Below, one piece after another: positions 1 through 64,000 of a DNA stretch of 64,000 nucleotides; position 1 is the stretch's first letter; each line of letters opens with the position of its first letter. Below the pieces are notes generated by a model, which saw only the letters and a list, made by a program, of their open reading frames with translations, was not told the DNA's origin and did no database searches. The position numbers and the translations under genes are program-made. The stretch comes from Paucibacter sp. TC2R-5 (GTDB lineage: Bacteria; Pseudomonadota; Gammaproteobacteria; Burkholderiales; Burkholderiaceae_C). Location: contig NZ_JAJIRQ010000006.1 in assembly GCF_025717605.1 (NCBI RefSeq), positions 130,015 through 194,014 on the forward strand. The letters are read 5' to 3'.

Positions 1-456
1 ACGATCAAGACCAGCGCGGTCGCGACCGGTGACTTACCGGCGCGCCTCAAAATCATTTTCGACGGCGTGCGCGAGGTGACGGCGCGCTACCAGCCGCACT
101 GTGCGGCGGTCGAGATCGTGTTTGTCAACGTCAACCCGCAGTCGACCTTGCTGCTGGGGCAGGCACGCGGCGCGGCCATCACGGCGCTGGTGTCGAACGA
201 CCTGGCAGTGTCTGAATACACCGCGCTGCAGATGAAGAAAGCGGTAGTCGGCCATGGCCATGCGGCCAAGGAGCAGGTGCAGGCCATGGTGCAGCGGCTC
301 TTGAACTTGCCGTCAGAGCCGGGCAAGGACGCGGCCGACGCGTTGGGCCTGGCCATCATGCATGCACACGCGGCCGTGTCCTTCGAGGCGATGGGCCGCA
401 GCACCACCTTGCAGCGCCGCCAGCACGCGCAGTTCAAGGGCGGGCGTACTTACTGA
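1..456 (+). CDS. ruvC: Crossover junction endodeoxyribonuclease RuvC, 5'-truncated by the window edge
   Basis: This is the C-terminal 151 codons of the Holliday-junction resolvase that works with RuvAB in recombinational repair. The reading frame is open from base 1, so the start lies outside the window. Visible family signatures are [13 protein letters not shown], a [21 protein letters not shown] block holding the conserved acidic residue of the middle active-site motif (written here as VEIVF and NVNPQS), and the C-terminal [10 protein letters not shown] with its pair of catalytic aspartates. The missing N-terminus should carry the first catalytic Asp. A downstream gene begins 12 bases after the stop. 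Identification is strong because order and spacing of the motifs match the family. Confidence 0.95.
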
Positions 457-468
457 GAATCCTTTTCT

Positions 469-984
469 ATGACGAACGAGTTCAATCAGCCGATCGAACG
501 ACTGCCTGCCTTGCTGCGTTACTGGCGTTGGCGATATGGCCTCAGTTGCGCTGTGCCGGGTCTCGCCCTGGCGCTCGGCGCATCGTTGCTACTGCTGCGC
601 TCGGCCGCGGCCGGCAGGCATGGGCCGGACTTGGCATATGGGGTATTGCCGGCCCTGGCAGGCTTGGCCTTGCTCGGTTTCGCTTGCGGCTGGCGCTATG
701 CCTCACTGCGCTTTGAACATTACCGCGCCGAGCACCATATCGGCGAAGGCGTGGTCTTGCGCAGCGGTGTTTGGTGGCGCAGCGAGGTCTGGGTGCCGAT
801 TGCGCGGCTGCAGCATTTGGACGTCACCCAAGGTCCGCTGGACCGGCGCTGGGGCATGGCGACCTTGAGCCTGCACACGGCCGGCAACCACGACCATCAC
901 ATCCGCATCGATGGCCTGCCGCTGGCGCAGGCCCATGCCTTGCGCGAACAACTGTTACCTCGCCAAGCCCTTCAGCATGAGTGA
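469..984 (+). CDS. Bacterial PH-domain membrane protein (YdbS-like)
   Basis: A 171-residue protein with two hydrophobic segments (about residues 25-47 and 60-77) followed by a soluble beta-rich region. The stretch RSGVWWRSEVWVPIARLQHLDV and the following GPLDRRWGMATLSLHTAG are typical of the bPH_2/YdbS domain, in which 'I/V-P-x-x-R-I-Q' is conserved (only short parts quoted as key motifs: VPIARLQHLDV, RWGMATL). Its stop codon overlaps the next start in an ATGAGTGA arrangement, so the two genes are translationally coupled. In other bacteria YdbS and YdbT form such pairs. Their biochemical role is unknown. The call to the family is firm, the function is not. Confidence 0.8.
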   Translation: MTNEFNQPIERLPALLRYWRWRYGLSCAVPGLALALGASLLLLRSAAAGRHGPDLAYGVLPALAGLALLGFACGWRYASLRFEHYRAEHHIGEGVVLRSGVWWRSEVWVPIARLQHLDVTQGPLDRRWGMATLSLHTAGNHDHHIRIDGLPLAQAHALREQLLPRQALQHE

Positions 985-2506
985 AGCCTCGCAGTTGCAA
1001 AGCCTGCATCCGGCATCCTGGCTCTTCGGCATTGCCGGCTTGCTCAAGCAGATGCTGATGCCTCTGGTTGCCGTGCTGATTCTGGGTCACAAGGATGCGC
1101 AATGGGTGTTGTGGGCCTTGCCCGCCATGTTGGCATTGACGTTGCGCTCGGTGCTGCGGGCACGGGCTTTTCGTTACGAAGTCACCGGAGGCGAGTTGCT
1201 GGTGCGCGAAGGCGTGTTGGATCGCTCGCTGCGCCACATCCCGCTCGCGCGTATCCAGAACATCACCCAGCGGCGAATCTTTTTGCACCGGATTTTTGGC
1301 GTCACCGAGTTGCACCTGGAGTCGGCCGCCGGAGGCAAACCCGAGGCGGTGATGAAGGTGCTGAGCCTGGCGGCCGCAGCGCAGTTGGAGGCCTTGTTGC
1401 GAGGCGCTGTCAACCCGATTGAAACGACCGGAACCTCCTCGGTGACGCATGAGCCGCAACTCTTGTTCGCCATGCCCATGCGGGAGGTTCTGCTGCTCGG
1501 GCTGACCAGCAACCGAGGCAAGCTGATGCTGGCGGCCATGTTCGGCGCAGTGATGCCCAACCAGACCTTGCGCACCACGCTGCTGCAATGGTCCGAGCGA
1601 CCCTTGACGGCGCTGAGCCGCGTCTTCAGGGCGGACCTGGAAAGCCAGGGCTGGCTGCACCTGGCCGCGCTGAGCTTGAGCCTCTTGCTGCTCGGACTAT
1701 TGATGCTGCAAGTGCTGTCTGCTGCCATGGCTCTGATCAAGTTTCATAACTTCCGGCTTGAGCAGCAAGGCGAGCGCCTCTTGAGCAGCTCGGGCCTGAG
1801 CACCCAAACGCGCGCCGCCGTGCGCCTGCCCAGGCTACAGCGCTGGGAACTCAGCAGCAGCTGGCTGCAGCGCCGGCTCGGTCGCTGCCAACTCAGCGTG
1901 ACGGTGGCCGGCCAACATGACAGCCCCGACAAGGCAGAGAAATTTGCCCGCTTCAGCGAGTTGGCACCGCTGGCCACACCCGCGCAAGCGCAGGCGCTGC
2001 TGCGCCTATGCCTGCCGCAGCTGGACTGGCAGGCCCTGGCCTGGCGGCCGCTGGGCGATGCGAGTTTGCGGCGCAGGCTGCTCGGCCAAGCGCGCTGGCT
2101 GCTGCCGCTGTGGGCGCTGGGCATGGCGGCCAATCTGGCCTTGGGCGCGCCGCTGCCCTGGCTGGCTGCGCTGTCGCTCAGCGCCCTGCTGCTGGGCGCT
2201 GCCGTGCTGCATGCGCGCGCCTGGGTCGGCTTTGCCGCCTACGCCTTGTCCGGCGACCTGATGCTTTACCGCAGCGGTGTGTTCACGCAGCGCTGGATCA
2301 TCGTGTCGGGCCCCAAGCTGCAGAGTCTGCGCCTCTACAGCTCGGGTCTGGACCGCTATTTCGGCCTGCGGCATCTACAGGCCAACACCCATGGCGGGCT
2401 TGGCGGAAGCGGCTTGCAGCGTGCGCTCGACATCCCCTGCCTGCCGGCGGGCGAAGCCGAGTTGCTCCGCGCCGCTTTGTGGCGGGGTTTGCTGCAGACG
2501 CCCTAG
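977..2506 (+). CDS. Multi-PH-domain membrane protein (YdbT-like)
   Basis: A 509-residue membrane protein starting at the ATG that overlaps the previous stop by eight bases; an upstream in-frame start at 911 would overlap its neighbour without reason. At least three PH-like repeats are visible: LVREGVLDRSLRHIPLARIQ at about residue 78, GERLLSSSGLSTQTRAAVRLPRLQ at about 270 and DLMLYRSGVFTQRWIIVSG at about 430 (key parts IPLARIQN, VRLPRLQRW, VSGPKLQSL). Hydrophobic pairs precede each repeat, as in YdbT. It should act in the inner membrane with the 469-984 product. Molecular function unknown. Confidence 0.8.
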   Translation: MSEASQLQSLHPASWLFGIAGLLKQMLMPLVAVLILGHKDAQWVLWALPAMLALTLRSVLRARAFRYEVTGGELLVREGVLDRSLRHIPLARIQNITQRRIFLHRIFGVTELHLESAAGGKPEAVMKVLSLAAAAQLEALLRGAVNPIETTGTSSVTHEPQLLFAMPMREVLLLGLTSNRGKLMLAAMFGAVMPNQTLRTTLLQWSERPLTALSRVFRADLESQGWLHLAALSLSLLLLGLLMLQVLSAAMALIKFHNFRLEQQGERLLSSSGLSTQTRAAVRLPRLQRWELSSSWLQRRLGRCQLSVTVAGQHDSPDKAEKFARFSELAPLATPAQAQALLRLCLPQLDWQALAWRPLGDASLRRRLLGQARWLLPLWALGMAANLALGAPLPWLAALSLSALLLGAAVLHARAWVGFAAYALSGDLMLYRSGVFTQRWIIVSGPKLQSLRLYSSGLDRYFGLRHLQANTHGGLGGSGLQRALDIPCLPAGEAELLRAALWRGLLQTP

Positions 2507-2509
2507 GCC

Positions 2510-3016
2510 TCAGCCCAGCTGCGCGCGCCGGCGTGCCAGGGCGCCTAGACCCAAGAGACCGACCAGGCTCAGCGCCCAAGTGGACGGCTCGGGCACGGCG
2601 CTGACCGTCAGGCTGCCCAGGCTGTCCGCACCATGGTGGCTGTAGCTGAAGCCGCTGCTGCCCCAGACCGACAGCAGTTGCAGATAGCCGCCGGCCACAC
2701 CAGCAAAGCCGGCATTGGGGCCGACCAGCGCGCCGCCTTCAAACTGGGCGTAGGCGTCGCTGCCTGGCGCCAAATGAAAGGTCTGGCCCAGGAAGCTAAG
2801 GTCCAAACTCTGCAACGCGACCGTCCCATCCGGGCCTGCCAGCAGGGCCGCTTGGTCGTCGTAGCTGAATTGCCCGGCGATGAACTCGCCGACCAATTTA
2901 GATGCCGTCGGGCTGAAATCTACAACGCCGCTGAAGTTGAAACTGGCCGCCGAAGCCGCCTGCGATGCCAAGGCCAAGCCGGCCGCCAAGGCGAGAGTTT
3001 TGAGATTGAAGATCAT
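2510..3016 (-). CDS. PEP-CTERM sorting-domain exported protein
   Basis: A 168-residue secreted protein. The N-terminus (MIFNLKTLALAAGLALAS, then AASA) is a clear signal peptide. The C-terminus has VPEPSTWALSLVGLLGLGAL followed by RRR, the PEP-CTERM tripartite signal: PEP motif, hydrophobic segment, basic tail. Known biology: such proteins are recognised by an exosortase, usually in exopolysaccharide-producing Gram-negatives; no exosortase is in this window. A TTG six codons upstream (3034) is an alternative start; the ATG was chosen because the signal peptide is complete from there. The central region is Gly/Ser-rich and beta-rich with no recognised fold. Confidence 0.8.
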   Translation of the reverse strand: MIFNLKTLALAAGLALASQAASAASFNFSGVVDFSPTASKLVGEFIAGQFSYDDQAALLAGPDGTVALQSLDLSFLGQTFHLAPGSDAYAQFEGGALVGPNAGFAGVAGGYLQLLSVWGSSGFSYSHHGADSLGSLTVSAVPEPSTWALSLVGLLGLGALARRRAQLG

Positions 3017-3054
3017 GATCTTGTTTGCTTTCAAAATGAGGGAGAGACGGTCAC

Positions 3055-4179
3055 TCAGAACTTGTAGTTGGCAGTGCTCAGCTTGTCGCAGCTCAAGCCC
3101 TTCAATTGGACCAAGGGGCGGCTGCGTGTCACGCCACCAGTGCCGGCGGCGTTGATGCCGATCATGGCCGCGCCGTTTGCATTGCTGCAGACCACATGGC
3201 CGGAAGCCAAAGGGTCGGCGCTGCTGATGCCCAAAGCGCGCATCGACTGCCCCAGATCCAGCAAGTCATCTGCAGGCGTGAAGTCGGTGATGGTGTCGCC
3301 GGCATCGATCATGCTGGTGTAGACGAACTGGTCGGACCCCAAGCCGCCGGTCAGCGTGTCGGCACCTGCGTGGCCACGCCGCCATCGACTGTTGCCGCGC
3401 TGAAGGCACCGAGCGTGAAAGCTGCGGACCAGCTGCCGCTGATGGCAGCTGCATTGCCGACGCTGTCGACATCGCTGGCGGTGACGCTGAAGCGTCCACC
3501 CGAGCCGGCGGTGATGGGGGCTCCGGGCAGACCGGCACGATGGGCTTGTCAAGCGGCGGCGGGGTGCCGCCGCTGCAGACATTCAGAGCGGAAGCCGTGT
3601 TGCGCGGAGCCGGAGCTGCGACCGAAAAGTCGGCTTGGTCTTGATCGGTAGCGGTGCAGCCGCCCAGCGCGCGGATCGCGCCGGTGCTGTTGCTCACCGC
3701 TGGCGTAGGGCCGCTGCCTTCAGCAGGCGTGGCGCCAGTGCCATAAGCCACCAGATCCTACATAGCCGGAGCCGTTGCGCTGGCCACCGCCGACGTGGTG
3801 CTTGCCAACACCACCTTGCCGAAGGAGCCACTCATCGCTATGGAGCCCACCTTGTCTGGCGTCGGCAGATCGACCGTACCGCCAGCACCCTTGGACTCCT
3901 GCACCAAGAAATACTGACCCGGCTGCAAGATGACATCGGGTAAGACCGTGATGCTCGAAAAGCCGGCCGAAGCGCCAGCAGCGGCATATTGCACGCTCCA
4001 GCCCTTGAGCCTGACGGGCGCATCGCTGCAATTAAACAACTCAATAAAGTCATTCTTGAGCGTGGCGCCCGAGTTACCGCCTCCGCCATAGACTTGGCTG
4101 ATGACAACATTGCTGGACGCAAAACGGCCGGAGCAGCAAACGCGGCGGCCAAAAGGCCGGCAATGGTTTTCAATTTCAT
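3055..4179 (-). pseudogene. Decayed exported protein with lamin-tail domain and RTX-like C-terminus
   Basis: Four pieces in three frames make up one ancestral gene. It starts at an ATG with a good signal peptide (MKLKTIAGLLAAAFAAPAVL). A one-base frameshift just after it moves into a lamin-tail domain frame (VVISQVYGGGGNSG, NDFIELFN, LQPGQYFLVQ). That frame meets an in-frame TAG at 3758-3760, where homologues usually read A-M-A-D-L-V, and continues to about 3560. A further shift near 3540 gives a beta-rich piece (SVTASDVDSVGNAAAISG), and another near 3360 gives GADTLTGGLGSDQFVY, a hemolysin-type calcium-binding motif. The order resembles NucH/ExeM-type secreted nucleases or related proteins, but no nuclease domain is left. 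Several separate lesions argue for true decay. Confidence 0.8.
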
Positions 4180-4398
4180 GGGAGTTCCAGAACGGGAGAA
4201 AGGCGGTGCTTGAAACCCTTGCCTGGGATCTTTTTCGCGCCGATCCAAGCGCGCGTACGCATCGTTTGCCCTCCATCCGCCCAGCGAACAGCTTGCTCAC
4301 GGCGCCCAAGGTGGCAGCCCTAGAATGCCGGTGCGGCTCCTGCACGCAATCTCGTCCTCCGATCGGCGCGGCCCTGAGCCGGCCTCATTGACAAATCC

Positions 4399-6156
4399 AT
4401 GACCCTGAAACAGATGATCGCCGGCTTTGTGCGCCGGCATTGGGCGTCTTACGCGGCGTCGGCCTTGATGCTGCTGGGGATCGCTCTATTGACCGTGTGG
4501 ATTCCGCGTCAGGTCGGTCACGTGGTGGACGGTTTGGTGGCCGGCTCGCTGCATGGCGAAGCGCTGCTGCGCCAACTCGCACTTTTGGTCGGCTGCGGCG
4601 TCTCGATCTATTTGCTGCGGGTAGGTTGGCGCCTGGCCTTGTTCGCTGCCGCCTACCGTCTGGGTCGCGAGTTACGCACCCGGCTTTACAAGGTCTTGAC
4701 CCTGCAAGGCCCGGTATTCTTCCAAGCCAAGCGCACCGGTGACTTGATGGCGCTGGCCACCAATGACATCGACGCGGTGGAGATGGCCGCAGGTGAAGCG
4801 CTGCTGGCGGCTTTTGACGGCTCGCTGACCTTGATCCTCGTGCTGTCGATGATGACACTGGGCGTCGACTGGCGACTGGGCCTGGCCGCGCTGATCCCCT
4901 TCCCCTTCATGGCTTACGCGTTTTGGCGTATCTCCGAGAAAGTGCATCAAGCCTGGCAAAGCTCGCTGGGCCGCTTCTCGGGCCTGAATCAACATGTGCA
5001 AGAGGGTCTCGCCGGCGTGCGTACCTTGCGCGCCCTGGGGCTGACCGAGCGCAACGCGGCGCAATTCAGCGAGCTGGCCGACAGCGCCGGCGAGGCCAGT
5101 TTTCAGGCGCAGCGCTGGGAGGCTGCCTTCGAGCCAGCCGTGGGCATGACCTTGGGCGCAGCCTTGACCATCGCCTTAGGCCTGGGTGGCTATTTCGTCG
5201 CCAAGCAAGAGCTGACGATAGGCCAGCTGACCGCCTTCACCATGTATCTGGGCCAGCTGATCTGGCCGATGTTTGCGGCCGGTTGGGTCTTGTCCTTGCT
5301 GGAGCGCGGCCGCGCCGCCTGGGACCGTTTGTCGCCGGTGCTGGAGGCCCCCATAACGCTCAATGACAGCGGCTCGCAGCCCCTGCCCGCCAGTGCGACG
5401 CTACGCTTTGACAACGTCGGCTTCGGCTACGCGCTGGCCGAGCGGGCCGCGCTGAGCCAAGTCAGCTTGACGCTGGAGCCCGGTCAAACCCTGGGCCTGG
5501 TCGGCCCGACCGGCGCAGGTAAATCCACTTTGCTGCAGCTCGTATTGCGCCAGTTCGAGCCCAGCGGCGGCAGCATTCATCTCGGGGCCTACAGCTTGCC
5601 TGAGCTGAGCCTGCAGGCACTGCGCCAAGGCTTGGCCTGGGTGCCGCAGGAGCCGTTTTTGTTCTCGGCCAGCATCGCCGAGAACATCGCCCTGGCCAAA
5701 CCGGAGGCCACGCCCGCCGAGATTGAGGCGGCAGCCCGCATGGCCGCCGTGCATGAGGACATCACGCGTCTACCGCAAGGCTATGCGACCGAGATCGGCG
5801 AGCGCGGCGTGACGCTGTCGGGCGGCCAGCGGCAACGCGTGGCGATCGCCCGCGCCCTGCTGTCCGACGCGCCACTGCTCCTGCTTGATGATGCCTTGTC
5901 GGCCGTGGACACCGGCACCGAGACACAAATCCTGGCCCATCTGCGCGAGCTCAGGCTGCTGCGGCCCGAGCGCAGCAGCCTGATCGTCAGCCACCGGCTC
6001 AGTGCGGTGGTGGACGCCGACCATATCGTCGTGCTGCAGCAGGGCCGTATCAGCGAGCAAGGCAGCCATGCCGAGCTGCTGGCTTTGGAAGGCGGCTGGT
6101 ACGCCACGCAATGGCGCTATCAACAACTGGAGGCCAGCATCGATGCGCAAGACTGA
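4399..6156 (+). CDS. ABC exporter half-transporter, MdlA-like (degenerate Walker B partner)
   Basis: A 585-residue half-transporter: six membrane helices in roughly residues 15-300, then an ATPase domain. Walker A is GPTGAGKST at about residue 369, the signature is LSGGQRQR at about 473, and Walker B is LLLLDDALSAVD. The last motif has Asp where the catalytic Glu normally sits, as in E. coli MdlA. It is followed, with 14 bases of overlap, by a second half-transporter, so the pair very likely forms a heterodimer with one impaired ATP site. Substrate is not evident; lipid-like molecules, peptides and drugs are all possible for this class. Confidence 0.88.
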   Translation: MTLKQMIAGFVRRHWASYAASALMLLGIALLTVWIPRQVGHVVDGLVAGSLHGEALLRQLALLVGCGVSIYLLRVGWRLALFAAAYRLGRELRTRLYKVLTLQGPVFFQAKRTGDLMALATNDIDAVEMAAGEALLAAFDGSLTLILVLSMMTLGVDWRLGLAALIPFPFMAYAFWRISEKVHQAWQSSLGRFSGLNQHVQEGLAGVRTLRALGLTERNAAQFSELADSAGEASFQAQRWEAAFEPAVGMTLGAALTIALGLGGYFVAKQELTIGQLTAFTMYLGQLIWPMFAAGWVLSLLERGRAAWDRLSPVLEAPITLNDSGSQPLPASATLRFDNVGFGYALAERAALSQVSLTLEPGQTLGLVGPTGAGKSTLLQLVLRQFEPSGGSIHLGAYSLPELSLQALRQGLAWVPQEPFLFSASIAENIALAKPEATPAEIEAAARMAAVHEDITRLPQGYATEIGERGVTLSGGQRQRVAIARALLSDAPLLLLDDALSAVDTGTETQILAHLRELRLLRPERSSLIVSHRLSAVVDADHIVVLQQGRISEQGSHAELLALEGGWYATQWRYQQLEASIDAQD

Positions 6157-7912
6157 AGCCACGGCCGCGGCTGAAAAAGAACGCCCTTGGGCCGCCGTCG
6201 GCCTGCTGATGGAGGCCGCCACACCCGAGAAGGCCACGCTTTGGCGCGGCTTGATCTGGCTGTTGCTGGCGGCTGGCTTGGAAGCACTCGGCCCCATCAT
6301 CAGCAAGCATTTCATCGACACTTATCTGCAGCCACGCCATTTCGACGCCGGCGCGATGGCCCAGTTGCTGCTCGCGTTGCTCTTGAGCAGCTGGGCCAGC
6401 AGCTGGATACGCTTTGGCCAGCTCTCGCGCATGGCCGGCGTGGCGCGCCGCTCGGTCCTGCGCCTGCGTGAGAAGGTCTACGCCCATGTGCTGGCGCTGC
6501 CAATGAGCTACTTTGACAGTGCCATCACCGGTCAGTTGGTCAGTCGCGTGACGAATGACAGCGAGGCCGTCAACACCCTTTACCGGCAGGTGCTGTATGT
6601 GATGCTGGACTCCAGCATCGTGGTGCTGGGCTCGCTGATCGCGATGGCTTGGCTAGACTGGCGGCTGATGCTGATCGTCGCGACGCTGGTGCCGGCAATG
6701 GTGTTGATCATCGCGCTCTACCAACGCCTGAGTGCGCCGGCGGTGGCGCGCGCGCGCCAGCTGCGCAGCGACATCAATGCGCAAATGGCCGAGAGCATGG
6801 CCGGCATGGCGATGCTGCAGGCGGCCGGCGCCGCCCAGCGTTTTGGGGCGCGCTTCGAGCGCAGCAATCAGGCACACCTGAAGGCCCGCGTGGCCGAGCT
6901 CAGTGCCAATGCCTGGCTGCTGCGCCCAGCGCTGGACCTGCTCAATGTGCTGCTCTTGGTGACGGTGATTTACGGCTTCGGCCGGCGCGAAGTGAGCGGG
7001 CTGGAGGTCGGGCTGCTGTTTGCCTTCCTCAGCTATATCGCCCGCGTGGTGGAGCCTCTGATTCAGATCACCATGCAGTTCGGCCAATTGCAGCAGTCGA
7101 TGATCGCGGCCGCACGGGTGCGCAGCCTGCTGCAAGAGAACGTGGCGCCTAGCCAAGCCGTGGCCGGGCACGCCATCAGCGCCGGCGCCATCAAGATCGA
7201 GCATTTGAGCTTCGGCTATGACGCACAGCGTCCGGTCTTGCGTGAGCTTGATCTCGATATTGAGGCCGGCAGTTTCATAGGCATCGTCGGCCACACCGGC
7301 AGCGGCAAGTCGACGCTGCTGTCGCTGCTGCTGCGCTTCTACCGGGCGCAAAGCGGGCAGATCACGATCGACGGCCAAGCCTTGGCCAGCTTCCCCGACG
7401 AAGCCTTCCGCGCCGCCGTCGGCCTGGTGCCGCAAGAGCCTTATCTGATGGCCGCCAGCGCGCGCGAGAACATCACCATGGGACGTCAAATCAGTGAGGA
7501 CGCCGTGATCGCGGCGGCCAAGGCGGCCCGCGTTCACGATTTCTTGAGCGGCCTGCCGCAGGGCTATGACACCGTGCTGGGCGAAGGCGGTGCCCGCGTG
7601 TCTACTGGCCAAAAGCAGCTGATCGCCATGGCACGCGCGCTGGCCGGCTCGCCGCGCATCCTGTTCCTGGACGAAGCCACCTCGAATATCGACAGCGCCA
7701 CAGAACAGACCGTCAGCGAAGCCCTGATCGCGCTGCGCGGCCGCGTCACCGTGGTGGCGATTGCGCACCGCTTGTCCACCATCCGCGAGGCCGATCAAAT
7801 CATCGTGTTGAACCACGGGCATTTGGTCGAGCGCGGCAGGCATCAAGAGCTGATGGCCCATGCAGGCGGCGTCTACCAGCGCCTGGTTCAGCTGCAAGCG
7901 CTGGAGGAGTAG
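6143..7912 (+). CDS. ABC exporter half-transporter, MdlB-like
   Basis: A 589-residue half-transporter starting at the ATG inside the end of the preceding gene. The membrane domain covers about residues 30-320. The ATPase domain has Walker A GHTGSGKST at about 383, Walker B ILFLDEATSNIDS with the catalytic Glu, and an H-loop IAHRLST. The signature motif is altered to VSTGQKQL instead of LSGGQ. The two proteins are therefore complementary: this one supplies the catalytic Glu and the partner supplies the canonical signature, which is the standard layout of an asymmetric heterodimeric exporter. Substrate unknown. Confidence 0.88.
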   Translation: MRKTEATAAAEKERPWAAVGLLMEAATPEKATLWRGLIWLLLAAGLEALGPIISKHFIDTYLQPRHFDAGAMAQLLLALLLSSWASSWIRFGQLSRMAGVARRSVLRLREKVYAHVLALPMSYFDSAITGQLVSRVTNDSEAVNTLYRQVLYVMLDSSIVVLGSLIAMAWLDWRLMLIVATLVPAMVLIIALYQRLSAPAVARARQLRSDINAQMAESMAGMAMLQAAGAAQRFGARFERSNQAHLKARVAELSANAWLLRPALDLLNVLLLVTVIYGFGRREVSGLEVGLLFAFLSYIARVVEPLIQITMQFGQLQQSMIAAARVRSLLQENVAPSQAVAGHAISAGAIKIEHLSFGYDAQRPVLRELDLDIEAGSFIGIVGHTGSGKSTLLSLLLRFYRAQSGQITIDGQALASFPDEAFRAAVGLVPQEPYLMAASARENITMGRQISEDAVIAAAKAARVHDFLSGLPQGYDTVLGEGGARVSTGQKQLIAMARALAGSPRILFLDEATSNIDSATEQTVSEALIALRGRVTVVAIAHRLSTIREADQIIVLNHGHLVERGRHQELMAHAGGVYQRLVQLQALEE

Positions 7913-7927
7913 AAGAAGGCCGGCTCC

Positions 7928-8113
7928 CTAAAGCATCATCGCCAGCCGCTCCAGAATGAGCACCGCAAAAAAGCCCAAGCCGGCCAACACCGTCCACTTG
8001 ATGACGATCACGCCGCGCTGGCGCCAGACCACCTGGCCGGTGCCGATGTAGAGCGCAAAACAAAGCACACCGGCGAACAGCAAAAGGCCCACGACAAGGC
8101 GAAAGATCAGCAT
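7928..8113 (-). CDS. Small two-helix membrane protein downstream of lpxC
   Basis: A 61-residue protein with two hydrophobic segments (about residues 4-22 and 37-57) joined by a short polar stretch with GQVVWRQRG. It begins five bases after the lpxC stop and is read in the same direction, so it is probably co-transcribed with lpxC. It has no catalytic motif and no function can be assigned. The high hydrophobicity and tight coupling make it more likely real than chance. Confidence 0.65.
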   Translation of the reverse strand: MLIFRLVVGLLLFAGVLCFALYIGTGQVVWRQRGVIVIKWTVLAGLGFFAVLILERLAMML

Positions 8114-8118
8114 TTCGA

Positions 8119-9054
8119 CTACCAGGCCGGGGCCAGTTCCGCAAAGCCCTTGGGCGCATCGGCAGCGTCCTCGAAGCTGACAAATTCATAAGCCGAGGGG
8201 TCGGCAAACAGCGCGCGGAGCAGCTTGTTGTTCAGCGCATGGCCGCCCTTGAACGAGGTGTAAGCCGCCAGCAGCGGATAGCCCGCGACCTGCATATCGC
8301 CAATCGCATCAAGGATTTTGTGTTTGACGAACTCATCGTCATAACGCAGACCCTCAGCGTTCAGCACCTTGTAGTCATCGACGACGATGGCGTTGTCCAT
8401 CGAGCCGCCCAGCGTCAGCCCGCGCGAACGCATCAGTTCGATATCGCTGGTCATGCCGAAGGTGCGGGCGCGCGCAATCTCGCGCTTGTATTGGCCCGAG
8501 CCCATATCGAACACATATTGCTGGCCGGTGGCCGAGACGGCCGGGTTGTCGAACTCGATCTCGAAGCTCAACGTGTAGCCATGATGCGGGCTCAGCTTGG
8601 CCCACATCAAACGCTTGCCTTCGCCCTGACGCACCTCGACCTCTTTCTTGACGCGCAAAAACTTCTTCGGCGCCGCCTGCTGTTCGATGCCGGCGCTTTG
8701 CAAAAGGTAGACAAAACTAGCGGCCGAGCCGTCGAGTATCGGCACTTCATCGGCATTGATATCGACATAAAGATTGTCCAGCCCCAAGCCGGCACAGGCC
8801 GACAGCAGATGCTCGATGGTCTGCACCTTGGGCGCACCGGGGTCACCCAAGGGGCTGACCGTGGTCGCCATGCGGGTGTCACACACCGTATCCACACGCA
8901 CCGGAATATCGACCGGCGTGTTCAAGTCGACCCGGCGGAACACGATGCCGGTGTTGACAGGCGCCGGGCGCAGCGTCAACTCGACCCGCTGGCCGCTGTG
9001 GATACCGACGCCGACCGCCTTGGTCAGGGATTTGAGAGTTCTTTGTTGCAGCAT
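8119..9054 (-). CDS. lpxC: UDP-3-O-acyl-N-acetylglucosamine deacetylase LpxC
   Basis: The zinc deacetylase catalysing the committed step of lipid A synthesis. The ATG giving MLQQRTLKS was chosen because family members begin this way; a TTG seven codons upstream is in frame but lies against the preceding gene. 311 residues, normal length. Zinc ligands are visible as H82 (IEHLLSA), H245 and D249 ([10 protein letters not shown]), with the catalytic His at 272 (GGHALNN). In many Proteobacteria lpxC is the last gene of the dcw cluster; here a sensor kinase gene separates it from ftsZ, ending 17 bases upstream of this start. Confidence 0.97.
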
Positions 9055-9071
9055 GGCTTCAGTGTCGGTGA

Positions 9072-11099
9072 TCAAGGTGGTGTTTGCTGATCCGGGGGCA
9101 TTCTTTTGACGGGCAGGCGCAGGCTCAAGCGGGTGCCATGCCCCGGGCTTGAATCGATACGCAGCGAGCCACCCAGGCGCTGCGCGCGGCGCTGCTGGCT
9201 TTTCAAACCCCGCCCCATTTGGGCGCTGGTGATATCAAAGCCGTCGCCATCGTCCTCTACCCGAATCTCGACATAGCGCCCATGGTTGCGGGTCACCATG
9301 CGCACACGAGTGGCCCGCGCATGCTTGAGCACATTGCTGAGCGCCTCTTGCATCAATCGCAACACATGCAGGGCGTCGGGCGGCTCCAGCCATTCCAGCA
9401 GGGGCAGGTCTTGCACATCCCATTCCAGCATCAAGCCGCCCGCCTGCAGGCGTTTGCCCAGCCGGTAGCGCATGGTCGCCAGCAGTGCGACCAAATCATG
9501 TGCGACCGGCTCCAGGGAATCGATCACCAAACGCAAATCATCGACGCATTCGCGCAGCACCTCGACCACCTTGTCCTGCTCCATGCTGCCCTGCTCCACC
9601 GCCACCATCGCCGACAGCAGGGACGAACCCAGGCCGTCGTGCATATCCTGCATCAGGCGCTGGCGCTCCAGCAGCAAGGCCTGCTGGCGTTCGGCCTCGC
9701 GCAGGCGCTGGTGCTGCGCTTGCAACTCGGCGCTCTGCAATTGCAGTCGCGCTTCAAGCTGCTGATTCAACATCTCAACCTCTCTCAAGGCGCCCGTATA
9801 GCGGCCTTGCACCGCATACAGGAAACTCGCCAGCGTCAGCAAGGTTGCGAAGGGCAGCAGATAGATATGCTCGGGCCAGGCCCAGCCGGCCAAGAGAATC
9901 AGATCGTGCAGGCCCAGCGCCAAACTAAGCAGCAAACTCAGCGCAATCATGCGCAACTCGCGGCTGCCGTCGCGCCAGGCCAAACGCAGCACCAAGGCGA
10001 CCGTCATCAGGCCGACCAAGGCATTGGCGCCATGCTGCAGCACTGGGCTGGCCAGCACATCATTCCACCAGGGCAGCGTCAGCAAGGCACTGAGCAGCAC
10101 AAAGCCCAACATGGCCCGCTCAAGCTGCGCGAAGCGGCGGTGTGCAAAGCGCAAGGCGAACAAGAAGATCAACAACATCACCCAAGACAAGGAAGCGTTG
10201 CTGAGCCACCAGAACCACTCAAGGCCAGCCGGTGTGCGCGGCAAGTCCAGGTGGTAGTGAAGATTGCGCAGCAGCCAAACCAGGGACAAGAGCGCGAACA
10301 AGAAATAGGCCGGCTCGTCGCGCCTGCGTGCCCACAAGGAGAGCGAGAAAAGACCGAGGACGATCAAAGTTAGGCCGGTGGCCTGCGGGATTCCGATCTG
10401 CAGCCACCAGCGCCTTTGAAAGCGTATTTCAAGGTCTTCCCGGGCACCCAGCCAGACTCTTGAGACCGAGAAAGGCGCGCCCGTCACGACCGGCACCGCC
10501 ACCACGACATCCATCATCTTTTGCTGCTGCGCCTCGGTCAGCGCCGCGGGCACAAGCGCCCAAAGTGGCCGCACCCATTGCTCGCGCGCACCGGCCTGGT
10601 TGTCGAAGACGGGCTGCCAACCCTCGTCGGTGCGCACCAAGACCGCCGCAGCCAGCGTCACCAGGCGCGGCATATACAGCGCCACGGACGTCGGCCAGCG
10701 ACCCTGCTCGGGCACATAGCGGAAGCGATACCAACGCATCTGAAACGCGGCCTCGGCCGGCGGGCTGGGCGCCAATAAGGGGCGCCCGCTCAGATCGGGC
10801 AGTTGCACCCTCGTCCAGGCCTGCGGATCGCTGGGCGGCTGCAGTGCCTGCGGCAGCCCGCCACTTTTGCCTGCTGCACCATCCTTCGCCCGCAACGCCG
10901 CCCACCAGGCATCGAGGTCAGCGCGACTCCAGTTCGCGAGCGCCAATTCAGCCGTCACGGCCGGCTCACCGGCGTGCCGGGCGATCGGCTCGGGCAGGGG
11001 CATGGTTTGGGCGCCAGCCGCCTTATGCACTGCGCAACCACCGATGAGCGACAAGGCCAGCAGCAAGGCCGTCAAGCAGCGCATCAGCAGCGATCTCAT
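9072..11099 (-). CDS. NarL-type sensor histidine kinase with multi-helix membrane domain
   Basis: A 675-residue kinase counted from the ATG giving MRSLLMRCL; longer in-frame starts run back into the ftsZ terminator and were rejected. The N-terminus has a lipoprotein-like signal (LSLIGGC). An extracytoplasmic domain spans about residues 30-230, then seven or eight hydrophobic segments (about 240-430) resembling a 7TM-DISM module, a coiled coil (about 440-480), the dimerisation helix with phospho-acceptor H487 in [11 protein letters not shown], and an HATPase domain ([26 protein letters not shown]). No response regulator gene is adjacent. It lies between ftsZ and lpxC, with its start about 70 bases beyond the ftsZ terminator. 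Confidence 0.88.
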
Positions 11100-11170
11100 C
11101 GTTTTGGTTGAGGCCAAGATATGTTCAGGCGCTTGCAAGGGCGGAGAGCTCAAGCAAAAAAGGCCCGAGC

Positions 11171-11216
11171 AAAAAAAGGCCCGGTTCGGTGCCATCGCTG
11201 CACCGAACCGGGCCTT
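11171..11216 (-). terminator. Rho-independent terminator after ftsZ
   Basis: A perfect 16-bp stem (11176-11191 with 11201-11216) with a 9-base loop, read on the minus strand and followed by a run of T (complement of the A-tract at 11171-11177). It lies about 40 bases after the ftsZ stop and upstream of the sensor kinase, so it should separate the dcw transcript from kinase-lpxC. Confidence 0.9.
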
Positions 11217-11255
11217 CATTCTGCGCCCAAACCCACCAGGGTTTTAGGCTTCACC

Positions 11256-12488
11256 TCAATCGGCTTGCTTGCGCAGAAAAGCCGGAATTTCGATCTCGTC
11301 CATGCCGTTTTGCGACAAGGCCTCAACCTTGGCCGATGCGGTGCGACCGCGACCCTGCCACACGCTTGGGCCGCTTGAACCGGCGGCAAAGTCAGCGCTG
11401 CCGCTCATGCCAAAACCCATCGTCGATGCAGCGGCGCCGCCACGGCTCATCACCGTCTCGGTCAAAACCGGGATGTCATGCGTGCCGGTGCGCAGGCTTT
11501 GTTGCACCACGGTCAGTGGCGCCGCCGCCCGGGCACGTTGCGACAGGCCGGTGGCGATCACCGTCACGCGCAGCGCGTCACCCAGGCTCTCGTCATAGGC
11601 GGTGCCGTAGATCACATGCGCTTCTTCCGACGCATAACGCTTGATCGCGTTCATCGCATTGCGCGACTCGCTCAGCTTGAAGGTCAGCTTGCTGGCGGCA
11701 ATCAAGACCAGCACGCCGCGCGCGCCGGACAGATCGATACCTTCCAGCAGCGGGCAAGCAACGGCCGCTTCGGCCGCCTTGGCTGCACGGTCCGGGCCGG
11801 TGGCTTGCGCCGTGCCCATCATCGCCTTGCCGGGCTCGCTCATCACCGTCTTGACGTCTTCAAAGTCGACGTTGACCAAGCCAGGGATATGGATGATGTC
11901 GGAGATACCGCCGACTGCGTTCTTCAGCACATCGTTGGCATGCGCGAAGGCTTGATCCTGCGTGACATCGTCACCCAAGACATCCAAGAGCTTGTCGTTC
12001 AGCACCACGATCAGCGAGTCGACATTGGCTTCCAACTCGGTCAGGCCAGCGTCAGCGGCCTTGAGGCGGCGCCCACCTTCGAACTCAAAGGGCTTGGTCA
12101 CCACGCCCACGGTCAAGATACCCATTTCACGGGCGATCTTTGCAATCACAGGTGCCGCACCTGTACCGGTGCCGCCGCCCATGCCGGCCGTGATGAACAA
12201 CATATGCGCGCCTTGGATCGACTCGCGGATGCGCGCATCGGCCTCTTCGGCAGCTGACTTGCCCATTTCAGGCTTGGCGCCTGCGCCCAAGCCCGAGGTA
12301 CCCAGTTGCAGGAGCTGATCGGCCTTGGAGCGATTGAGTGCTTGCGCGTCGGTGTTGGCGCAGATGAACTCAACGCCCTGCACGCCTTGCGCAATCATGT
12401 GCTCGACCGCATTGCCGCCGCCGCCGCCGACGCCGATCACCTTGATTTGGGTGCCTTGGTCAAACTCTTCGATCATCTCGATCGCCAT
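11256..12488 (-). CDS. ftsZ: Cell division protein FtsZ
   Basis: The tubulin-like GTPase that forms the division ring. 410 residues. The GTP-binding tubulin signature GGGTGTG is present at about residues 104-110, preceded by GVGGGGGNAVEHM at the N-terminus. The C-terminal tail ends DEIEIPAFLRKQAD, the conserved peptide that binds FtsA and other partners. The start is set by a strong AAGGAGAA ribosome site six to seven bases before the ATG. It is separated from ftsA by 190 AT-rich bases holding a promoter and is followed by a strong terminator. Confidence 0.98.
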   Translation of the reverse strand: MAIEMIEEFDQGTQIKVIGVGGGGGNAVEHMIAQGVQGVEFICANTDAQALNRSKADQLLQLGTSGLGAGAKPEMGKSAAEEADARIRESIQGAHMLFITAGMGGGTGTGAAPVIAKIAREMGILTVGVVTKPFEFEGGRRLKAADAGLTELEANVDSLIVVLNDKLLDVLGDDVTQDQAFAHANDVLKNAVGGISDIIHIPGLVNVDFEDVKTVMSEPGKAMMGTAQATGPDRAAKAAEAAVACPLLEGIDLSGARGVLVLIAASKLTFKLSESRNAMNAIKRYASEEAHVIYGTAYDESLGDALRVTVIATGLSQRARAAAPLTVVQQSLRTGTHDIPVLTETVMSRGGAAASTMGFGMSGSADFAAGSSGPSVWQGRGRTASAKVEALSQNGMDEIEIPAFLRKQAD

Positions 12489-12598
12489 ACAAATTCTCCT
12501 TCAGCTGTTGTGCCGCTGCCTAACGTGAAAAACTTCAGGGAAAACCCTCTTTTTTCACTCACCGCCGTTGTTTCCCGGCAGCTATGCGTGTTAGAAAC

Positions 12599-12628
12599 AT
12601 TATCCAAGATAAAGCCCATACATTTCAA
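12599..12628 (-). promoter_or_regulatory. Sigma-70-type promoter for ftsZ
   Basis: On the minus strand TTGAAA (12628-12623) and GATAAT (12604-12599) are separated by 18 bases, in an AT-rich gap between ftsA and ftsZ in an otherwise packed operon. Dedicated ftsZ promoters are known in other bacteria. The start site itself is inferred. Confidence 0.6.
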
Positions 12629-12679
12629 AAAACTTGTGAGAAAACATCTCAAAATTTTCGGTGGGCCGCGCTTTTTGTC

Positions 12680-13909
12680 TTAAAAATTCCCCAGAAACCA
12701 ATCTTTGGCGCGTCCGAACATGGTTTTCATCGAACCCGCTTGCTGCGCCGCCTTCAAACCCCGGGTGCGCGACAGTCTGGCTTCCTCCAGCAAACCCATC
12801 ACGGCCGCCGAACGAGGGTTGGCCACCATATCGAAAAGGCCGCCGCTATAGGTTGGATTACCGCGCCGAACCGGCTTCAGGAATATGTCCTCGGCCAACT
12901 CGACCATACCCGGCATGACCGCCGAGCCGCCGGTCAAAACAATTCCCGAGGAAAGCAACTCTTCGTAACCACTTTCCCGAATTACCTGTTGCACCAAAGA
13001 GAATATTTCCTCGACACGCGGTTCAATCACGCCGGCCAGGGCTTGTTTCGACAACATCCGTGGCGCCCGGTCGCCCAAACCCGGTACTTCAACTTGAGCG
13101 GCCGGGTCGGCCAGCATTTGTTTGGCCACGCCATGCTCGACCTTGATTTCTTCGGCATCTTTGGTGGGCGTGCGCAGCGCCATCGCAATATCACTGGTAA
13201 TCAAATCACCGGCAATTGGTATTACGGCGGTATGGCGAATAGAGCCTCCGGTGAATATCGCCACATCGGTCGTGCCAGCGCCAATATCGACCAAAGCCAC
13301 CCCCAAATCGCGTTCATCGGCGGTCAACGCCGCGAGACTGGATGCGCTTGAATTCAAAACCAGTTGCTCGACTTCCAAGCCGCAACGGCGCACGCATTTG
13401 ACGATGTTCTCAGCGGCGCTCTGGGCGCCGGTGACGATATGGACCTTGACCTCCAGGCGACCGCCGCTCATGCCAATCGGCTCTTTAACCTCATGGCCGT
13501 CAATGACAAACTCTTGCGGCTCCACCAATAACAGACGCTGATCATTAGGAATATTGATCGCCTTGGCGGTTTCAACCACCCGCGCCACATCGATGGGCGT
13601 GACCTCTTTATCCCGCACGATGACCATGCCGGTTGAGTTTTGGCCGCGAATATGACTACCGGTGATGCCGGTATAGACCTTGCTGATTTTGCAGTCGGCC
13701 ATCATTTCGGCCTCTTTCAAGGCTTGTTGAATGGACTGCACGGTGGCATCAATATTGACCACCACGCCGCGCTTGAGCCCGGTGGAGCTGGCAACCCCGA
13801 GACCGGCAATGCGCAATTCGCCATTTCCCAGCACCTCGGCCACCACCGCCATGATTTTGGCCGTGCCGATATCCAGCCCGACGACCAAATCCTTGTATTC
13901 CTTGGCCAT
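12680..13909 (-). CDS. ftsA: Cell division protein FtsA
   Basis: Actin-like ATPase that anchors FtsZ to the membrane and recruits late division proteins. 409 residues, usual length. Nucleotide-binding signatures are visible: VGLDIGTAKIMAVV near the N-terminus, VDIGAGTTDVAIF at about 210 and VLTGGSAVMPGM at about 340. The C-terminus ends AKDWFLGNF, an amphipathic membrane-targeting helix. It begins 12 bases after ftsQ. Confidence 0.97.
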   Translation of the reverse strand: MAKEYKDLVVGLDIGTAKIMAVVAEVLGNGELRIAGLGVASSTGLKRGVVVNIDATVQSIQQALKEAEMMADCKISKVYTGITGSHIRGQNSTGMVIVRDKEVTPIDVARVVETAKAINIPNDQRLLLVEPQEFVIDGHEVKEPIGMSGGRLEVKVHIVTGAQSAAENIVKCVRRCGLEVEQLVLNSSASSLAALTADERDLGVALVDIGAGTTDVAIFTGGSIRHTAVIPIAGDLITSDIAMALRTPTKDAEEIKVEHGVAKQMLADPAAQVEVPGLGDRAPRMLSKQALAGVIEPRVEEIFSLVQQVIRESGYEELLSSGIVLTGGSAVMPGMVELAEDIFLKPVRRGNPTYSGGLFDMVANPRSAAVMGLLEEARLSRTRGLKAAQQAGSMKTMFGRAKDWFLGNF

Positions 13910-13921
13910 GCTTTTAATCCT

Positions 13922-14764
13922 TCAGTTTTTCTTCGATCGGCCATTCAATCCGGGTTTAACCTGACTGGGCGTTGTTGATATTCCGCTCAAGCGCACCGCA
14001 TACCCCTCTGCATGACGCAGATCGGCTGACAACAATGGGGCGTGATTGAGCGAAGTAATTTGGGTAATCGAGCGGGTAAATTGCCCGAAGCGGGCCAGTA
14101 TCTCGTCTTCGCTGCCGCGCCCGAGTTCGACCACGGCGCCTTTTTCAAAGCTCAGGCGCCACGATCCGCGTCCGGACAAGTCCAGTCGCTCGACCTGCTC
14201 GCCGATGGAGGCGCTGACGGTTTGCAAGCGCTGCCACATATGCAGCATCGCTGCGCTGGTGCCGGCTGGGCCGGCCAAGACCGGCAGGTCTTCGTCCTCG
14301 ACATCGCCCAAATTGGCCTGAAAGACTTCGCCGTAACTGTTCACCAGCAAGCGATCGACATTGGCATCACTTTGCGCGTCGGCGCCCTCGGCCTTGGTTT
14401 CCCAATAGGCGCTGGGCTTGTGTTCTTCCAGTTTGACCAAGAGGCGGCTGGGCCACACACGCTGCACCACCGCGCGCCGAACCCAGGGCACTGACTCAAA
14501 AGCATCTCGGCCGTCTTGCAAGTTCATGCTTAAAAATGAGCCCGACAAACGCGGCAAGGCATTGGCTCGCAAAGAAGCCTCGCTATTGCGCGTCACATCG
14601 CCGTCCACCTGGATGGCGCGGATCGCAAAAACCGGCAATCTCACCACCCAGCGCAAGCCCAAGGCCGCCACCGCCACCAACATAGCCGCCAACAGCAGCG
14701 CCGTCACCGCATTCATCAGGCGGATATCGGGCGGCACAGAGATGGGCGTGCTGTTGCTGCGCAT
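13922..14764 (-). CDS. ftsQ: Cell division protein FtsQ
   Basis: Bitopic inner-membrane protein that links FtsA/FtsK to the FtsB-FtsL subcomplex. 280 residues: short cytoplasmic tail, one membrane helix at about residues 20-40 (ALLLAAMLVAVAALGLRW), then a POTRA domain starting with FAIRAIQVDGDV and containing SVPWVRRAVVQRVWPSRL, followed by the FtsQ beta domain. It lies 20 bases after ddlB and 12 before ftsA, as in classical dcw clusters. Confidence 0.95.
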   Translation of the reverse strand: MRSNSTPISVPPDIRLMNAVTALLLAAMLVAVAALGLRWVVRLPVFAIRAIQVDGDVTRNSEASLRANALPRLSGSFLSMNLQDGRDAFESVPWVRRAVVQRVWPSRLLVKLEEHKPSAYWETKAEGADAQSDANVDRLLVNSYGEVFQANLGDVEDEDLPVLAGPAGTSAAMLHMWQRLQTVSASIGEQVERLDLSGRGSWRLSFEKGAVVELGRGSEDEILARFGQFTRSITQITSLNHAPLLSADLRHAEGYAVRLSGISTTPSQVKPGLNGRSKKN

Positions 14765-14784
14765 AGCTTTTGTTCAGCTGAGGC

Positions 14785-15762
14785 TCAGGCCTTGCCGTCC
14801 AAACGTGCTTGCGAGAGCAGCCACAGGCACAGCTGCTCATAGGAAATGCCGGCCGCCTTGGCCGACATCGGCACCAAAGAATGCGAGGTCATGCCCGGCG
14901 AGGTGTTCATCTCCAGCAAAAACGGCTTGTTGTCGCTCTTGCGCAGCATCACGTCGCCACGTCCCCAGCCGCGGCAGCCCAGCGATTGGTAGGCGGCCAG
15001 CACCAAGGCGCGAACTTCCGCTTCCTTTTCTTCGCTGAGCGTGCCGGTGGAGTAGCGGGTTGTGGAGGTGAAGTATTTGTTCTGATAGTCGTAGTTGCCG
15101 CCTTCGGCCTCGATCTGCATCACGGGCAACGCAAAAGCTTGATCGCCCTCACCCAGAATCGGACAAGTCAGCTCCGGGCCATCGATGAATTCTTCGCAGA
15201 GGATTTCATCGTCGTACTGCGCCGCGAGTTGCACCGCATCTTGCATCTGCGAGTAGCCCATCACCTTGCTGATGCCAATGGTCGAGCCTTCGTGCGGCGG
15301 CTTGACGAAGATGGGCAGGCCCAACTCATCGGGAATCGCCATGCAGCGCTTGCGGCTGATCTGGTCTTTCTTCAGCTTGACGTAGCGCGGCGTGGCCAGG
15401 CCGTCGGCCAACCACAAGCGCTTGGTCATGATCTTGTCCATGGCGATGCTGGAGGCCATCACGCCGGAGCCGGTGTAGGGAATGCCGAGTAACTCCAGCG
15501 CACCTTGCACCGTACCGTCTTCGCCGTGGCGGCCATGCAGCGCGATGAAGCAACGATCGAAGCCCTCGGCCTTGAGCTCATGCAGACCGCGCTCGGCCGG
15601 ATTGAAGGCATGGGCGTCGACTCCGCCGTGCAACAAGGCCGCCAACACGCCCGGCCCCGACATCGTCAAGGAGACCTCGCGTTCGGACGAGTCGCCGCCC
15701 ATCAAGACGGCCACTTTGCCCAGGGCTTTGGGGTCAATATTCAGATCAAGGTTGCTGATCAT
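14785..15762 (-). CDS. ddlB: D-alanine--D-alanine ligase
   Basis: ATP-grasp enzyme that joins two D-Ala for the peptidoglycan stem peptide. 325 residues. Family motifs seen are [14 protein letters not shown] near the N-terminus, [35 protein letters not shown] and the C-terminal ATP/Mg block [17 protein letters not shown]. Its ATG overlaps the end of murC by four bases. A VanX-like enzyme that would cut the product D-Ala-D-Ala is encoded about 40 kb away in the integron array. Confidence 0.97.
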
Positions 15763-17171
15763 GGCTGCGCGCCTTTCGTCGTCGTCAGATAGTCCACTGT
15801 CTTGGCCGGCACCGCGCCTATCGTGCCCGCGCCCATCACGATCACCACATCGCCGCCGCGCGCATGGGCGGCGATCTGTGCGGGCAAGTTCGCCACATCA
15901 TCAACAAACACCGGTGTCACTTGGCCGGCCGCCTGCAGGGCCTGTGCCAGCGCGCGCCCATCGGCCGCAGCAATCGGCGCTTCGCCTGCGGCGTAGACCT
16001 CGGTCAGCAAGACCGCATCGGCAGTGGAGATCACCTGCACAAAGTCGTCGAAGCAGTCCCGCGTGCGGGTGTAGCGGTGCGGCTGAAACGCCAAGAGCAA
16101 GCGCCGGCCGGGGAAGGCGCCGCGCGCCGCCGCCAAGACGGCCGCCATTTCCACCGGGTGATGGCCATAGTCATCGATCAGCGTGAACGTGCCGCCATCT
16201 CGTGTGGGCAGCTCCCCAAAGCGCTGAAAGCGCCGGCCGACGCCGCCAAACTGCGCCAAAGCGGCCGCGATCGGCGCGTCCGGCAGCTCCAGCTCGGTCG
16301 CCACAGCAATCGCGGCCAAGGCATTCAAGACATTGTGCGAGCCGGCTAAATTCAGCGTGATGGGCAAATCCGCCATGCCCTGACGCTGCACGGTGAAGCT
16401 CATCTGGCCGCCGGCCAGCGCCCGCACATCGACCGCACGCACATCGTTGTCGGCACCGAATCCGTAGCTGATCATCGGCCTGGACAGCAAAGGCATGATG
16501 GAACGCACGCCGGCATCATCACCGCAGAGCACGGCCGCGCCATAAAAAGGCATGCGGTGCAAAAACTCGACAAACGCGGCCTTCAGGCGCGCGAAGTCGT
16601 GGCCATAGGTTTCCATATGGTCGGCGTCGATATTGGTGACCACCGCCAACATCGGCAATAGATTCAAGAAGGACGCATCCGACTCATCGGCCTCGACGAC
16701 GATGTACTCGCCCGAACCCAAGCGGGAATTGGCGCCAGCACTCATCAACTTTCCGCCGATCACAAAGGTCGGGTCGATGCCCGCCTCGGTCAGCACTGCC
16801 GTCACCAAGGACGTGGTCGTCGTCTTGCCATGTGTGCCGGCGATTGCGATGCCCTTTTTGAGGCGCATCAGCTCGGCCAACATCACCGCGCGCGGCACCA
16901 CCGGGATGCGCTGGGCGCGGGCGGCGATCACTTCCGGGTTGTCAGGCTTGACCGCCGTCGAGGTGACCACGGCCTGCGCACCGGCGATATGCGCCGCCGC
17001 GTGACCGATGTGGATCTGCAGACCCAAGCTGGCGAGACGCTGAGCGGTAGCGCTGTCTGACTGGTCGGAGCCGGACACGGTATAGCCCAGGTTGTGCAGG
17101 ATCTCGGCGATGCCGCTCATGCCGGCGCCGCCGACGCCGACGAAGTGGATGTGTTTGACGGCGTGTTTCAT
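15759..17171 (-). CDS. murC: UDP-N-acetylmuramate--L-alanine ligase MurC
   Basis: Adds L-Ala to UDP-MurNAc, the first amino-acid step of the peptidoglycan precursor. 470 residues, normal. The N-terminus has the Rossmann motif [17 protein letters not shown], the ATP loop is [11 protein letters not shown] at about 113, and the C-terminal domain has [12 protein letters not shown]. Both neighbours overlap it by four bases (ATGA), showing tight translational coupling in the operon. Confidence 0.98.
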
Positions 17172-18247
17172 GATGGATTGACCATTCTTTCTATTTCATC
17201 GGCCACCCGCGAGGCCGCCCGCGGCCGCGCCAAAGCACGGGCCTTCTCGGCCATCTCCAGCAGCGCCTCGCGGTCCATGCTCTTCAAGAGCTGGTACACG
17301 CCCTCGGCCGACAAGTCCTCTTGCGGCAGATGCACGGCCGCGCCATGCTGGGCCATGAAGCGGGCGTTATCGCGCTGATGCGAGGTCGTGCTGACGACCA
17401 AGGGGATCAAGACGGAAGGCAGACCGGCCGCGCAGATTTCGCTCACCGTCACCGCGCCGGCCCGGCACAAAATGACATCGGCCTGGGCCAATTGCGCAGC
17501 CATGTCATCGATGAAGGGCAAGATCTCCGCTTGCACGCCTGCTTCGCGGTAAGCGGCCTGCACCGCCGCAAAATTGGCTTGACCGGTTTGATGCACGACG
17601 TGCGGGCGCTGCTCCTGCGGCCACAGCGCCAGCATCTTGGGCAGCATCTCGTTGATCGCGCGCGCGCCCAGCGAGCCGCCTACCACCAACAAGCGCAAGG
17701 GTCCGCTGCGGCCGGCATAGCGTTCGGCCGGCGGGGCCAATGCCTCGATCTCGGCCCGCACCGGGTTGCCAGTAACAACCGCTTTGGCGGTCGATGCGGC
17801 GGCCACGCCGTCGAAGCCGAAGCCGATTCGGCTTGCGAAGGGTTTCAAGCTCTGGTTGCTCAAAAGCATGGCCGCATCGGCATTGACCAGCATCAGCGGC
17901 CTGCGCATCAACCAGGCCATCAAACCGCCGGGAAAGCAAACATAACCACCCATGCCCAGGACCGCGTCCGCACTGCGATTGCCAAACACCGAGCGGCTCT
18001 GCACAAAGGCCTGAACCAGCTTGAAGACGCCCTTGACCGTGTGCAGCAAGCCCTTGCCTCGCAAGCCCGCAAAGGCCAGGCGGTCAAGCGGGATGCCGGT
18101 CGGCGGCACCAGCTTGTTTTCCAAGCCCAGCTCGGTACCCATCCAGCTGACGCTCCAGCCGCGCCGAATCATTTCTTCGGCTACCGCCAGCCCGGGGATG
18201 ATGTGACCACCGGTGCCGGCCGCCATGATGACGAGGTGCTTGCTCAT
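17168..18247 (-). CDS. murG: Lipid II synthase (GlcNAc transferase) MurG
   Basis: Transfers GlcNAc to lipid I at the inner face of the membrane to give lipid II. 359 residues from the ATG giving [19 protein letters not shown], which holds the diagnostic GTGGH loop at the extreme N-terminus; longer in-frame readings extend into a non-conserved GC-rich gap. [12 protein letters not shown] and the acceptor motif [20 protein letters not shown] are present. The 118-base gap before it is unusual in this cluster and carries a long hairpin. Confidence 0.97.
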
Positions 18248-18352
18248 GTGAGCCCCTCGCCCAGCGGGTACGCTGGTCGGTCCCCCGCGGGGACGCCAGC
18301 CTGACGGCTGCCATAGCGGGCCGGCTCGGGAGCGGCCCAGCGCTCGGCCCGT

Positions 18353-18401
18353 GAGAACAGAGCGCTCATGCGCGGCCTCCGCGCATGAGCGCTCTGTTCT
18401 C
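18353..18401. repeat. 23-bp perfect inverted repeat at the ftsW end / ftsW-murG gap
   Basis: Arms 18353-18375 and 18379-18401 are perfect reverse complements with a 3-base loop. The structure includes the last codons and stop of ftsW (stop at 18366-18368). There is no T-run after it on the minus strand, so it is not a simple intrinsic terminator. It could stabilise or attenuate the operon mRNA. Confidence 0.85.
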
Positions 18402-19634
18402 AATATCAATCCTCAGCACGATAGCCAGGGCCACACAATTCATCAAGATCGCCGATCCGCCGAAGCTCATCAAGGGCAAGGTCAGGCCCTTGGTCGGCAA
18501 AGCGCCCAGGTTCACACCCATATTGATGAAGGCCTGGCCGCCCATCCAGATGCCAATGCCTTGCGCGTAGAGACCGGCAAACACACGGTCCAGCGCCACC
18601 GCTTGGCGGCCAATATGGAACAAGCGGCGCGACAACCAGAAGAAGCCGATGATCACGACGGCCACGCCGACAAAACCCAGCTCCTCACCGATCACCGCCA
18701 GCAAAAAGTCGGTGTGCGCCTCGGGCAAGTAATGCAACTTCTCGACGCTGGAACCCAGGCCCTGGCCAAACCATTCGCCGCGCCCGAAAGCGATCAAGGA
18801 ATGCGTCAGCTGGTAGGCCTTGCCTTGCGCGTATTTCTCGTCCCAGGGGTTCAGATAGGCAAAGATGCGCTCACGGCGGAAGTCGCTGAAGGCGATCATC
18901 AAGACAAAAGCGCCCACCAAGACCGCCACGATCAAGAAGAACATGCGGCCATTGACGCCGCCCAGGAACAGAATGCCCATCGCGATCGCCGCGATCACCA
19001 AGAAGGCGCCCATGTCCGGCTCCGCCAACAAGAGCACGCCCACCACGCCGAGGGCCATCGCCATCGGCCAGACCGCTTTGAAGAAATTCTCCCGTGCGTC
19101 CATCTTGCGCATCATGTAGCTGGCCGCGTACATGGCAATAGCCATCTTGGCCAGCTCGGAAGGCTGGAAGTTCATCACCCCCAGCGGCAACCAGCGGCGC
19201 GCACCGTAAACCACCTTGCCCACACCGGGTATCAAGACCGCAACCAGCAAGACCAGCGAGACCACGAACATCCAGGGCGCCAAGCGCTCCCAGGTAGAGA
19301 CCGGAATCTGCACCGTGATCAGCGCCGCGATCAAGCCGAACACCAAAGCGAAGATGTGGCGCGTCAGAAAATGCGTGGGCAAATATTTGGCGAATCGCGG
19401 ATTGTCGGGCATCGCGATCGACGCTGAATAGACCATCAGCAGGCCCAAGCCCATCAGGCCCAAGGTCACCCAAATCAGAGTTAGATCCAGCCCTTGAATG
19501 CGCGTGGGCTGACCTGCCGTTGGCGACACCCATTCACGCACGGGCACATCCACGGCCGCATCCTTGGCGCCGGGCAGCCAAGACTTCAAACGGTCGGCAA
19601 AGCTCTTCAAGGACAGGCCCGCAGCAGCACTCAT
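18366..19634 (-). CDS. ftsW: Septal SEDS peptidoglycan glycosyltransferase FtsW
   Basis: Polytopic polymerase of septal peptidoglycan, partner of FtsI. 422 residues with about ten membrane segments from residue 50 on, and a basic/cytoplasmic N-terminus. SEDS signatures seen include [37 protein letters not shown] and [14 protein letters not shown]. Its ATG overlaps the murD end by four bases. Its last codons form one arm of a long hairpin. Confidence 0.96.
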
Positions 19635-21499
19635 AGGCCCTGCCCCAGATCTTGTGCCAAGGCCTGCACGGCGGCGACAAACACCTCTGCGCGGTGCGCG
19701 TAATTGCGGAACATATCGAGGCTGGCGCAGGCCGGGCTCAAGAGCACGCTGTCACCGCTGTGCGCCTGAGACAAACACCATTGCGTCGCGGCCTCCAGGC
19801 TTGCGTGGTCTTGCATGGGCACGCCGCTGTCCGCCAAGGCGGCGCGGATCTGCTCGGCGTCACGGCCTATCAGCGCAACAGCTCTGGCGTAACGGGCAAC
19901 ACCAGCGGCCAGGGGGCTGAAGTCCTGCCCCTTGCCGTCGCCACCCAGAATCAACACCAGCTTGGCAGGCGCACGGTCGTCGCCCAGGCCCTTGATCGCC
20001 GCCACGGTGGCGCCCACATTGGTGCCCTTGGAGTCGTCAACGAAGTCAACCCCATTGAGCGTCCCCACATGCTCGACCCGGTGCGGCTCGCCGCGGTATT
20101 CGCGCAATCCATGCAACATCGGCGCCAAGGCGCAGCCAGCGGCCGTTGCCAGCGCCAAGGCAGCCAAGGCATTGGCGGCGTTATGCCGCCCGCGCACTCG
20201 CAAGGCGTCGGCGGGCATCAGGCGCTGCAGAGTGATTTCTTCTTCCTCGTCGCCCTGAGAAAGCGCTGGGCCGCCCCAAGCTTTCTCAGCCCCCTTCGGG
20301 GGGTGCTGCGCAGCAGCTTGGGGGCGAACAGTTCGCTTCCGGCGCAAAGTTTCATCTTGTTCGCGGGCCCGCACCAACCAGGCCATGCCACCTTCCGTGA
20401 CCAAGCCAAAATCGCCCGGCCGGTCCGGCGCGTCCAGGCCAAAGCGAGCGACCTTGCGCCCGACCGATTTGGCCGCACGACCTCGGCCTTGCTTGACCAT
20501 CACGGCGGCCGGCACCATGGCTTCGACGGCCGGGTCGTCGCGGTTGATCACCATCAACGCGGCCTCACCGAACACGCGCGCCTTGGCCTGTGCATAGGCC
20601 TTCATATCGCCATGCCAATCAAGATGGTCTTGGCTCAAATTCAAGACGGCGGCAGCCGTCGGCTCAAACCCGCGCACCTCGTCGAGCTGGAAACTCGACA
20701 ACTCCAAAACCCAGACCTCAGGCAAAACTTCAAACACCGGGCCTTTAGGCGGCGGTGGGTCTATAGGCAGCGGCGCTTCATTCAAGAGCGCATCGACCAT
20801 CTCCATGGTGGTCTGCTTGTCCTCGCCTTGCTCCACGGCTTCAGCCACAGTTTCAGCAACAAGCTCCGGCGCGGTTTCAACCTCAGCCCCAGCCTCGACT
20901 TCTACTTCAACTTCTGGATCAGAGACTTGATGCGCCGGCGGCTCCGTCACGGCAGGCTCGGTCATCGGCTCAACAACAGGCTCGGGCTCTTGGTCCAGCG
21001 CCACTGACAGCGTCGTCAGCATGCTGGGGCCAATATTGCCGGCCATCACGACACGCTTGCCGGCCCGCTCGACCAGCAAGGCCGTCATGCAGGTGGTGGT
21101 GGTTTTGCCGTTAGTGCCGGTGATGGCGAGCAAGGCCGGCGCGTACTGGCGGCTTTGCTTCAGATCGGCCAGCGCTTGCGCGAACAGGCCCAACTCGCCT
21201 TGCACCGGCACGCCGGTCTGCTTGGCCAGCGTCAAGAAGGGAGCGATGCGGGCGTCCAGCGGCGACAGGCCCGGGCTCTTGAGCACCATCTGTACGCCGT
21301 TCAACGCGCTGACAGGCAGGTCGCCATAGAAAAACTCTGCGGCCGGCAGCTCGGCGCGCAGCTTTTCCAGCTGCGGCGGATTGGCGCGCGAATCCCAGAC
21401 CTGGACGCTGGCGCCATAACGCGTCATCCAGGCGGCCATGGCCAGGCCGGAGTCACCCAGACCCAAGACCAATACGCGAATGCCTTCGTAGCTGCGCAT
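19631..21499 (-). CDS. murD: UDP-N-acetylmuramoylalanine--D-glutamate ligase MurD with two insertions
   Basis: Adds D-Glu to UDP-MurNAc-L-Ala. 622 residues, whereas typical MurD is around 440-500. Core motifs are intact: [14 protein letters not shown] at the N-terminus, ATP loop [11 protein letters not shown] at about 126-136, [10 protein letters not shown] at about 264, and [11 protein letters not shown] at about 440. The excess lies in two places. Residues about 169-260 form a Pro/Glu/Val-rich acidic stretch ([31 protein letters not shown]), probably disordered. Residues about 380-425 are basic then acidic and are encoded partly by a GC-rich palindrome. Both lie between conserved elements, so the enzyme is expected to work. 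Confidence 0.95.
20272..20326. repeat. GC-rich palindromic element inside murD
   Basis: Outer arms 20272-20282 and 20315-20326 pair with one bulge, and an inner hairpin (ccccc-ttc-gggggg) lies between them. The element is in frame in murD and encodes part of the second insertion. It resembles dispersed intergenic palindromes seen in Burkholderiales genomes; that resemblance is recalled, not searched. Confidence 0.6.
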
Positions 21500-21503
21500 C
21501 GCC

Positions 21504-22682
21504 TTACCTGAGCTTCAAGCTGGCCAAACCAACCAGGCACAGCAGCATCGTGATGATCCAGAAACGCACGACGACCTGCGTTTCTTTCCATCCGGATTTT
21601 TCGAAATGGTGATGCAGCGGCGCCATCTTGAAGATGCGCCGGCCAGTTCCGTATTTCTTCTTGGTGTATTTGAACCAGCTCACCTGCAGCATCACCGACA
21701 AGACTTCGGCCACAAAGATGCCGCCCATGATGCCGAGCAGCATTTCCTGCCGCGTGATCACCGCCATCGTACCGAGCGCGCCGCCCAAGGACAGCGCACC
21801 TACGTCGCCCATGAAGACCTGGGCCGGATGGGCGTTGAACCACAAGAAAGCCAAACCAGCGCCGGCCATCGCGGCGCAGAAGATCAGCAGTTCGCCGGCA
21901 CCGGGGATATAGGGCAGAAGCAGGTATTTGGAGAACACCGAGGAGCCGGTGAAATAGGCAAACAGTCCCAGCACCGAGCCCACCATCACCACCGGCATGA
22001 TGGCCAGGCCGTCCAGCCCGTCGGTGATGTTGACCGCATTGCTGCAGCCGACGATGACGAAGTAGGACAGTCCGATAAAGCCGAATACGCCCAGCGGATA
22101 GCTGACCGTCTTGAAGAAGGGCACGATCAAGTCGGCCTTGGGCGGCAGCTCGGTCGAGAAGCCGCTGCTGACCCAGCGGAAGAACAACTCGATAACGCCG
22201 AAGATCGAAGTTTCCGACACGCTGAAGGCCAGATACAGCGCTGCGATCAAGCCAATCAAGGACTGCCAGAAAAACTTCTCGCGGCTGGCCATGCCCTCAG
22301 GGTCTTTGTCGACCACCTTACGCCAGTCATCGACCCAGCCTATTGCGCCAAAACCCATGGTCACCAGCATCACCACCCAGACAAAGCGGTTGCTCCAGTC
22401 AAACCACAGGAGCGTGGACACACCGATACCGATCAGGATTAAGACACCGCCCATGGTGGGCGTGCCGCTCTTGACCAGATGCTGCTGAATGCCGTATTCG
22501 CGGATGGGCTGACCGATCTTCATTTCGGTCAACTTGCGTATCACCCAGGGGCCAAATGCGAGACCAATCAACAAGGCCGTCATGGCAGCCATCACCGCAC
22601 GGAAAGTGATGTACTGAAAGACGCGCAAGAACCCGAGTTCGGGATAGATGCTCTGCAACCATTGAGCCAGACTAAGCAGCAT
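21504..22682 (-). CDS. mraY: Phospho-N-acetylmuramoyl-pentapeptide transferase MraY
   Basis: Inner-membrane enzyme transferring phospho-MurNAc-pentapeptide to undecaprenyl phosphate to make lipid I. 392 residues with about ten membrane segments. Catalytic motifs are visible: KSGTPTMGG at about 70, [13 protein letters not shown] at about 215 and the C-terminal [15 protein letters not shown]. It overlaps the murF end by 11 bases and lies four bases before murD. Confidence 0.98.
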
Positions 22683-24114
22683 TGACTGTTCCTCCGCCGT
22701 GGGCTTGCAAAGCGCTAACGACCCGTTCCATCTGCATGAACCTCGAACCCTTGACCAAGACGCTATTGACCACCGGCAACTCGGTAGCGTTGTTCAGTGC
22801 CGCGACCAAATCGGCGCTGGTATTGAAACGACGGGCCGCCGGGCCAAATGCCGCCGCGGCGTCGGCCGCCGCACTGCCGGCTGTCCAAAAATGAGCAATC
22901 CCACGAGCAGCGGCATAAGCGCCAACCTCGCGGTGAAACGCTTCGCCTTGATCACCTACTTCGCCCATATCGCCGAGCAGCAGCCATGAGTTGCGCCCCA
23001 AGTCGGCCAGCACATCAATGGCGGCGCGCACGCTGTCCGGGTTGGCGTTGTAGCTGTCGTCGATCAGGGTGACGCACCGGCCACCCTGCATAAAGCTCTT
23101 GAGCTGCGAGCGACCCTTGACCGGCTGAAAGCTCTCGAGCCCGCGCACGATCGCGGTGAGTGGTGCACCTGCCGCCAGCGCACAGGCCGCTGCGGCCAAG
23201 GCGTTGCGCACATTGTGCAAACCCGCCACGGCCAGCGCTACCGGCGCATCACCGGCGGGCGTATGCAACTCCAGTGCCCAGTGGCCCACCGATGCGGCGT
23301 CTGCGCCGTCTACCCAGTTCGCCTTGCCCGTCACATCGGCTTCGCCCTGCAGGGCAAAACTCAGGTGCGGACGCGTGCCGGCCATGGCGTGCCAGATCGG
23401 CGCGCAAGCATCTTCGGCCGGGAACACGGCCACGCCGGTGGCACCCAGCGCCTCGATGACGGCGCCGTTCTCGCGCGCAGCGGCCTCCACCGTCTGCATG
23501 AATTCCTGGTGCTCGCGCTGCGCGTTATTGACCAAGGCCACCGAGGGTGCCGCCATCTGGGCCAGGGGGGCGATTTCACCCGGATGGTTCATGCCCAGCT
23601 CGACCACTGCCGCGCGCATCCATTGCGACTTGTCCTGGCGCAAGCGCAGCAGGGTCAGGGGCACGCCGATATCGTTATTGAAATTGCCCACCGTCGCGAG
23701 CGAATCCTCGCCCAACCAGGCCTGCAAGATGCTGGCGATCATCTGGGTCACCGTGGTCTTGCCGTTGCTGCCGGTGACTGCGATCAGCGGCAGCTCGCAC
23801 CGAGCGCGCCAGGCGGCCGCCAAATGACCCAGGGCCGCCTTGGCATCGGGCACCAAGATGCCGCTCATGCTCGCTTCCAGCAGACCACGCTCGGCCAGTG
23901 CAGCCACCGCACCGGCGGCCTGCGCCTGGGGCAAAAAATCATGCGCATCAAAGCGCTCGCCACGCAGCGCTACAAACAAGTCGCCTTGCGCCAGGCTGCG
24001 GCTGTCGCTGTGAACGCGGCCGATCAGGGTGGCGGCGTCGCCGATCAGCTGCGCTTGCGGCACGGCGCTCAACAAGAGGCTATGGGCTTGGCCCAACGTC
24101 ATCATGGGGCTCAC
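22672..24114 (-). CDS. murF: UDP-MurNAc-tripeptide--D-Ala-D-Ala ligase MurF
   Basis: Completes the pentapeptide by adding D-Ala-D-Ala. 480 residues. ATP loop [14 protein letters not shown] at about 115, [15 protein letters not shown] at about 170, and [15 protein letters not shown] at about 355 match the family. It overlaps murE by four bases and mraY by eleven. Confidence 0.97.
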
Positions 24115-25601
24115 AGACCTGCCCTCGCGATCAAGGCCAGACGTGCTTCATCAACATCGGAGAAAGGCCAGCGCTGGCCCTTGATTTCTTGATAGTCTTC
24201 ATGACCCTTGCCTGCCACCAGCAGCACATCGCGTGGGCCGGCCTGCAGCACAGCAGCCTGGATGGCCGACCGGCGATCAACCATGGTCAAGGGCGCGCCG
24301 CCCACTCCGGCGGCAATATCGGCCAGGATTTGCGCGGGGTCTTCATCACGCGGGTTATCGCTGGTGATGATCACCTTGTCCGCCTTGGCAGCGGCAATCG
24401 CGCCCATGGCCGGACGCTTGGCACGGTCACGGTTGCCGCCACATCCGAACACACAGATCAGCTTGCCGCCGCGCGCCTCGGCCAGCGGCTGCAGCGCCGT
24501 CAAGGCCTTGTCCAAGGCATCCGGCGTATGGGCATAGTCGACCACCAACTGCGGCAACTCCAAGCCATTGCCGACCCGCTGCATGCGGCCGGGCACCGGT
24601 GTAACTAGGCCCGCCACAGCGGCGATCTCCGCCAGACCATGGCCGAGTGCCCGCAAGCAACCGATCACACCCAGCAGATTGGCGACGTTGTACTCGCCGA
24701 TCAAGCCGGTCTCGATCAAGATCGCCTCATCGGCTTCGCGCAGCGTGAAGGCCAGGCCGCCGGCACGGTAATGCAGCTCGGTCGCCCGCAGTCGAGCGGG
24801 GCTGCTCAATGAACAGGTCCAGATGTCCAGCTTGGCGCCGAGTTCATGCGCCAGCTCGGCGCCCTTGGGGTCGTCGATATTCAGGACAGCAGCGCGCAGG
24901 CCCGGCGCATCGAACAAGGCTCGTTTGGCGACCCAGTAGGCCTCCATCGTGCCGTGATAGTCGAGGTGATCCTGGGTGAAATTGGTGAACAAGGCGACCC
25001 GGATCTCGCTGCCGCTGAGGCGAAACTCCTTCAAGCCTATTGAGGACGCCTCGATCGCGCAGGCCGCATAGCCCTGGTCTTGCATGCGGCGGAAGTTCGC
25101 TTGCAGCAGCACCGGGTCGGGTGTTGTCAGGCCGGTGTATTCGATCGCAGCGGCCTGCCGACCAGGAATAGGCGGCTCGCCCACCCCCAAGGTGCCGACC
25201 ACGCCGCAGCGCTGGCCCAACAAGGACAGCGCCTGCGCGCACCACCAAGCGGTCGAGGTCTTGCCATTGGTGCCGGTGGTGGCGATCACGTTCAAGGCCT
25301 TGGAAGGCTGGCCGTAATAGGCGGCGGCGATCAAGCCGGTCTTGGATTTCAAGTCCGGCAGCGACGCGACACGGGCGTCCACGAACCCATAACTTTCAAC
25401 CCCGGCGTCTTCGACCAGGCAGGTCGAAGCACCCGCGGCCAGGGCTTGCGCCACGAACTCGCGACCGTCGCGCGCATAGCCGGGCCAGGCGATGAAGGCA
25501 TCCCCCGGCTGCACCGCGCGGCTGTCGGTGCGCAGAACGCCGGTGGTCCATTCTTGCAACCAACGGGCGCAGGCTTCGGGAGATTTGAGGCGGGTCAGCA
25601 T
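24111..25601 (-). CDS. murE: UDP-MurNAc-dipeptide--meso-DAP ligase MurE
   Basis: Adds the third residue of the stem peptide. 496 residues. ATP loop TTGTNGKTSTAWW, and the substrate-specificity motif SDNPRDEDP, whose DNPR core is the signature of meso-diaminopimelate-adding enzymes, as expected for a Gram-negative. VFGCGGNRDRAKRPAMG precedes it. It begins seven bases after ftsI and overlaps murF by four. Confidence 0.97.
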   Translation of the reverse strand: MLTRLKSPEACARWLQEWTTGVLRTDSRAVQPGDAFIAWPGYARDGREFVAQALAAGASTCLVEDAGVESYGFVDARVASLPDLKSKTGLIAAAYYGQPSKALNVIATTGTNGKTSTAWWCAQALSLLGQRCGVVGTLGVGEPPIPGRQAAAIEYTGLTTPDPVLLQANFRRMQDQGYAACAIEASSIGLKEFRLSGSEIRVALFTNFTQDHLDYHGTMEAYWVAKRALFDAPGLRAAVLNIDDPKGAELAHELGAKLDIWTCSLSSPARLRATELHYRAGGLAFTLREADEAILIETGLIGEYNVANLLGVIGCLRALGHGLAEIAAVAGLVTPVPGRMQRVGNGLELPQLVVDYAHTPDALDKALTALQPLAEARGGKLICVFGCGGNRDRAKRPAMGAIAAAKADKVIITSDNPRDEDPAQILADIAAGVGGAPLTMVDRRSAIQAAVLQAGPRDVLLVAGKGHEDYQEIKGQRWPFSDVDEARLALIARAGL

Positions 25602-25608
25602 GATGGTT

Positions 25609-27453
25609 TCAGAAACTCTCTTCTACGGCCTGCGCTTTTTGGCTGGCGATGATCTGTGGCTTGACCTCGAGATCGGTAGGCACATTGAGCAGGCGCAGGC
25701 TTTGCGCGACCACTTGGCTGAACACCGGCCCGGCCACCGCGCCGCCGAAGTAGGCGCCGTTGCTAGGCTCGTCGACCATCACCGCGACGATGATGCGAGG
25801 GTTGCCGATCGGCGCCATGCCGACGAACCAGGAACGGTATTTCTTGCTCGCATAGCCCTTGCCTTCTTGCTTGTGGGCTGTGCCCGACTTGCCGCCGACG
25901 CTATAGCCGCTGACCATTGCTTGCGGCGCGGTGCCGCCGGGGCCGGCCGCCAGCTGCAACATGCCGCGCATGGTTTCGGCCGTCTTGGGTGAAAACACCC
26001 GAATGCCGGTGACCACTTCGTCGGGCGACTTGCGCATCATGGTGATCGGGATCACCTCGCCGTTATGGGCGAAGACGGTGTAGGCACGCGCCAGCTGCAG
26101 CAGCGAGGCAGACAGGCCGTAGCCGTAGGCCATCGTGGCCTGCTCGATTGGCCGCCAGCTTTTGTAGGGCCGCAGCTTGCCGGTGATGGCACCGGGGAAG
26201 TCGATCTGCGGCCGCTGGCCCAAGCCGATGGCAGTGAACAGCTCATGCATTTCACGCGGCGGCATGGACAGGGCCAGCTTGGCAACACCGACGTTGCTGG
26301 ACTTTTGAATGATCTGCGTGACGGTCAGCGTGTCGCGCGGCGTATGGTCGGTGGGTGACCAGCCGGCGATGCTGACGCTGCCGCGCCCGGTGTTGATGAC
26401 GCTGTCGGGCGTGACCCGGCCGGTTTCCAAAGCCAGGCCAACAATCATTGGCTTCATGGTCGAGCCGGGCTCGAAGATATCGGTCAGAGCCCGGTTGCGC
26501 AGCTGTGCGCCGCTAAGGTTCTTGCGCTCATCAGGCTTGTAGCTGGGGAAGTTGGCCAGGGCCAGGATTTCGCCGGTTTGCGCGTCCAGCACGACCACGC
26601 TGCCGGCCTTGGCCTTGTGCTCAGCGACAGCATCGCGGATGCGCTGGTAGGCAAAAAACTGCACCTTGGAGTCGATCGACAGGTCGATATCGCGGCCATT
26701 GGCAGCCGGCACGCGCTCGCCGATGTCTTCCACCACGCGGCCCAGCCGGTCGCGCACGACCGAGCGGCTGCCATCACGCCCCTGCAAATCTTTTTGGCGC
26801 GCCAGCTCCATGCCTTCTTGGCCCTTGTCCTCGATATTGGTGAAGCCCACCACATGGGCGGCAGCTTCACCTTCCGGGTACTTGCGCTTGTACTCGCGGT
26901 CTTGGAACACGCCTTTGAGCCCCAAGGCCTTGATCTGCGCGGCGATCTGGTCATCGGCCTGGCGTTGCAGCCAGACAAAGCGGGTGGCAGGGTCCAGCTT
27001 ACGCTCTAATTCGGCGTTAGAGATACCGAGGATCTTGGCCAGCGCCTTACGCTTTTCGGGGTCGGCGTCGACCTCTTTGGGGATGGCCCAAACCGAGGGC
27101 ACGGCCACGCTGGCGGCCAGCACTTGGCCGCTGCGGTCATTGATGCGGCCGCGACTGGCCGGCAGTTCGAGCTGGTGCACATAGCGCGCCTCGCCCTGCT
27201 TTTGATAGAACTGAGTGCCAATCACCTGCACATAGAGTGCGCGCGCCAGCAGGCCCGCAAAAGCCAAGCCGACCAGAGCCACCAGAAAGCGCGAACGCCA
27301 GACCGGCGTCTTGGAAGCCAGCAGCGGGCTGCTGGAATAGCTGACGCTGCGCATGCCCTGGGAACCACCAACCGCCTTGACCGCCTTGACCGCCTTGGCC
27401 GAACGCTTGACCGGCTCGGCACCGCTGGAGCGCGCACGCTTGAACCATTTCAT
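25609..27453 (-). CDS. ftsI: Septal peptidoglycan D,D-transpeptidase FtsI (PBP3)
   Basis: Class B penicillin-binding protein that cross-links septal peptidoglycan with FtsW. 614 residues: cytoplasmic N-terminus rich in Lys/Ala/Val, one membrane helix at about residues 54-74 (FLVALVGLAFAGLLARALYV), pedestal domain, then the transpeptidase domain. Active-site Ser is in EPGSTMKPM near residue 328, SSN is in KSSNVGVAKL, and the third motif is KSG in GGKSGTAHK near 520. Its start overlaps the ftsL end by four bases. Confidence 0.97.
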   Translation of the reverse strand: MKWFKRARSSGAEPVKRSAKAVKAVKAVGGSQGMRSVSYSSSPLLASKTPVWRSRFLVALVGLAFAGLLARALYVQVIGTQFYQKQGEARYVHQLELPASRGRINDRSGQVLAASVAVPSVWAIPKEVDADPEKRKALAKILGISNAELERKLDPATRFVWLQRQADDQIAAQIKALGLKGVFQDREYKRKYPEGEAAAHVVGFTNIEDKGQEGMELARQKDLQGRDGSRSVVRDRLGRVVEDIGERVPAANGRDIDLSIDSKVQFFAYQRIRDAVAEHKAKAGSVVVLDAQTGEILALANFPSYKPDERKNLSGAQLRNRALTDIFEPGSTMKPMIVGLALETGRVTPDSVINTGRGSVSIAGWSPTDHTPRDTLTVTQIIQKSSNVGVAKLALSMPPREMHELFTAIGLGQRPQIDFPGAITGKLRPYKSWRPIEQATMAYGYGLSASLLQLARAYTVFAHNGEVIPITMMRKSPDEVVTGIRVFSPKTAETMRGMLQLAAGPGGTAPQAMVSGYSVGGKSGTAHKQEGKGYASKKYRSWFVGMAPIGNPRIIVAVMVDEPSNGAYFGGAVAGPVFSQVVAQSLRLLNVPTDLEVKPQIIASQKAQAVEESF

Positions 27454-27752
27454 CGCGCGGCTCCGGACTTGGCGGCGGCTGCGGTGGCGTGGTCGTCGGC
27501 CATTTGAATCACATTCGGGCTGATGGCGCGCATCTTCAGGCGCTCACGAGCGACCTGCTCCACGCGCAGATTGGTCGCCTGCGCATGGCGCTCGGCCTGC
27601 AGACGTTGACTGTCGGCCTCCAGGCGCCGCCCTTCGGCTTGCGCGCGGTCCAGCTCGGTGAACAAGCGGCGCGCCTCATAGGCGCTGCGCACCAAGACCA
27701 TGCCCGACACCAGCACGACCATCAGCAAGATGAAGTTCAGCCGCCCCAGCAT
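27450..27752 (-). CDS. ftsL: Cell division protein FtsL
   Basis: Small bitopic protein that bridges FtsQ and FtsB and helps activate FtsWI. 100 residues: membrane helix at about residues 5-23 (LNFILLMVVLVSGMVLVRSAY), then a coiled coil rich in Glu, Arg and Ala, with the C-terminal VARERLKMRAISPNVIQMAD typical of the family. Position between rsmH and ftsI and length agree. Parts quoted are the key motifs only. Confidence 0.92.
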   Translation of the reverse strand: MLGRLNFILLMVVLVSGMVLVRSAYEARRLFTELDRAQAEGRRLEADSQRLQAERHAQATNLRVEQVARERLKMRAISPNVIQMADDHATAAAAKSGAAR

Positions 27753-27754
27753 GA

Positions 27755-28738
27755 CTACTCGCCCCGCCGGCGCTTGTGATGCTCAAGCGGCAGCGGCACA
27801 TCGGTGCGCTGAGCGATACGCAAGACCGCCGAGCGCGAGCGCGGGTTGGCCTGCACCTCGGCCTCACTGGGCTTGATGCGGGCAATCGCCAGCAGCGCCA
27901 GGGGCTTAGGCTCGGCAAACAAGGCACGGCGATCGACCACCTGCTTGCTGTGGCCGCCGATGAAGTTCTTGACGATGCGGTCTTCGAGCGAGTGAAAGCT
28001 GATGATGGCCATGCGCCCGCCGGGCTTGAGCAGCGCCAACGCCGCGTTCAGCCCTTGCTCGAGCTCCTCAAGCTCGCCATTGACGTGAATCCGAAGAGCT
28101 TGAAAGGTGCGCGTGGCGGGGTTTTGACCCGGCTCGCGTGTCTTGACCGCACGAGCCACGACTTCGGACAGCTCGTCGGTTGTGCGCACGGGCTGGCCGT
28201 CTGTGCGGCGAGCAATAAGCGCCTTTGCAATCTGGCCAGCAAACCGTTCTTCTCCATAGTTGCGTATCACTTCCGCAATCTGACGCTCATCGGCGCGGGC
28301 CAGGAAATCCGCAGCGCTTTCGCCACGGGTGGTGTCCATGCGCATATCCAGCGGTCCGCTGAAACGGAAGCTGAAACCACGCTCGGGGTTGTCAATCTGC
28401 GGGCTAGACACACCCAAATCCAGCAACACACCCTGCACTTGCTCGATACCCAAGCCACGCAGTTGGGCGCGCATATCGGCAAAAGGCGAGTGAAGAATGG
28501 CAAAACGAGGGTCGGTGATGCGGTCCGGGCCTTCGGTGGCGGCGGCGATCGCCTCCAAGTCACGATCGATCGCAATCAAACGCCCCTGCGGGCTCAATTG
28601 CTTTAGCAGCAGACGGGAATGCCCGCCACGGCCAAATGTGCCGTCGACGTAGATGCCGTCGGGCGAGGTCAAGACGTTCTCGACCGTTTCGTTCAAGAGC
28701 ACAGTGGTGTGCGAGAACTGGGCAGTTGGGGTTTCCAT
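27755..28738 (-). CDS. rsmH: 16S rRNA (cytosine-1402 N4) methyltransferase RsmH
   Basis: SAM-dependent methyltransferase also called MraW, acting on the decoding centre of the small ribosomal subunit. 327 residues. SAM-binding signatures: [17 protein letters not shown] at about 30 and [12 protein letters not shown]; further motifs [19 protein letters not shown] and [14 protein letters not shown]. It shares one base with mraZ and is two bases from ftsL. Confidence 0.98.
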
Positions 28739-29166
28739 CAGAAGCTGAAGTCCTTCAAAGCGTCCGGCATATCGGACTGCATGACCTGGGCTTCATGTGC
28801 GGCATAGGCGGCCGCATCCCAGAGCTCGAAATGACTGCCCATACCCATCAAGATCACATCTTTTTGCAAACCGGCGGAGGCACGCAGCTCGGGCGAAATC
28901 AGCACGCGCGCAGCGCCGTCGATCTCGACATCCATCGCATTACCCAGAAACACCCGCTTCCAGCCAGCCGCAGACATCGGCAAGGCCGCCACCCGCTCGC
29001 GAAAGCCTTCCCACACCGAACGCGGGAACACGATCAAGCAGCCGTCGGGGTGCTTGGTGATAGTCAGCTGACCAGCACACAGCGCCTGCAAGACTTCACG
29101 GTGGCGTGTAGGGACGGCCAAACGCCCCTTGGCATCCATTGCCAAGGCTGAAGCCCCTTGAAACAC
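28738..29166 (-). CDS. mraZ: Transcriptional regulator MraZ
   Basis: First gene of the dcw operon and its own repressor in organisms where this was tested. 142 residues from a GTG giving (V)[20 protein letters not shown], which matches the family start; a TTG 23 codons upstream would include the operator and promoter and was rejected. Two AbrB-like half domains with the DAKGRLAVP and [13 protein letters not shown] repeats are visible. Operator-like boxes lie directly upstream. Confidence 0.95.
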
Positions 29167-29172
29167 AAAATT

Positions 29173-29207
29173 CGCCACGGCGACCCACCAATTTGCACTT
29201 ATCCCCA
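29173..29207 (-). promoter_or_regulatory. MraZ-box array upstream of mraZ
   Basis: On the minus strand TGGGG (29207-29203), TGCAA (29197-29193), TGGGT (29187-29183) and TGGCG (29177-29173) repeat with exact 10-base phase. MraZ is known to bind TGGGN boxes separated by five bases. Two boxes are perfect and two degenerate. The array ends just before the GTG start, so binding should block the promoter or early transcription. Confidence 0.65.
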
Positions 29208-29228
29208 CTTTACTCGATGAACGATCGA

Positions 29229-29256
29229 ATATCAAGGCAAGTCAAATATTTTTCAA
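29229..29256 (-). promoter_or_regulatory. Candidate dcw operon promoter
   Basis: Minus-strand TTGAAA (29256-29251) and TGATAT (29234-29229) with a 16-base spacer in AT-rich DNA, about 20 bases upstream of the MraZ boxes. Assignment by consensus only. Confidence 0.5.
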
Positions 29257-29606
29257 TTAAATCAAGTACTTAGCGACAATTCATGAAGCAAGCATTAGGT
29301 AAAAATCGTTCAAAAATAAGGACTTGCATAGGGGTCTGCAAGTTGAGGATGAGGTGATGCGGGCGCCAGCCCCCATTTGCGATAGAGCCGCGCCGACTCG
29401 GTAGCTGCGCCCCAGCCAACATGCGCAGACAATGGCTGAGCTTCGAAGGCCATAGCGAGCGCCATCCAGGCGGCGCGGCCCGCCCAAAGCAAGACCAAAC
29501 CAAGCCCAGCAAGGTCAGATCGGCCTCCCCAATGACTTCAGACTCGATCAGCGTGATGCCCGCCTACTAGGCAGCAGCCAGCTCGGCGCCGGCAGCGCCT
29601 TGGCGT
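29257..29606. other. Gap without a confident gene; possible decayed coding remnant
   Basis: About 350 bases between the dcw promoter and the MOSC-fusion gene. On the minus strand, two overlapping frames show protein-like stretches (TLIESEVIGEADLTLLGLV upstream, then LWAGRAAWMALAMAFEAQPL in another frame), suggesting a frameshifted 3' end of a former gene. No family was recognised and no start or ribosome site is convincing. It is reported as unexplained rather than as a gene. Confidence 0.35.
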
Positions 29607-30314
29607 TTGATCGCGTCGGTGCAGCGGCTGTACCTTCATGAGCGCCCATTGGCTGAGCCAAGGTCAGTGGACGAAGCACGGGCCAGCGCCGGTGCCGGGC
29701 TCCAAGGCGACAAGTACGCCAACCCGCTGTCGCCGCGTCAACTCTTGATCGCCAGCAGCTTGACCTACCGTGATCTGCGGCTGCAAGCCGCCCTGCTGCG
29801 CGAGAACCTGCTCATCGACTTCCCGACGCAGGAACTTTCGTCGGGCAGCCTTTTACAGATCGGGCGGACTCTTGTGCTTTGGATCACGTTCCAATGCGAG
29901 CCCTGCAAACTGCTTGAGCGGCGCCAGCCCGGGCTTGTCAAAGCCTTGGGCGGGCGGCGCGGCGTTCTGGCTCGGGTGCTGCGCAGCGGGACCGTCCGCG
30001 TCGGCGATCCGGTCAGCCTACGCGCCTCGGCCATCCCGGCCATGAGTGACGCCTGGCAAGACCGGGTCGTGCAAGTGCTGCAGCATGTTCCCCAGGGCCA
30101 AGTGATTGACTACAGCCTGCTGGCGGACTTGGCCGGCGTGGCCAAGTCCTATTGCCGCGCTTTCCCCCGCGCGCTGGCCCGGCACTGCCCGGAACTGGCG
30201 CAGCGCGCACAGAGCGGTAAGGTAGTGAGCCCAGAGCAACGCTGGGGCGGCGTCGAACTGTTCGACAAGCGCGCTTACCTGGCAGACCTGCCGGACCTAT
30301 GGCCAGACGCATGA
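29607..30314 (+). CDS. MOSC domain fused to an alkyltransferase-like winged helix
   Basis: A 235-residue protein. Residues about 1-140 form a MOSC-type domain: GLQGDKYANPLSPRQLLI, then QCEPCKLLE with paired cysteines, and GRRGVLARVLRSG. MOSC domains handle sulfur for molybdenum-cofactor enzymes or hydroxylaminopurine-type detoxification. Residues about 148-235 resemble the DNA-binding winged helix of O6-alkylguanine transferases and alkyltransferase-like proteins (VPQGQVIDYSLLADLAGV, then RAFPRALARH), but the catalytic PCHR motif is absent. The start is uncertain: TTG at 29607 or GTG at 29619, neither with a strong ribosome site. Function unknown. Confidence 0.75.
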   Translation: MIASVQRLYLHERPLAEPRSVDEARASAGAGLQGDKYANPLSPRQLLIASSLTYRDLRLQAALLRENLLIDFPTQELSSGSLLQIGRTLVLWITFQCEPCKLLERRQPGLVKALGGRRGVLARVLRSGTVRVGDPVSLRASAIPAMSDAWQDRVVQVLQHVPQGQVIDYSLLADLAGVAKSYCRAFPRALARHCPELAQRAQSGKVVSPEQRWGGVELFDKRAYLADLPDLWPDA

Positions 30315-30334
30315 GGGCTGCGCCAGGCTTGGCT

Positions 30335-31537
30335 TCACCGCGACAACAGCTGAATCAGCCCTCGATTGAGTGAATCCAGCACCCAGCTGCTGCCATCGGC
30401 GCGCACGCCAAGCGTGTTGCTGAGCGCAAAGTAGGCGCTGCGGCCGTCCTGCTCCAGCACCACCAGGCCCATAAAGCCCTTGTCGGCGCCGCTGTGAATC
30501 AAGGCCTTGCGGCCATTGATCTGCGAGCCTTCCCAGCCCAGCGCATAGTCGCCCTGCTTCAACTCACGCAAGCGCTGCACATAGGCGGGCGGCAGCTGAT
30601 GGGCGCGGCCCTGCAGCGCGCGTTGATGTTCGGCCAGCCAGCGCGCGTAGCCGGCCGGGCTCATCCAGACATCGCCGGCCGGCTTGATGGCATCGACCCA
30701 GGGCTGCAACTCGGGCGGATACTCGCTCACCGGCTGCAACTGCGCGGCCGACGCGCCCTCATAGCCGGTGGCCGCCTGCGCCGGCTTCAGCCAGGTCGGC
30801 TGCAGGCCACGCGCCTGGGCCCATTGCCGCATCAAGGTCTCAAAATCTTGGCCGGTGGCGGCCTCCAACATGGCGCCGGCGACAATATAGCCGGCGTTGG
30901 AATAGAGGAAATCCTGCCCCGGCTTGGCCACCGGCGCCAAGCTCATCGCCCATTGCGCCAGCCAGAGGCGCCGGCCCGACTCGGTCGCGGGCGGCGCTTC
31001 GGCCCGGGTCTGCAGGTAGTCGGCCAGCTTGTCCAGATCGGCCGACTCGTTCAGGGCGGGCAGGCCGCTGCGGTGGTCCAGCAACTGGGCCAGGGTGACG
31101 CTGGCATAAGCGCCTTGTTGCATGGCCGCCAGCTCGGGCAGCAGCTCGGCCGGCCGGCTGTCCCAGCGCAGCCGGCCCTGCTCGACCCAATGGGCCAATA
31201 GCGCCGCCGTCATAGCCTTGGACAGCGAGGCGAGTTGGAACATCTCGCTACCCTGCAGAGCCGCGCCGCCAACGGCCGCCTTGCCGGCCACGCCCAGATA
31301 GAGCTTGTCGGTGCTGGCCTGCTGGCTGGCATAGACCGCGCCCACCAAGCCTTCCGCCACCGAGGCCTCGGCGCGCTCGCGCAGGGCCTGGTTCTCGGTC
31401 AGCAAAAGGGGATTGCGCAGCTCGTCGCCCTCGGCGCCGCCGCAGGCGCTCAGACCAGCAGCCAGGCATAGTGCGGCCGTCAGGCCCAAGAAAATTGAAA
31501 CGAAGGGGGCGGTGCGGCGTTCGTTCGGAGAGCTCAT
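30335..31537 (-). CDS. Beta-lactamase-fold serine hydrolase, lipoprotein
   Basis: A 400-residue protein of the class C beta-lactamase/D,D-peptidase/esterase superfamily. Signal peptide with lipobox LSAC places the mature N-terminus at Cys32. Active-site Ser104 and Lys107 are in LASLSKAM, Tyr212-Asn214 in YSNAGY, and an HSG triad near residue 365 in ALIHSGADKG replaces the usual KTG. Such proteins include peptidases, esterases and LACTB-like enzymes; substrate cannot be told from sequence. It stands alone between convergent and co-directional neighbours. Confidence 0.85.
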   Translation of the reverse strand: MSSPNERRTAPFVSIFLGLTAALCLAAGLSACGGAEGDELRNPLLLTENQALRERAEASVAEGLVGAVYASQQASTDKLYLGVAGKAAVGGAALQGSEMFQLASLSKAMTAALLAHWVEQGRLRWDSRPAELLPELAAMQQGAYASVTLAQLLDHRSGLPALNESADLDKLADYLQTRAEAPPATESGRRLWLAQWAMSLAPVAKPGQDFLYSNAGYIVAGAMLEAATGQDFETLMRQWAQARGLQPTWLKPAQAATGYEGASAAQLQPVSEYPPELQPWVDAIKPAGDVWMSPAGYARWLAEHQRALQGRAHQLPPAYVQRLRELKQGDYALGWEGSQINGRKALIHSGADKGFMGLVVLEQDGRSAYFALSNTLGVRADGSSWVLDSLNRGLIQLLSR

Positions 31538-31596
31538 GGCGGGCCAGGGAAGTTATGGAGAAGCCGCCATTGTGAAAATTAGGTTCTAAAGAAGCC

Positions 31597-32976
31597 CTAA
31601 AGAACGCCTCCCTGTGCCGAATCCAACTCGATGTAGAAGCCGATACCGCGCCCGAGCAGGCCATCACCCAAGCGCAAACGGGCGCCGAGCCGGGTCAGCG
31701 CATGGCTGACGATGGTCAGGCCCAGGCCGCTGCCCGGCTCGCCGGACGCGGGGCCGCGCCAGAAGCGATCAAAGATCTGCTCGCGGTGCTCGGGCGCAAT
31801 GCCTGGCCCGTCGTCCAGCACGGCCAGCCTGAAATGTCCGGGCGGCTCGCCAGCCGCTGCTGCAATCTGCAGCTCAACCTGCTGCGCGCCGTAGCGCAAG
31901 GCGTTGTCGACCAGGTTCTGCAAGATCGACTGCAGCGGCTGCGGCTCGCCCTGCCAGAACAGGCTTGCCGGCGCCTGCAAGGACAGGCTGACGCCACGGC
32001 GGCGCGCATCCGGGTGGGCGTGACGCAGCACCTCGCCGGCTAGCTCACACAGGTCAACACGCTGATGCACGCCGGGCCGGTCGGGGTCCAGCGCCGACAA
32101 ATCAAGCAATTGCTGACCCAGATGGGCGGTGCGTTGCAAGCCTTGCTGCAAGGCCTGGGCGGCCTCGGCTCGGCTGGCGTCATCCGGGCTGCGCAGCAGC
32201 ACATGGGCTTGCGCGCCCAGCGCCGCCAGCGGCGTGCGCAACTCATGAGCGGCATCCTGTAAAAAGGCCCGCTCCTTGGCCAGATGCTCGCTCAGCCGCT
32301 CCAGCAGTACATCAAAAGCACGCGCCAGCGGTTGCAGTTCGGCATAACGCAAGTCCAGCCGCAGCGGGCGCAAATCCTTGCGGAAATCCAGCCCCTCGAC
32401 TCGCCGCGAGAAGCTGCGCAGCGGCTGCAAACCGCTGCGTACCGATAGCCACAGCGTCAGCAGCAAGACCGGCAAGGCGATCAGCAAGGACACCGCCACC
32501 TGACCCAGCAACCACTGCAGCAGCTCGGTATCGGAGGGCAGCGGGTCCAACACGGCCAAGCTCCAGCGCCGGCCCTGCGCGATATAGAGCGCATGTGGCC
32601 GGCCAGCCAGATCGAGCCGGCTCAGCGGTGTGGTGCCCACGGGCAAGGCCAGGCCCTGCAAAGCGCTGCCGCTCTGATAGACCAAGCTGCCGTCCGGGCG
32701 CGCGAGCCGCAGCCCGACCTCGCCGCTGAGCTGGCCGCTTTGCTGACGCAGCAGATTGAGCTCGCCGGCAAAGCCGCGCAGTGCGGCCGTCGCGGCGGCC
32801 GCGTCATCCAGTTCATCCAGCCCTTTGAGCAGCAAGGAACCCAGCTGGGCCGCATTCGAGCTCTCGGCCAACTGGCTGCGCGCGGTCCAGTAGTTGGCGG
32901 CAATGACCAGCACCGCGATCAGCGCAAAAGCCAGCAGCAGCGCCGCGATCAGGCGCGACCCCAAACTGCGCTTCAT
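31597..32976 (-). CDS. OmpR-partner sensor histidine kinase (QseC/TctE-like)
   Basis: A 459-residue inner-membrane kinase: helix at about residues 10-28, periplasmic sensor domain about 30-160, second helix about 160-180, HAMP-like linker, then H244 in DAAHELRTPLAALG, N-box NLVDNALRYGA, DDGPGIAP, FDRFWRG and GSGLGLTIVS. All catalytic boxes are intact. It overlaps the response regulator gene by four bases, so the pair is one operon. Signal unknown. Confidence 0.9.
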   Translation of the reverse strand: MKRSLGSRLIAALLLAFALIAVLVIAANYWTARSQLAESSNAAQLGSLLLKGLDELDDAAAATAALRGFAGELNLLRQQSGQLSGEVGLRLARPDGSLVYQSGSALQGLALPVGTTPLSRLDLAGRPHALYIAQGRRWSLAVLDPLPSDTELLQWLLGQVAVSLLIALPVLLLTLWLSVRSGLQPLRSFSRRVEGLDFRKDLRPLRLDLRYAELQPLARAFDVLLERLSEHLAKERAFLQDAAHELRTPLAALGAQAHVLLRSPDDASRAEAAQALQQGLQRTAHLGQQLLDLSALDPDRPGVHQRVDLCELAGEVLRHAHPDARRRGVSLSLQAPASLFWQGEPQPLQSILQNLVDNALRYGAQQVELQIAAAAGEPPGHFRLAVLDDGPGIAPEHREQIFDRFWRGPASGEPGSGLGLTIVSHALTRLGARLRLGDGLLGRGIGFYIELDSAQGGVL

Positions 32977-33632
32977 AGCGACTCCAGCCAGTAGCCGACT
33001 CCCGCCAAGGTGCCGATGCGCTCGGCGCCGATCTTGCGGCGCAGATTGCTCATATGCACTTGCAGCGCGGCGATGTCCAGCGCCTCGCCCAGCGGCTCCA
33101 ACCGTTGCGCCAAGGTATTGCGGGCCACCACATCGCCGCCGCCCTGGGCCAGGGCCAGCAGCAGCTGAAACTCACGCGGCGTCAGCTTCAGCGGCTGGCC
33201 GTCCAGTTGGGCGACGCCCTTGCGGGGCAGCAAACAAAGCGCGCCGAAATGCCAGGTCTCGCCGGCCTGGGCCGCGCTGCGCCGCAGCACCGCCCGCAGG
33301 CGGGCCAGCAACTCGGCAATCTCGAAGGGCTTGACCAGATAGTCGTCGGCGCCGGCGTCCAGGCCGCCGAGCCGGTCGTCCAGCCCGCCTCGCGCGGTGA
33401 TCACGATCACCGGCGTGGTGCTTTGGGCCAGCCGCCAGCGCTGCAGCAGCTGCAGCCCGCTGCCGTCGGGCAGGCCGAGGTCGAGCAAGACGGCGCTGCA
33501 GGCCGGGTCATCCAGCCGCAGCGGCGCATCGGCGGCACGGCGCAGCCATTCGACGCTGAGGCCGTCCAGCTGCAGGGCATGAACCAGGGCCCGGCCCAGA
33601 TCCAGATCGTCCTCGATCAGCAGGATATGCAT
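32973..33632 (-). CDS. OmpR/PhoB-family response regulator
   Basis: A 219-residue regulator. Receiver domain with acidic pocket ED at residues 7-9, phospho-acceptor D51 in LLDLGLPDG, and Lys in DDYLVKPFEIAEL. The C-terminal winged helix (about 125-219) has LKLTPREFQLLLALAQ and VHMSNLRRKIGAERI. It is the first gene of the operon with the kinase. Targets unknown; self-regulation is common for this type but no operator was identified. Confidence 0.92.
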   Translation of the reverse strand: MHILLIEDDLDLGRALVHALQLDGLSVEWLRRAADAPLRLDDPACSAVLLDLGLPDGSGLQLLQRWRLAQSTTPVIVITARGGLDDRLGGLDAGADDYLVKPFEIAELLARLRAVLRRSAAQAGETWHFGALCLLPRKGVAQLDGQPLKLTPREFQLLLALAQGGGDVVARNTLAQRLEPLGEALDIAALQVHMSNLRRKIGAERIGTLAGVGYWLESL

Positions 33633-33831
33633 AGGCCCTTGCCGTGCTGGGTGTTGTGTCGGACATCTTGCGGGGCATCAAGAGAGCGCGTGTTCGGTGT
33701 CATGCGGTGCCCGCTGTGCGATGAGAATGAGAGTTGAGCCTGTATTTTGCGCCAGGGCCAAGCCTGGCTGTCACCAGCGTTTCATGCACAGCTGTCACGC
33801 TTTCGCCTTCAAATCGACGCGCAGACAGCTC

Positions 33832-35085
33832 ATGCCCTCTGGATTTTTTCTGCTGCTTGCGGCGCAATTCGCCTCGGCGCTGGCCGACAACGCCTTGCTG
33901 ATCGTCATCATTGCCCGGCTGGTGGAGCTGGATCTTCCCGGCTGGTGGGCGCCGATGCTGAAGTTCGGCTTCACGGTCTCCTATGTGGTGCTGGCCCCCT
34001 TCGTCGGCCCGCTGGCGGATGCCATACCGAAGGCGCGTTTGATGGCCTGGATGAATGCGGTCAAGCTGCTGGGCATCTTGGGCCTAGCCCTGGGCCTGCA
34101 CCCGTTTGCCGCCTTTGCCATCGTCGGCTTCGGCGCCAGTGCTTATGCGCCGGCGAAGTATGGGCTGGTGACAGAGCTCGTCGGCCCTCAAGGCCTGGTG
34201 CGGGCGAATGGCTGGCTGGAGGTCAGCGTGGTCTGCGCGGCGCTATTTGGCACGGTGCTGGGCGGCTTGCTGGTCAGCCCCTGGCTGCTGGATCAGTCCG
34301 GCGTCCAAGCGGCGCAGCAAGGGCTGCAAACCCTCGGCTGGCTGACACCCAGCCGGCTGAGCCTGTCTATCGTCTTGCTGATGCTGGTTTACGGCCTGGC
34401 AGCGGCGCTCAATTTGGGCGTGCCCGACAGCGGCGCTCGCTACCCGACAAGTGGCCTGCACCCAAGGCGCCTGTGCCAAGATTTTTGGCAGGCCAATCGC
34501 AAGCTCTGGGCAGACGCCGAGGGCGGGCTGTCCCTGGCGGTGACCACACTGTTTTGGGGCGTCGGGGCGACGCTGCAGTTTGCCGTCTTGCGCTGGGCCG
34601 CCGACGTGCTGCATCTGCCACTTTCGCAAGCGGCCTATTTGCAAGCGGCCGTGGCGGTGGGCGTGATCGCCGGTGCCGGCGCGGCCGGGCGCTGGGTGCC
34701 GCTGCATGCGGCCAAACGGATGCTGGTGTTCGGCGTGCTGCTGGGACTCTTGATCCCGGCCATCGCCAGCGCCGACTCGCTCTTCGCGGCGCTTCCCCTG
34801 CTGGTCTTGGTGGGCGCCGTCGGCGGGCTGATGGTGGTGCCGCTGAATGCCTTGCTGCAGCACCGCGGCTATAAGCTACTCAGCGCCGGCCGCTCGATCG
34901 CCGTACAAGGCTTCAACGAGAACGCCAGTGTGCTGGTGATGCTGGCCATCTATGCCGCCCTGCTGGCGCTGGACGTTTCGATCGTGACCCTGATGTGGGG
35001 CTTTGGTCTTTGCATCGCCAGCTTGATGGGCTTGCTGATCTGGCGGGCTCGCCGCCAGGCCGAGATCAAACCATGCGCTGTTTAG
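33832..35085 (+). CDS. lplT: Lysophospholipid transporter LplT
   Basis: A 417-residue MFS protein with about twelve membrane segments. The N-terminal MPSGFFLLLAAQFASALADN matches the LplT start, which is why the ATG at 33832 was preferred to in-frame starts further upstream. In E. coli LplT flips lysophosphatidylethanolamine across the inner membrane for re-acylation by Aas; no aas homologue is adjacent here. Its 3' end overlaps the convergent glycosyltransferase gene by 20 bases. Confidence 0.88.
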   Translation: MPSGFFLLLAAQFASALADNALLIVIIARLVELDLPGWWAPMLKFGFTVSYVVLAPFVGPLADAIPKARLMAWMNAVKLLGILGLALGLHPFAAFAIVGFGASAYAPAKYGLVTELVGPQGLVRANGWLEVSVVCAALFGTVLGGLLVSPWLLDQSGVQAAQQGLQTLGWLTPSRLSLSIVLLMLVYGLAAALNLGVPDSGARYPTSGLHPRRLCQDFWQANRKLWADAEGGLSLAVTTLFWGVGATLQFAVLRWAADVLHLPLSQAAYLQAAVAVGVIAGAGAAGRWVPLHAAKRMLVFGVLLGLLIPAIASADSLFAALPLLVLVGAVGGLMVVPLNALLQHRGYKLLSAGRSIAVQGFNENASVLVMLAIYAALLALDVSIVTLMWGFGLCIASLMGLLIWRARRQAEIKPCAV

Positions 35086-36316
35086 GCGCCACGATGGGCG
35101 AGCGATAGGGCTCCTCGCCGCGGTGAATCACCGAGTCGAGCACGCCCTCGAAGCGCGCCACGATGCTGCTCCAATCCAGCGCTTGAGCCGTCACCGCTGC
35201 TGCCTCGCCCATGCGCCGGCGGCCCGCTGCATCGCCGGCCAAGTCGACGGCGGCCTGCACAAAGCCGGCCGCATCGTCAATCTCCACCACACGGCCATTG
35301 ACGCCGTCGCTGATCAGCTGCGCGGCCGCCGCGTAATTGAAGGCCAGCACGGCCAAGCCGCTGGCCATCGCTTCGGTAGTGACGTTGCCGAAGGTCTCGG
35401 TCAAGCTGGGGAACAAGAACAAATCGCCGCTGGCGTAATGGGCGGCCAAGTCTTCGCCCTTGCGCTGCCCTACAAATATGGCGTTAGGCAGCTGCTGCTG
35501 CAACTCCGCCTGCTGCGGGCCACTGCCCACCACGACCAATTTGGCCTTGGAATTGCTCTTGGCTATGGCCTCAAAGGCTGCCGTCAGCGCAGGCAGATTC
35601 TTCTCGGGCGCGATCCGGCCCACATAAACCACCACCAAATCATCCATCGCCACACCCCATTGCTCGCGCAAGGCCTGGCTGCGCCGCAAGGGCGAGAACT
35701 GCTGCACATCGACACCGCGCGACACCACGCTGAGTTTCTTAAAACCGCCTGCCTCCAGATCGCGGCGCAGCGCCTCGGTCGGCACCATGGTCGCCTGCGT
35801 GCGGTTATGGAATTTACGCAAATAGGCCATGATGGGCTTGTAGAGCCAGCCAATGCCGTAATGCCGGCTGTAGGCGTGGAAATTGGTGCGGAAGTCCGAG
35901 CACACGGGCAGCTTCAGATGTGTGGCCGCCTGCAGGGCCGACCAGCCCAAAGCGCCTTCGGTAGCGATGTGCACCACGTCCGGTCTATGCAGCGACCACA
36001 GCTGGACCAAGGCACGTTTGGACGGCAGGCCCATGCGTAAATTGGGGTAGCGCGGAATCGGCAGGCCGCGCATCAAGACCTCGTGAAAACGCACGCCGGT
36101 CTCGGCCGCATCGCTGGCGTCCTGGCGCGGCCGAATCAGCTGCACATCATGGTTGCGTGCATGCAAGCCTTCGACGATGCGGGCAATCGTCATCGCCACC
36201 CCATTGACCTCGGGAGGATAGGTCTCGGTCACAAAGGCAATGCGCAGAGAGCGCTGCGCCGCAGGATAGTTATCCACCAAGATGCCGTTGGAGCTTGCGG
36301 TCGTAACGTTTTTCAT
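35066..36316 (-). CDS. GT4-family glycosyltransferase
   Basis: A 416-residue GT-B glycosyltransferase. N-terminal acceptor domain begins LRIAFVTETYPPEVNGVAMT, and the C-terminal nucleotide-sugar domain has VYVGRIAPEKNLPAL and the E-x7-E region FPSLTETFGNVTTEAMASG. The pattern fits the group of mannosyl- or glucosyl-diacylglycerol synthases and phosphatidylinositol mannosyltransferase-like enzymes, so a glycolipid product is plausible but unproven. The ATG giving MKNVTTAS was chosen; two further in-frame starts exist 8 and 17 codons upstream. Confidence 0.82.
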   Translation of the reverse strand: MKNVTTASSNGILVDNYPAAQRSLRIAFVTETYPPEVNGVAMTIARIVEGLHARNHDVQLIRPRQDASDAAETGVRFHEVLMRGLPIPRYPNLRMGLPSKRALVQLWSLHRPDVVHIATEGALGWSALQAATHLKLPVCSDFRTNFHAYSRHYGIGWLYKPIMAYLRKFHNRTQATMVPTEALRRDLEAGGFKKLSVVSRGVDVQQFSPLRRSQALREQWGVAMDDLVVVYVGRIAPEKNLPALTAAFEAIAKSNSKAKLVVVGSGPQQAELQQQLPNAIFVGQRKGEDLAAHYASGDLFLFPSLTETFGNVTTEAMASGLAVLAFNYAAAAQLISDGVNGRVVEIDDAAGFVQAAVDLAGDAAGRRRMGEAAAVTAQALDWSSIVARFEGVLDSVIHRGEEPYRSPIVAPKQRMV

Positions 36317-36459
36317 GTGCGCATCGTGCACGGCGCGCATAACAGTTCGATGACAGATACAAAACATTACGGTCGGGCGATCGTCACGGAATTTTCATGC
36401 AGCGAAGTCACCATTGCGCTCGCAGCATGCCGACCCATTCCGGGCGGCAGCTCTTGCCC

Positions 36460-37125
36460 ATGACGAACGAGGACGTGCGCGTGAACGACAAGCCTTTTCT
36501 CCAAACTCTTGCCCACACCCTGAGAGTGCAGCGCTGGGATGACCACCGCTACTACCATCACAGCCGCATCAATCAAAGCCTGCACCTGCTCAGCGCGATC
36601 TTCTTTCTGATCTCTTACGCCATGCTGTTCTTCAACCCGGCCATGGCTGCGCTGCTGGCCTGGTGTGTCTCGATGACCAGCCGCCAGGCCGGGCACTTCT
36701 TCTTCGAGCCGCGCGGCTATGACCATGTCAACCAGGCCAGCGACGAGCACAAGGAAGAAATCAAGATCGGCTACAACATCCAGCGCAAGATCGTGCTGCT
36801 GGCGATCTGGGTGGCGATCCCTGCCGCGCTCTGGCTGCAGCCCTCGCTGTTCGGCCTGATCCAGCCCGCCACCGATGTGCAGGGCTGGCTACATGACGTC
36901 GGCATTGCCTGGTTAGCGCTGGGTGCGGCGGGCCTGATCTTCCGCGTCTTGCAGCTCTGGATTCAGCAAGACCTGATGACAGGCGTGGCCTGGATGACCA
37001 AGATCCTGACCGACCCCTTTCACGACATCATGCTGTATCACAAGGCGCCGCTGTACCTGATGCGCGGCGAGCTGATCGACCCGATGAACCATGTTGCGCA
37101 TGACCTGAATGCGAAACACGGTTAA
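36460..37125 (+). CDS. Four-helix membrane protein, distantly Mpo1/DUF962-like
   Basis: A 221-residue protein with about four membrane segments. HHSRINQSLHLLSAIFFL and QAGHFFFEPRGYD recall the His-rich motifs of Mpo1-like fatty acid alpha-oxidation dioxygenases, which have a comparable GH-x-x-FE element, but the match is by eye and weak. It lies between a glycosyltransferase and a class III aminotransferase and next to a phosphatidylserine decarboxylase homologue, so a lipid role is a reasonable guess. The ATG giving MTNEDV was preferred; other starts lie up to 21 codons upstream. Confidence 0.6.
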   Translation: MTNEDVRVNDKPFLQTLAHTLRVQRWDDHRYYHHSRINQSLHLLSAIFFLISYAMLFFNPAMAALLAWCVSMTSRQAGHFFFEPRGYDHVNQASDEHKEEIKIGYNIQRKIVLLAIWVAIPAALWLQPSLFGLIQPATDVQGWLHDVGIAWLALGAAGLIFRVLQLWIQQDLMTGVAWMTKILTDPFHDIMLYHKAPLYLMRGELIDPMNHVAHDLNAKHG

Positions 37126-37133
37126 TTGACACT

Positions 37134-38807
37134 TTAGGATTTACTGCCGCCAGCCCACCACTGGCTCAGCATTTCCTTCAGCAAGCCGCGCTTGATGGCC
37201 TTGTTCGTCAGCGCGGCATCTGCCTCCCACCAGCCTTCGGCCTGCATCGTTTGGCCCGCCTTCACAAAGCGCTGCGTGACTTGATCGAAGTCCGCATCGC
37301 TGTAATTGAGGCTGAAGATCAGGCGCCCGGTACCGACCCAACTCAAGGCCAAACCCTGCTCGCGCAAATAGAACTGCAGCATCCAGTTGTAGCGCGAGGG
37401 CTCGGTGTAGAACACCGTCCAGATTGACTGCATATGAGCAACCCGCACCGGCAGACCGGCGCTCTGCAGCGCCGCATTGAAGCGTTCGGCGCGTGCGTTC
37501 CAGCGCTCATCCAGGCCCGCGTAGACTTCCTTGATGGCTGGACTCTCCAGCCTATCCAAAAACACCTTCATCGCACCCATCACATAGGGGTGCGAGTTGA
37601 AAGTGCCACGAGCGAAGCAGATATCGGCCGGACGCTCTTCGCGAAAGCGCTTCATCAACGCACGTTTGCCACAGACCACGCCGACCGGCAGGCCGCCGCC
37701 CAGCGTCTTGCCATAGGTGACCATGTCGGCGCGCACGCCGAAATACTCCTGCGCGCCGCCCGGCGCGAGCCGGAAGCCCAGGAACACCTCGTCAAAAATC
37801 AACACGATGCCGCGCTCGCTGCACACCTCGCGCAAGGCCTTCAACCAAGCGGTATAGGCCGCGCGGTCGTAGCCAGCGCGGCGTGCACTGTCCAGCAACT
37901 GCGAGTCACCCGGCGCGCCCTTGTTCGGATGCAGCGCCTGCAGTGGATTGATCAGGACGCAGGCGATGTCGCGGCGGGTGCGCAGCACTTGCAAGCTGCG
38001 CTCCTCCATCTCCTGCAGCGTATAAGTTTCGCGCGGCGGCAGCGGGTTGCCGATGCCCGGCTGCACATCCTCCCACCAGCCGTGATAGGCGCCGCAAAAG
38101 CGCACCAGGTGCTTGCGCTTGGTGTGATAACGCGCCAGCCGCACGGCCTGCATCACCGCCTCGGTGCCCGACATATGGAAGGACACCTCGTCCAGCCCGG
38201 AGATTGCCTTCAGGCGATCGACGTTGTCGGCCACGCAGGGGTGATAAGCACCCAAGACCGGCCCGAGCTGGTGGGTCAAGGCAATGCCTTCGTCCACACA
38301 GTCGCGGTAGAAGTCGTAACCAAACACATTGACGCCGTAACTGCCGGTCAGGTCATAAAAGCGGTTGCCATCCAGATCCACCACCTCAACGCCCGACGAG
38401 GCTTGCAAGAAGCTGCCGGTCTTCAGGTGTTCGCGCAAATAGGGGCTGTATTGATAAGGCACCCGGTAGCTGCCGGTGAACTGCAGATCGGAAATTCCCT
38501 CTCGGGCCCGCGCCGTCATTGCGATGCTCTTGGCATAGCGTTGGGCAAAAGTCTCGCTCAGGCGTTTGAAGCCTATGCGCCGTCGAATGACGGTCTGTTC
38601 GAGCGCGCCGTCGGAATTGAAAAAGCGCGCCTCGTCATAGGCATAGCCAGGAATGAAACCGGCCAAGCGTTTGGCCATGCGAGAGTGGCCCGCGAGCGAG
38701 CGGTGCTTGGCACGCGACAGCTCCAGTCTCCGTTTGGCGCGTGGCAGCGTCCAGGCCAAGGCCGCCAGGGCCAGGGCGGAAAGCGCAAAAGTAGATGTTT
38801 GTTCCAT
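37134..38807 (-). CDS. Class III PLP-dependent aminotransferase with N-terminal membrane helix
   Basis: A 557-residue protein. A hydrophobic N-terminus (about residues 5-20) and a basic linker precede a fold-type I aminotransferase domain resembling glutamate-1-semialdehyde aminomutase. Key residues: SFHMSGTEAVMQAVRLAR, FDEV with D339 that holds the pyridine nitrogen, and the PLP lysine K367 in TYGKTLGGGLPVG. A normal aminomutase is about 430 residues, so roughly 120 N-terminal residues are extra. Divergent from a phosphatidylserine decarboxylase homologue and convergent with the small membrane protein gene. Substrate unknown; true HemL is unlikely. Confidence 0.82.
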   Translation of the reverse strand: MEQTSTFALSALALAALAWTLPRAKRRLELSRAKHRSLAGHSRMAKRLAGFIPGYAYDEARFFNSDGALEQTVIRRRIGFKRLSETFAQRYAKSIAMTARAREGISDLQFTGSYRVPYQYSPYLREHLKTGSFLQASSGVEVVDLDGNRFYDLTGSYGVNVFGYDFYRDCVDEGIALTHQLGPVLGAYHPCVADNVDRLKAISGLDEVSFHMSGTEAVMQAVRLARYHTKRKHLVRFCGAYHGWWEDVQPGIGNPLPPRETYTLQEMEERSLQVLRTRRDIACVLINPLQALHPNKGAPGDSQLLDSARRAGYDRAAYTAWLKALREVCSERGIVLIFDEVFLGFRLAPGGAQEYFGVRADMVTYGKTLGGGLPVGVVCGKRALMKRFREERPADICFARGTFNSHPYVMGAMKVFLDRLESPAIKEVYAGLDERWNARAERFNAALQSAGLPVRVAHMQSIWTVFYTEPSRYNWMLQFYLREQGLALSWVGTGRLIFSLNYSDADFDQVTQRFVKAGQTMQAEGWWEADAALTNKAIKRGLLKEMLSQWWAGGSKS

Positions 38808-38869
38808 GACGCAATCAGAAGAAGTCCAGTCCCTCTATCTAAACAGCGCTGCTTGACAGCCTCGTGAAT

Positions 38870-39736
38870 ATGACAATTTCCCTGCGAAAGATGCTCCAAC
38901 AGGAGGATCTGAACTTCCTCTTGACCAACCGGATTCCGCGCATTGCCTTGACAAGGCTGATGGGCAAATTCAGTCAAATCCGCAATCCGCTGCTGGCCAG
39001 CGCTTCGATCGCGGTCTGGCGCTTGTTCACCGACCTGGACCTCAGCGACGCCAAAAAACAGAAGTTCGACAGCCTGCACGACTGCTTCACGCGCGAGTTG
39101 GTGGCGGGCGCACGCCGAGTTGACATGGCCGAGAACGTCTTGAGCAGCCCCTGCGACGCCATCGTCGGCGCTTGCGGCCCAGTCCAAGGGCGGCAGCTCT
39201 TTCAGGCCAAGGGCTTCCCCTATTCGATGCAGGACCTGTTCGGGCCGACCCAAGATACCTCCGCCTTCCAAGACGGCATGTTCGTCACGCTGCGCCTGAC
39301 CTCGGCGATGTACCACCGCTTTCACGCGCCGCAAGACTGCACGGTCGAGCATGTGACGCATATCGCCGGCGACACCTGGAACGTCAACCCGATTGCACTC
39401 AAGCGGGTCGAGCGCCTGTTCTGCCGCAATGAGCGCGCGGTGCTGAGATCGAAGCTGAAGACCGGCGAGCCGATCGCCATCGTGCCGGTGGCGGCGATCC
39501 TGGTGGCCAGCCTCCGACTGCATTTTCTCGACCTGCTGCTGCATGTCGACTACCGGGGCGCTAACGAACTACCTTGCCGGCATTCGTTCAAGAAGGGCGA
39601 AGAGATGGGTTGGTTCCAGCATGGCTCGACCATCATCGTGTTCGCTCCCAAGGGCTTCACCTTGAGCCCAGGGATAGCAAACGGCGCCAGAATTCAAATG
39701 GGGCAGGCTTTGATGCAATTGCCCCAGCCCAGCTGA
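38870..39736 (+). CDS. Phosphatidylserine decarboxylase homologue with HGST cleavage motif
   Basis: A 288-residue Psd-family protein. YHRFHAPQDCTVEHV, the NERAVL element and the C-terminal GEEMGWFQHGSTIIVF are family signatures. The last contains the self-cleavage Ser (about residue 253 from the ATG), which becomes the pyruvoyl cofactor; here the motif is HGST rather than the common LGST or FGST. The ATG at 38870 was chosen; GTG at 38864 is two codons upstream. Canonical psd genes often neighbour pssA or asd, not an aminotransferase, so this may be a paralogue. Confidence 0.82.
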   Translation: MTISLRKMLQQEDLNFLLTNRIPRIALTRLMGKFSQIRNPLLASASIAVWRLFTDLDLSDAKKQKFDSLHDCFTRELVAGARRVDMAENVLSSPCDAIVGACGPVQGRQLFQAKGFPYSMQDLFGPTQDTSAFQDGMFVTLRLTSAMYHRFHAPQDCTVEHVTHIAGDTWNVNPIALKRVERLFCRNERAVLRSKLKTGEPIAIVPVAAILVASLRLHFLDLLLHVDYRGANELPCRHSFKKGEEMGWFQHGSTIIVFAPKGFTLSPGIANGARIQMGQALMQLPQPS

Positions 39737-39737
39737 T

Positions 39738-40370
39738 TCAGCGCTGGAGCAATTGCCGCCTCAACAGCAGCGCGACCAAGCCCGCCCCCAACAAAGCCAG
39801 GCTACCGGGCTCCGGCACCGAGACGGGTGGCTTAGCGTCGCAGCCGGCCACGCAGTACAGGCTGCCGAGTTGCCCCTGCAACTCGGCGTCGGCCGACTCG
39901 TAGCGAAAGCTGCTGAAAGAGAAATTGGCCAGGGTCAGACCACCAAGTGGCAGGGCGTCATTGCCGAAGATGCTGGCCGACGCGTCGACCAGGCTGAGCG
40001 AGAACAGCTCGCTGCCACTGCCGTTCTGGGCCAAAGCACCCCATTGATCGCTGCCCTGCAAATCATTGCTGACCAGCATATTGAAGCCAAAGTCGAGCAA
40101 CACCGCCGGGCCGCCGTCGAAGCTGACGCTCATGCCCCAGGGCGCGCCAGCATGCGCATAGGCGGCGGTGCTGGCGTCGGCAATGGCGTCGGTGGCGGCG
40201 CTGTCGAAGCTGAAGCTGCCGCTGAATCGCCGCCAGCCGCGCTCGGCCGTGTCGCTGGCCACCACGCCGCTGAACTCATAGGTGATCGCTGAGGCTTTCG
40301 CTTGGCCCGAGACGGCCAGGCAGCTCAATATGAGTAGGCTTGGCAGCGAAGGCAGGTACTTGAAATTCAT
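39738..40370 (-). CDS. PEP-CTERM sorting-domain exported protein
   Basis: A 210-residue secreted protein starting at the ATG giving MNFKYLPSLPSLLIL; signal peptide ends near QAKASA. The C-terminus has SVPEPGSLALLGAGLVAL followed by LLRRQ, a PEP-CTERM signal. The middle is beta-rich with a Cys pair (LYCVAGCD) near residue 175. Longer in-frame readings run through non-conserved Pro/Arg-rich DNA and were rejected. It is the last gene of a minus-strand group of exported proteins. Confidence 0.8.
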   Translation of the reverse strand: MNFKYLPSLPSLLILSCLAVSGQAKASAITYEFSGVVASDTAERGWRRFSGSFSFDSAATDAIADASTAAYAHAGAPWGMSVSFDGGPAVLLDFGFNMLVSNDLQGSDQWGALAQNGSGSELFSLSLVDASASIFGNDALPLGGLTLANFSFSSFRYESADAELQGQLGSLYCVAGCDAKPPVSVPEPGSLALLGAGLVALLLRRQLLQR

Positions 40371-40435
40371 GGTGCGCTTTCGGTGTTGGTGTTGGGTTTG
40401 AATGAGCGGGCAGGCAGGCTGAAGCGGCTGCTGCA

Positions 40436-41077
40436 TCACTCGGCAGGAAACAGTCCCGGTGGATCGGGCTCGGCGGTGCGATGTGGCGGGCTTGCCACGG
40501 GTGGTGCGGCGCCTGCAGGCTCTGGCGCTAGGCGGCCCAATGGGTGACCCAATAGGTGGCCCAATATCCAGACGCGGCAATATTGGTTAAAGCAATGCGT
40601 CGCGTAGCTGGCCTGGCCTTGCAGCAGCAGTGCCCAGGCCTGCTGCGGGTCGCGGCCACGCCAGCGCAAGCTGAGCGGGCGTGCCTCGTTCAACAAGGCC
40701 AGCTCACCCAGCAACTCGGTGCCTGTCTGTGCGGCCAAGGCTCTGGCCAGCTCGGCCAGCCTTGCGGCCTGGACCTCGATCACCAGATCTTGCCCGTCCC
40801 ACCGGATGGATGGCCCGGTGGCGGCGGCTAGGCTTGACCCCGCCCCTGCCACTGTCGGCTCGGGCGCAGGCGCCACCACTGGCAATGCTTGTGGGGCAAT
40901 GCTTGGCACCGTCGGCCGGGCTGCTGCCGAGTTCAGGCACAGCCAGACGCAGATCAGCAGCAAGGAGACCCAGGCCCAAGCCTGCACCGGCATGCGCTTG
41001 TCGGCCGATTTGGCGGCTACCCGCCGCAACCCCTGGGGAGCCGGCAGGTTCAAGTCAAAGGTCTTGGCCATGCTCAT
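40436..41077 (-). CDS. Membrane-anchored protein with STN-like domain
   Basis: A 213-residue bitopic protein. A cytoplasmic N-terminus (about 1-30) is followed by a membrane helix (AWVSLLLICVWLCLNS), a Pro/Ala-rich linker, and about residues 90-180 resembling the secretin/TonB short N-terminal domain: IRWDGQDLVIEVQAARLAEL, LARALAAQTGTELLGE, LSLRWRGRDPQQAWALLL and a Cys pair in HCFNQYCRVW. The tail is Pro-rich. STN domains normally precede secretins or TonB receptors; here it stands alone. A GGAG ribosome site precedes the ATG; a second ATG two codons later is possible. Confidence 0.6.
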   Translation of the reverse strand: MSMAKTFDLNLPAPQGLRRVAAKSADKRMPVQAWAWVSLLLICVWLCLNSAAARPTVPSIAPQALPVVAPAPEPTVAGAGSSLAAATGPSIRWDGQDLVIEVQAARLAELARALAAQTGTELLGELALLNEARPLSLRWRGRDPQQAWALLLQGQASYATHCFNQYCRVWILGHLLGHPLGRLAPEPAGAAPPVASPPHRTAEPDPPGLFPAE

Positions 41078-41105
41078 GGGCTCCGCTTTGTTGCTGCGCC
41101 TGAGT

Positions 41106-41900
41106 TCAGAACTGCATGCCGCCATCCATATTGCCGCCCATCGACAGCCCGCCGATGCGGTTCGTGCCGTTGAGCTGCACGTTCACCCCGCGCAACACGC
41201 CATTTCTCACCCCGGCAAATCGGTTCCCGTAGGCAAAACTGTCCAGCAAAGAAACGACCTGCGAGTTCAAATCAAAGCCGTCCCCACCGTTGTTATTGGC
41301 TTGGCTGCGCTCAATAAGGCCGTTGGAGACCCTCATGCCGTTTTCGCCATTGAGCGTCGCAATAAGCCCACTGGCGCGCAGGTGCGGGCCTTTGGATGCG
41401 TTAGAAGCCAGCCCATATCTCAGGTTGCGGGTCAGCAGCAGGTCTGCCAGTACGACACCCCCCTGGGTGCCGTTTCCAAGGTAAACCAAGTCAATACCAA
41501 ACTCGAAGCCGGAGACCGTGCCATTGCGAATGGTCACGGCGTCAGCCACCACGCGGACCCCGATCGGGCTGCCCACAGTGCCGGTGCAAGTGACCACCTT
41601 GGTGCTGTCATTGCGGATGCAATCGCCCGTGCCCATGATGCCGAAGCCGTTCAAATCCAGCGTCACGTTTTTGCCGGTGATCTCAATGCCATTCAAGCCC
41701 GCCGGCACCTGCAAATTGCTCTTCAGCACATAGTGGCCGGGTTGGCTCAGGGTGATGGGGTAGCCCGGTGCATCGCCCGGCAGCGAGTTGCCGGCCAAAG
41801 CCTTGTTGTGGTCGAGCGTGGCTTGGGCCATCGCGCTGCCGCCAGCGGCCAGCAAAGTGGCGGTGATCATCAGGGTCTTCAAAGTGTTGAGGTTTTTCAT
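41106..41900 (-). CDS. Secreted right-handed parallel beta-helix protein
   Basis: A 264-residue exported protein. The ATG has a GGAGAA ribosome site eight bases upstream, and the signal peptide ends near SAMAQA. The body shows beta-helix rungs: GIEITGKNVTLDLNGFGIMG, GVRVVADAVTIRNGTVSGFE, GLIERSQANNNGGDGFDL. Similar folds bind or cleave polysaccharide, but no lyase catalytic motif is evident. It sits between two other exported-protein genes and 28 bases from the STN-like gene. A 43-bp sequence in its leader is repeated in front of the large PEP-CTERM gene. Confidence 0.7.
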   Translation of the reverse strand: MKNLNTLKTLMITATLLAAGGSAMAQATLDHNKALAGNSLPGDAPGYPITLSQPGHYVLKSNLQVPAGLNGIEITGKNVTLDLNGFGIMGTGDCIRNDSTKVVTCTGTVGSPIGVRVVADAVTIRNGTVSGFEFGIDLVYLGNGTQGGVVLADLLLTRNLRYGLASNASKGPHLRASGLIATLNGENGMRVSNGLIERSQANNNGGDGFDLNSQVVSLLDSFAYGNRFAGVRNGVLRGVNVQLNGTNRIGGLSMGGNMDGGMQF

Positions 41901-41925
41901 GGTCAAGGTTCTCCGTCAGGTTGTT

Positions 41926-41968
41926 TACAAAGGTGAAGGGGTCAGGGATTGAGTCTGCCGTCGGGGTC
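41926..41968 (-). repeat. Leader repeat, copy 1
   Basis: About 43 bases that match 44804-44846 with only a few differences. This copy lies upstream of the beta-helix gene. On the minus strand it reads DPDGRLNP then a stop, a relic of the GPDGRLKP C-terminus of the small protein encoded at 44821-45033, which suggests an ancestral duplication. Confidence 0.7.
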
Positions 41969-41976
41969 AATTCGGC

Positions 41977-44775
41977 TCATTGCATCCGGCGGCGGCAATG
42001 CACGCCGATCAGCGCGAGGCCCGCGAGCAAAAGCGCATAGCTCGCCGGCTCGGGGACGGGTGCCATGGCCGTCAGCACGCCGCCGTCTTGCAATGCGAAG
42101 GTCTGGCCGCCCAGGTAGGCGTTGTCGCCCAGGCTGGCGTCGTAATAGATATTGAAGCCGTTGCCGGTGATATTGCTGACCGCATTGCCGGTCAGCGCCA
42201 CACCCGTGACGCGGCCCACATAAAGCGCAGCCCCGCTGCTCGCATTGCCATCGGCCAAGGCCAGATTCGCGCCGCCGGCAAGTGCCAACTCACCCCAGCT
42301 GAAATTGTTCTGGGCCCCTGCTGCGCTGAAGCCCAATTCCTCGCCGGCCAGCAGCATGGTCTTGCTGCCCGGGCCAGCAAACACCAGGCTGGCCGCGCCG
42401 GTCTGCCACTGCGAGGCCTGTGCGCTGTGGTTGATGAAGTTGCCGCTGAAGATGAAGCTGTCGCCGGCCTCTCCAACCAGGAAACCTTGCTCATTGACGA
42501 TCAGGTCGGTGAAGTGGTTCTCGGACGGATCGCTGATATAGGCGCCGTTGTTGGTGAGCGTGCCCTCAAAGACGACCTTGCCTTTGATCGTGCGAATGGT
42601 GCCGTTGTTCACCAAGTCACCGGTGATCAAGGTTTGGTTGTTGCGCACCAGGAAGTCTGCGCCCGCTTCATTGCTGACGTTGCCGACGATATTGGTCGGG
42701 CCATAAAAGTCCACATTGCCGAGATTGCGAAGGTCGCCGCTGAGCGTGCCGAAGCCGGTGACCGTGCCGCCGGCAAAGTTGCTGAGCTTCGGTGTCGCCA
42801 GCGTGCCTCCTTGCAGCTTGACGACCTTGCCGGACTGGTTGCCGAGGTTGGCATCAAAGACGACCGCTCCGGCGGAGTTCACGTCGATATTGCCGTTGTT
42901 GCTGACGCTGGCGGCGTTGACGAACAGGTTGCTGCCGACGCCGTTGCGCAGCTTGCCGCTGTTGACGAAACTGGCGCTGGCCAGGGTCAGGTCACCACCC
43001 TTGGATTGCAGGGTGCCGGCGTTATTGACGGTGGCCAGGATGCTACCCTGGCCCGAGATGGTGCCAACGCCATGGTTGTACAGCGTGCCGCTGCCGATGA
43101 TGCTGTGGTCTGCCACCAGGCTGCGCGTGACCGTCATCGTGCCGGCGTTGGTGAAGGTAGCGTCGAGCTGCGTGAGCGAGCTGCTGCCGAGCTTGATATT
43201 GGCCGAGGTGCTGCCGTCCTTGCTGACCAAGAGCTTGCCGTTTTGGTTGATCACGCCGCCGGTCATGCTGCCGCCGTCGAAGATCAGTTGGCCCTTGGCA
43301 TTGATGTTCAGGCTGGCCGTGTTCAACAAGCCGCCGCTGAGGGTGTAAGTGCCGGCCGCCGCGCCGCCGAGTTGCGTTGTGCCGGACACCACAAAGCTGC
43401 CGCCTGTTTGGGCAAAGCTGCCCTTGCCGGCCGCGCCAATGCTGGCATTGGTCGCACTCAGCACACCCCCGGACAAATTGACGCGGCCATCGCCGCCATC
43501 TGCCTGGCCGACGATGAGCGCCGTCGTCTGGTGGGAGCCCGCGCTTTGCTCGAAAGTGCCTATGGTCTTGTCGCCGACGATGGTGCGGTTGCTGCTGAGG
43601 CTGCCCCCTTGAAGCTTGTAGAAGCCGTTGGCGATGCCGGAGAGCGCGAGGTCGCCGGTGATGGTGTGGGTGCCGCCCGACTGATTGAAGCTGGCCCCGG
43701 CGCCCGTGTTCGAGCCCACGCCGACGGCAGCGCTGTTGAGGACGCCGGTGCCGGACAAGTAGTACGCAGCGCTGGGTCCGAACACCGACAGCGTGTTGGT
43801 GACCGTGACGCTGCCGGCACCGTGCAGGAAGCTGCCAGCATCCGAGATTAGCAACTTGTCCCCCGCGAAGCTGCTGCTGCCGGCAATCTTGTAGGTGCCG
43901 CCGCCATTGATCATGGTCTGGCTGCCACCCGACACGGTGCCTCCATTCTGATTGAAGAGGCCATCAGATGACACAGTGATACCGCTGCCAGTCACCACCT
44001 TGCCGGTGCCCGAAAGCAGATATTGCGAGCCGGCGCCCACACCAATGCCGTACTGATTGGTGTGGATGCCGCTGCTTTGGGCGAACTGGCCCTTGTAGGT
44101 GTCGCTGCCTTGCAAAAACCCGAGCGAGAGGAAGTTGGTATTGAGCGTGCTGCTGCCGGACATCGAGTAGCTTGCAAGGACATCGCTGCTCAGAAATATA
44201 TTGTTCGCGTTATTGACGCCGCCGGTTTGCGTGAAACTCATGCTGCCGAGGTTGCGCATGTCCAGCAGCTCGGTATTGAGCGTTCCGCCTGCCAGGGTGT
44301 ACTGGCTTTTGGCATTCACGTTGGCGGTGTTGCCTATCATCCTCAGGCGGGTTGCGGTAGTGACCACGCCAGCTGACTGCGTGATGCTCGCACTGCCCGC
44401 AGCGGTGGCCACGAGGTCGACATAGTCGCTGCTGAAGTTCGAGGCCGCGCTGTTGATATTGAGCGTCATGTTCCCGCTGGAGGAGGCCTTGATCTCGGTG
44501 AAGCCGTAGACCTTGCCGGGATTGAAGCCGAAGGTGACCGTGCGGGCAGCCGACGTGGCGTTGTCGAGGTAGGCAGAGTCACCGGTGTCCGGCGCCGTCG
44601 TGACGACGCCTGCCTTGGTCTTCCAGCAATTGGCGGTGTTCCAGGCCACGGTGTTGGCGCAAGCCCAATATTTTTCAGCCGCCTGCGCGGCCGGTGCGGC
44701 TAAGCCCAGCAGGGCGGCACTGGCCACCAGGGCCAGCGGGTGGAGCTTGAAAGGAGCGGCAATGCGGTTCGACAT
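41977..44775 (-). CDS. Large PEP-CTERM protein with autotransporter-like beta repeats
   Basis: A 932-residue secreted protein. The ATG giving MSNRIAAPFKLHP has AAGGA just upstream; an in-frame TTG 11 codons earlier lacks support. Signal peptide ends near AAQAAE. Most of the protein is made of short degenerate repeats rich in Gly, Ser, Asn and Thr (patterns such as FTQTGGVNNANNIFL, FNQSGGTHTITGDLAL, FEQSAGSHQTTALIV), typical of a long beta-solenoid as in adhesins. The C-terminus ends VPEPASYALLLAGLAL and RRR, a PEP-CTERM signal. It is probably a surface or matrix protein. Confidence 0.82.
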   Translation of the reverse strand: MSNRIAAPFKLHPLALVASAALLGLAAPAAQAAEKYWACANTVAWNTANCWKTKAGVVTTAPDTGDSAYLDNATSAARTVTFGFNPGKVYGFTEIKASSSGNMTLNINSAASNFSSDYVDLVATAAGSASITQSAGVVTTATRLRMIGNTANVNAKSQYTLAGGTLNTELLDMRNLGSMSFTQTGGVNNANNIFLSSDVLASYSMSGSSTLNTNFLSLGFLQGSDTYKGQFAQSSGIHTNQYGIGVGAGSQYLLSGTGKVVTGSGITVSSDGLFNQNGGTVSGGSQTMINGGGTYKIAGSSSFAGDKLLISDAGSFLHGAGSVTVTNTLSVFGPSAAYYLSGTGVLNSAAVGVGSNTGAGASFNQSGGTHTITGDLALSGIANGFYKLQGGSLSSNRTIVGDKTIGTFEQSAGSHQTTALIVGQADGGDGRVNLSGGVLSATNASIGAAGKGSFAQTGGSFVVSGTTQLGGAAAGTYTLSGGLLNTASLNINAKGQLIFDGGSMTGGVINQNGKLLVSKDGSTSANIKLGSSSLTQLDATFTNAGTMTVTRSLVADHSIIGSGTLYNHGVGTISGQGSILATVNNAGTLQSKGGDLTLASASFVNSGKLRNGVGSNLFVNAASVSNNGNIDVNSAGAVVFDANLGNQSGKVVKLQGGTLATPKLSNFAGGTVTGFGTLSGDLRNLGNVDFYGPTNIVGNVSNEAGADFLVRNNQTLITGDLVNNGTIRTIKGKVVFEGTLTNNGAYISDPSENHFTDLIVNEQGFLVGEAGDSFIFSGNFINHSAQASQWQTGAASLVFAGPGSKTMLLAGEELGFSAAGAQNNFSWGELALAGGANLALADGNASSGAALYVGRVTGVALTGNAVSNITGNGFNIYYDASLGDNAYLGGQTFALQDGGVLTAMAPVPEPASYALLLAGLALIGVHCRRRMQ

Positions 44776-44803
44776 GATGAATTCCTTGAAGTGGAGATAG
44801 GGG

Positions 44804-44846
44804 TACAAAGAGTGATGGGGTCAGGGCTTGAGCCTGCCGTCGGGGC
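44804..44846 (-). repeat. Leader repeat, copy 2
   Basis: Matches 41926-41968 over about 43 bases. This copy overlaps the last nine codons of the small gene and the leader of the large PEP-CTERM gene. Confidence 0.7.
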
Positions 44847-45033
44847 CGGTCTGCCGCAGCAGCGCCATCAACTGGCGCGCCGAGCCAAACTCGAACTGCC
44901 GCCCGCTGACCACATGCTCCAAGCGGCCGGTCAATTCACCGGCGGTCGTGCTTTCAGCCAGCTTCAGGACAAACACCTTTTCAATAGGCAGTGGTCCGTG
45001 TTCGGGCTTGTTGTTGTGGGTGGTGGAAGGCAT
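44821..45033 (-). CDS. Small protein with GRLEHV-SG motif
   Basis: A 70-residue protein, first gene of the exported-protein group and divergent from the winged-helix regulator. VFVLKLAESTTAGELTGRLE, HVVSGRQFEFGSARQLMALL resembles a small conserved family with the pattern FVVxL...GRVEHVxSG...F.S..ELL that is often found beside surface proteins; this is recalled, not searched. No signal peptide is seen, so it is probably cytoplasmic. Its 3' end doubles as the leader repeat. Function unknown. Confidence 0.65.
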   Translation of the reverse strand: MPSTTHNNKPEHGPLPIEKVFVLKLAESTTAGELTGRLEHVVSGRQFEFGSARQLMALLRQTGPDGRLKP

Positions 45034-45149
45034 GGATCACAGTGTCTGCAGCCCTGCCACCCAAGTCCTCAACTGCGGGTTAGCGTTTGGTTAGCGTTGC
45101 GTGTTAATAGGGGGGCAGGTCGAACAATTCGCCTGCTAAAGTGCCCCGC

Positions 45150-47741
45150 ATGCATGCCCAAGAGCCCTCACCACAGCGCCTGAACTTCGGGCCATTTGAG
45201 ATCGACTTGCACGCGCAACGCCTGTTGCGAGAGCAGCAGCCGGTGGCGCTGAGGCCCCGCTACTTCGATGTGCTGGTGTTTTTGGCCAAGAGCGGCGGAA
45301 AGTTGGTCACCAAGGACGAATTGCTGGACGCCGTTTGGGGCCATCGCCATGTCAGCGATTCGGTGCTCAAGGTCGCCATCAATGCTTTGCGAGTGGCGCT
45401 GGACGAAGATGCCAAGGCGCCGCGCCATCTGGAAACCGTGTCGCGCCGGGGCTACCGTCTGATGGGGGTCAACGATGCGCGGCCCACGGCGGGCGGGCAG
45501 GCAGCAAAGGTGGCTGCCCCGGCACCGGCCAGCAATCCAAGCCCCAGCCTCGGCAATCTGCCCGCGCCCCAAGCCGGGCTGATCGGCCGCGACGCCGAAC
45601 TGACTCAGTTGCAGGATATGTTCGCTAGCCAGCGCTTGATCACCCTGCACGGGCCTGCCGGCGTGGGCAAGACCCGCCTGGCCCTGAGTGCCGCCCAACA
45701 TGCCGCGCCGGCCGACGGCGTCTGGCTGATTCGGCTTGACGCGCTGGCCGACGCCGAGCCCCTGCTGGCCACGGTGGCGCGCACCCTGAACCTGGGTGCC
45801 AGCACCCAAACCAGCGCCGATACCCTGGCGCGCGCGCTGGCGCCGCTGTCCATGCGCCTGCTGCTGGACAACGCCGAACACCTGGTTCAAGCGGTGGCCG
45901 AATTGGCCACGGCCCTGCTGAACCATGCGCCGCGCCTGCAGTTGCTGGTGACCAGCCAATTGCCGCTGCGCGTCAGCGGCGAAACCGTTGTGGCCGTGGC
46001 GCCCTTGGCCGTTCCAAGCGATGCCAGCGAAGGCCTGGACAACAGCGACGCCGCGGCCGTACAGCTGCTGCGCCAACGCGCCCAGCAGCATGACGCCGCC
46101 CTGCCCTGGACGCCGGCCGCCGCCGCCTCGGCGGGCGCGATTGCCCGCATGCTCGACGGCCTGCCCTTGGCCTTGGAGTTGGCCGCCGCGCGCGTGCCGC
46201 TCTTGGGTTGGGCCGGCGTACATGCCCGGCTCGATGAGCGCTTTGCCCTGCTGACCCGAGGCGAGCGCGGCGCGCCCGAGCGCCACCGCACGCTGCGCGC
46301 TGCGCTGGCTTGGTCCTGCGCCTTGCTGCAGCCCACCGAGTTGCGGCTGCTGCAGCGTCTATCGGTGATTGCCGGCAGCTTTAGCCTGGAAGCTGCCGCA
46401 GCCGTGTTATGCACCCCCGTCGATACCGAACTGCTGGACGCGCTCGACGGCCTGCGCGAGCACGCGCTGCTCAGCAGCAGTGAGAGCGGCAATGCGCCCC
46501 GCTGGCGGCTCTATGACAGCGTGCGCAGCTATGCCGCCGAAGGTCTGCAGGCCAGCGGTGAAGAGACCGAGGCGATGAGCGCTATGAGCGGCTTGGTCGA
46601 CCATTTGATCGCCTTGTTTGAGCAGGCCGATTTGGACCTGTTTGAAATCTTCCTGCGCCCCTGGTTGGCGCAACTGAAGCTTGAGGACGACAGCTTGCGC
46701 GCCGCGCTGCAAGCCGCCTTGCAGCAGCCCGCCCTGCAGTTGCAGGGCGTCGCGCTGTTTTCGGCCAGTGCCAACTACCGCGCCAGAGCCGGTCATAAGC
46801 GCGAACTGCAGCAAGACCACGCGCTGGTGTCCGCCTTGCCCCGTGATCACTGGCCGGCGCGGCTGCAAGCCCGTTTTGATTTGGCGCAAAGCCATCTCGG
46901 CGTGATGGCCCAAGTGATCTCGCCGGCCTTGGCCCTTGATAGCGCGCGCCGTGCCCAGCAAGCCTTTCGAGAGCTCGGTGAAGTACCCGCGCTTTACGTC
47001 GCGCTTGACCGCGAAACCGGCTGCTTGATGCGCCAGCAAGCACCGCTGGAGCAACGCGTGGATGCCATAGCCCGCATGCGGGCACTTGAGCCCGAAACCT
47101 GGGGGCCAAGGCAGCGCCGCTTTCGCGCCTGGCACGACTTGATGCTGCTGCGGGATATGGGCAATGACAGCCTCTATGAAGACCGCATCACCAGCTACCT
47201 GGCCAGCTCACGCGCCCAGGGGGATGACTATGGGGCCTGGAACTCCGCGCAACTATTGGCCCAACTCAAGAGCAGCCAAGGTGATCTGGCGGCCGCCACC
47301 CAACTGCTCGACTTGGCTGTGACCGAAATGCGCAGCACCGGCCAGTTGCTACAGAACAAACCGGTGCTGGCCCAATGGGCTTTTTTGCGCATCGCTCAAG
47401 ACGCCGAGCCCGCTACCGTGCAATTGCTGCGCGAGGCCGTGGCGGCGCTGCAAGCCGAGGCGATGCTCTGGTGGATGGCCGACGCGCTGGCCTGGCTGCC
47501 CGCCCATCAAGGCCGCTGGCACGATGCGCTGCGCGTGCAAACCTGGGCCGACGGCCTGGTGGCGCAGCGCGGCGACAAACGCGGCCCGATGTTCAAGGCC
47601 TTGCGAGAGCGTTTGCAAGAGAAGTTCCAGGCTCACGCAGCGGGCCTGCTGGGCGCGGCGTTACAAGAAGCGTCCGGGCTTGATGAAACTGCCGCCATGG
47701 CGCTGTGCTTTGGCCCGACGGAATTGAGCGTTAGCCAGTAG
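45150..47741 (+). CDS. Winged-helix/STAND ATPase transcriptional regulator
   Basis: An 863-residue regulator. Residues about 8-105 are an OmpR/CadC-type winged helix (RYFDVLVFLAKSGGKLVTKD, LKVAINALRVALDED, SRRGYRLM). A STAND/NB-ARC-like ATPase follows: P-loop HGPAGVGKTRLALS at about 168, Walker B MRLLLDNAEHLV at about 235, ARMLDGLPLALELAAARV at about 335. The remaining half is helical and TPR-like. Such proteins activate transcription after sensing a ligand. It is divergent from the exported-protein group with 116 bases between, so that group is its likely target. GTG at 45141 is an alternative start. Confidence 0.82.
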   Translation: MHAQEPSPQRLNFGPFEIDLHAQRLLREQQPVALRPRYFDVLVFLAKSGGKLVTKDELLDAVWGHRHVSDSVLKVAINALRVALDEDAKAPRHLETVSRRGYRLMGVNDARPTAGGQAAKVAAPAPASNPSPSLGNLPAPQAGLIGRDAELTQLQDMFASQRLITLHGPAGVGKTRLALSAAQHAAPADGVWLIRLDALADAEPLLATVARTLNLGASTQTSADTLARALAPLSMRLLLDNAEHLVQAVAELATALLNHAPRLQLLVTSQLPLRVSGETVVAVAPLAVPSDASEGLDNSDAAAVQLLRQRAQQHDAALPWTPAAAASAGAIARMLDGLPLALELAAARVPLLGWAGVHARLDERFALLTRGERGAPERHRTLRAALAWSCALLQPTELRLLQRLSVIAGSFSLEAAAAVLCTPVDTELLDALDGLREHALLSSSESGNAPRWRLYDSVRSYAAEGLQASGEETEAMSAMSGLVDHLIALFEQADLDLFEIFLRPWLAQLKLEDDSLRAALQAALQQPALQLQGVALFSASANYRARAGHKRELQQDHALVSALPRDHWPARLQARFDLAQSHLGVMAQVISPALALDSARRAQQAFRELGEVPALYVALDRETGCLMRQQAPLEQRVDAIARMRALEPETWGPRQRRFRAWHDLMLLRDMGNDSLYEDRITSYLASSRAQGDDYGAWNSAQLLAQLKSSQGDLAAATQLLDLAVTEMRSTGQLLQNKPVLAQWAFLRIAQDAEPATVQLLREAVAALQAEAMLWWMADALAWLPAHQGRWHDALRVQTWADGLVAQRGDKRGPMFKALRERLQEKFQAHAAGLLGAALQEASGLDETAAMALCFGPTELSVSQ

Positions 47742-47774
47742 GCCCGAGCGGCCACGGCCGACTTGAGGGATTTC

Positions 47775-48401
47775 TCAACGCTGGGCAAAAGCCAGCCGCA
47801 AGGCCAGGCCAATAAAGACCGTGCCGGCCAGCCAATTCAGGCCGCGCTGGGCACTGGTCGAGCGCTTCAGCACGCGGCTGACGGCACCGGCAAAGTAGGT
47901 GATGGAGCCAAACGAGATCAGCGTCGCAACGATGAAGATCAAGCCCAGCTGCGCGATTTGCCAGGCCACAGCACCCTGCTGTGCGTTGACGAATTGCGGC
48001 AACAGAGCCAGAAAGAAGAACACCACCTTGGGGTTGGTCAAATTCATCACCACGCCGCGCCCATACATTTTCCATGGGCTCATGCTGGCTTGGTTTTGCT
48101 CTGCCAGCGGCCCGACCGGCGCACGCAAGACCTGATAGGCCAAGTAGGCCAAATAAGCCGCGCCGGCCAGTTTCAACACCGTGAAGGCGGTGGCCGAGGC
48201 GGCAAACACCGCCGCCAGCCCCAAGGCGATCGCCAGCGTGTGCACCATCAAGCCGGTGCACAAACCCAGCACCACATAAAAGCCGGCACGCCGTCCATGG
48301 GTGGCCGACTGGATCAGCACGAAGACGTTGTCGGGCCCCGGCGTGTAGCCCAAGAGCAGGGCCAGAGTGAAGAAGGTCAACGCGGTTTGGAGGGTCAGCA
48401 T
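47775..48401 (-). CDS. LysE/RhtB-family amino acid exporter
   Basis: A 208-residue inner-membrane exporter with about six segments. The family signature LLLGYTPGPDNVFVLIQSAT near the N-terminus and GVVMNLTNPKVVFFFLALLP in the middle are clear. Members export amino acids or homoserine lactone derivatives; substrate here unknown. The ATG giving MLTLQTALTF fits the family; six extra codons upstream are possible. It ends close to the regulator gene, converging with it. Confidence 0.9.
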   Translation of the reverse strand: MLTLQTALTFFTLALLLGYTPGPDNVFVLIQSATHGRRAGFYVVLGLCTGLMVHTLAIALGLAAVFAASATAFTVLKLAGAAYLAYLAYQVLRAPVGPLAEQNQASMSPWKMYGRGVVMNLTNPKVVFFFLALLPQFVNAQQGAVAWQIAQLGLIFIVATLISFGSITYFAGAVSRVLKRSTSAQRGLNWLAGTVFIGLALRLAFAQR

Positions 48402-48443
48402 GAAAGGCTCAGGGCACAAAGGTCGGCGATTATCTCCGGCAGA

Positions 48444-51400
48444 CTAAGGCGCCACTTTTGGAATGATGATCTCGAACTGCGCGCCCGCACCCGGCTCGCT
48501 GCTGACGGTGATGCTGCCGCCCAGCACCGAGCTGACGATGTTGTAGCTGATGTGCAACCCCAAGCCACTGCCGCCCTGCCCTAATTTGGTGGTGAAGAAG
48601 GGTTCGAACACATGCGGCAGATTGGCGGCGCTGATGCCGCGCCCGTTGTCGCTGAAATTGATCTTGATCTGCGCATCGCCCAATGCACTGGCCCGCAGCG
48701 TCAGCAAGCCTTCGCGCCGCCCCTCCAGGCCGTGGATCAGCGCGTTCAACACCAAATTGCTCAGCACCTGGCCGAGCGGGCCGGGGAAGCTATCAAGCGC
48801 CAAGCCCGGCGCAACGTCAAGGCGCAACTCATGGCCCTCGCGGCGCAAGCGGCTACCCAGCGTCTGCGCAATCTCACTGCACAGCTGGTGCAACTCGAAG
48901 GGGCGGCGCTGCTCCGAGGTCTGGTCGACCGCCAATTGCTTGAAACTTGTCACCAGGCCGGCGGCGCTTTGCAGACTGCGCACCAGCAACTCACTCGATT
49001 CCTGATTGGCCTGGCAATACTGGTCCAACTCCGAGCGCCTGATGCCGCCCTGACTCAGGTGTTGCGAAAACTCGCGGCCGCGGTCCAGCAAGGTGCTGGC
49101 CATCAACAAGCTATTGCCAATGGGTGTGTTCAGCTCATGCGCAACGCCCGCCACCAAGGCCCCCAGCGCGGCCATTTTTTCCTGCTCAACCAACTGAGTC
49201 TGAGTCAGTTGCAATTGACGGTAAGCATCGGCATTGTCCAGCGCTACCGCCGCGTAGGCACCCAAGGTGCTCAGAATCGCCAGATCATTGGCCGTGAAGC
49301 CGTGGCTGCGCTCGCTCAGCATAAAGAGCAGGCCGACCACCTTGCCCTTGAGCAGCATCGGCGCATAGATGCCCGAATGCACCGCCGCCGGATCGGCGCC
49401 CGTTTGCAGCTGGATCCGGCTGGCGCCTTCCTGGTTGTTGAGCACGCGGCTATCGCGCTCAATCTGATCCACCAGCAATTCCTTGCCTTGCAGCACCGCT
49501 TGCACCGCTGGCATCTCCACCTCAGCCAGACTGCGTATATAGGGCTTGCAGGCCTCGCCGCTATGCATGACAAAGTCGAAGGCCAAGTTACGCGTTTTCC
49601 AATTGACCAGGCCAAGCCCGAACACCGAGGCCTCGATCAACTCATCCACCTGCTGATAGAGCGTGCGCTGAATCGAGCCCACATCCAGGGACGCGGTGAG
49701 CTGGCGGCCAATTTCGCTCAACAAGGTGATGTCGTGACGGGCCCTTTCGGCCGCTTCCCGGGACTGAAGGGCTAAGGCGGTCTGGGTCAGGGCGATTTGC
49801 TTTTCCTGGGCCAGCTGAAGGGTCTGCTGCTGCAGCTCTTGCGTGCGGGCCACGACCTCCTGCTCCAGCTGCGTGCGCGCCCGGTACAGGCCGCGCACAC
49901 GCATGCGATAAGCCGTCCCCAGTGTCAGCAGGACCAGCAGCAGCAACCCACTGTTCCACCACCAAGTGCGCCAAAACGGCGGCAGCACCTGGACCTCCAG
50001 CAACTGCCTGGCTTCGCCCCAAACGCCGTCCGGGTTGGCCGCCTTGGCCATCAAGCGATAGCGCCCAGCGTCCAAGTTCGTATAGGTGGCCAGCCCTACA
50101 TTGTCTTGGCCATAGATCCAGTCGCGGTCAAAACCTTCGAGCTTCCAGGCATGCTTGAGCAGCGGGCTCTTGTCGAAATGAAGCGCCGACAACTCGAAGC
50201 TGACCATGGCCTCGCGGGGGCTCAGCTGCACCTTGCTGGCCCGGTGCAGCGGCCCGGTAACGCCCAGATCGGCCAGACTCAAGGGCGGGCCGCTGGCACC
50301 ATAAAGCCCCGCACTGGCCGGCGCCGGCGCTGCCTCGGGGGCCAGTGATTGATTGAAGACACGCAGATCGCTGAGCACGACCTGAGGCGCGTGGGCATTG
50401 TCACGCAAGGCCTCGGGCCGGAAGCGTTGCAAGCCCTTGCCGCCGAAGTAAAGCGTTCCGTCAACGGCGCGGGCGCTGGCGCCAAAGTTGAAACCGCCGC
50501 CGAAATGGCTGGCGCTGGGATAGAACCGCGCCCAGCCCTGCTCGGGCTGAAATTCGGTCAGCCCATGTTCACTGCCCATCCAAATACTGCCAAATTGCGC
50601 GTCTTGAATCGACTCGAAGGCGCCGCTGGGCATGCCCGGCACGTCCGCGAAGGATTTCAGCTGCCAGCTCTCGGCGCCCGGCGTGCGCGACTTGGGCAGC
50701 AGCTCAAACAGACCCAGCTCGCTGATCAACCAGATGCGTCCGCCCGCGTCCTGGCGCAGCCCATAGACCTGCAGCGCCGCCGGATTGGGCAGGTCGGCAT
50801 TGCCCTGCACCGGACGCAAAAACGTCTCGGTGAGCGGGTCCCATAGATGCAGGCCGCCCTTGGTGCCTATCCAAAGCCGCCCATCGCGGTCTTGCATCAA
50901 GGCATCAACGATGGCGTGATTCAATGCTCCGGCCCGGCCTGCATCGGCCTGAAAACTCTGCACTTGGCCCTTGGCATTGATGCGATAAAGCCCGTTGGAG
51001 CTGCCCGCCCAGACCTCGCCGTTCGCCAGCTTCAACAGCGAGCTGATCGAGGCACCCGCCGACGTACTCTGATGCAACTCGACCGTGCGGCTGCGCTGAG
51101 TTTTGGGATCAAACAGCTGCAAACCGCGCTCACCACCGACCCATAGTCGCCCATCCGGCTCGCGCAACAAGGCCTTGATATGCGTTAACGGCATCGCCTC
51201 GGGCGCAATGCGCTGAGTCGCCCCGCTGGGCAGATGCAAGCGATTGAGCCCGCCGCCATAGGTGCCCACCCACAGATGCTCGGCGCCGTCAAAGGCGGTC
51301 GCCATCACCACATCGTTGGACAAGCTCAAGGGGTCACCGGGCAGGCTCAGATACGCCGCAAACCGCCGCCCGCCAAAGTCCGCCAAGCTGACCCCGGACA

Positions 51401-52475
51401 TGAGCGTGCCGACCCACAAAATGCCGCTGCGGTCTTGCATCAGCGCGCCGACCGAGTCCGCAGCCAAGCTGCTTTCCACCGCCGGGAGGTGCTGAAAGCT
51501 CTCGAGCTGCGCCGTCCCCTCGCGCCAACGATGCAGGGCAGGCCGGCTGCCCTGGCCGACCCACATCGCGCGGTCCCGGTCCAGCAGCAAAGCAAAGACG
51601 CGTTCACGGGGCAGCTGCAATTTCTGCGCCAAGTCATCGGGACGTGGCGATGTGCCGTCGCCCGGAACGCGCCAAGTCTGCAGCCCCCCGGCCATGCCTA
51701 CCCATAAACGAGCCTCACCATCCAGCGCCAAGCGGTTGACCATCAGGTCCTCCGGCCTGTAGGAAGAAGCCGACAGCCCGTCCAAGGTGCTGAATTGGCG
51801 GAGCACCTGGCCGCTTGAATCCAGGTGCAACACTTGATGGCCACGGCTCAGCCAGACGCCGCCCTGGCCATCGGCCAGCAAGGCGCGGGCCGCTGTCTTA
51901 TCGGGTGATTTGTCCGGTGATTGGCCCACCGATCCGGCCTGCCAGGGCACAAAACGCCGGCTCGCCTTGTCGAACAAGAGCAGGCCGCCCGTGCTGGCCA
52001 CCCACAGGCGCCCGGGCGCAGCGGGCGCCAAGGCCAGGATGCGACGTTCCGCCAAGCCCATGCCCTCGGGCATGGGCTGGCGCTGAATCTTCTCGCTCGC
52101 CAGATCCATGCGGTCCAAACCGGCGCGGGTGCCGATCCAGAGCTGCCCCTGTTCGTCCTCCAGCAAGGCGTCGATCAAGGAATGGCTGAGCGTGGCGGGC
52201 TGATCCTGGCGCGCATAAAAAGCCTTGATGCGCCGCCCGTCATAGCGCGCCAAGCCCGCCGTGGTGCCCAGCCAGACCAGGCCCTGGCTGTCTTGCACCA
52301 TGCTGAGAACGGCGCCGCCGGGCAGGCCGTCGTCCACCCCCAGTTGCGAAAAGCGCAGACTGTGCAGCGAGTTGGCCGAGGCCGGCGGCATGACACCCAA
52401 ACCGAGCAGTGCAAGCCCGCAAACTAGCTTACACAGCATGCGCAGCGGCGGCCGTAGCCCCAATCGTTTCAACAT
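48444..52475 (-). CDS. Two-component regulator propeller sensor histidine kinase
   Basis: A very large kinase (about 1340 residues). After a signal-type N-terminus, about residues 40-760 hold repeated blades such as MVQDSQGLVWLGTTAGLARY and LLEDEQGQLWIGTRAGLDRM, forming a pair of seven-bladed Reg_prop propellers in the periplasm. A Y_Y_Y domain follows (LSPREAMVSFELSALHF, HAWKLEGFDRDW), then one membrane helix at about 855-875, a coiled coil, a GAF domain (about 930-1090), H-box VAGVAHELNTPIGN with H near 1113-1119, and HATPase boxes DNGRGIS and GSGLGLHIS. No receiver or DNA-binding domain is fused. Start could be TTG 52493, ATG 52475 or ATG 52439. Confidence 0.88.
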   Translation of the reverse strand: MLKRLGLRPPLRMLCKLVCGLALLGLGVMPPASANSLHSLRFSQLGVDDGLPGGAVLSMVQDSQGLVWLGTTAGLARYDGRRIKAFYARQDQPATLSHSLIDALLEDEQGQLWIGTRAGLDRMDLASEKIQRQPMPEGMGLAERRILALAPAAPGRLWVASTGGLLLFDKASRRFVPWQAGSVGQSPDKSPDKTAARALLADGQGGVWLSRGHQVLHLDSSGQVLRQFSTLDGLSASSYRPEDLMVNRLALDGEARLWVGMAGGLQTWRVPGDGTSPRPDDLAQKLQLPRERVFALLLDRDRAMWVGQGSRPALHRWREGTAQLESFQHLPAVESSLAADSVGALMQDRSGILWVGTLMSGVSLADFGGRRFAAYLSLPGDPLSLSNDVVMATAFDGAEHLWVGTYGGGLNRLHLPSGATQRIAPEAMPLTHIKALLREPDGRLWVGGERGLQLFDPKTQRSRTVELHQSTSAGASISSLLKLANGEVWAGSSNGLYRINAKGQVQSFQADAGRAGALNHAIVDALMQDRDGRLWIGTKGGLHLWDPLTETFLRPVQGNADLPNPAALQVYGLRQDAGGRIWLISELGLFELLPKSRTPGAESWQLKSFADVPGMPSGAFESIQDAQFGSIWMGSEHGLTEFQPEQGWARFYPSASHFGGGFNFGASARAVDGTLYFGGKGLQRFRPEALRDNAHAPQVVLSDLRVFNQSLAPEAAPAPASAGLYGASGPPLSLADLGVTGPLHRASKVQLSPREAMVSFELSALHFDKSPLLKHAWKLEGFDRDWIYGQDNVGLATYTNLDAGRYRLMAKAANPDGVWGEARQLLEVQVLPPFWRTWWWNSGLLLLVLLTLGTAYRMRVRGLYRARTQLEQEVVARTQELQQQTLQLAQEKQIALTQTALALQSREAAERARHDITLLSEIGRQLTASLDVGSIQRTLYQQVDELIEASVFGLGLVNWKTRNLAFDFVMHSGEACKPYIRSLAEVEMPAVQAVLQGKELLVDQIERDSRVLNNQEGASRIQLQTGADPAAVHSGIYAPMLLKGKVVGLLFMLSERSHGFTANDLAILSTLGAYAAVALDNADAYRQLQLTQTQLVEQEKMAALGALVAGVAHELNTPIGNSLLMASTLLDRGREFSQHLSQGGIRRSELDQYCQANQESSELLVRSLQSAAGLVTSFKQLAVDQTSEQRRPFELHQLCSEIAQTLGSRLRREGHELRLDVAPGLALDSFPGPLGQVLSNLVLNALIHGLEGRREGLLTLRASALGDAQIKINFSDNGRGISAANLPHVFEPFFTTKLGQGGSGLGLHISYNIVSSVLGGSITVSSEPGAGAQFEIIIPKVAP

Positions 52476-52493
52476 TCGCTCAAATAGAGCCAA

Positions 52494-52818
52494 AGTCCGC
52501 CTCCCAGATTGTTTTCACAAGCATAAACCCAGGTTCGCCGGGATGCAGTTCGGGGCTCTACCGATACCTTGTCAATCAGGGCCACGCAGTGACACCTGTC
52601 GACTCTCGCTGAAAGCTGAAATCACAGCCCCGACAGATCAATTAGTTACGAGGCCGTTCGTCACGGACTTCTGAACCGGCACCTCATTTAATTCTGAACT
52701 CTCGGCAAAACGGTTCTTTCAATTCAGAACTCGCAGCCTCAAAAAGACAAAGACCGCTGTGCAGCGACAGCGTGACTTCGGCCCCTCGAATTCCCACAGA
52801 GCAACACCTTCAAATCTA
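52494..52818. other. Intergenic gap, nothing recognised
   Basis: About 325 bases between the divergent sensor-kinase gene and the LexA-box promoter. No plausible reading frame, terminator or repeat of note. Two similar short words (52690-52700 and 52721-52731) were seen but have no clear meaning. Confidence 0.5.
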
Positions 52819-52860
52819 TAGACAAGTCGACACGAAGCCATATACTGTACATGCATACAG
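52819..52860 (+). promoter_or_regulatory. SOS promoter with LexA box
   Basis: CTGT-N8-ACAG at 52845-52860 is an exact match to the proteobacterial LexA box core. It overlaps a good -10 (TATACT, 52841-52846) placed 16 bases after TAGACA (52819-52824), a one-mismatch -35. LexA bound here would cover the polymerase site, so the two downstream small genes should be induced by DNA damage. Confidence 0.75.
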
Positions 52861-52880
52861 CACTATCGGAGTCTGCGCTC

Positions 52881-53144
52881 ATGATGTTGAACCTTGGAGA
52901 TCCCGCCAGCATCGTCGCTTGGTGGAAAGTCCTGCCCGAACGGCATGGCCCCCAGCTCGAAGCCTTCGAGCGGCTGCGTCCCCAGTTCGCGCAGCCAATC
53001 CGGACAGCCTGGCGAATCATCAAAGCTGATCCAAAGCTCCAATCGATGTTTGAAAAAAGCAAAACCGTTGCGAATGAGATCATGGCGACAGCCTCTACAG
53101 GGAACTACAAAGACGACTCGGCCGATGGGCTGCTTGCGGCTTGA
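52881..53144 (+). CDS. Small protein of unknown function, predicted SOS-induced
   Basis: An 87-residue soluble protein. The ATG at 52881 has GGAG nine bases upstream; ATG 52851 lies inside the LexA box and was rejected. Key stretch: LNLGDPASIVAWWKVLPERH, then QLEAFERLRPQFAQPIRTAW. It is helix-rich, with paired Trp and several Arg, and has no known motif. It is the first gene after a LexA-controlled promoter and lies 47 bases upstream of the next small gene, likely in one operon. A role in DNA repair, mutagenesis or division arrest is an inference from regulation only. Confidence 0.7.
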   Translation: MMLNLGDPASIVAWWKVLPERHGPQLEAFERLRPQFAQPIRTAWRIIKADPKLQSMFEKSKTVANEIMATASTGNYKDDSADGLLAA

Positions 53145-53191
53145 ACAAAGTTTTGCTTGGCGGTTCGGGATCTTCACTGGGAGGTCATGCA

Positions 53192-53404
53192 ATGAAACAA
53201 GTTGAGTTCTGGTATTGGCTGATGCGCAACCCTGTCACAGGTGAGATTGCCCAATCAAGCTGTCGCCTAACTGAGGCCGAAGCACTGAAGCGCGATCCCG
53301 ATGCGTACCCGATCGAGGGAACGTGCCAGGTGCGTGTTCTTCCCAAACATCCTGACGAATGGCTACCCAAGATGGCCCTTGCGGCCCCTTCTTCATACAC
53401 CTAA
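53192..53404 (+). CDS. Small protein of unknown function, second gene of the SOS operon
   Basis: A 70-residue protein with an excellent GGGAGGT ribosome site seven bases before the ATG. MKQVEFWYWLMRNPVTGEIA and RLTEAEALKRDPDAYPIEGT are its key features. It resembles short Burkholderiales proteins of unknown function having the pattern YWYW...TG...MTEAEAL...RIPGT (recalled, not searched). No signal peptide. Co-transcription with the preceding gene is inferred from spacing and the lack of another promoter. Confidence 0.7.
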   Translation: MKQVEFWYWLMRNPVTGEIAQSSCRLTEAEALKRDPDAYPIEGTCQVRVLPKHPDEWLPKMALAAPSSYT

Positions 53405-54001
53405 GCTTGCTCGGGGCAGGGCCAAGGGCTCGCCAGTGTGCTCGCCGGCCACACTCGTGCTGCAGAACGAGGGGGGATCTCCCTGCACTTCCTAGCTCAT
53501 CCAGAGAGCTAGTCTGTTGGCGCCGACGCCGACGCCGAATTAAGCCACTTTGGGCACCACTGCCGACATGCCTTTGAGCCATACGGATTGACTGATAGCC
53601 CGCATAGGAAGTGACGTCTTGGTCACCAGAGACCGCGCACTCAAATGTCGGCACGGTGGCTCAATTCCGGACCGGCGCCAACAGTCCAATGGCTACCGCC
53701 AGGGGTCACGAGTCCGCGATCGAACAGGACTCGAAGTACTCCTCCTGGTGTCATGGAGGAGTCGCCAATGCCGCCATTTGCGTTGACGAAAACCGCCCTG
53801 CTTTGCTGCGCTGCGCTGCGCTGCGCTGCGACATATCCTCTTGTGGAGAGATGTGACCAACGCAGGCTTGCGATCTATAGCGCTATCGTCGCCGATGACT
53901 ACTTCGTGCCCATCACCGACATTCGTTTCCAACCTGCATCAAGCAGCTCGAGACCCCAAAGCTGCCATTCCCCTTGCCCAGTGCATTGATCGATTGCTGT
54001 C
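53405..54001. other. Region between the SOS operon and the last attC site; no confident gene
   Basis: About 600 bases with only short, low-quality frames on both strands. It is the sequence left of the terminal attC, so it may be the remains of the oldest cassettes or the original chromosomal flank. A pentanucleotide tandem repeat lies inside. No attC-like pair of core boxes was found. Confidence 0.5.
53805..53830. repeat. Pentanucleotide tandem repeat (GCTGC)5
   Basis: Five direct copies of gctgc plus one base. It lies in apparently non-coding DNA between the SOS operon and the integron array and could vary in copy number. Confidence 0.8.
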
Positions 54002-54112
54002 GTTCAACGTTGAAGCTGAGGGGCCGGAGCCAGTTGGCCGCGCGAAGCTGAAAACACACAGTCAGCGTAGCGCGGCAATCTGGCGGAGGTCCACTCGATC
54101 GACCGGTTGGGC
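54002..54112 (-). repeat. attC 1 (class A), terminal site
   Basis: Minus-strand R'' GCCCAAC, R' GTTGAAC. The most diverged class A copy, with changes in both inner arms. It overlaps the 3' end of the VanX-like gene. Its R'' differs by one base from the complement of attC 2's R' half, the only imperfect pair of the array. Confidence 0.85.
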
Positions 54113-54802
54113 ATTTGAACCATTCGCCCCAGCTCTTGCCAGCGCGATCATCTCCGGTGTGCACTTTCCGTACAGCGCGAAGTCGCGTCTTCGGTAATAA
54201 GCCCAATACTGATCTCCATACGAAAAGTGCCACCATTCGTGTTCGTAGGGCACGAAGTCTTCGCGCACCATCAGTTGGGTAAGAAGTGCCCGATTGCGCT
54301 TTGCGGTGTCTGAGAGTGACATGCAATTTGGAGTACACAGTTCCGGGGCAACCACGGACCAGTCTTTGATCTCCATCCCGTAGTCGAGCACCTTTCCATC
54401 TCCGTCAACGACTTCAACGTCAACTGCGCCGCCGGTGGAATGAGGAGGGGTATTCATCGTTCCGTCCCAACGAACGACGGGTGACACAAGTATGGTCGCC
54501 TCGTCATGCACAGCTTCAGGTAACAGATGCGGATATCTCGCTCTGACGCGCTGCTTTTCCTGTTCAAAGAGCATGCTCTGAACGCCGTGACTGCGTAGTC
54601 CTTCATAAAGGCGCAGACGATATGGGGCCGGCAACGAGTCTTGCAACCGCAAGAGCTTTCTGTAAACCTCACGACGCACGAGACAGTAATCCGGCTCGGT
54701 TTCGGGACACTCCGGTGGTGGGCCAAAGTTTATTCCCCCGACCACGCGAATGTCGACGAGGTCGTCACCACATTCACAAATTGGGACGTCTTTTGGTTTC
54801 AT
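54062..54802 (-). CDS. VanX/DdpX-like D-alanyl-D-alanine dipeptidase (cassette 1)
   Basis: A 246-residue peptidase M15D-type protein. Zinc ligands H121 and D128 are in PPHSTGGAVDVEVVD and H192 in EWWHFSYG, with catalytic E189 and a substrate-binding Arg near 70 (YEGLRSHG). Known VanX enzymes hydrolyse D-Ala-D-Ala, for vancomycin resistance or for nutrient recycling (DdpX). No signal peptide, so cytoplasmic. It overlaps the upstream DUF1311 gene by four bases; the two form a two-gene cassette. Its last 17 codons (QPVDRVDLRQIAALR) are read from inside attC 1, so the tail is probably not native to the enzyme. Confidence 0.85.
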   Translation of the reverse strand: MKPKDVPICECGDDLVDIRVVGGINFGPPPECPETEPDYCLVRREVYRKLLRLQDSLPAPYRLRLYEGLRSHGVQSMLFEQEKQRVRARYPHLLPEAVHDEATILVSPVVRWDGTMNTPPHSTGGAVDVEVVDGDGKVLDYGMEIKDWSVVAPELCTPNCMSLSDTAKRNRALLTQLMVREDFVPYEHEWWHFSYGDQYWAYYRRRDFALYGKCTPEMIALARAGANGSNAQPVDRVDLRQIAALR

Positions 54803-55191
54803 TGATATCGGAACCCTTGGAGGTGACTCAACCTTAGGCGACCATGCTCCATTTTGCAGAATGCAAATTCCGCCGTCGCGCCCGTTCCACTGCCGAATGA
54901 GAGGCTTCTAAAGCTGCATTCGGCGTCTCGAAACTGCTGCCACTTGGCTTGCGACGATGCAAAGGCCGGTGCTAGTCGAACCACTGGTTCATCAGCGTCC
55001 CGCCCGCGCAAAACGGCGGCAATTCGACTGACCTGAGCAGAAATGACTTTGTCCAATGCCTCGACCTCTCTGCCCAAGCACAAATTCTTCTCAATGGTAT
55101 TCGCTGCGTCCATACATGGCATGGGCTCAACGCCCTGCGCGTATGCAGAGGAAATTTGAAGGGCGACGCCAAACGCGAGAAGCGACTTCAT
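54799..55191 (-). CDS. DUF1311/LprI-like secreted protein (cassette 1)
   Basis: A 130-residue exported protein. Signal peptide MKSLLAFGVALQISSAYAQG, then PCMDAANTIEKNLCLGREVE, ALDKVISAQVSRI, WQQFRDAECSFRS and FCKMEHGRLRLSHL, the cysteine and RDAEC pattern of the DUF1311/LprI family. Some members inhibit lysozyme. Its ATG is four bases after attC 2, leaving no room for a ribosome site inside the cassette. Coupled by ATGA overlap to the VanX-like gene. Confidence 0.82.
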   Translation of the reverse strand: MKSLLAFGVALQISSAYAQGVEPMPCMDAANTIEKNLCLGREVEALDKVISAQVSRIAAVLRGRDADEPVVRLAPAFASSQAKWQQFRDAECSFRSLSFGSGTGATAEFAFCKMEHGRLRLSHLQGFRYQ

Positions 55192-55195
55192 GCAG

Positions 55196-55306
55196 GCCTA
55201 ACGTCGAAGTTGAGCCGTGAGCGGCGGCTGGGCGCGGAAGGCCCAGAATGAAATGGGGGCCTGTAGTGACCAGCTGTTGCGAGTCGGCTCGAACGCAGGG
55301 TTAGGC
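55196..55306 (-). repeat. attC 2 (class B)
   Basis: Minus-strand R'' GCCTAAC, spacer CTGGC-type, L'' like GTTCGAGCCGAC; R' GTTAGGC. R'' matches the complement of the R' half of attC 3, the 5' boundary of its cassette. Confidence 0.92.
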
Positions 55307-55354
55307 CTCACGGCGCGCGACTCGGGACTAGCACTGCGTTTTTCGCCAAGGAGT

Positions 55355-56335
55355 CTAGCTATAAATGTTGCCATAGTCGTGGGTGTATTCACCCGTCTCG
55401 AAGTGGCCAATCCGCTGCGTCCAGCACTTACCAGGCCACAGATAATCGACTCGGAGCTCGGCGGGACGGTAAACCGCGCTGTACACAGTCGATGATTTCT
55501 GATTACGGCGATAGAGCGGAGGCCGCAGGAAGCTTGCGGTCAGATTCTCGAGCGTCATCTCAGGGTCTTCAAGCGCTAGTAGTGCGGTTTGCTGCCGCAG
55601 GACCGTTTCTGTCGTATCTGCTGTTCCTATCGGCGCATGGTGTTCTTGATGGTTTGTACAGACCGCGACCTTTGAGACCGCCGGGATTCGGTCGGGACCA
55701 AGGAACAGCGTGGCGTATTCACCCGACGCATCAAGTAGCGTTACGTTCTGCGAGAGTGCTATCGGTATGCGACAAAGGGCTTCGATGCCTTCGGCCACAG
55801 AACTGCAGGTTTCGAGCACGTAGCGCAGTATCAGAATGATTGAGAAGCCAAGGCCCTGAGCGCGGCTGCCACCAAAGGTTGCGCTTGCAACAAGACCTGC
55901 GGCATTCATGCCATCAAGGCAACCGCCCCACGGCCTTTGAGCCTTGGAGACTACCTCGCGGCCGAACCAGGAAGTCGACTCGAAGTGGCCCGAGACGGTC
56001 TGGATTGGGAAGTCATAGTTTCGGACCAGAGCTGGACCTTCACTCCCAAGCCATACGGCCTGTGTGCAACCGAGCCGCAAGGGTGGCGGCCGATAGTGGC
56101 TGAGAATTTGGTGCGCCAATTCATCATCGCCGACCAGGTTGCAAACATGATCGTAGGAGGTAAGTAGCTCGGGCATGTGCTTGCGCAAGGCTCCCCTGCA
56201 CTCAATCGAACTCGATGGCGATGTTCGGCCGTCTCCTAGGTACCAGCGCTCGGCCTCCTCGCGGCCGGATTGGAATCGCGTCAGCCAGGGTTGCCCCGGC
56301 TGGTCTTCGCGGAGTGCGAGAAAGCGCTTCTGCAT
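55355..56335 (-). CDS. C45-type autoproteolytic acyltransferase/hydrolase (cassette 2)
   Basis: A 326-residue Ntn-hydrolase-like protein. LRLGCTQAVW gives the candidate autoprocessing site before Cys90, followed by PALVRNYDFP, GGCLDGMNAAGLVASATFGG and VAVCTNHQEHH, matching the acyl-CoA:6-aminopenicillanate acyltransferase / linear amide hydrolase family. Such enzymes cut or transfer acyl groups on amides, including beta-lactam side chains and bile-acid conjugates; substrate here unknown. The ATG at 56335 was chosen because in-frame TTG starts upstream lie in attC 3. It has no signal peptide. Confidence 0.78.
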   Translation of the reverse strand: MQKRFLALREDQPGQPWLTRFQSGREEAERWYLGDGRTSPSSSIECRGALRKHMPELLTSYDHVCNLVGDDELAHQILSHYRPPPLRLGCTQAVWLGSEGPALVRNYDFPIQTVSGHFESTSWFGREVVSKAQRPWGGCLDGMNAAGLVASATFGGSRAQGLGFSIILILRYVLETCSSVAEGIEALCRIPIALSQNVTLLDASGEYATLFLGPDRIPAVSKVAVCTNHQEHHAPIGTADTTETVLRQQTALLALEDPEMTLENLTASFLRPPLYRRNQKSSTVYSAVYRPAELRVDYLWPGKCWTQRIGHFETGEYTHDYGNIYS

Positions 56336-56389
56336 GAAGGGAATCCAATGTGAAAAGGCTTGCCACCGACCGCACAAGTGTTGTTTGAG

Positions 56390-56500
56390 GCCTAACGTCA
56401 AAGCTGAGCTGCGAGCAGCGGATGGGCACGAAAGGCCCAGAATGAAATGGGGGCCTGAAGTGGCCAGCCGTCGCGAGTCGGCTCGAACGCCAGGTTAGGC
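56390..56500 (-). repeat. attC 3 (class B variant)
   Basis: R'' GCCTAAC, R' GTTAGGC. Shares arm changes with attC 15 (AAAGCTGAGCTGCGAGCAGC-type left arm). R'' is the complement of attC 4's R' half. Its R'' supplies the stop codon of the cassette 3 gene. Confidence 0.92.
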
Positions 56501-56749
56501 ATCTGGCGCCTTCCTTGCAGCCCGAGCTACTGCTTTGCTTGCTTTTAGCGTGGCCTCTGCTTCTTCCTGAGTTGGGAGGGTTTTGTCCTCAATTAGAGTG
56601 TGCCAGGCGCCGCAGTTGGGGTCTGGGCAACCACATGATGTGACACGGACTGGATGCCGCGTACCACTGCGCTTCTGTATTGCGTTGGTGCGTTCCTCGC
56701 TCTTGATCGTGTCGACGATCGCGCCGGGTCGAAGGAATTTTCCGCTCAT
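56495..56749 (-). CDS. Small Cys-cluster protein of unknown function (cassette 3)
   Basis: An 84-residue protein. A metal-site-like cluster SCGCPDPNCGAWHTLIED lies near the middle, followed by a helical Ala/Lys-rich C-terminus. The stop TAA is part of the attC R'' box. ATG lies 19 bases from attC 4. No family recognised. Confidence 0.65.
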   Translation of the reverse strand: MSGKFLRPGAIVDTIKSEERTNAIQKRSGTRHPVRVTSCGCPDPNCGAWHTLIEDKTLPTQEEAEATLKASKAVARAARKAPDA

Positions 56750-56768
56750 TGGTGATCTTCCTACTGAT

Positions 56769-56879
56769 GCCTAACGTTCGAGCTGAGGGGCCGCAGCCAG
56801 CTGGCCGCGCGGAGCTGAAAATATACAGGCAGCGTAGCGCGGCCAGCTGGCGGAGGTCCACTCGAGCGACCGGTTAGAC
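56769..56879 (-). repeat. attC 4 (class A)
   Basis: R'' GTCTAAC, R' GTTAGGC. Inner arms GCCAGCTGGCCGCGC and its complement form a long stem. R'' is the complement of attC 5's R' half. Confidence 0.92.
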
Positions 56880-56885
56880 CGCATG

Positions 56886-57491
56886 CTATTTGAGGCGCTG
56901 CGTATCGAAGGCAACTACATCTCCTTCCTTGGCTCCCTCGCGCCAAGTCACCGCAAGCAGTGGCTTTGCATCACCCCGAACAATCTTCTCCACAAGTGCT
57001 TTCACGTCAGCAAAGGCGGGCTCACCATTGAACATGGCGTACCACGAAATGATGCCTTGTCTTTCCTCTGAGACGTGAAACACAAAACCAGCACCTCCGA
57101 GAACGCCTGCCGTGCCGCTATAGAGAACTTGGATTTCGCTAGCGCCGTCAGGGCGGGATACAGAGAACTCATACAAGAGCGTGCTGAGCCCTTTCTCCCA
57201 GGGGCTATACCCCGCGGACACTGCCACATCCCCGACTAAAAAGGTTTCGACTATGCAGTGTGAGGATGGGGTGGAGTGCTTCAGATGGAAGTTCTTCTCT
57301 CCTTGAGATTCAAGTTCCTTGGCAACGATAAAGAGCGTTGAGGACTCGAAACGTTCGCTAGCCTTTGCCTTCTCTGGCGGCGCATCTGTGCAACCACCCC
57401 CACCAGGCGCAGCATTCACGGCCGTTCCCATCAAGCAACTGAGAACCACCGAGATTCCGAAGATGCGAAACGCCCGTTCGTACAAATTCAT
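56886..57491 (-). CDS. Exported protein of unknown function (cassette 4)
   Basis: A 201-residue protein with a signal peptide (ISVVLSCLMGTAVNAA cleaved near residue 31), then GGGGCTDAPPEKAKASERFE. Mature part is mixed alpha/beta with two cysteines. Start at the ATG 41 bases from attC 5; longer in-frame readings pass through attC 5 and were rejected. No family recognised. Confidence 0.7.
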   Translation of the reverse strand: MNLYERAFRIFGISVVLSCLMGTAVNAAPGGGGCTDAPPEKAKASERFESSTLFIVAKELESQGEKNFHLKHSTPSSHCIVETFLVGDVAVSAGYSPWEKGLSTLLYEFSVSRPDGASEIQVLYSGTAGVLGGAGFVFHVSEERQGIISWYAMFNGEPAFADVKALVEKIVRGDAKPLLAVTWREGAKEGDVVAFDTQRLK

Positions 57492-57532
57492 GAGTGCCCT
57501 ATTCGATGAAGTCAACGGTCGTGTCACGTGCG

Positions 57533-57643
57533 GTCTAACGTTCGAGCTGAGGGGCCGCAGCCAGCTGGCCGCGCGGAGCTGAAAATACACAGGCAGCGTA
57601 GCGCGGCCAGCTGGCGGAGGTCCACTCGAGCGACCAGTTAGAG
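57533..57643 (-). repeat. attC 5 (class A)
   Basis: R'' CTCTAAC (off-consensus first base), R' GTTAGAC. The two boxes do not match each other, but R'' is the exact complement of attC 6's R' half GTTAGAG. Confidence 0.92.
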
Positions 57644-58000
57644 CGCATTTTCTGCATCGACTCGATGATACGTGGCATGTGACTCGACCCACTTGCCCTG
57701 TTCTCGATGCTGCCAGGATCTTGACTCTGGAACAAACGGGCATAGCTCAACATGGACTGTTTCTGTTTCCTTCCACATGGCCCCCTTGTAACGCAGCTCG
57801 AGAACAAGTACCTCGCCGATGACCTCGTCAACAGTGATGGGCCTATCCAGCTGGACGACCGCCGCAGGTATCGCGTTCTGCCCTGGTATGAACGCGACAA
57901 GCGTACCGAAGTAGCTTTGGCCATTCGGCAACCAGCGCGGCTCGTAGTCGTAGCCCCCGCTAAGACGCAGGCGATCACCGACGGAAAGTGCTTGGGGCAT
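57638..58000 (-). CDS. Cytoplasmic beta-rich protein of unknown function (cassette 5)
   Basis: A 120-residue protein. LSVGDRLRLSGGYDYEPRWL, GTLVAFIPGQNAIPAAVVQL and LVLELRYKGAMWKETETVHV suggest a small SH3-like beta barrel. Stop TAA comes from attC R''. ATG lies seven bases from attC 6. Known families not recognised. Confidence 0.68.
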   Translation of the reverse strand: MPQALSVGDRLRLSGGYDYEPRWLPNGQSYFGTLVAFIPGQNAIPAAVVQLDRPITVDEVIGEVLVLELRYKGAMWKETETVHVELCPFVPESRSWQHREQGKWVESHATYHRVDAENAL

Positions 58001-58007
58001 CGATGCG

Positions 58008-58118
58008 CTCTAACGTTCGAGCTGAGGGGCCGCAGCCAGCTGGCCGCGCGAAGCTGAAAATATACAGTCAGCGTAGCGCGGCCAGCTGGCGGAGGTCCAC
58101 TCGAGCGATAGGTTAGGC
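58008..58118 (-). repeat. attC 6 (class A)
   Basis: R'' GCCTAAC, R' GTTAGAG. R'' is the complement of attC 7's R' half. Confidence 0.92.
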
Positions 58119-58119
58119 C

Positions 58120-58533
58120 TCATTCGGATTGTTTAGCAAGGAAGGCTGAGGTAATGACGGAATAGCCCTTGGGGGAAAGGCTCGACGGAGGATCTGCTCG
58201 CACGGCCTGCATGTCAATTTGACCGTCTGCGGTCTTGCGAACAGCGCGTAGTTTGCATGGAACTAGCGTGAAGAGAACGAGCGCAGCGCCAACCTTGGTT
58301 GCTTGCTCGCGAGCCTCGCGGCCGACACCTTGGCCACCACGCCCAACGAACTGCGCCGAGCCAATTTGGAGGAAGCCGAGGCCAGTGTATTTGGCAACTT
58401 CGGCTTGCAGATCTGCGCACATAAGAACCTGTACGGCGGCCAAAGGTGTAGCCGCCAGCGCCAACGCCACCTCCGCAGCGGTAGCCATTGACTTGTAGTT
58501 CTCTGCAAAGTGCGTATGAGCTTCGATCTTCAT
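58120..58533 (-). CDS. Protein of unknown function (cassette 6)
   Basis: A 137-residue protein: a short N-terminal polar segment, an Ala-rich helical stretch (MATAAEVALALAATPLAAVQ), then FLQIGSAQFVGRGGQGVGRE and a mixed C-terminus. The stop TGA falls one base before attC 6. Start is 68 bases from attC 7. No family recognised. Confidence 0.65.
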   Translation of the reverse strand: MKIEAHTHFAENYKSMATAAEVALALAATPLAAVQVLMCADLQAEVAKYTGLGFLQIGSAQFVGRGGQGVGREAREQATKVGAALVLFTLVPCKLRAVRKTADGQIDMQAVRADPPSSLSPKGYSVITSAFLAKQSE

Positions 58534-58601
58534 GCTTTCAAACTCAACCGGCTCTTGTGTACTCCGGCAATGACGCCGACGTGTGGAGTGGTGTTACTGA
58601 G

Positions 58602-58712
58602 GCCTAACGTCGAAGTTGAGCCGCGAGCGACGGCTGGGCGCGGAAGGCCCAGAATGAAATGGGGGCCTGAAGAGACCAGCCGTTGCGAGTCGGCTCGAAC
58701 GACCGGTTAGAG
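58602..58712 (-). repeat. attC 7 (class B)
   Basis: R'' CTCTAAC, R' GTTAGGC. R'' is the complement of attC 8's R' half GTTAGAG. Confidence 0.92.
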
Positions 58713-58748
58713 CGCATTTCTTCCAACCTCTGAATTCATAACATTTAC

Positions 58749-59033
58749 CTACCGTTTTGCGCCAAGTACAACCGCAGCCCAAAGCGCAAAAAGCAAAAGG
58801 GGAAATGCTACACAAAGCGCGACTTCCAATTTTGCTTTGCCGCGCAGCATATTCTTGCGCCATAGGTAGCCGACATACGCCACGAGCGAAGGAGTGCCAA
58901 CGAATACAGCGAACAGCATACCAAGGCTGGCAATACCAGACCAGGTGCCGGTGGCCCAGTGCACTAGTGCGGCCAGCAATGCACCGTAGGAGGCAGCGAT
59001 TACCGGCCAGACAACTTTTCGCGTGGTCAGCAT
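58749..59033 (-). CDS. Three-helix membrane protein (cassette 7)
   Basis: A 94-residue protein with three hydrophobic segments (VVWPVIAASYGALLAALVHW, SLGMLFAVFVGTPSLVAYVG, CVAFPLLLFALWAAVVLG) and basic loops. ATG lies five bases from attC 8. Earlier in-frame readings run through attC 8. Function unknown. Confidence 0.7.
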   Translation of the reverse strand: MLTTRKVVWPVIAASYGALLAALVHWATGTWSGIASLGMLFAVFVGTPSLVAYVGYLWRKNMLRGKAKLEVALCVAFPLLLFALWAAVVLGAKR

Positions 59034-59038
59034 TTGCG

Positions 59039-59149
59039 CTCTAACGTTCGAGCTGAGGGGCCGGAGCCAGCTGGCCGCGCGGAGCTGAAAATACACAGGC
59101 AGCGTAGCGCGGCCAGCTGGCGGAGGTCCACTCGAGCGACGGGTTAGAC
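59039..59149 (-). repeat. attC 8 (class A)
   Basis: R'' GTCTAAC, R' GTTAGAG. R'' is the complement of attC 9's R' half GTTAGAC. Confidence 0.92.
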
Positions 59150-59150
59150 C

Positions 59151-59675
59151 TCACCGCGCACCCCCTAATGCACGAGGGCTACAAAGGTCGTGGTAGCTCG
59201 GTTGTGCTTGGTTGGGTGACGTGACTGCCTCCAGAACAGCCTGGCGGGACCAGTCCGTTGAACTGTCCGCGACGGCAAACCACGCCGTCGGTGAAAGTTT
59301 GGTGCAGAACGTGTTGCCAGCACGGCCTTGGCGCTTCGAGTTGACTCCGAATTGGCGAAGCATGGCTTGCTCATACTCGTGGTCGTACTGCCAGGAGGAG
59401 TAGACCAGCTTCGAGCTTTTGTTATTTGAGTCAATTCTGAACACGACATAGGCCGTGCCATCTTGCTTGCCGGTCAGGCGGGCCGCCAGTGGCCCACTCA
59501 ACTCGTAGTGCCGAAACTCTCTCGAGTCGGGTCCGCCTGGCAAGAGGTGTTTTGCGCCAGCCTTCTGAAGGAGCTCCTCGAAAGATTGACCAATGCGGAC
59601 CGGGAGCGCTTGATCTGCGGCAGCCGCTGTGTAGGCAGCTGCTATCGCTGTGATGATCCATATCCTCAGGTTCAT
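59151..59675 (-). CDS. Exported protein of unknown function (cassette 8)
   Basis: A 174-residue protein with signal peptide MNLRIWIITAIAAAYTAAAA. Mature part contains VRIGQSFEELLQKAGAKHLL and a single Cys pair (FCTKLS, DLCSPR). ATG lies five bases from attC 9; the stop is just before attC 8. No family recognised. Confidence 0.68.
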   Translation of the reverse strand: MNLRIWIITAIAAAYTAAAADQALPVRIGQSFEELLQKAGAKHLLPGGPDSREFRHYELSGPLAARLTGKQDGTAYVVFRIDSNNKSSKLVYSSWQYDHEYEQAMLRQFGVNSKRQGRAGNTFCTKLSPTAWFAVADSSTDWSRQAVLEAVTSPNQAQPSYHDLCSPRALGGAR

Positions 59676-59680
59676 GTGAG

Positions 59681-59791
59681 GTCTAACGTTCGAGCTGAGG
59701 GGCCGCAGCTAGCTGGCCGCGCGGAGCTGAAAATATACAGGCAGCGCAGCGCGGCCAGCTGGCGGAGGTCCACTCGAGCGACCGGTTAGGC
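59681..59791 (-). repeat. attC 9 (class A)
   Basis: R'' GCCTAAC, R' GTTAGAC. R'' is the complement of attC 10's R' half. R'' supplies the stop of the cassette 9 gene. Confidence 0.92.
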
Positions 59792-60067
59792 ATTTCGAGC
59801 CCGAGCAAACTCGAAGCAGCCTTCGCAAACCCATCGAAATTTTGCGTGATTTTCTGATTCGTCATTCCACTCACCGGCCTGAATCGCACATTTCTCGCAC
59901 TCTTCACACCAGCCCTGTGCCCACGGATCATCGGGAGTTGGAGGATCTGCTGGCGTGAAGAAGCCTAGACCAGATCCGTGTTGAAGATGCTGACAAATGA
60001 AGGCAGGCTTCCTGCGTCCATGAATGGGGCAATCCATGAAGCTTTCGGGCGTCAAAGGATTCGCCAT
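59786..60067 (-). CDS. Cys/His-rich putative zinc-binding protein (cassette 9)
   Basis: A 93-residue protein with a run of metal-ligand pairs: CPIHG near residue 13, ICQHLQHG, WCEECEKC near 54 and VCEGC near 81. This gives two likely zinc sites. No signal peptide. Stop TAA from attC R''; ATG nine bases from attC 10. Might bind nucleic acid or protein; no family recognised. Confidence 0.7.
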   Translation of the reverse strand: MANPLTPESFMDCPIHGRRKPAFICQHLQHGSGLGFFTPADPPTPDDPWAQGWCEECEKCAIQAGEWNDESENHAKFRWVCEGCFEFARARNA

Positions 60068-60076
60068 GAATCAAAT

Positions 60077-60187
60077 GCCTAACGTCGAAGTTGAGCCGCG
60101 AGCGGCGGCTGGGCACGGAAGGCCCAGAATGAAATGGGGGCCTGTAGTGACCAGCCGTTGCGAGTCGGCTCGAACGCCAGGTTAGCC
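60077..60187 (-). repeat. attC 10 (class B)
   Basis: R'' GGCTAAC (off-consensus), R' GTTAGGC. R'' is the complement of attC 11's R' half GTTAGCC. Confidence 0.92.
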
Positions 60188-60739
60188 CGCATTCAGCGGC
60201 TCCTCGGTAAAGCTACTGAGGTCGGCCTCACCATAAAAGGCGTTTACAGAGATCGCAAACGGTGATGGCAAAGTGGTAACCAGCAAGATAGTTCCGTTGC
60301 CGTCGCGAACTTTGATACCACCCACGTAAGTACATGCAGCGAGCGCAGTTTGCGGTGCTTGGCCAGGCACGCCCTGGCACTGCATCATTGGGGAAGATCC
60401 AAGCGCACCTTCGCACCCAATGCCAGGGTCCAACCAGTCCTGAGTGCGGAGCAGATATACCTCGATAGGCGGCGCAAGTTGGAAATCTCGGACTTCCGAA
60501 GCAGAGAAGTGGGCTACAGAGGCTGCGGTGATTGGAAAGACTTCAAACCTGGGTTGCAGCATCTCCTCGTCAGCGTGGATAGAAATCACTTCACCGGTTG
60601 CAAGGGCTATCTGAAGGCCGCCGTATATTTCTGTGGTGCCGGTGGCGCGTGCGCTGACGCCAATGCGAACTACGCCACCCTTGATCGCCGAAAGGGTGGC
60701 GGATACAGCGGCTGGTAGATCAAGCTCGTAGGTGTGCAT
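60182..60739 (-). CDS. Protein of unknown function (cassette 10)
   Basis: A 185-residue, beta-rich protein: MHTYELDLPAAVSATLSAIK, GGVVRIGVSARATGTTEIYG, IEVYLLRTQDWLDPGIGCEG. No signal peptide. Stop TAA from attC R''; ATG five bases from attC 11. No family recognised. Confidence 0.65.
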   Translation of the reverse strand: MHTYELDLPAAVSATLSAIKGGVVRIGVSARATGTTEIYGGLQIALATGEVISIHADEEMLQPRFEVFPITAASVAHFSASEVRDFQLAPPIEVYLLRTQDWLDPGIGCEGALGSSPMMQCQGVPGQAPQTALAACTYVGGIKVRDGNGTILLVTTLPSPFAISVNAFYGEADLSSFTEEPLNAG

Positions 60740-60744
60740 TTGCG

Positions 60745-60855
60745 GGCTAACGTCGAAGTTGAGCCGCGAGCGGCGGCTGGGCACGGAAGGCCCAGAATGA
60801 AATGGGGGCCTGAAGTGACCAGCCGTTGCGAGTCGGCTCGAACTACAGGTTAGAG
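60745..60855 (-). repeat. attC 11 (class B)
   Basis: R'' CTCTAAC, R' GTTAGCC. R'' is the complement of attC 12's R' half GTTAGAG. Confidence 0.92.
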
Positions 60856-61548
60856 GGCACTTCCGACCTCCCGCATGAACTTGGATACGACCACGGACGC
60901 ATCTTTCGGTCTTGCCTGAAGTAAGCAGTGCGGCGCCTCGATTTGTACCACTTCTACCGACGGCAGTAGCACCTTGATGTGCGCAGCCGCGCTCTTGGGT
61001 ACAAGGCGATCCTGCATGGCACGCAAGTAAATGCAGGGCATCCGAACCCGAGCCAATGCCGCAGACACATCTACTGCCAGGACAGCGCGCACCCGCGCTC
61101 GCAAGACTTCGGATGAAACTTGCCCAACTGCCCCGGCAACTGCGCGCCGCAGCGTTGGACTACTGAACCTCCCGAGTAACATTTGACTGAGCGCAACTGA
61201 CGGCATGCTCCGGAATGGAACAAGAGGAAGCAAGGCAGAGGCGCCGGACAAGCTCGGACGCGGATTACGAGCAAAGGTGCAGCAGAGAACCAATCCCTTC
61301 AGCGAAGGCGGAGATTCCGCCGCGAGCGCAATGGCAATAGGTCCAGAGAACGACTCACCCAGAAGTACATAGGGCTCGTTAACCGGGAGCAGCTTACGAA
61401 CAAAGTCCTGAAGCTCCTCGTACCCGAGCGCAACGTCTCTCGGATAGCGAACCACTTGGACTTTGACCTGCCCGTGGAAAGCCTCGACCAACGGATCGAA
61501 TAGGTCACCGGTTCCGTCCAACCCGGGAAGTAGAACCAGTGTCAGCAT
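60850..61548 (-). CDS. Alpha/beta hydrolase (cassette 11)
   Basis: A 232-residue alpha/beta hydrolase. Oxyanion region LLPGLDGTGDLF at the N-terminus, nucleophile S66 in VLLGESFSGP, acid D180 in LRAMQDRLVP and H207 in IEAPHCLLQ complete a normal triad. It is cytoplasmic with no signal peptide. Substrate unknown; esterase or thioesterase activity is typical. Stop TAA from attC R''; ATG four bases from attC 12. Confidence 0.85.
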   Translation of the reverse strand: MLTLVLLPGLDGTGDLFDPLVEAFHGQVKVQVVRYPRDVALGYEELQDFVRKLLPVNEPYVLLGESFSGPIAIALAAESPPSLKGLVLCCTFARNPRPSLSGASALLPLVPFRSMPSVALSQMLLGRFSSPTLRRAVAGAVGQVSSEVLRARVRAVLAVDVSAALARVRMPCIYLRAMQDRLVPKSAAAHIKVLLPSVEVVQIEAPHCLLQARPKDASVVVSKFMREVGSAL

Positions 61549-61552
61549 TGCC

Positions 61553-61663
61553 CTCTAACGTTGAAGCTGAGGGGCCGCAGCCAGCTGGCCGCGCGGAGCT
61601 GAAAATATACAGGCAGCATAGCGCGGCCAGCTGGCGGAGGTCCACTCGAGCGACCGGTTATGC
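61553..61663 (-). repeat. attC 12 (class A)
   Basis: R'' GCATAAC (off-consensus), R' GTTAGAG. R'' is the complement of attC 13's R' half GTTATGC, another private variant shared by one cassette's two ends. Confidence 0.92.
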
Positions 61664-61697
61664 CTCACTGGCGCCGCCCCGTGGTTTCCGGTTTTGA

Positions 61698-62057
61698 TTA
61701 GAAGACTTCGTTCCCTACCACCGCCCACGCGAACTGGATAGCGCGGCTTGCCTGATAAGGATTGTTCTGAGAACCCGACGCCGAACAAACCCTCTGTATT
61801 CCTGCCGTGAAGGCAGCGTTTGCGCCTGAGCCTTCCGCCTCTAAATGCGCTTCCATGGATTTGTGCGTAATCTTGAAGATTGGGACACCGTACCCATACG
61901 ACATGTAGAACTGCGGATTCTCCTTGGGGCCGGCATAGGCCTCTGTGAAGACGCTCATGCACGCTGCGCGGAGCGCGTTGCTTCGACGACGAGCCCATAC
62001 TATGAATCCGGCTGCTGACGCGATCAGGAGAAGTCCGACGATTAACAGTGGCTGCAT
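61698..62057 (-). CDS. Single-helix membrane protein (cassette 12)
   Basis: A 119-residue protein with an N-terminal membrane helix (LLIVGLLLIASAAGFIVWA) and basic RRRS after it, then a soluble domain with FTEAYAGPKENPQFYMSYGY. ATG 39 bases from attC 13; longer in-frame readings run through attC 13. No family recognised. Confidence 0.65.
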   Translation of the reverse strand: MQPLLIVGLLLIASAAGFIVWARRRSNALRAACMSVFTEAYAGPKENPQFYMSYGYGVPIFKITHKSMEAHLEAEGSGANAAFTAGIQRVCSASGSQNNPYQASRAIQFAWAVVGNEVF

Positions 62058-62096
62058 AAAATTGGCGCGGTAGGCAAGAGCTCCGGTTTTCGTGAG

Positions 62097-62207
62097 GCAT
62101 AACGTCGAAGTTGAGCCGCGAGCGGCGGCTGGGCACGGAAGGCCCAGAATGGAATGGGGGCCTGTAGAGGCCAGCCGTTGCAAGTCGGCTCGAACGAATG
62201 GTTAGGT
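62097..62207 (-). repeat. attC 13 (class B)
   Basis: R'' ACCTAAC, R' GTTATGC. R'' is the complement of attC 14's R' half GTTAGGT. R'' supplies the stop of the cassette 13 gene. Confidence 0.92.
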
Positions 62208-62804
62208 TGCACCGCATGACAGCAGAACATTTCTTTGCTTCAGATGCTCGGTGACAGTGCCCTTCGGGGCGTGAATGCGGTATTCGTAACTCATGCCTCT
62301 GGCTGCCTTGTAGCTCTCAGCAGCCTGATTGACCGTTCCACACGCCTCGTTGTTCTTCTTGAGGCGCGCTTGAGCCTCTAGCAGCAGCAACAAAACTTGG
62401 GTTCTCTCTGCTGGTGATGCCGCGACTGCTTGTGACGAGAGGCCCTTCTGCAAATTTGATTCTGCTTTTGCATTGAATTCGTTGATGCGGGCGGGTAGGC
62501 CCTCCGAGCCACCAAGCTCAGCAACTCGCGAGGAGAAGATGCGAGATTGCTGAAATGTTGGTGACGCAATGAACTCACCGTATTCAAGCTGCACAACTGC
62601 TAGGTGAACGAATTGATCAGTTGAGGCCAAGCCTTCCATCGACTCCCGCAAGAGGCGCTCTGCTGGAACCGGCCTGCCATCCTTGAACAGTTCAACCGCC
62701 TGCCAATATTTCTTCCAGGGGTCGCTGGTTTCAGGCACGAGAGCGGCTGAACAACCGGCCAAGACCGCGACAAAGACGAGTACGGCATATATGCGCTTAA
62801 GCAT
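62202..62804 (-). CDS. Lipoprotein of unknown function (cassette 13)
   Basis: A 200-residue protein with lipoprotein signal MLKRIYAVLVFVAVLAGCSA (Cys18). The mature part is helical: WKKYWQAVELFKDGRPVPAE, VLLLLLEAQARLKKNNEACG. Repeated helical pairs could be TPR-like. Stop TAA from attC R''; ATG 14 bases from attC 14. No family recognised. Confidence 0.72.
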   Translation of the reverse strand: MLKRIYAVLVFVAVLAGCSAALVPETSDPWKKYWQAVELFKDGRPVPAERLLRESMEGLASTDQFVHLAVVQLEYGEFIASPTFQQSRIFSSRVAELGGSEGLPARINEFNAKAESNLQKGLSSQAVAASPAERTQVLLLLLEAQARLKKNNEACGTVNQAAESYKAARGMSYEYRIHAPKGTVTEHLKQRNVLLSCGAT

Positions 62805-62818
62805 TTTCTTTTCCTGCA

Positions 62819-62929
62819 ACCTAACGTTCGAGCTGAGGGGCCGCAGCCAGTTGGCCGCGCGGAGCTGAAAATATACAGGCAGCGTAGCGCGGCCAGCTGG
62901 CGGAGGTCCGCTCGAGCGACTGGTTAGCC
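62819..62929 (-). repeat. attC 14 (class A)
   Basis: R'' GGCTAAC, R' GTTAGGT. R'' is the complement of attC 15's R' half GTTAGCC. The cassette 14 gene reads through the whole site. Confidence 0.92.
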
Positions 62930-63396
62930 GGCTCGAATACGTGACGCTCGCCGTCAATCAGAATGAAATCCGGTATGCCGGCTTTGAATAGAACAACGTT
63001 TCCGTGCTCAGCGCGAACGGGGAATAGCAATACTGTGGCACTGGCGATGCTAGGCGGCTCGGAAAATGAGAACCCACTAAATCGCCCCAAATATTTTCCT
63101 GCTTCGGAAAATATGAGCAACCGATTTGTAGCGCGGCCGGCAGGACCCCATACGGTGGAAAGGAAGCCGATTTGCAAATGTGAACTGTCTTCCGTTGAGA
63201 TGGTTCCGACGCGTGTGAATTGTTCTTTTGAGAATCCATCTTCCCAAGATCCTGCGGCAGCAGCGCGAGCCTCTCGATAAAGTAGCTCGGCTTTGGCTCC
63301 ACCAGTAACCATTCGCTCGCCGACTATGCCCGCATGCGTGCCTCGGGCAAAGAGCAGCAGAAGAAGCGCGGCAATCATTGTGGCGAATGCTTGCAT
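62821..63396 (-). CDS. Exported protein whose C-terminus is encoded by attC (cassette 14)
   Basis: A 191-residue protein with signal peptide (ATMIAALLLLLFARGTHA). The native-looking part ends near FILIDGERHVFEPAN; the next 34 codons, beginning QSLERTSASWPRYAACIFSA and ending APQLER, are attC 14 sequence read in frame, with the stop TAG in the R' box. The gene either uses this tail or has lost its own stop. ATG seven bases from attC 15. No family recognised. Confidence 0.68.
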   Translation of the reverse strand: MQAFATMIAALLLLLFARGTHAGIVGERMVTGGAKAELLYREARAAAAGSWEDGFSKEQFTRVGTISTEDSSHLQIGFLSTVWGPAGRATNRLLIFSEAGKYLGRFSGFSFSEPPSIASATVLLFPVRAEHGNVVLFKAGIPDFILIDGERHVFEPANQSLERTSASWPRYAACIFSAPRGQLAAAPQLER

Positions 63397-63403
63397 TGGA
63401 GAC

Positions 63404-63514
63404 GGCTAACGTCAAAGCTGAGCTGCGAGCAGCGGATGGGCACGGAAGGCCAAGAATGAAATGGGGGCCTGGAGTGACAAGCCGTTGCGAGTCAGCTCGA
63501 GCGCAGGGTTGGGC
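63404..63514 (-). repeat. attC 15 (class B variant)
   Basis: R'' GCCCAAC, R' GTTAGCC. Shares arm changes with attC 3. R'' is the complement of attC 16's R' half GTTGGGC. Confidence 0.92.
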
Positions 63515-63515
63515 G

Positions 63516-63962
63516 TCATCGCGGCGTGGCTATGAATTTGACTTGGCAGGTGTACCCGCCACGTTCGGACTCCAGGTTCTCGGAGACGAATATGTGATAT
63601 CGACCGGAAGTGGTGAACACAAGTTCGTCCATCCTGGATTCTCCCGTCCAAGGAGTCGCGCTGAGCAAGGAAGGGATTTGAGCCGACTTAGCCCGGCCAA
63701 ACTCTGCTGTTGTCATGAGTTGATACACATCTCCTGGCGGCGAACCGACAACAAGCATATATGTGGTTCGATCTGACTCGCGTCCGATCGAGAGTTCCTG
63801 TCCGTGGCCAGGGCCGAGCGAAAGACGAAGGGTTTCCCCCGCATGAAGCGTCTGAGGTGAACACGAAAGAACCCGAGGGTCGTGCTTCCAGCGCTCCAGC
63901 GCAACAGCCATCGGCACCGTTGCAAGGAACGTGATCGCCAATGACCATCGGAGCTTTTTCAT
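63516..63962 (-). CDS. Exported or anchored protein of unknown function (cassette 15)
   Basis: A 148-residue protein with signal or anchor MKKLRWSLAITFLATVPMAV. Mature part is beta-rich: LHAGETLRLSLGPGHGQELS, DELVFTTSGRYHIFVSENLE, ending GGYTCQVKF. The ATG was chosen because a TTG three codons upstream lies in attC 16; only three bases separate the ATG from attC 16. No family recognised. Confidence 0.68.
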   Translation of the reverse strand: MKKLRWSLAITFLATVPMAVALERWKHDPRVLSCSPQTLHAGETLRLSLGPGHGQELSIGRESDRTTYMLVVGSPPGDVYQLMTTAEFGRAKSAQIPSLLSATPWTGESRMDELVFTTSGRYHIFVSENLESERGGYTCQVKFIATPR

Positions 63963-63965
63963 GAC

Positions 63966-64000
63966 GCCCAACGTTCGAGCTGAGGGGCCGCAGCCAGATG
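63966..64000 (-). repeat. attC 16 (class A), cut by the window edge
   Basis: R' GTTGGGC (minus strand) and the first class A arm are visible. The site and its cassette continue to the right. Confidence 0.85.

Follow-up and report, generated by a model that had tools for sequence, protein, structure and literature searches.

A 25-cassette integron array as probable cargo of a Tn7-like transposon upstream of groES in Paucibacter sp. TC2R-5

The usual view takes long integron arrays for chromosomal fixtures and short resistance arrays for the mobile ones, and an array in Paucibacter sp. TC2R-5 raises the question of whether a long one can also be the cargo of a mobile element. The window, that is, the whole stretch of DNA analysed, comprises 64,000 nt (GCF_025717605.1, NZ_JAJIRQ010000006.1, forward strand 130,015 to 194,014); all coordinates follow window numbering, and those above 64000 fall to the right of the window on the same contig. 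A preliminary description of the right-hand part of the window had recognized the distal end of an integron, placed attI and intI further to the right, and classified the whole as a sedentary chromosomal integron with attC sites uniform in length and sequence.

Fifteen complete attC-like repeats span 54005-63511, each of 105 nt from YAAC to GTTR, or the 111 bp originally given once 3 nt per flank are added, and a sixteenth (63969-64073) is truncated by the window end at 64000. A 17-nt core pattern, with up to 2 mismatches allowed, produced 17 matches in the window (0.09 expected), 16 of which fall in the array, and the ORFs between the repeats read, as had been noted, on the minus strand. The array, previously suspected to be long, reaches 68908 and consists of 25 cassettes and 25 attC sites, 23 of these being 105 nt long and aligning without gaps. 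The cassettes inside the window are the distal ones and, being the most distal, are probably the oldest.

The attC sites in the window, all on the plus strand, belong either to type A (attC 1, the last of the array, 54005..54109; attC 4, 56772..56876; attC 5, 57536..57640; attC 6, 58011..58115; attC 8, 59042..59146; attC 9, 59684..59788; attC 12, 61556..61660; attC 14, 62822..62926; and attC 16, 63969..64000 up to the cut, with the full site running to 64073) or to type B (attC 2, 55199..55303; attC 3, 56393..56497; attC 7, 58605..58709; attC 10, 60080..60184; attC 11, 60748..60852; attC 13, 62100..62204; and attC 15, 63407..63511). Cassette 1 carries two minus-strand genes with no attC between them: gene a (54799..55191), LprI-like and 95% identical in nucleotide sequence to a cassette of a second array, and gene b (54062..54802), which encodes a Peptidase_M15 domain and is D-Ala-D-Ala dipeptidase-like, with a score far under the VanX cut-off. 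The other two genes assigned to families, likewise on the minus strand, encode a C45 family acyltransferase/hydrolase (cassette 2, 55355..56401) and an alpha/beta hydrolase (cassette 11, 60850..61548). The remaining minus-strand ORFs matched no family: cassettes 3 (56495..56749), 5 (57638..58000), 6 (58120..58533), 8 (59151..59675), 9 (59786..60067) and 15 (63516..63971); cassettes 4 (56886..57494), 7 (58749..59036) and 12 (61698..62183), whose starts are uncertain; cassette 10 (60182..60784), with an uncertain start codon, the listed start lying inside an attC; cassette 13 (62202..62957), with no family above the cut-off and an uncertain start; and cassette 14 (62821..63396), the 3' end of which runs into attC 14. 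Most cassettes lack known function, no resistance gene was recognized among the 25 cassettes of the array, and some cassettes are common to different arrays and species. For the 290-nt family formed by cassettes 18, 23 and 25, a structured RNA is not supported (z -0.92, with 38 of 200 shuffles folding equally well), and, when the family is read as protein, its alignment gaps are not multiples of three; a NACHT protein considered as a defence gene reached only E 0.0072 in PADLOC.

The uniformity of the attC sites holds for length, each complete repeat in the window being 105 nt, and fails for sequence: the 23 sites of 105 nt fall into two families, 14 of type A and 9 of type B, with mean identities of 94.1% (A-A), 91.0% (B-B) and 58.2% (A-B). 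Both families nevertheless form one common hairpin that is held by compensatory changes, with 10 of the 29 pairs of the consensus changed on both sides. This hairpin is conserved on the bottom strand of attC, which is the plus strand of the window, and folding is better on that strand than on the minus strand at all 23 sites (z -2.6 to -7.3). A covariance model built in the present analysis from the array's own sites recovers them, with weaker matches on the mirror strand, as expected for hairpins, and it also matches in 18 of 18 genomes of the genus; a search of the distal array and of the region near intI against Rfam gave 0 matches. The sites therefore have the properties of attC, namely a bottom-strand hairpin, a position between cassettes and a uniform orientation.

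Extension to the right located the integrase in the anticipated orientation. An uninterrupted intI occupies 69421-70488 on the plus strand, 5.4 kb right of the window, and its product exceeds the cut-offs of NCBIfam PRK15417 (1.9e-164, 547 bits; cut-off 435) and TIGR02249 (4.2e-142, 473 bits; cut-off 265). The protein is 70% identical to IntI1 and shares with it the Arg, His, Arg, His and Tyr positions. A candidate attI lies at about 69205, where AAGTT motifs occur on the cassette strand at 69205, 69237 and 69258, the first of them sitting on the junction with the first cassette. A LexA-like box is located at 69313, by intI; no sigma-70 consensus promoter (Pc) was found around attI in L009:15300-16200, a stretch that takes in only a minor part of intI.

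Beyond intI follow tniQ, tniQ, tnsC, tnsB and tnsA, in this order, at 70858-76610 on the minus strand. In Pfam, TniQ (twice), TniB, rve and Mu-transpos_C score over their cut-offs, TnsA falls 0.1 bit short (26.4 bits against 26.5), and no NCBIfam family exceeds its cut-off among the Tns proteins tested. Among proteins of solved structure, TnsB matches TnsAB/TnsB chains (best 5.2e-53), and it keeps the Asp, Asp and Glu columns, presumably the catalytic residues. In the nucleotide-binding loop of TnsC, a lysine kept by all four aligned relatives is missing, and the transposon may therefore have lost the ability to move.

Comparison with sister genomes delimited a block of 33,429 bp (52597 to 86025) that holds the array, intI and the tns genes. 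The block begins with the left terminal inverted repeat TGTCGACTCTC (52597..52607, plus strand) and closes with the right one, TGTCGATTCTC, ending at 86025; the inverted ends TGTCGA[CT]TCTC occur at 52597 and 86025 and nowhere else in 125 kb, and ACACC stands directly outside both of them (52592..52596 and 86026-86030) as a 5-bp target-site duplication. TGT...ACA ends with a 5-bp duplication and the TnsA/TnsB/TnsC/TniQ gene order are those of Tn7-like elements, as is insertion beside a conserved gene, the right, tnsA-side end being about 220 bp upstream of groES, the first of the adjoining groES-groEL chaperone genes. This is the only such end pair in the two flanking regions, yet 13 of 300 shuffles give one, and by itself the pair is not rare enough. 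At the left end, three AGTTCTGAACT-like sites (52667..52731) are candidate TnsB binding sites; counted over three ends, both of those here and the R end of a related element in genome G268, such sites amount to 11 matches, and none of 30 mononucleotide shuffles gave more than 6.

The sedentary classification would require that the Tn7-like element inserted beside a resident integron later, by chance. The array is indeed long, with conserved attC (25 sites, 23 of 105 nt, in two families), its attC types are genus-wide and its cassettes are mostly without known function; moreover, a gap of about 370 bp separates intI from the first tniQ, and its likeness to the DNA behind the intI of sister genome G009 is confined to the first 177 bp. 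That gap, however, has no exact copy of the end sequence, for which reason we rejected it as the place of a left end, and the ends, with their equal 5-bp flanks, enclose the tns genes as well as the array. Two sister genomes, G009 and G002, have neither the block nor an integron in the same neighbourhood. G009 does possess a nearly identical intI with an internal deletion, the closest relative of the gene detected in the genus, yet at a different chromosomal place; this copy was considered as part of the same transposon and set aside, L041 containing no end motif with up to 1 mismatch. The array is thus neither free of a transposon or plasmid nor at the same locus in close relatives. Because the array and intI are enclosed by Tn7-like ends with a target duplication, the sedentary reading is not supported, and we regard it as improbable.

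It is less probable still that insertion sequences, recombination or the like built up a larger genomic island step by step and that the end motifs occur in it by coincidence. The tnsA side contains part of a GH16 gene together with unrelated genes, a similar end pair arose in the shuffles noted above, and about 3 kb found at the groES site in G009 and G002 is absent from the present genome (G000), so that the empty site is visible through the joined flanks alone; an exact empty site was found in no genome. Set against this, the two ends share the end-repeat motif and are located where Tn7-like ends belong, and upstream of groES, at about 190 bp, the independent G268 element (TnsB 49%) carries TGTCGATTCT, with the same first 10 bases as the R end here and at about the same distance from the gene. 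For the G268 element, an L end was detected neither in L043, in the stretch to the right of the tns genes (up to 2 mismatches), nor in the 40 kb beyond that stretch (up to 1 mismatch). That the repeats have no role in recombination and are, for instance, palindromic interspersed repeats is a negligible prospect: they form two sequence families and Rfam has no match, but they adjoin intI, alternate with successive genes, carry compensatory changes and strand-asymmetric folds, and separate cassettes common to arrays and species.

We conclude, with a probability of roughly 0.87, that a Tn7-like transposon of 33.4 kb, located some 220 bp upstream of groES, carries the integron with its 25 cassettes as cargo; the integron looks movable rather than chromosomally fixed. 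DNA damage would probably induce IntI via the LexA-like box, and IntI would recombine folded attC bottom strands with attI, leading to the insertion or excision of cassettes. TnsA, TnsB, TnsC and the two TniQ proteins would have moved the entire platform as one unit to the groES site, with one of the two TniQ putatively recognizing the groES region. We put forward only tentatively, at somewhat under even odds, that a whole lineage-type integron platform (intI, attI and the 25 cassettes) is carried between chromosomes by a Tn7-like transposon whose attachment site, upstream of groES, has not been reported before.

The element points to the upstream region of groES as a Tn7-type attachment site. 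Two of 16 other Tn7-like loci checked, those of G268 and G144, are at groES/groEL, the misses not being firm as most stretches covered at most 20 kb on the tnsA side and that of G202 only 3 kb; one of 15 such loci searched for attC contains a single site. The elements of G268, G046 and G011 and of the Comamonas plasmid pNFYY023-1 resemble the present one in TnsA-TnsB-TnsC-TniQ order as far as read (TniQ being read off the ORFs by eye in the three genomes and taken from the annotation in the plasmid) and in TnsB (47-50% identical), and that of G268 also in the groES-proximal end sequence; they differ in carrying other cargo, with none of this attC type in the searched stretches. No mention of groE was found in PMC8649781, PMC10293859 or PMC11406308, nor of groS/groL in the first two, and PMC11915867 has groESL in another context. 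Among the matches listed in the open-access literature searched, there was no report of a Tn7-like attachment site at groES and none of a Paucibacter or other integron inside a comparable Tn7-like element.

Among known systems, the class 2 integron is carried on Tn7, a transposon that inserts beside glmS. The present element is likewise an integron on a Tn7-type transposon beside a conserved gene, whereas its IntI is 70% identical to IntI1, its 25 cassettes include no recognized resistance gene, it has two TniQ proteins and it sits upstream of groES instead of beside glmS. PMC8649781 describes integrons that are carried by Tn7 and by Tn7-like elements. The combination of a lineage-type integron with a Tn7-like carrier is known; here it comes with an unusually long array and with a groES site not encountered in the literature searched. 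The integron itself resembles the chromosomal ones of Paucibacter, with IntI homologues of 65-72% identity in the genus and attC of the genus type, but these differ in their surroundings: in the five other genomes with a TnsB match, it is not near any listed intI match and lies on other contigs or, in G004, about 180 kb off. PMC7784347 places a chromosomal IntI of Paucibacter sp. (72%) next in closeness to IntI1 among the complete relatives of its set. With class 1/Tn402, the element shares an IntI 70% identical, and so not nearly identical, to IntI1, on a transposon with TnsB/TnsC/TniQ-type genes, and it differs in its TnsA-like gene, two TniQ genes, location away from a res site, long array and lineage-type attC. 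Class 1 integrons descend, according to PMC8618304, from a Burkholderiales chromosomal integron captured by a Tn402-family transposon. With a long array without recognized resistance genes and an IntI fairly close to IntI1 between Tn7-like ends, the present element is an intermediate for the study of integron capture and spread. If our reading is true, it would parallel in nature the capture step that has been suggested for class 1 integrons and would give long cassette libraries a way to pass between species.

The 15 complete repeats noted in the preliminary description are borne out. Each begins with YAAC, ends with GTTR and measures 105 nt; adding three flanking bases per side gives the 111 bp initially reported. 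Their core pattern occurs far more often than expected by chance. The array continues rightward past the end of the window, where eight more sites of 105 nt follow (the first crossed by the window end), together with a 127-nt variant (66219-66345; 35.9 bits) and a short 52-nt site (68857-68908; 39.4 bits), which brings the total to 25 attC sites; coordinates above 64000 count onward along the same contig, C42, of this 5.13-Mb, 45-contig assembly, in which the window occupies C42:130015-194014. The repeats had also been taken to be uniform in sequence; instead, two irregularly alternating families make up the set of 23 sites with a length of 105 nt: A (14 sites, ~94% identity) and B (9 sites, ~91%), which are 58% identical to each other. 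Folding of the bottom strand, a check proposed at the outset, gave the expected outcome: the window plus strand, which is the bottom strand relative to the cassette genes, yields the better fold in all 23 of these sites (z = -2.6 to -7.3; 60 shuffles per site). Among 29 pairs in the attC alignment, 10 have both sides changed with pairing kept. Rfam has no match within 48000-64000. With a covariance model made from this array's own sites and a limit of E 1e-4, all 18 genomes searched in the genus have matches; the per-genome counts may contain weaker mirror-strand matches.

As the proposed orientation required, intI and a candidate attI lie rightward of the window, and the cassettes in the window are therefore the distal ones. 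The intI gene (69421-70488, plus strand) is uninterrupted, scores above the cut-offs of two integron-integrase models and encodes a protein that is 70% identical to IntI1 and has the catalytic positions in common with it. The sequence CTGTACAAAACAACAG, which matches the LexA consensus, sits ~110-120 nt ahead of the possible intI starts, and the LexA-type pattern is matched exactly upstream of intI in 7 of 12 loci of relatives. The candidate attI consists of three copies of AAGTT, read on the cassette strand, where the first cassette joins the integrase side.

Rightward of intI, on the minus strand, are genes for two TniQ proteins, a TniB/TnsC ATPase, a TnsB transposase that, among solved structures, matches TnsAB/TnsB chains best (5.2e-53) and a TnsA-like endonuclease 0.1 bit below the Pfam cut-off. 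A GH16 glycosidase gene within the transposon (L010:4481-4924, in a right-hand stretch of the element) is perhaps a fragment, with a partial domain match covering 28-154 of 175 positions. The cargo on the tnsA side includes genes for a NACHT protein of 1547 aa and for one uncharacterised product (L010:6894-11537 and L090:8-694), possibly involved in defence.

In two sister genomes (G009 and G002), the gene corresponding to the window's kinase (48444-52493) is followed, after ~3 kb, by groES-groEL. Homology of the source genome to these sisters ends at 52566 and restarts at 86064, a point upstream of groES. Inside this block, TGTCGACTCTC starts at 52597 and TGTCGATTCTC is read inward from 86025; these are the sole two exact copies across the 125 kb scanned, and both are flanked on the outside by ACACC. 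No other 11-nt inverted pair (at most one mismatch) with equal 5-bp flanks was present in the two flanking regions searched. Shuffled region pairs yield such a pair in 13 of 300 cases, and taken alone this is modest evidence. The case for the ends is strong because a Tn7-like element of another genome, G268 (TnsB 49%), carries TGTCGATTCT ~190 bp upstream of groES, the distance being ~220 bp here, and because AGTTCTGAACT-like sites occur in all three ends (11 matches, each palindromic site being counted on both strands, versus a maximum of 6 in 30 mononucleotide shuffles).

Of 16 other Tn7-like loci checked (14 genomes, two plasmids), 2 are groES-associated, the misses not being firm since most stretches extend 20 kb or less on the tnsA side. 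In these two, G268 (L043) and G144 (L200), the tnsA side adjoins groES. The G144 element is more distant (TnsB 34%), its repeated motif near groES differs by eye, and it holds, also by eye, large ATPase-like cargo genes. The attC model, run on 15 of the 16 loci (all except G202), found a single site, in G013 (54 bits, ~15 kb from its TnsB). TnsB matches occur in 6 of the 18 genomes of the genus; in the five other than the source genome they lie away from any listed intI match.

Pfam families were recognized above cut-off in 5 of 23 cassette-strand ORFs tested, namely Peptidase_M15, LprI, AAT/C45 acyltransferase, alpha/beta hydrolase and FMN reductase. No resistance genes were recognized among these 23 ORFs, and the Peptidase_M15 protein scores 27 bits against the VanX model (cut-off 320). 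At 54062-55191, LprI-like and Peptidase_M15 genes share one cassette, the attC between them being absent. Cassettes 18, 23 and 25, none of which shows a convincing gene, are this array's three copies of a 290-nt cassette family (65189-65477, 68105-68393 and 68909-69204, corresponding to L009:11704-11992, 14620-14908 and 15424-15719). Within the genus the family also occurs in G002, G005 and G010; by eye, its ends are imperfect inverted repeats.

Cassette exchange is visible in two cases. A second attC array of the same genome (L172, C41:249691-259508) contains a cassette with 95% identity, over 387 nt, to the LprI gene of cassette 1. Cassette 24 shares 97% identity across 358 nt with one from G008, a species in which the counterpart of the array-flanking kinase has only 70% protein identity. 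The second array has sites resembling both types and an intI relic with a stop codon (C41:248851-249030); the uninterrupted IntI could serve its cassettes in trans.

An intI remnant in G009 (L041:9469-10168, contig C5) lacks the middle of the gene, its two pieces retaining 97-98% nucleotide identity, and is accompanied by the same attC types at an unrelated chromosomal site; in the source genome, the counterparts of its flanking genes belong to a different contig and have no integron sequence adjoining. Because identity between the two species' host genes ranges from 82% (kinase) to 96% (groEL), recent transfer is likely. Against present mobility of the element counts the TnsC sequence (L010:116-1093), in which the lysine of the nucleotide-binding loop, kept in four of four aligned relatives, is absent, as does the lack of the exact empty site in every genome compared.

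Neither the long lineage-type array nor the groES site was found in print among the matches listed from the open-access literature. The combination of an integron with a Tn7-like transposon is of a known kind, as three papers indicate: 10% of 6,549 delimited Tn7-like transposons hold an intact or partial integron, with 2,334 cassettes in total, mainly qacE and dfrA1 (PMC8649781); class 1 integrons derive from a Burkholderiales chromosomal integron captured by a Tn402-family transposon (PMC8618304); and, among the complete integrases of the set examined, a chromosomal Paucibacter IntI comes next in closeness to IntI1 (PMC7784347).
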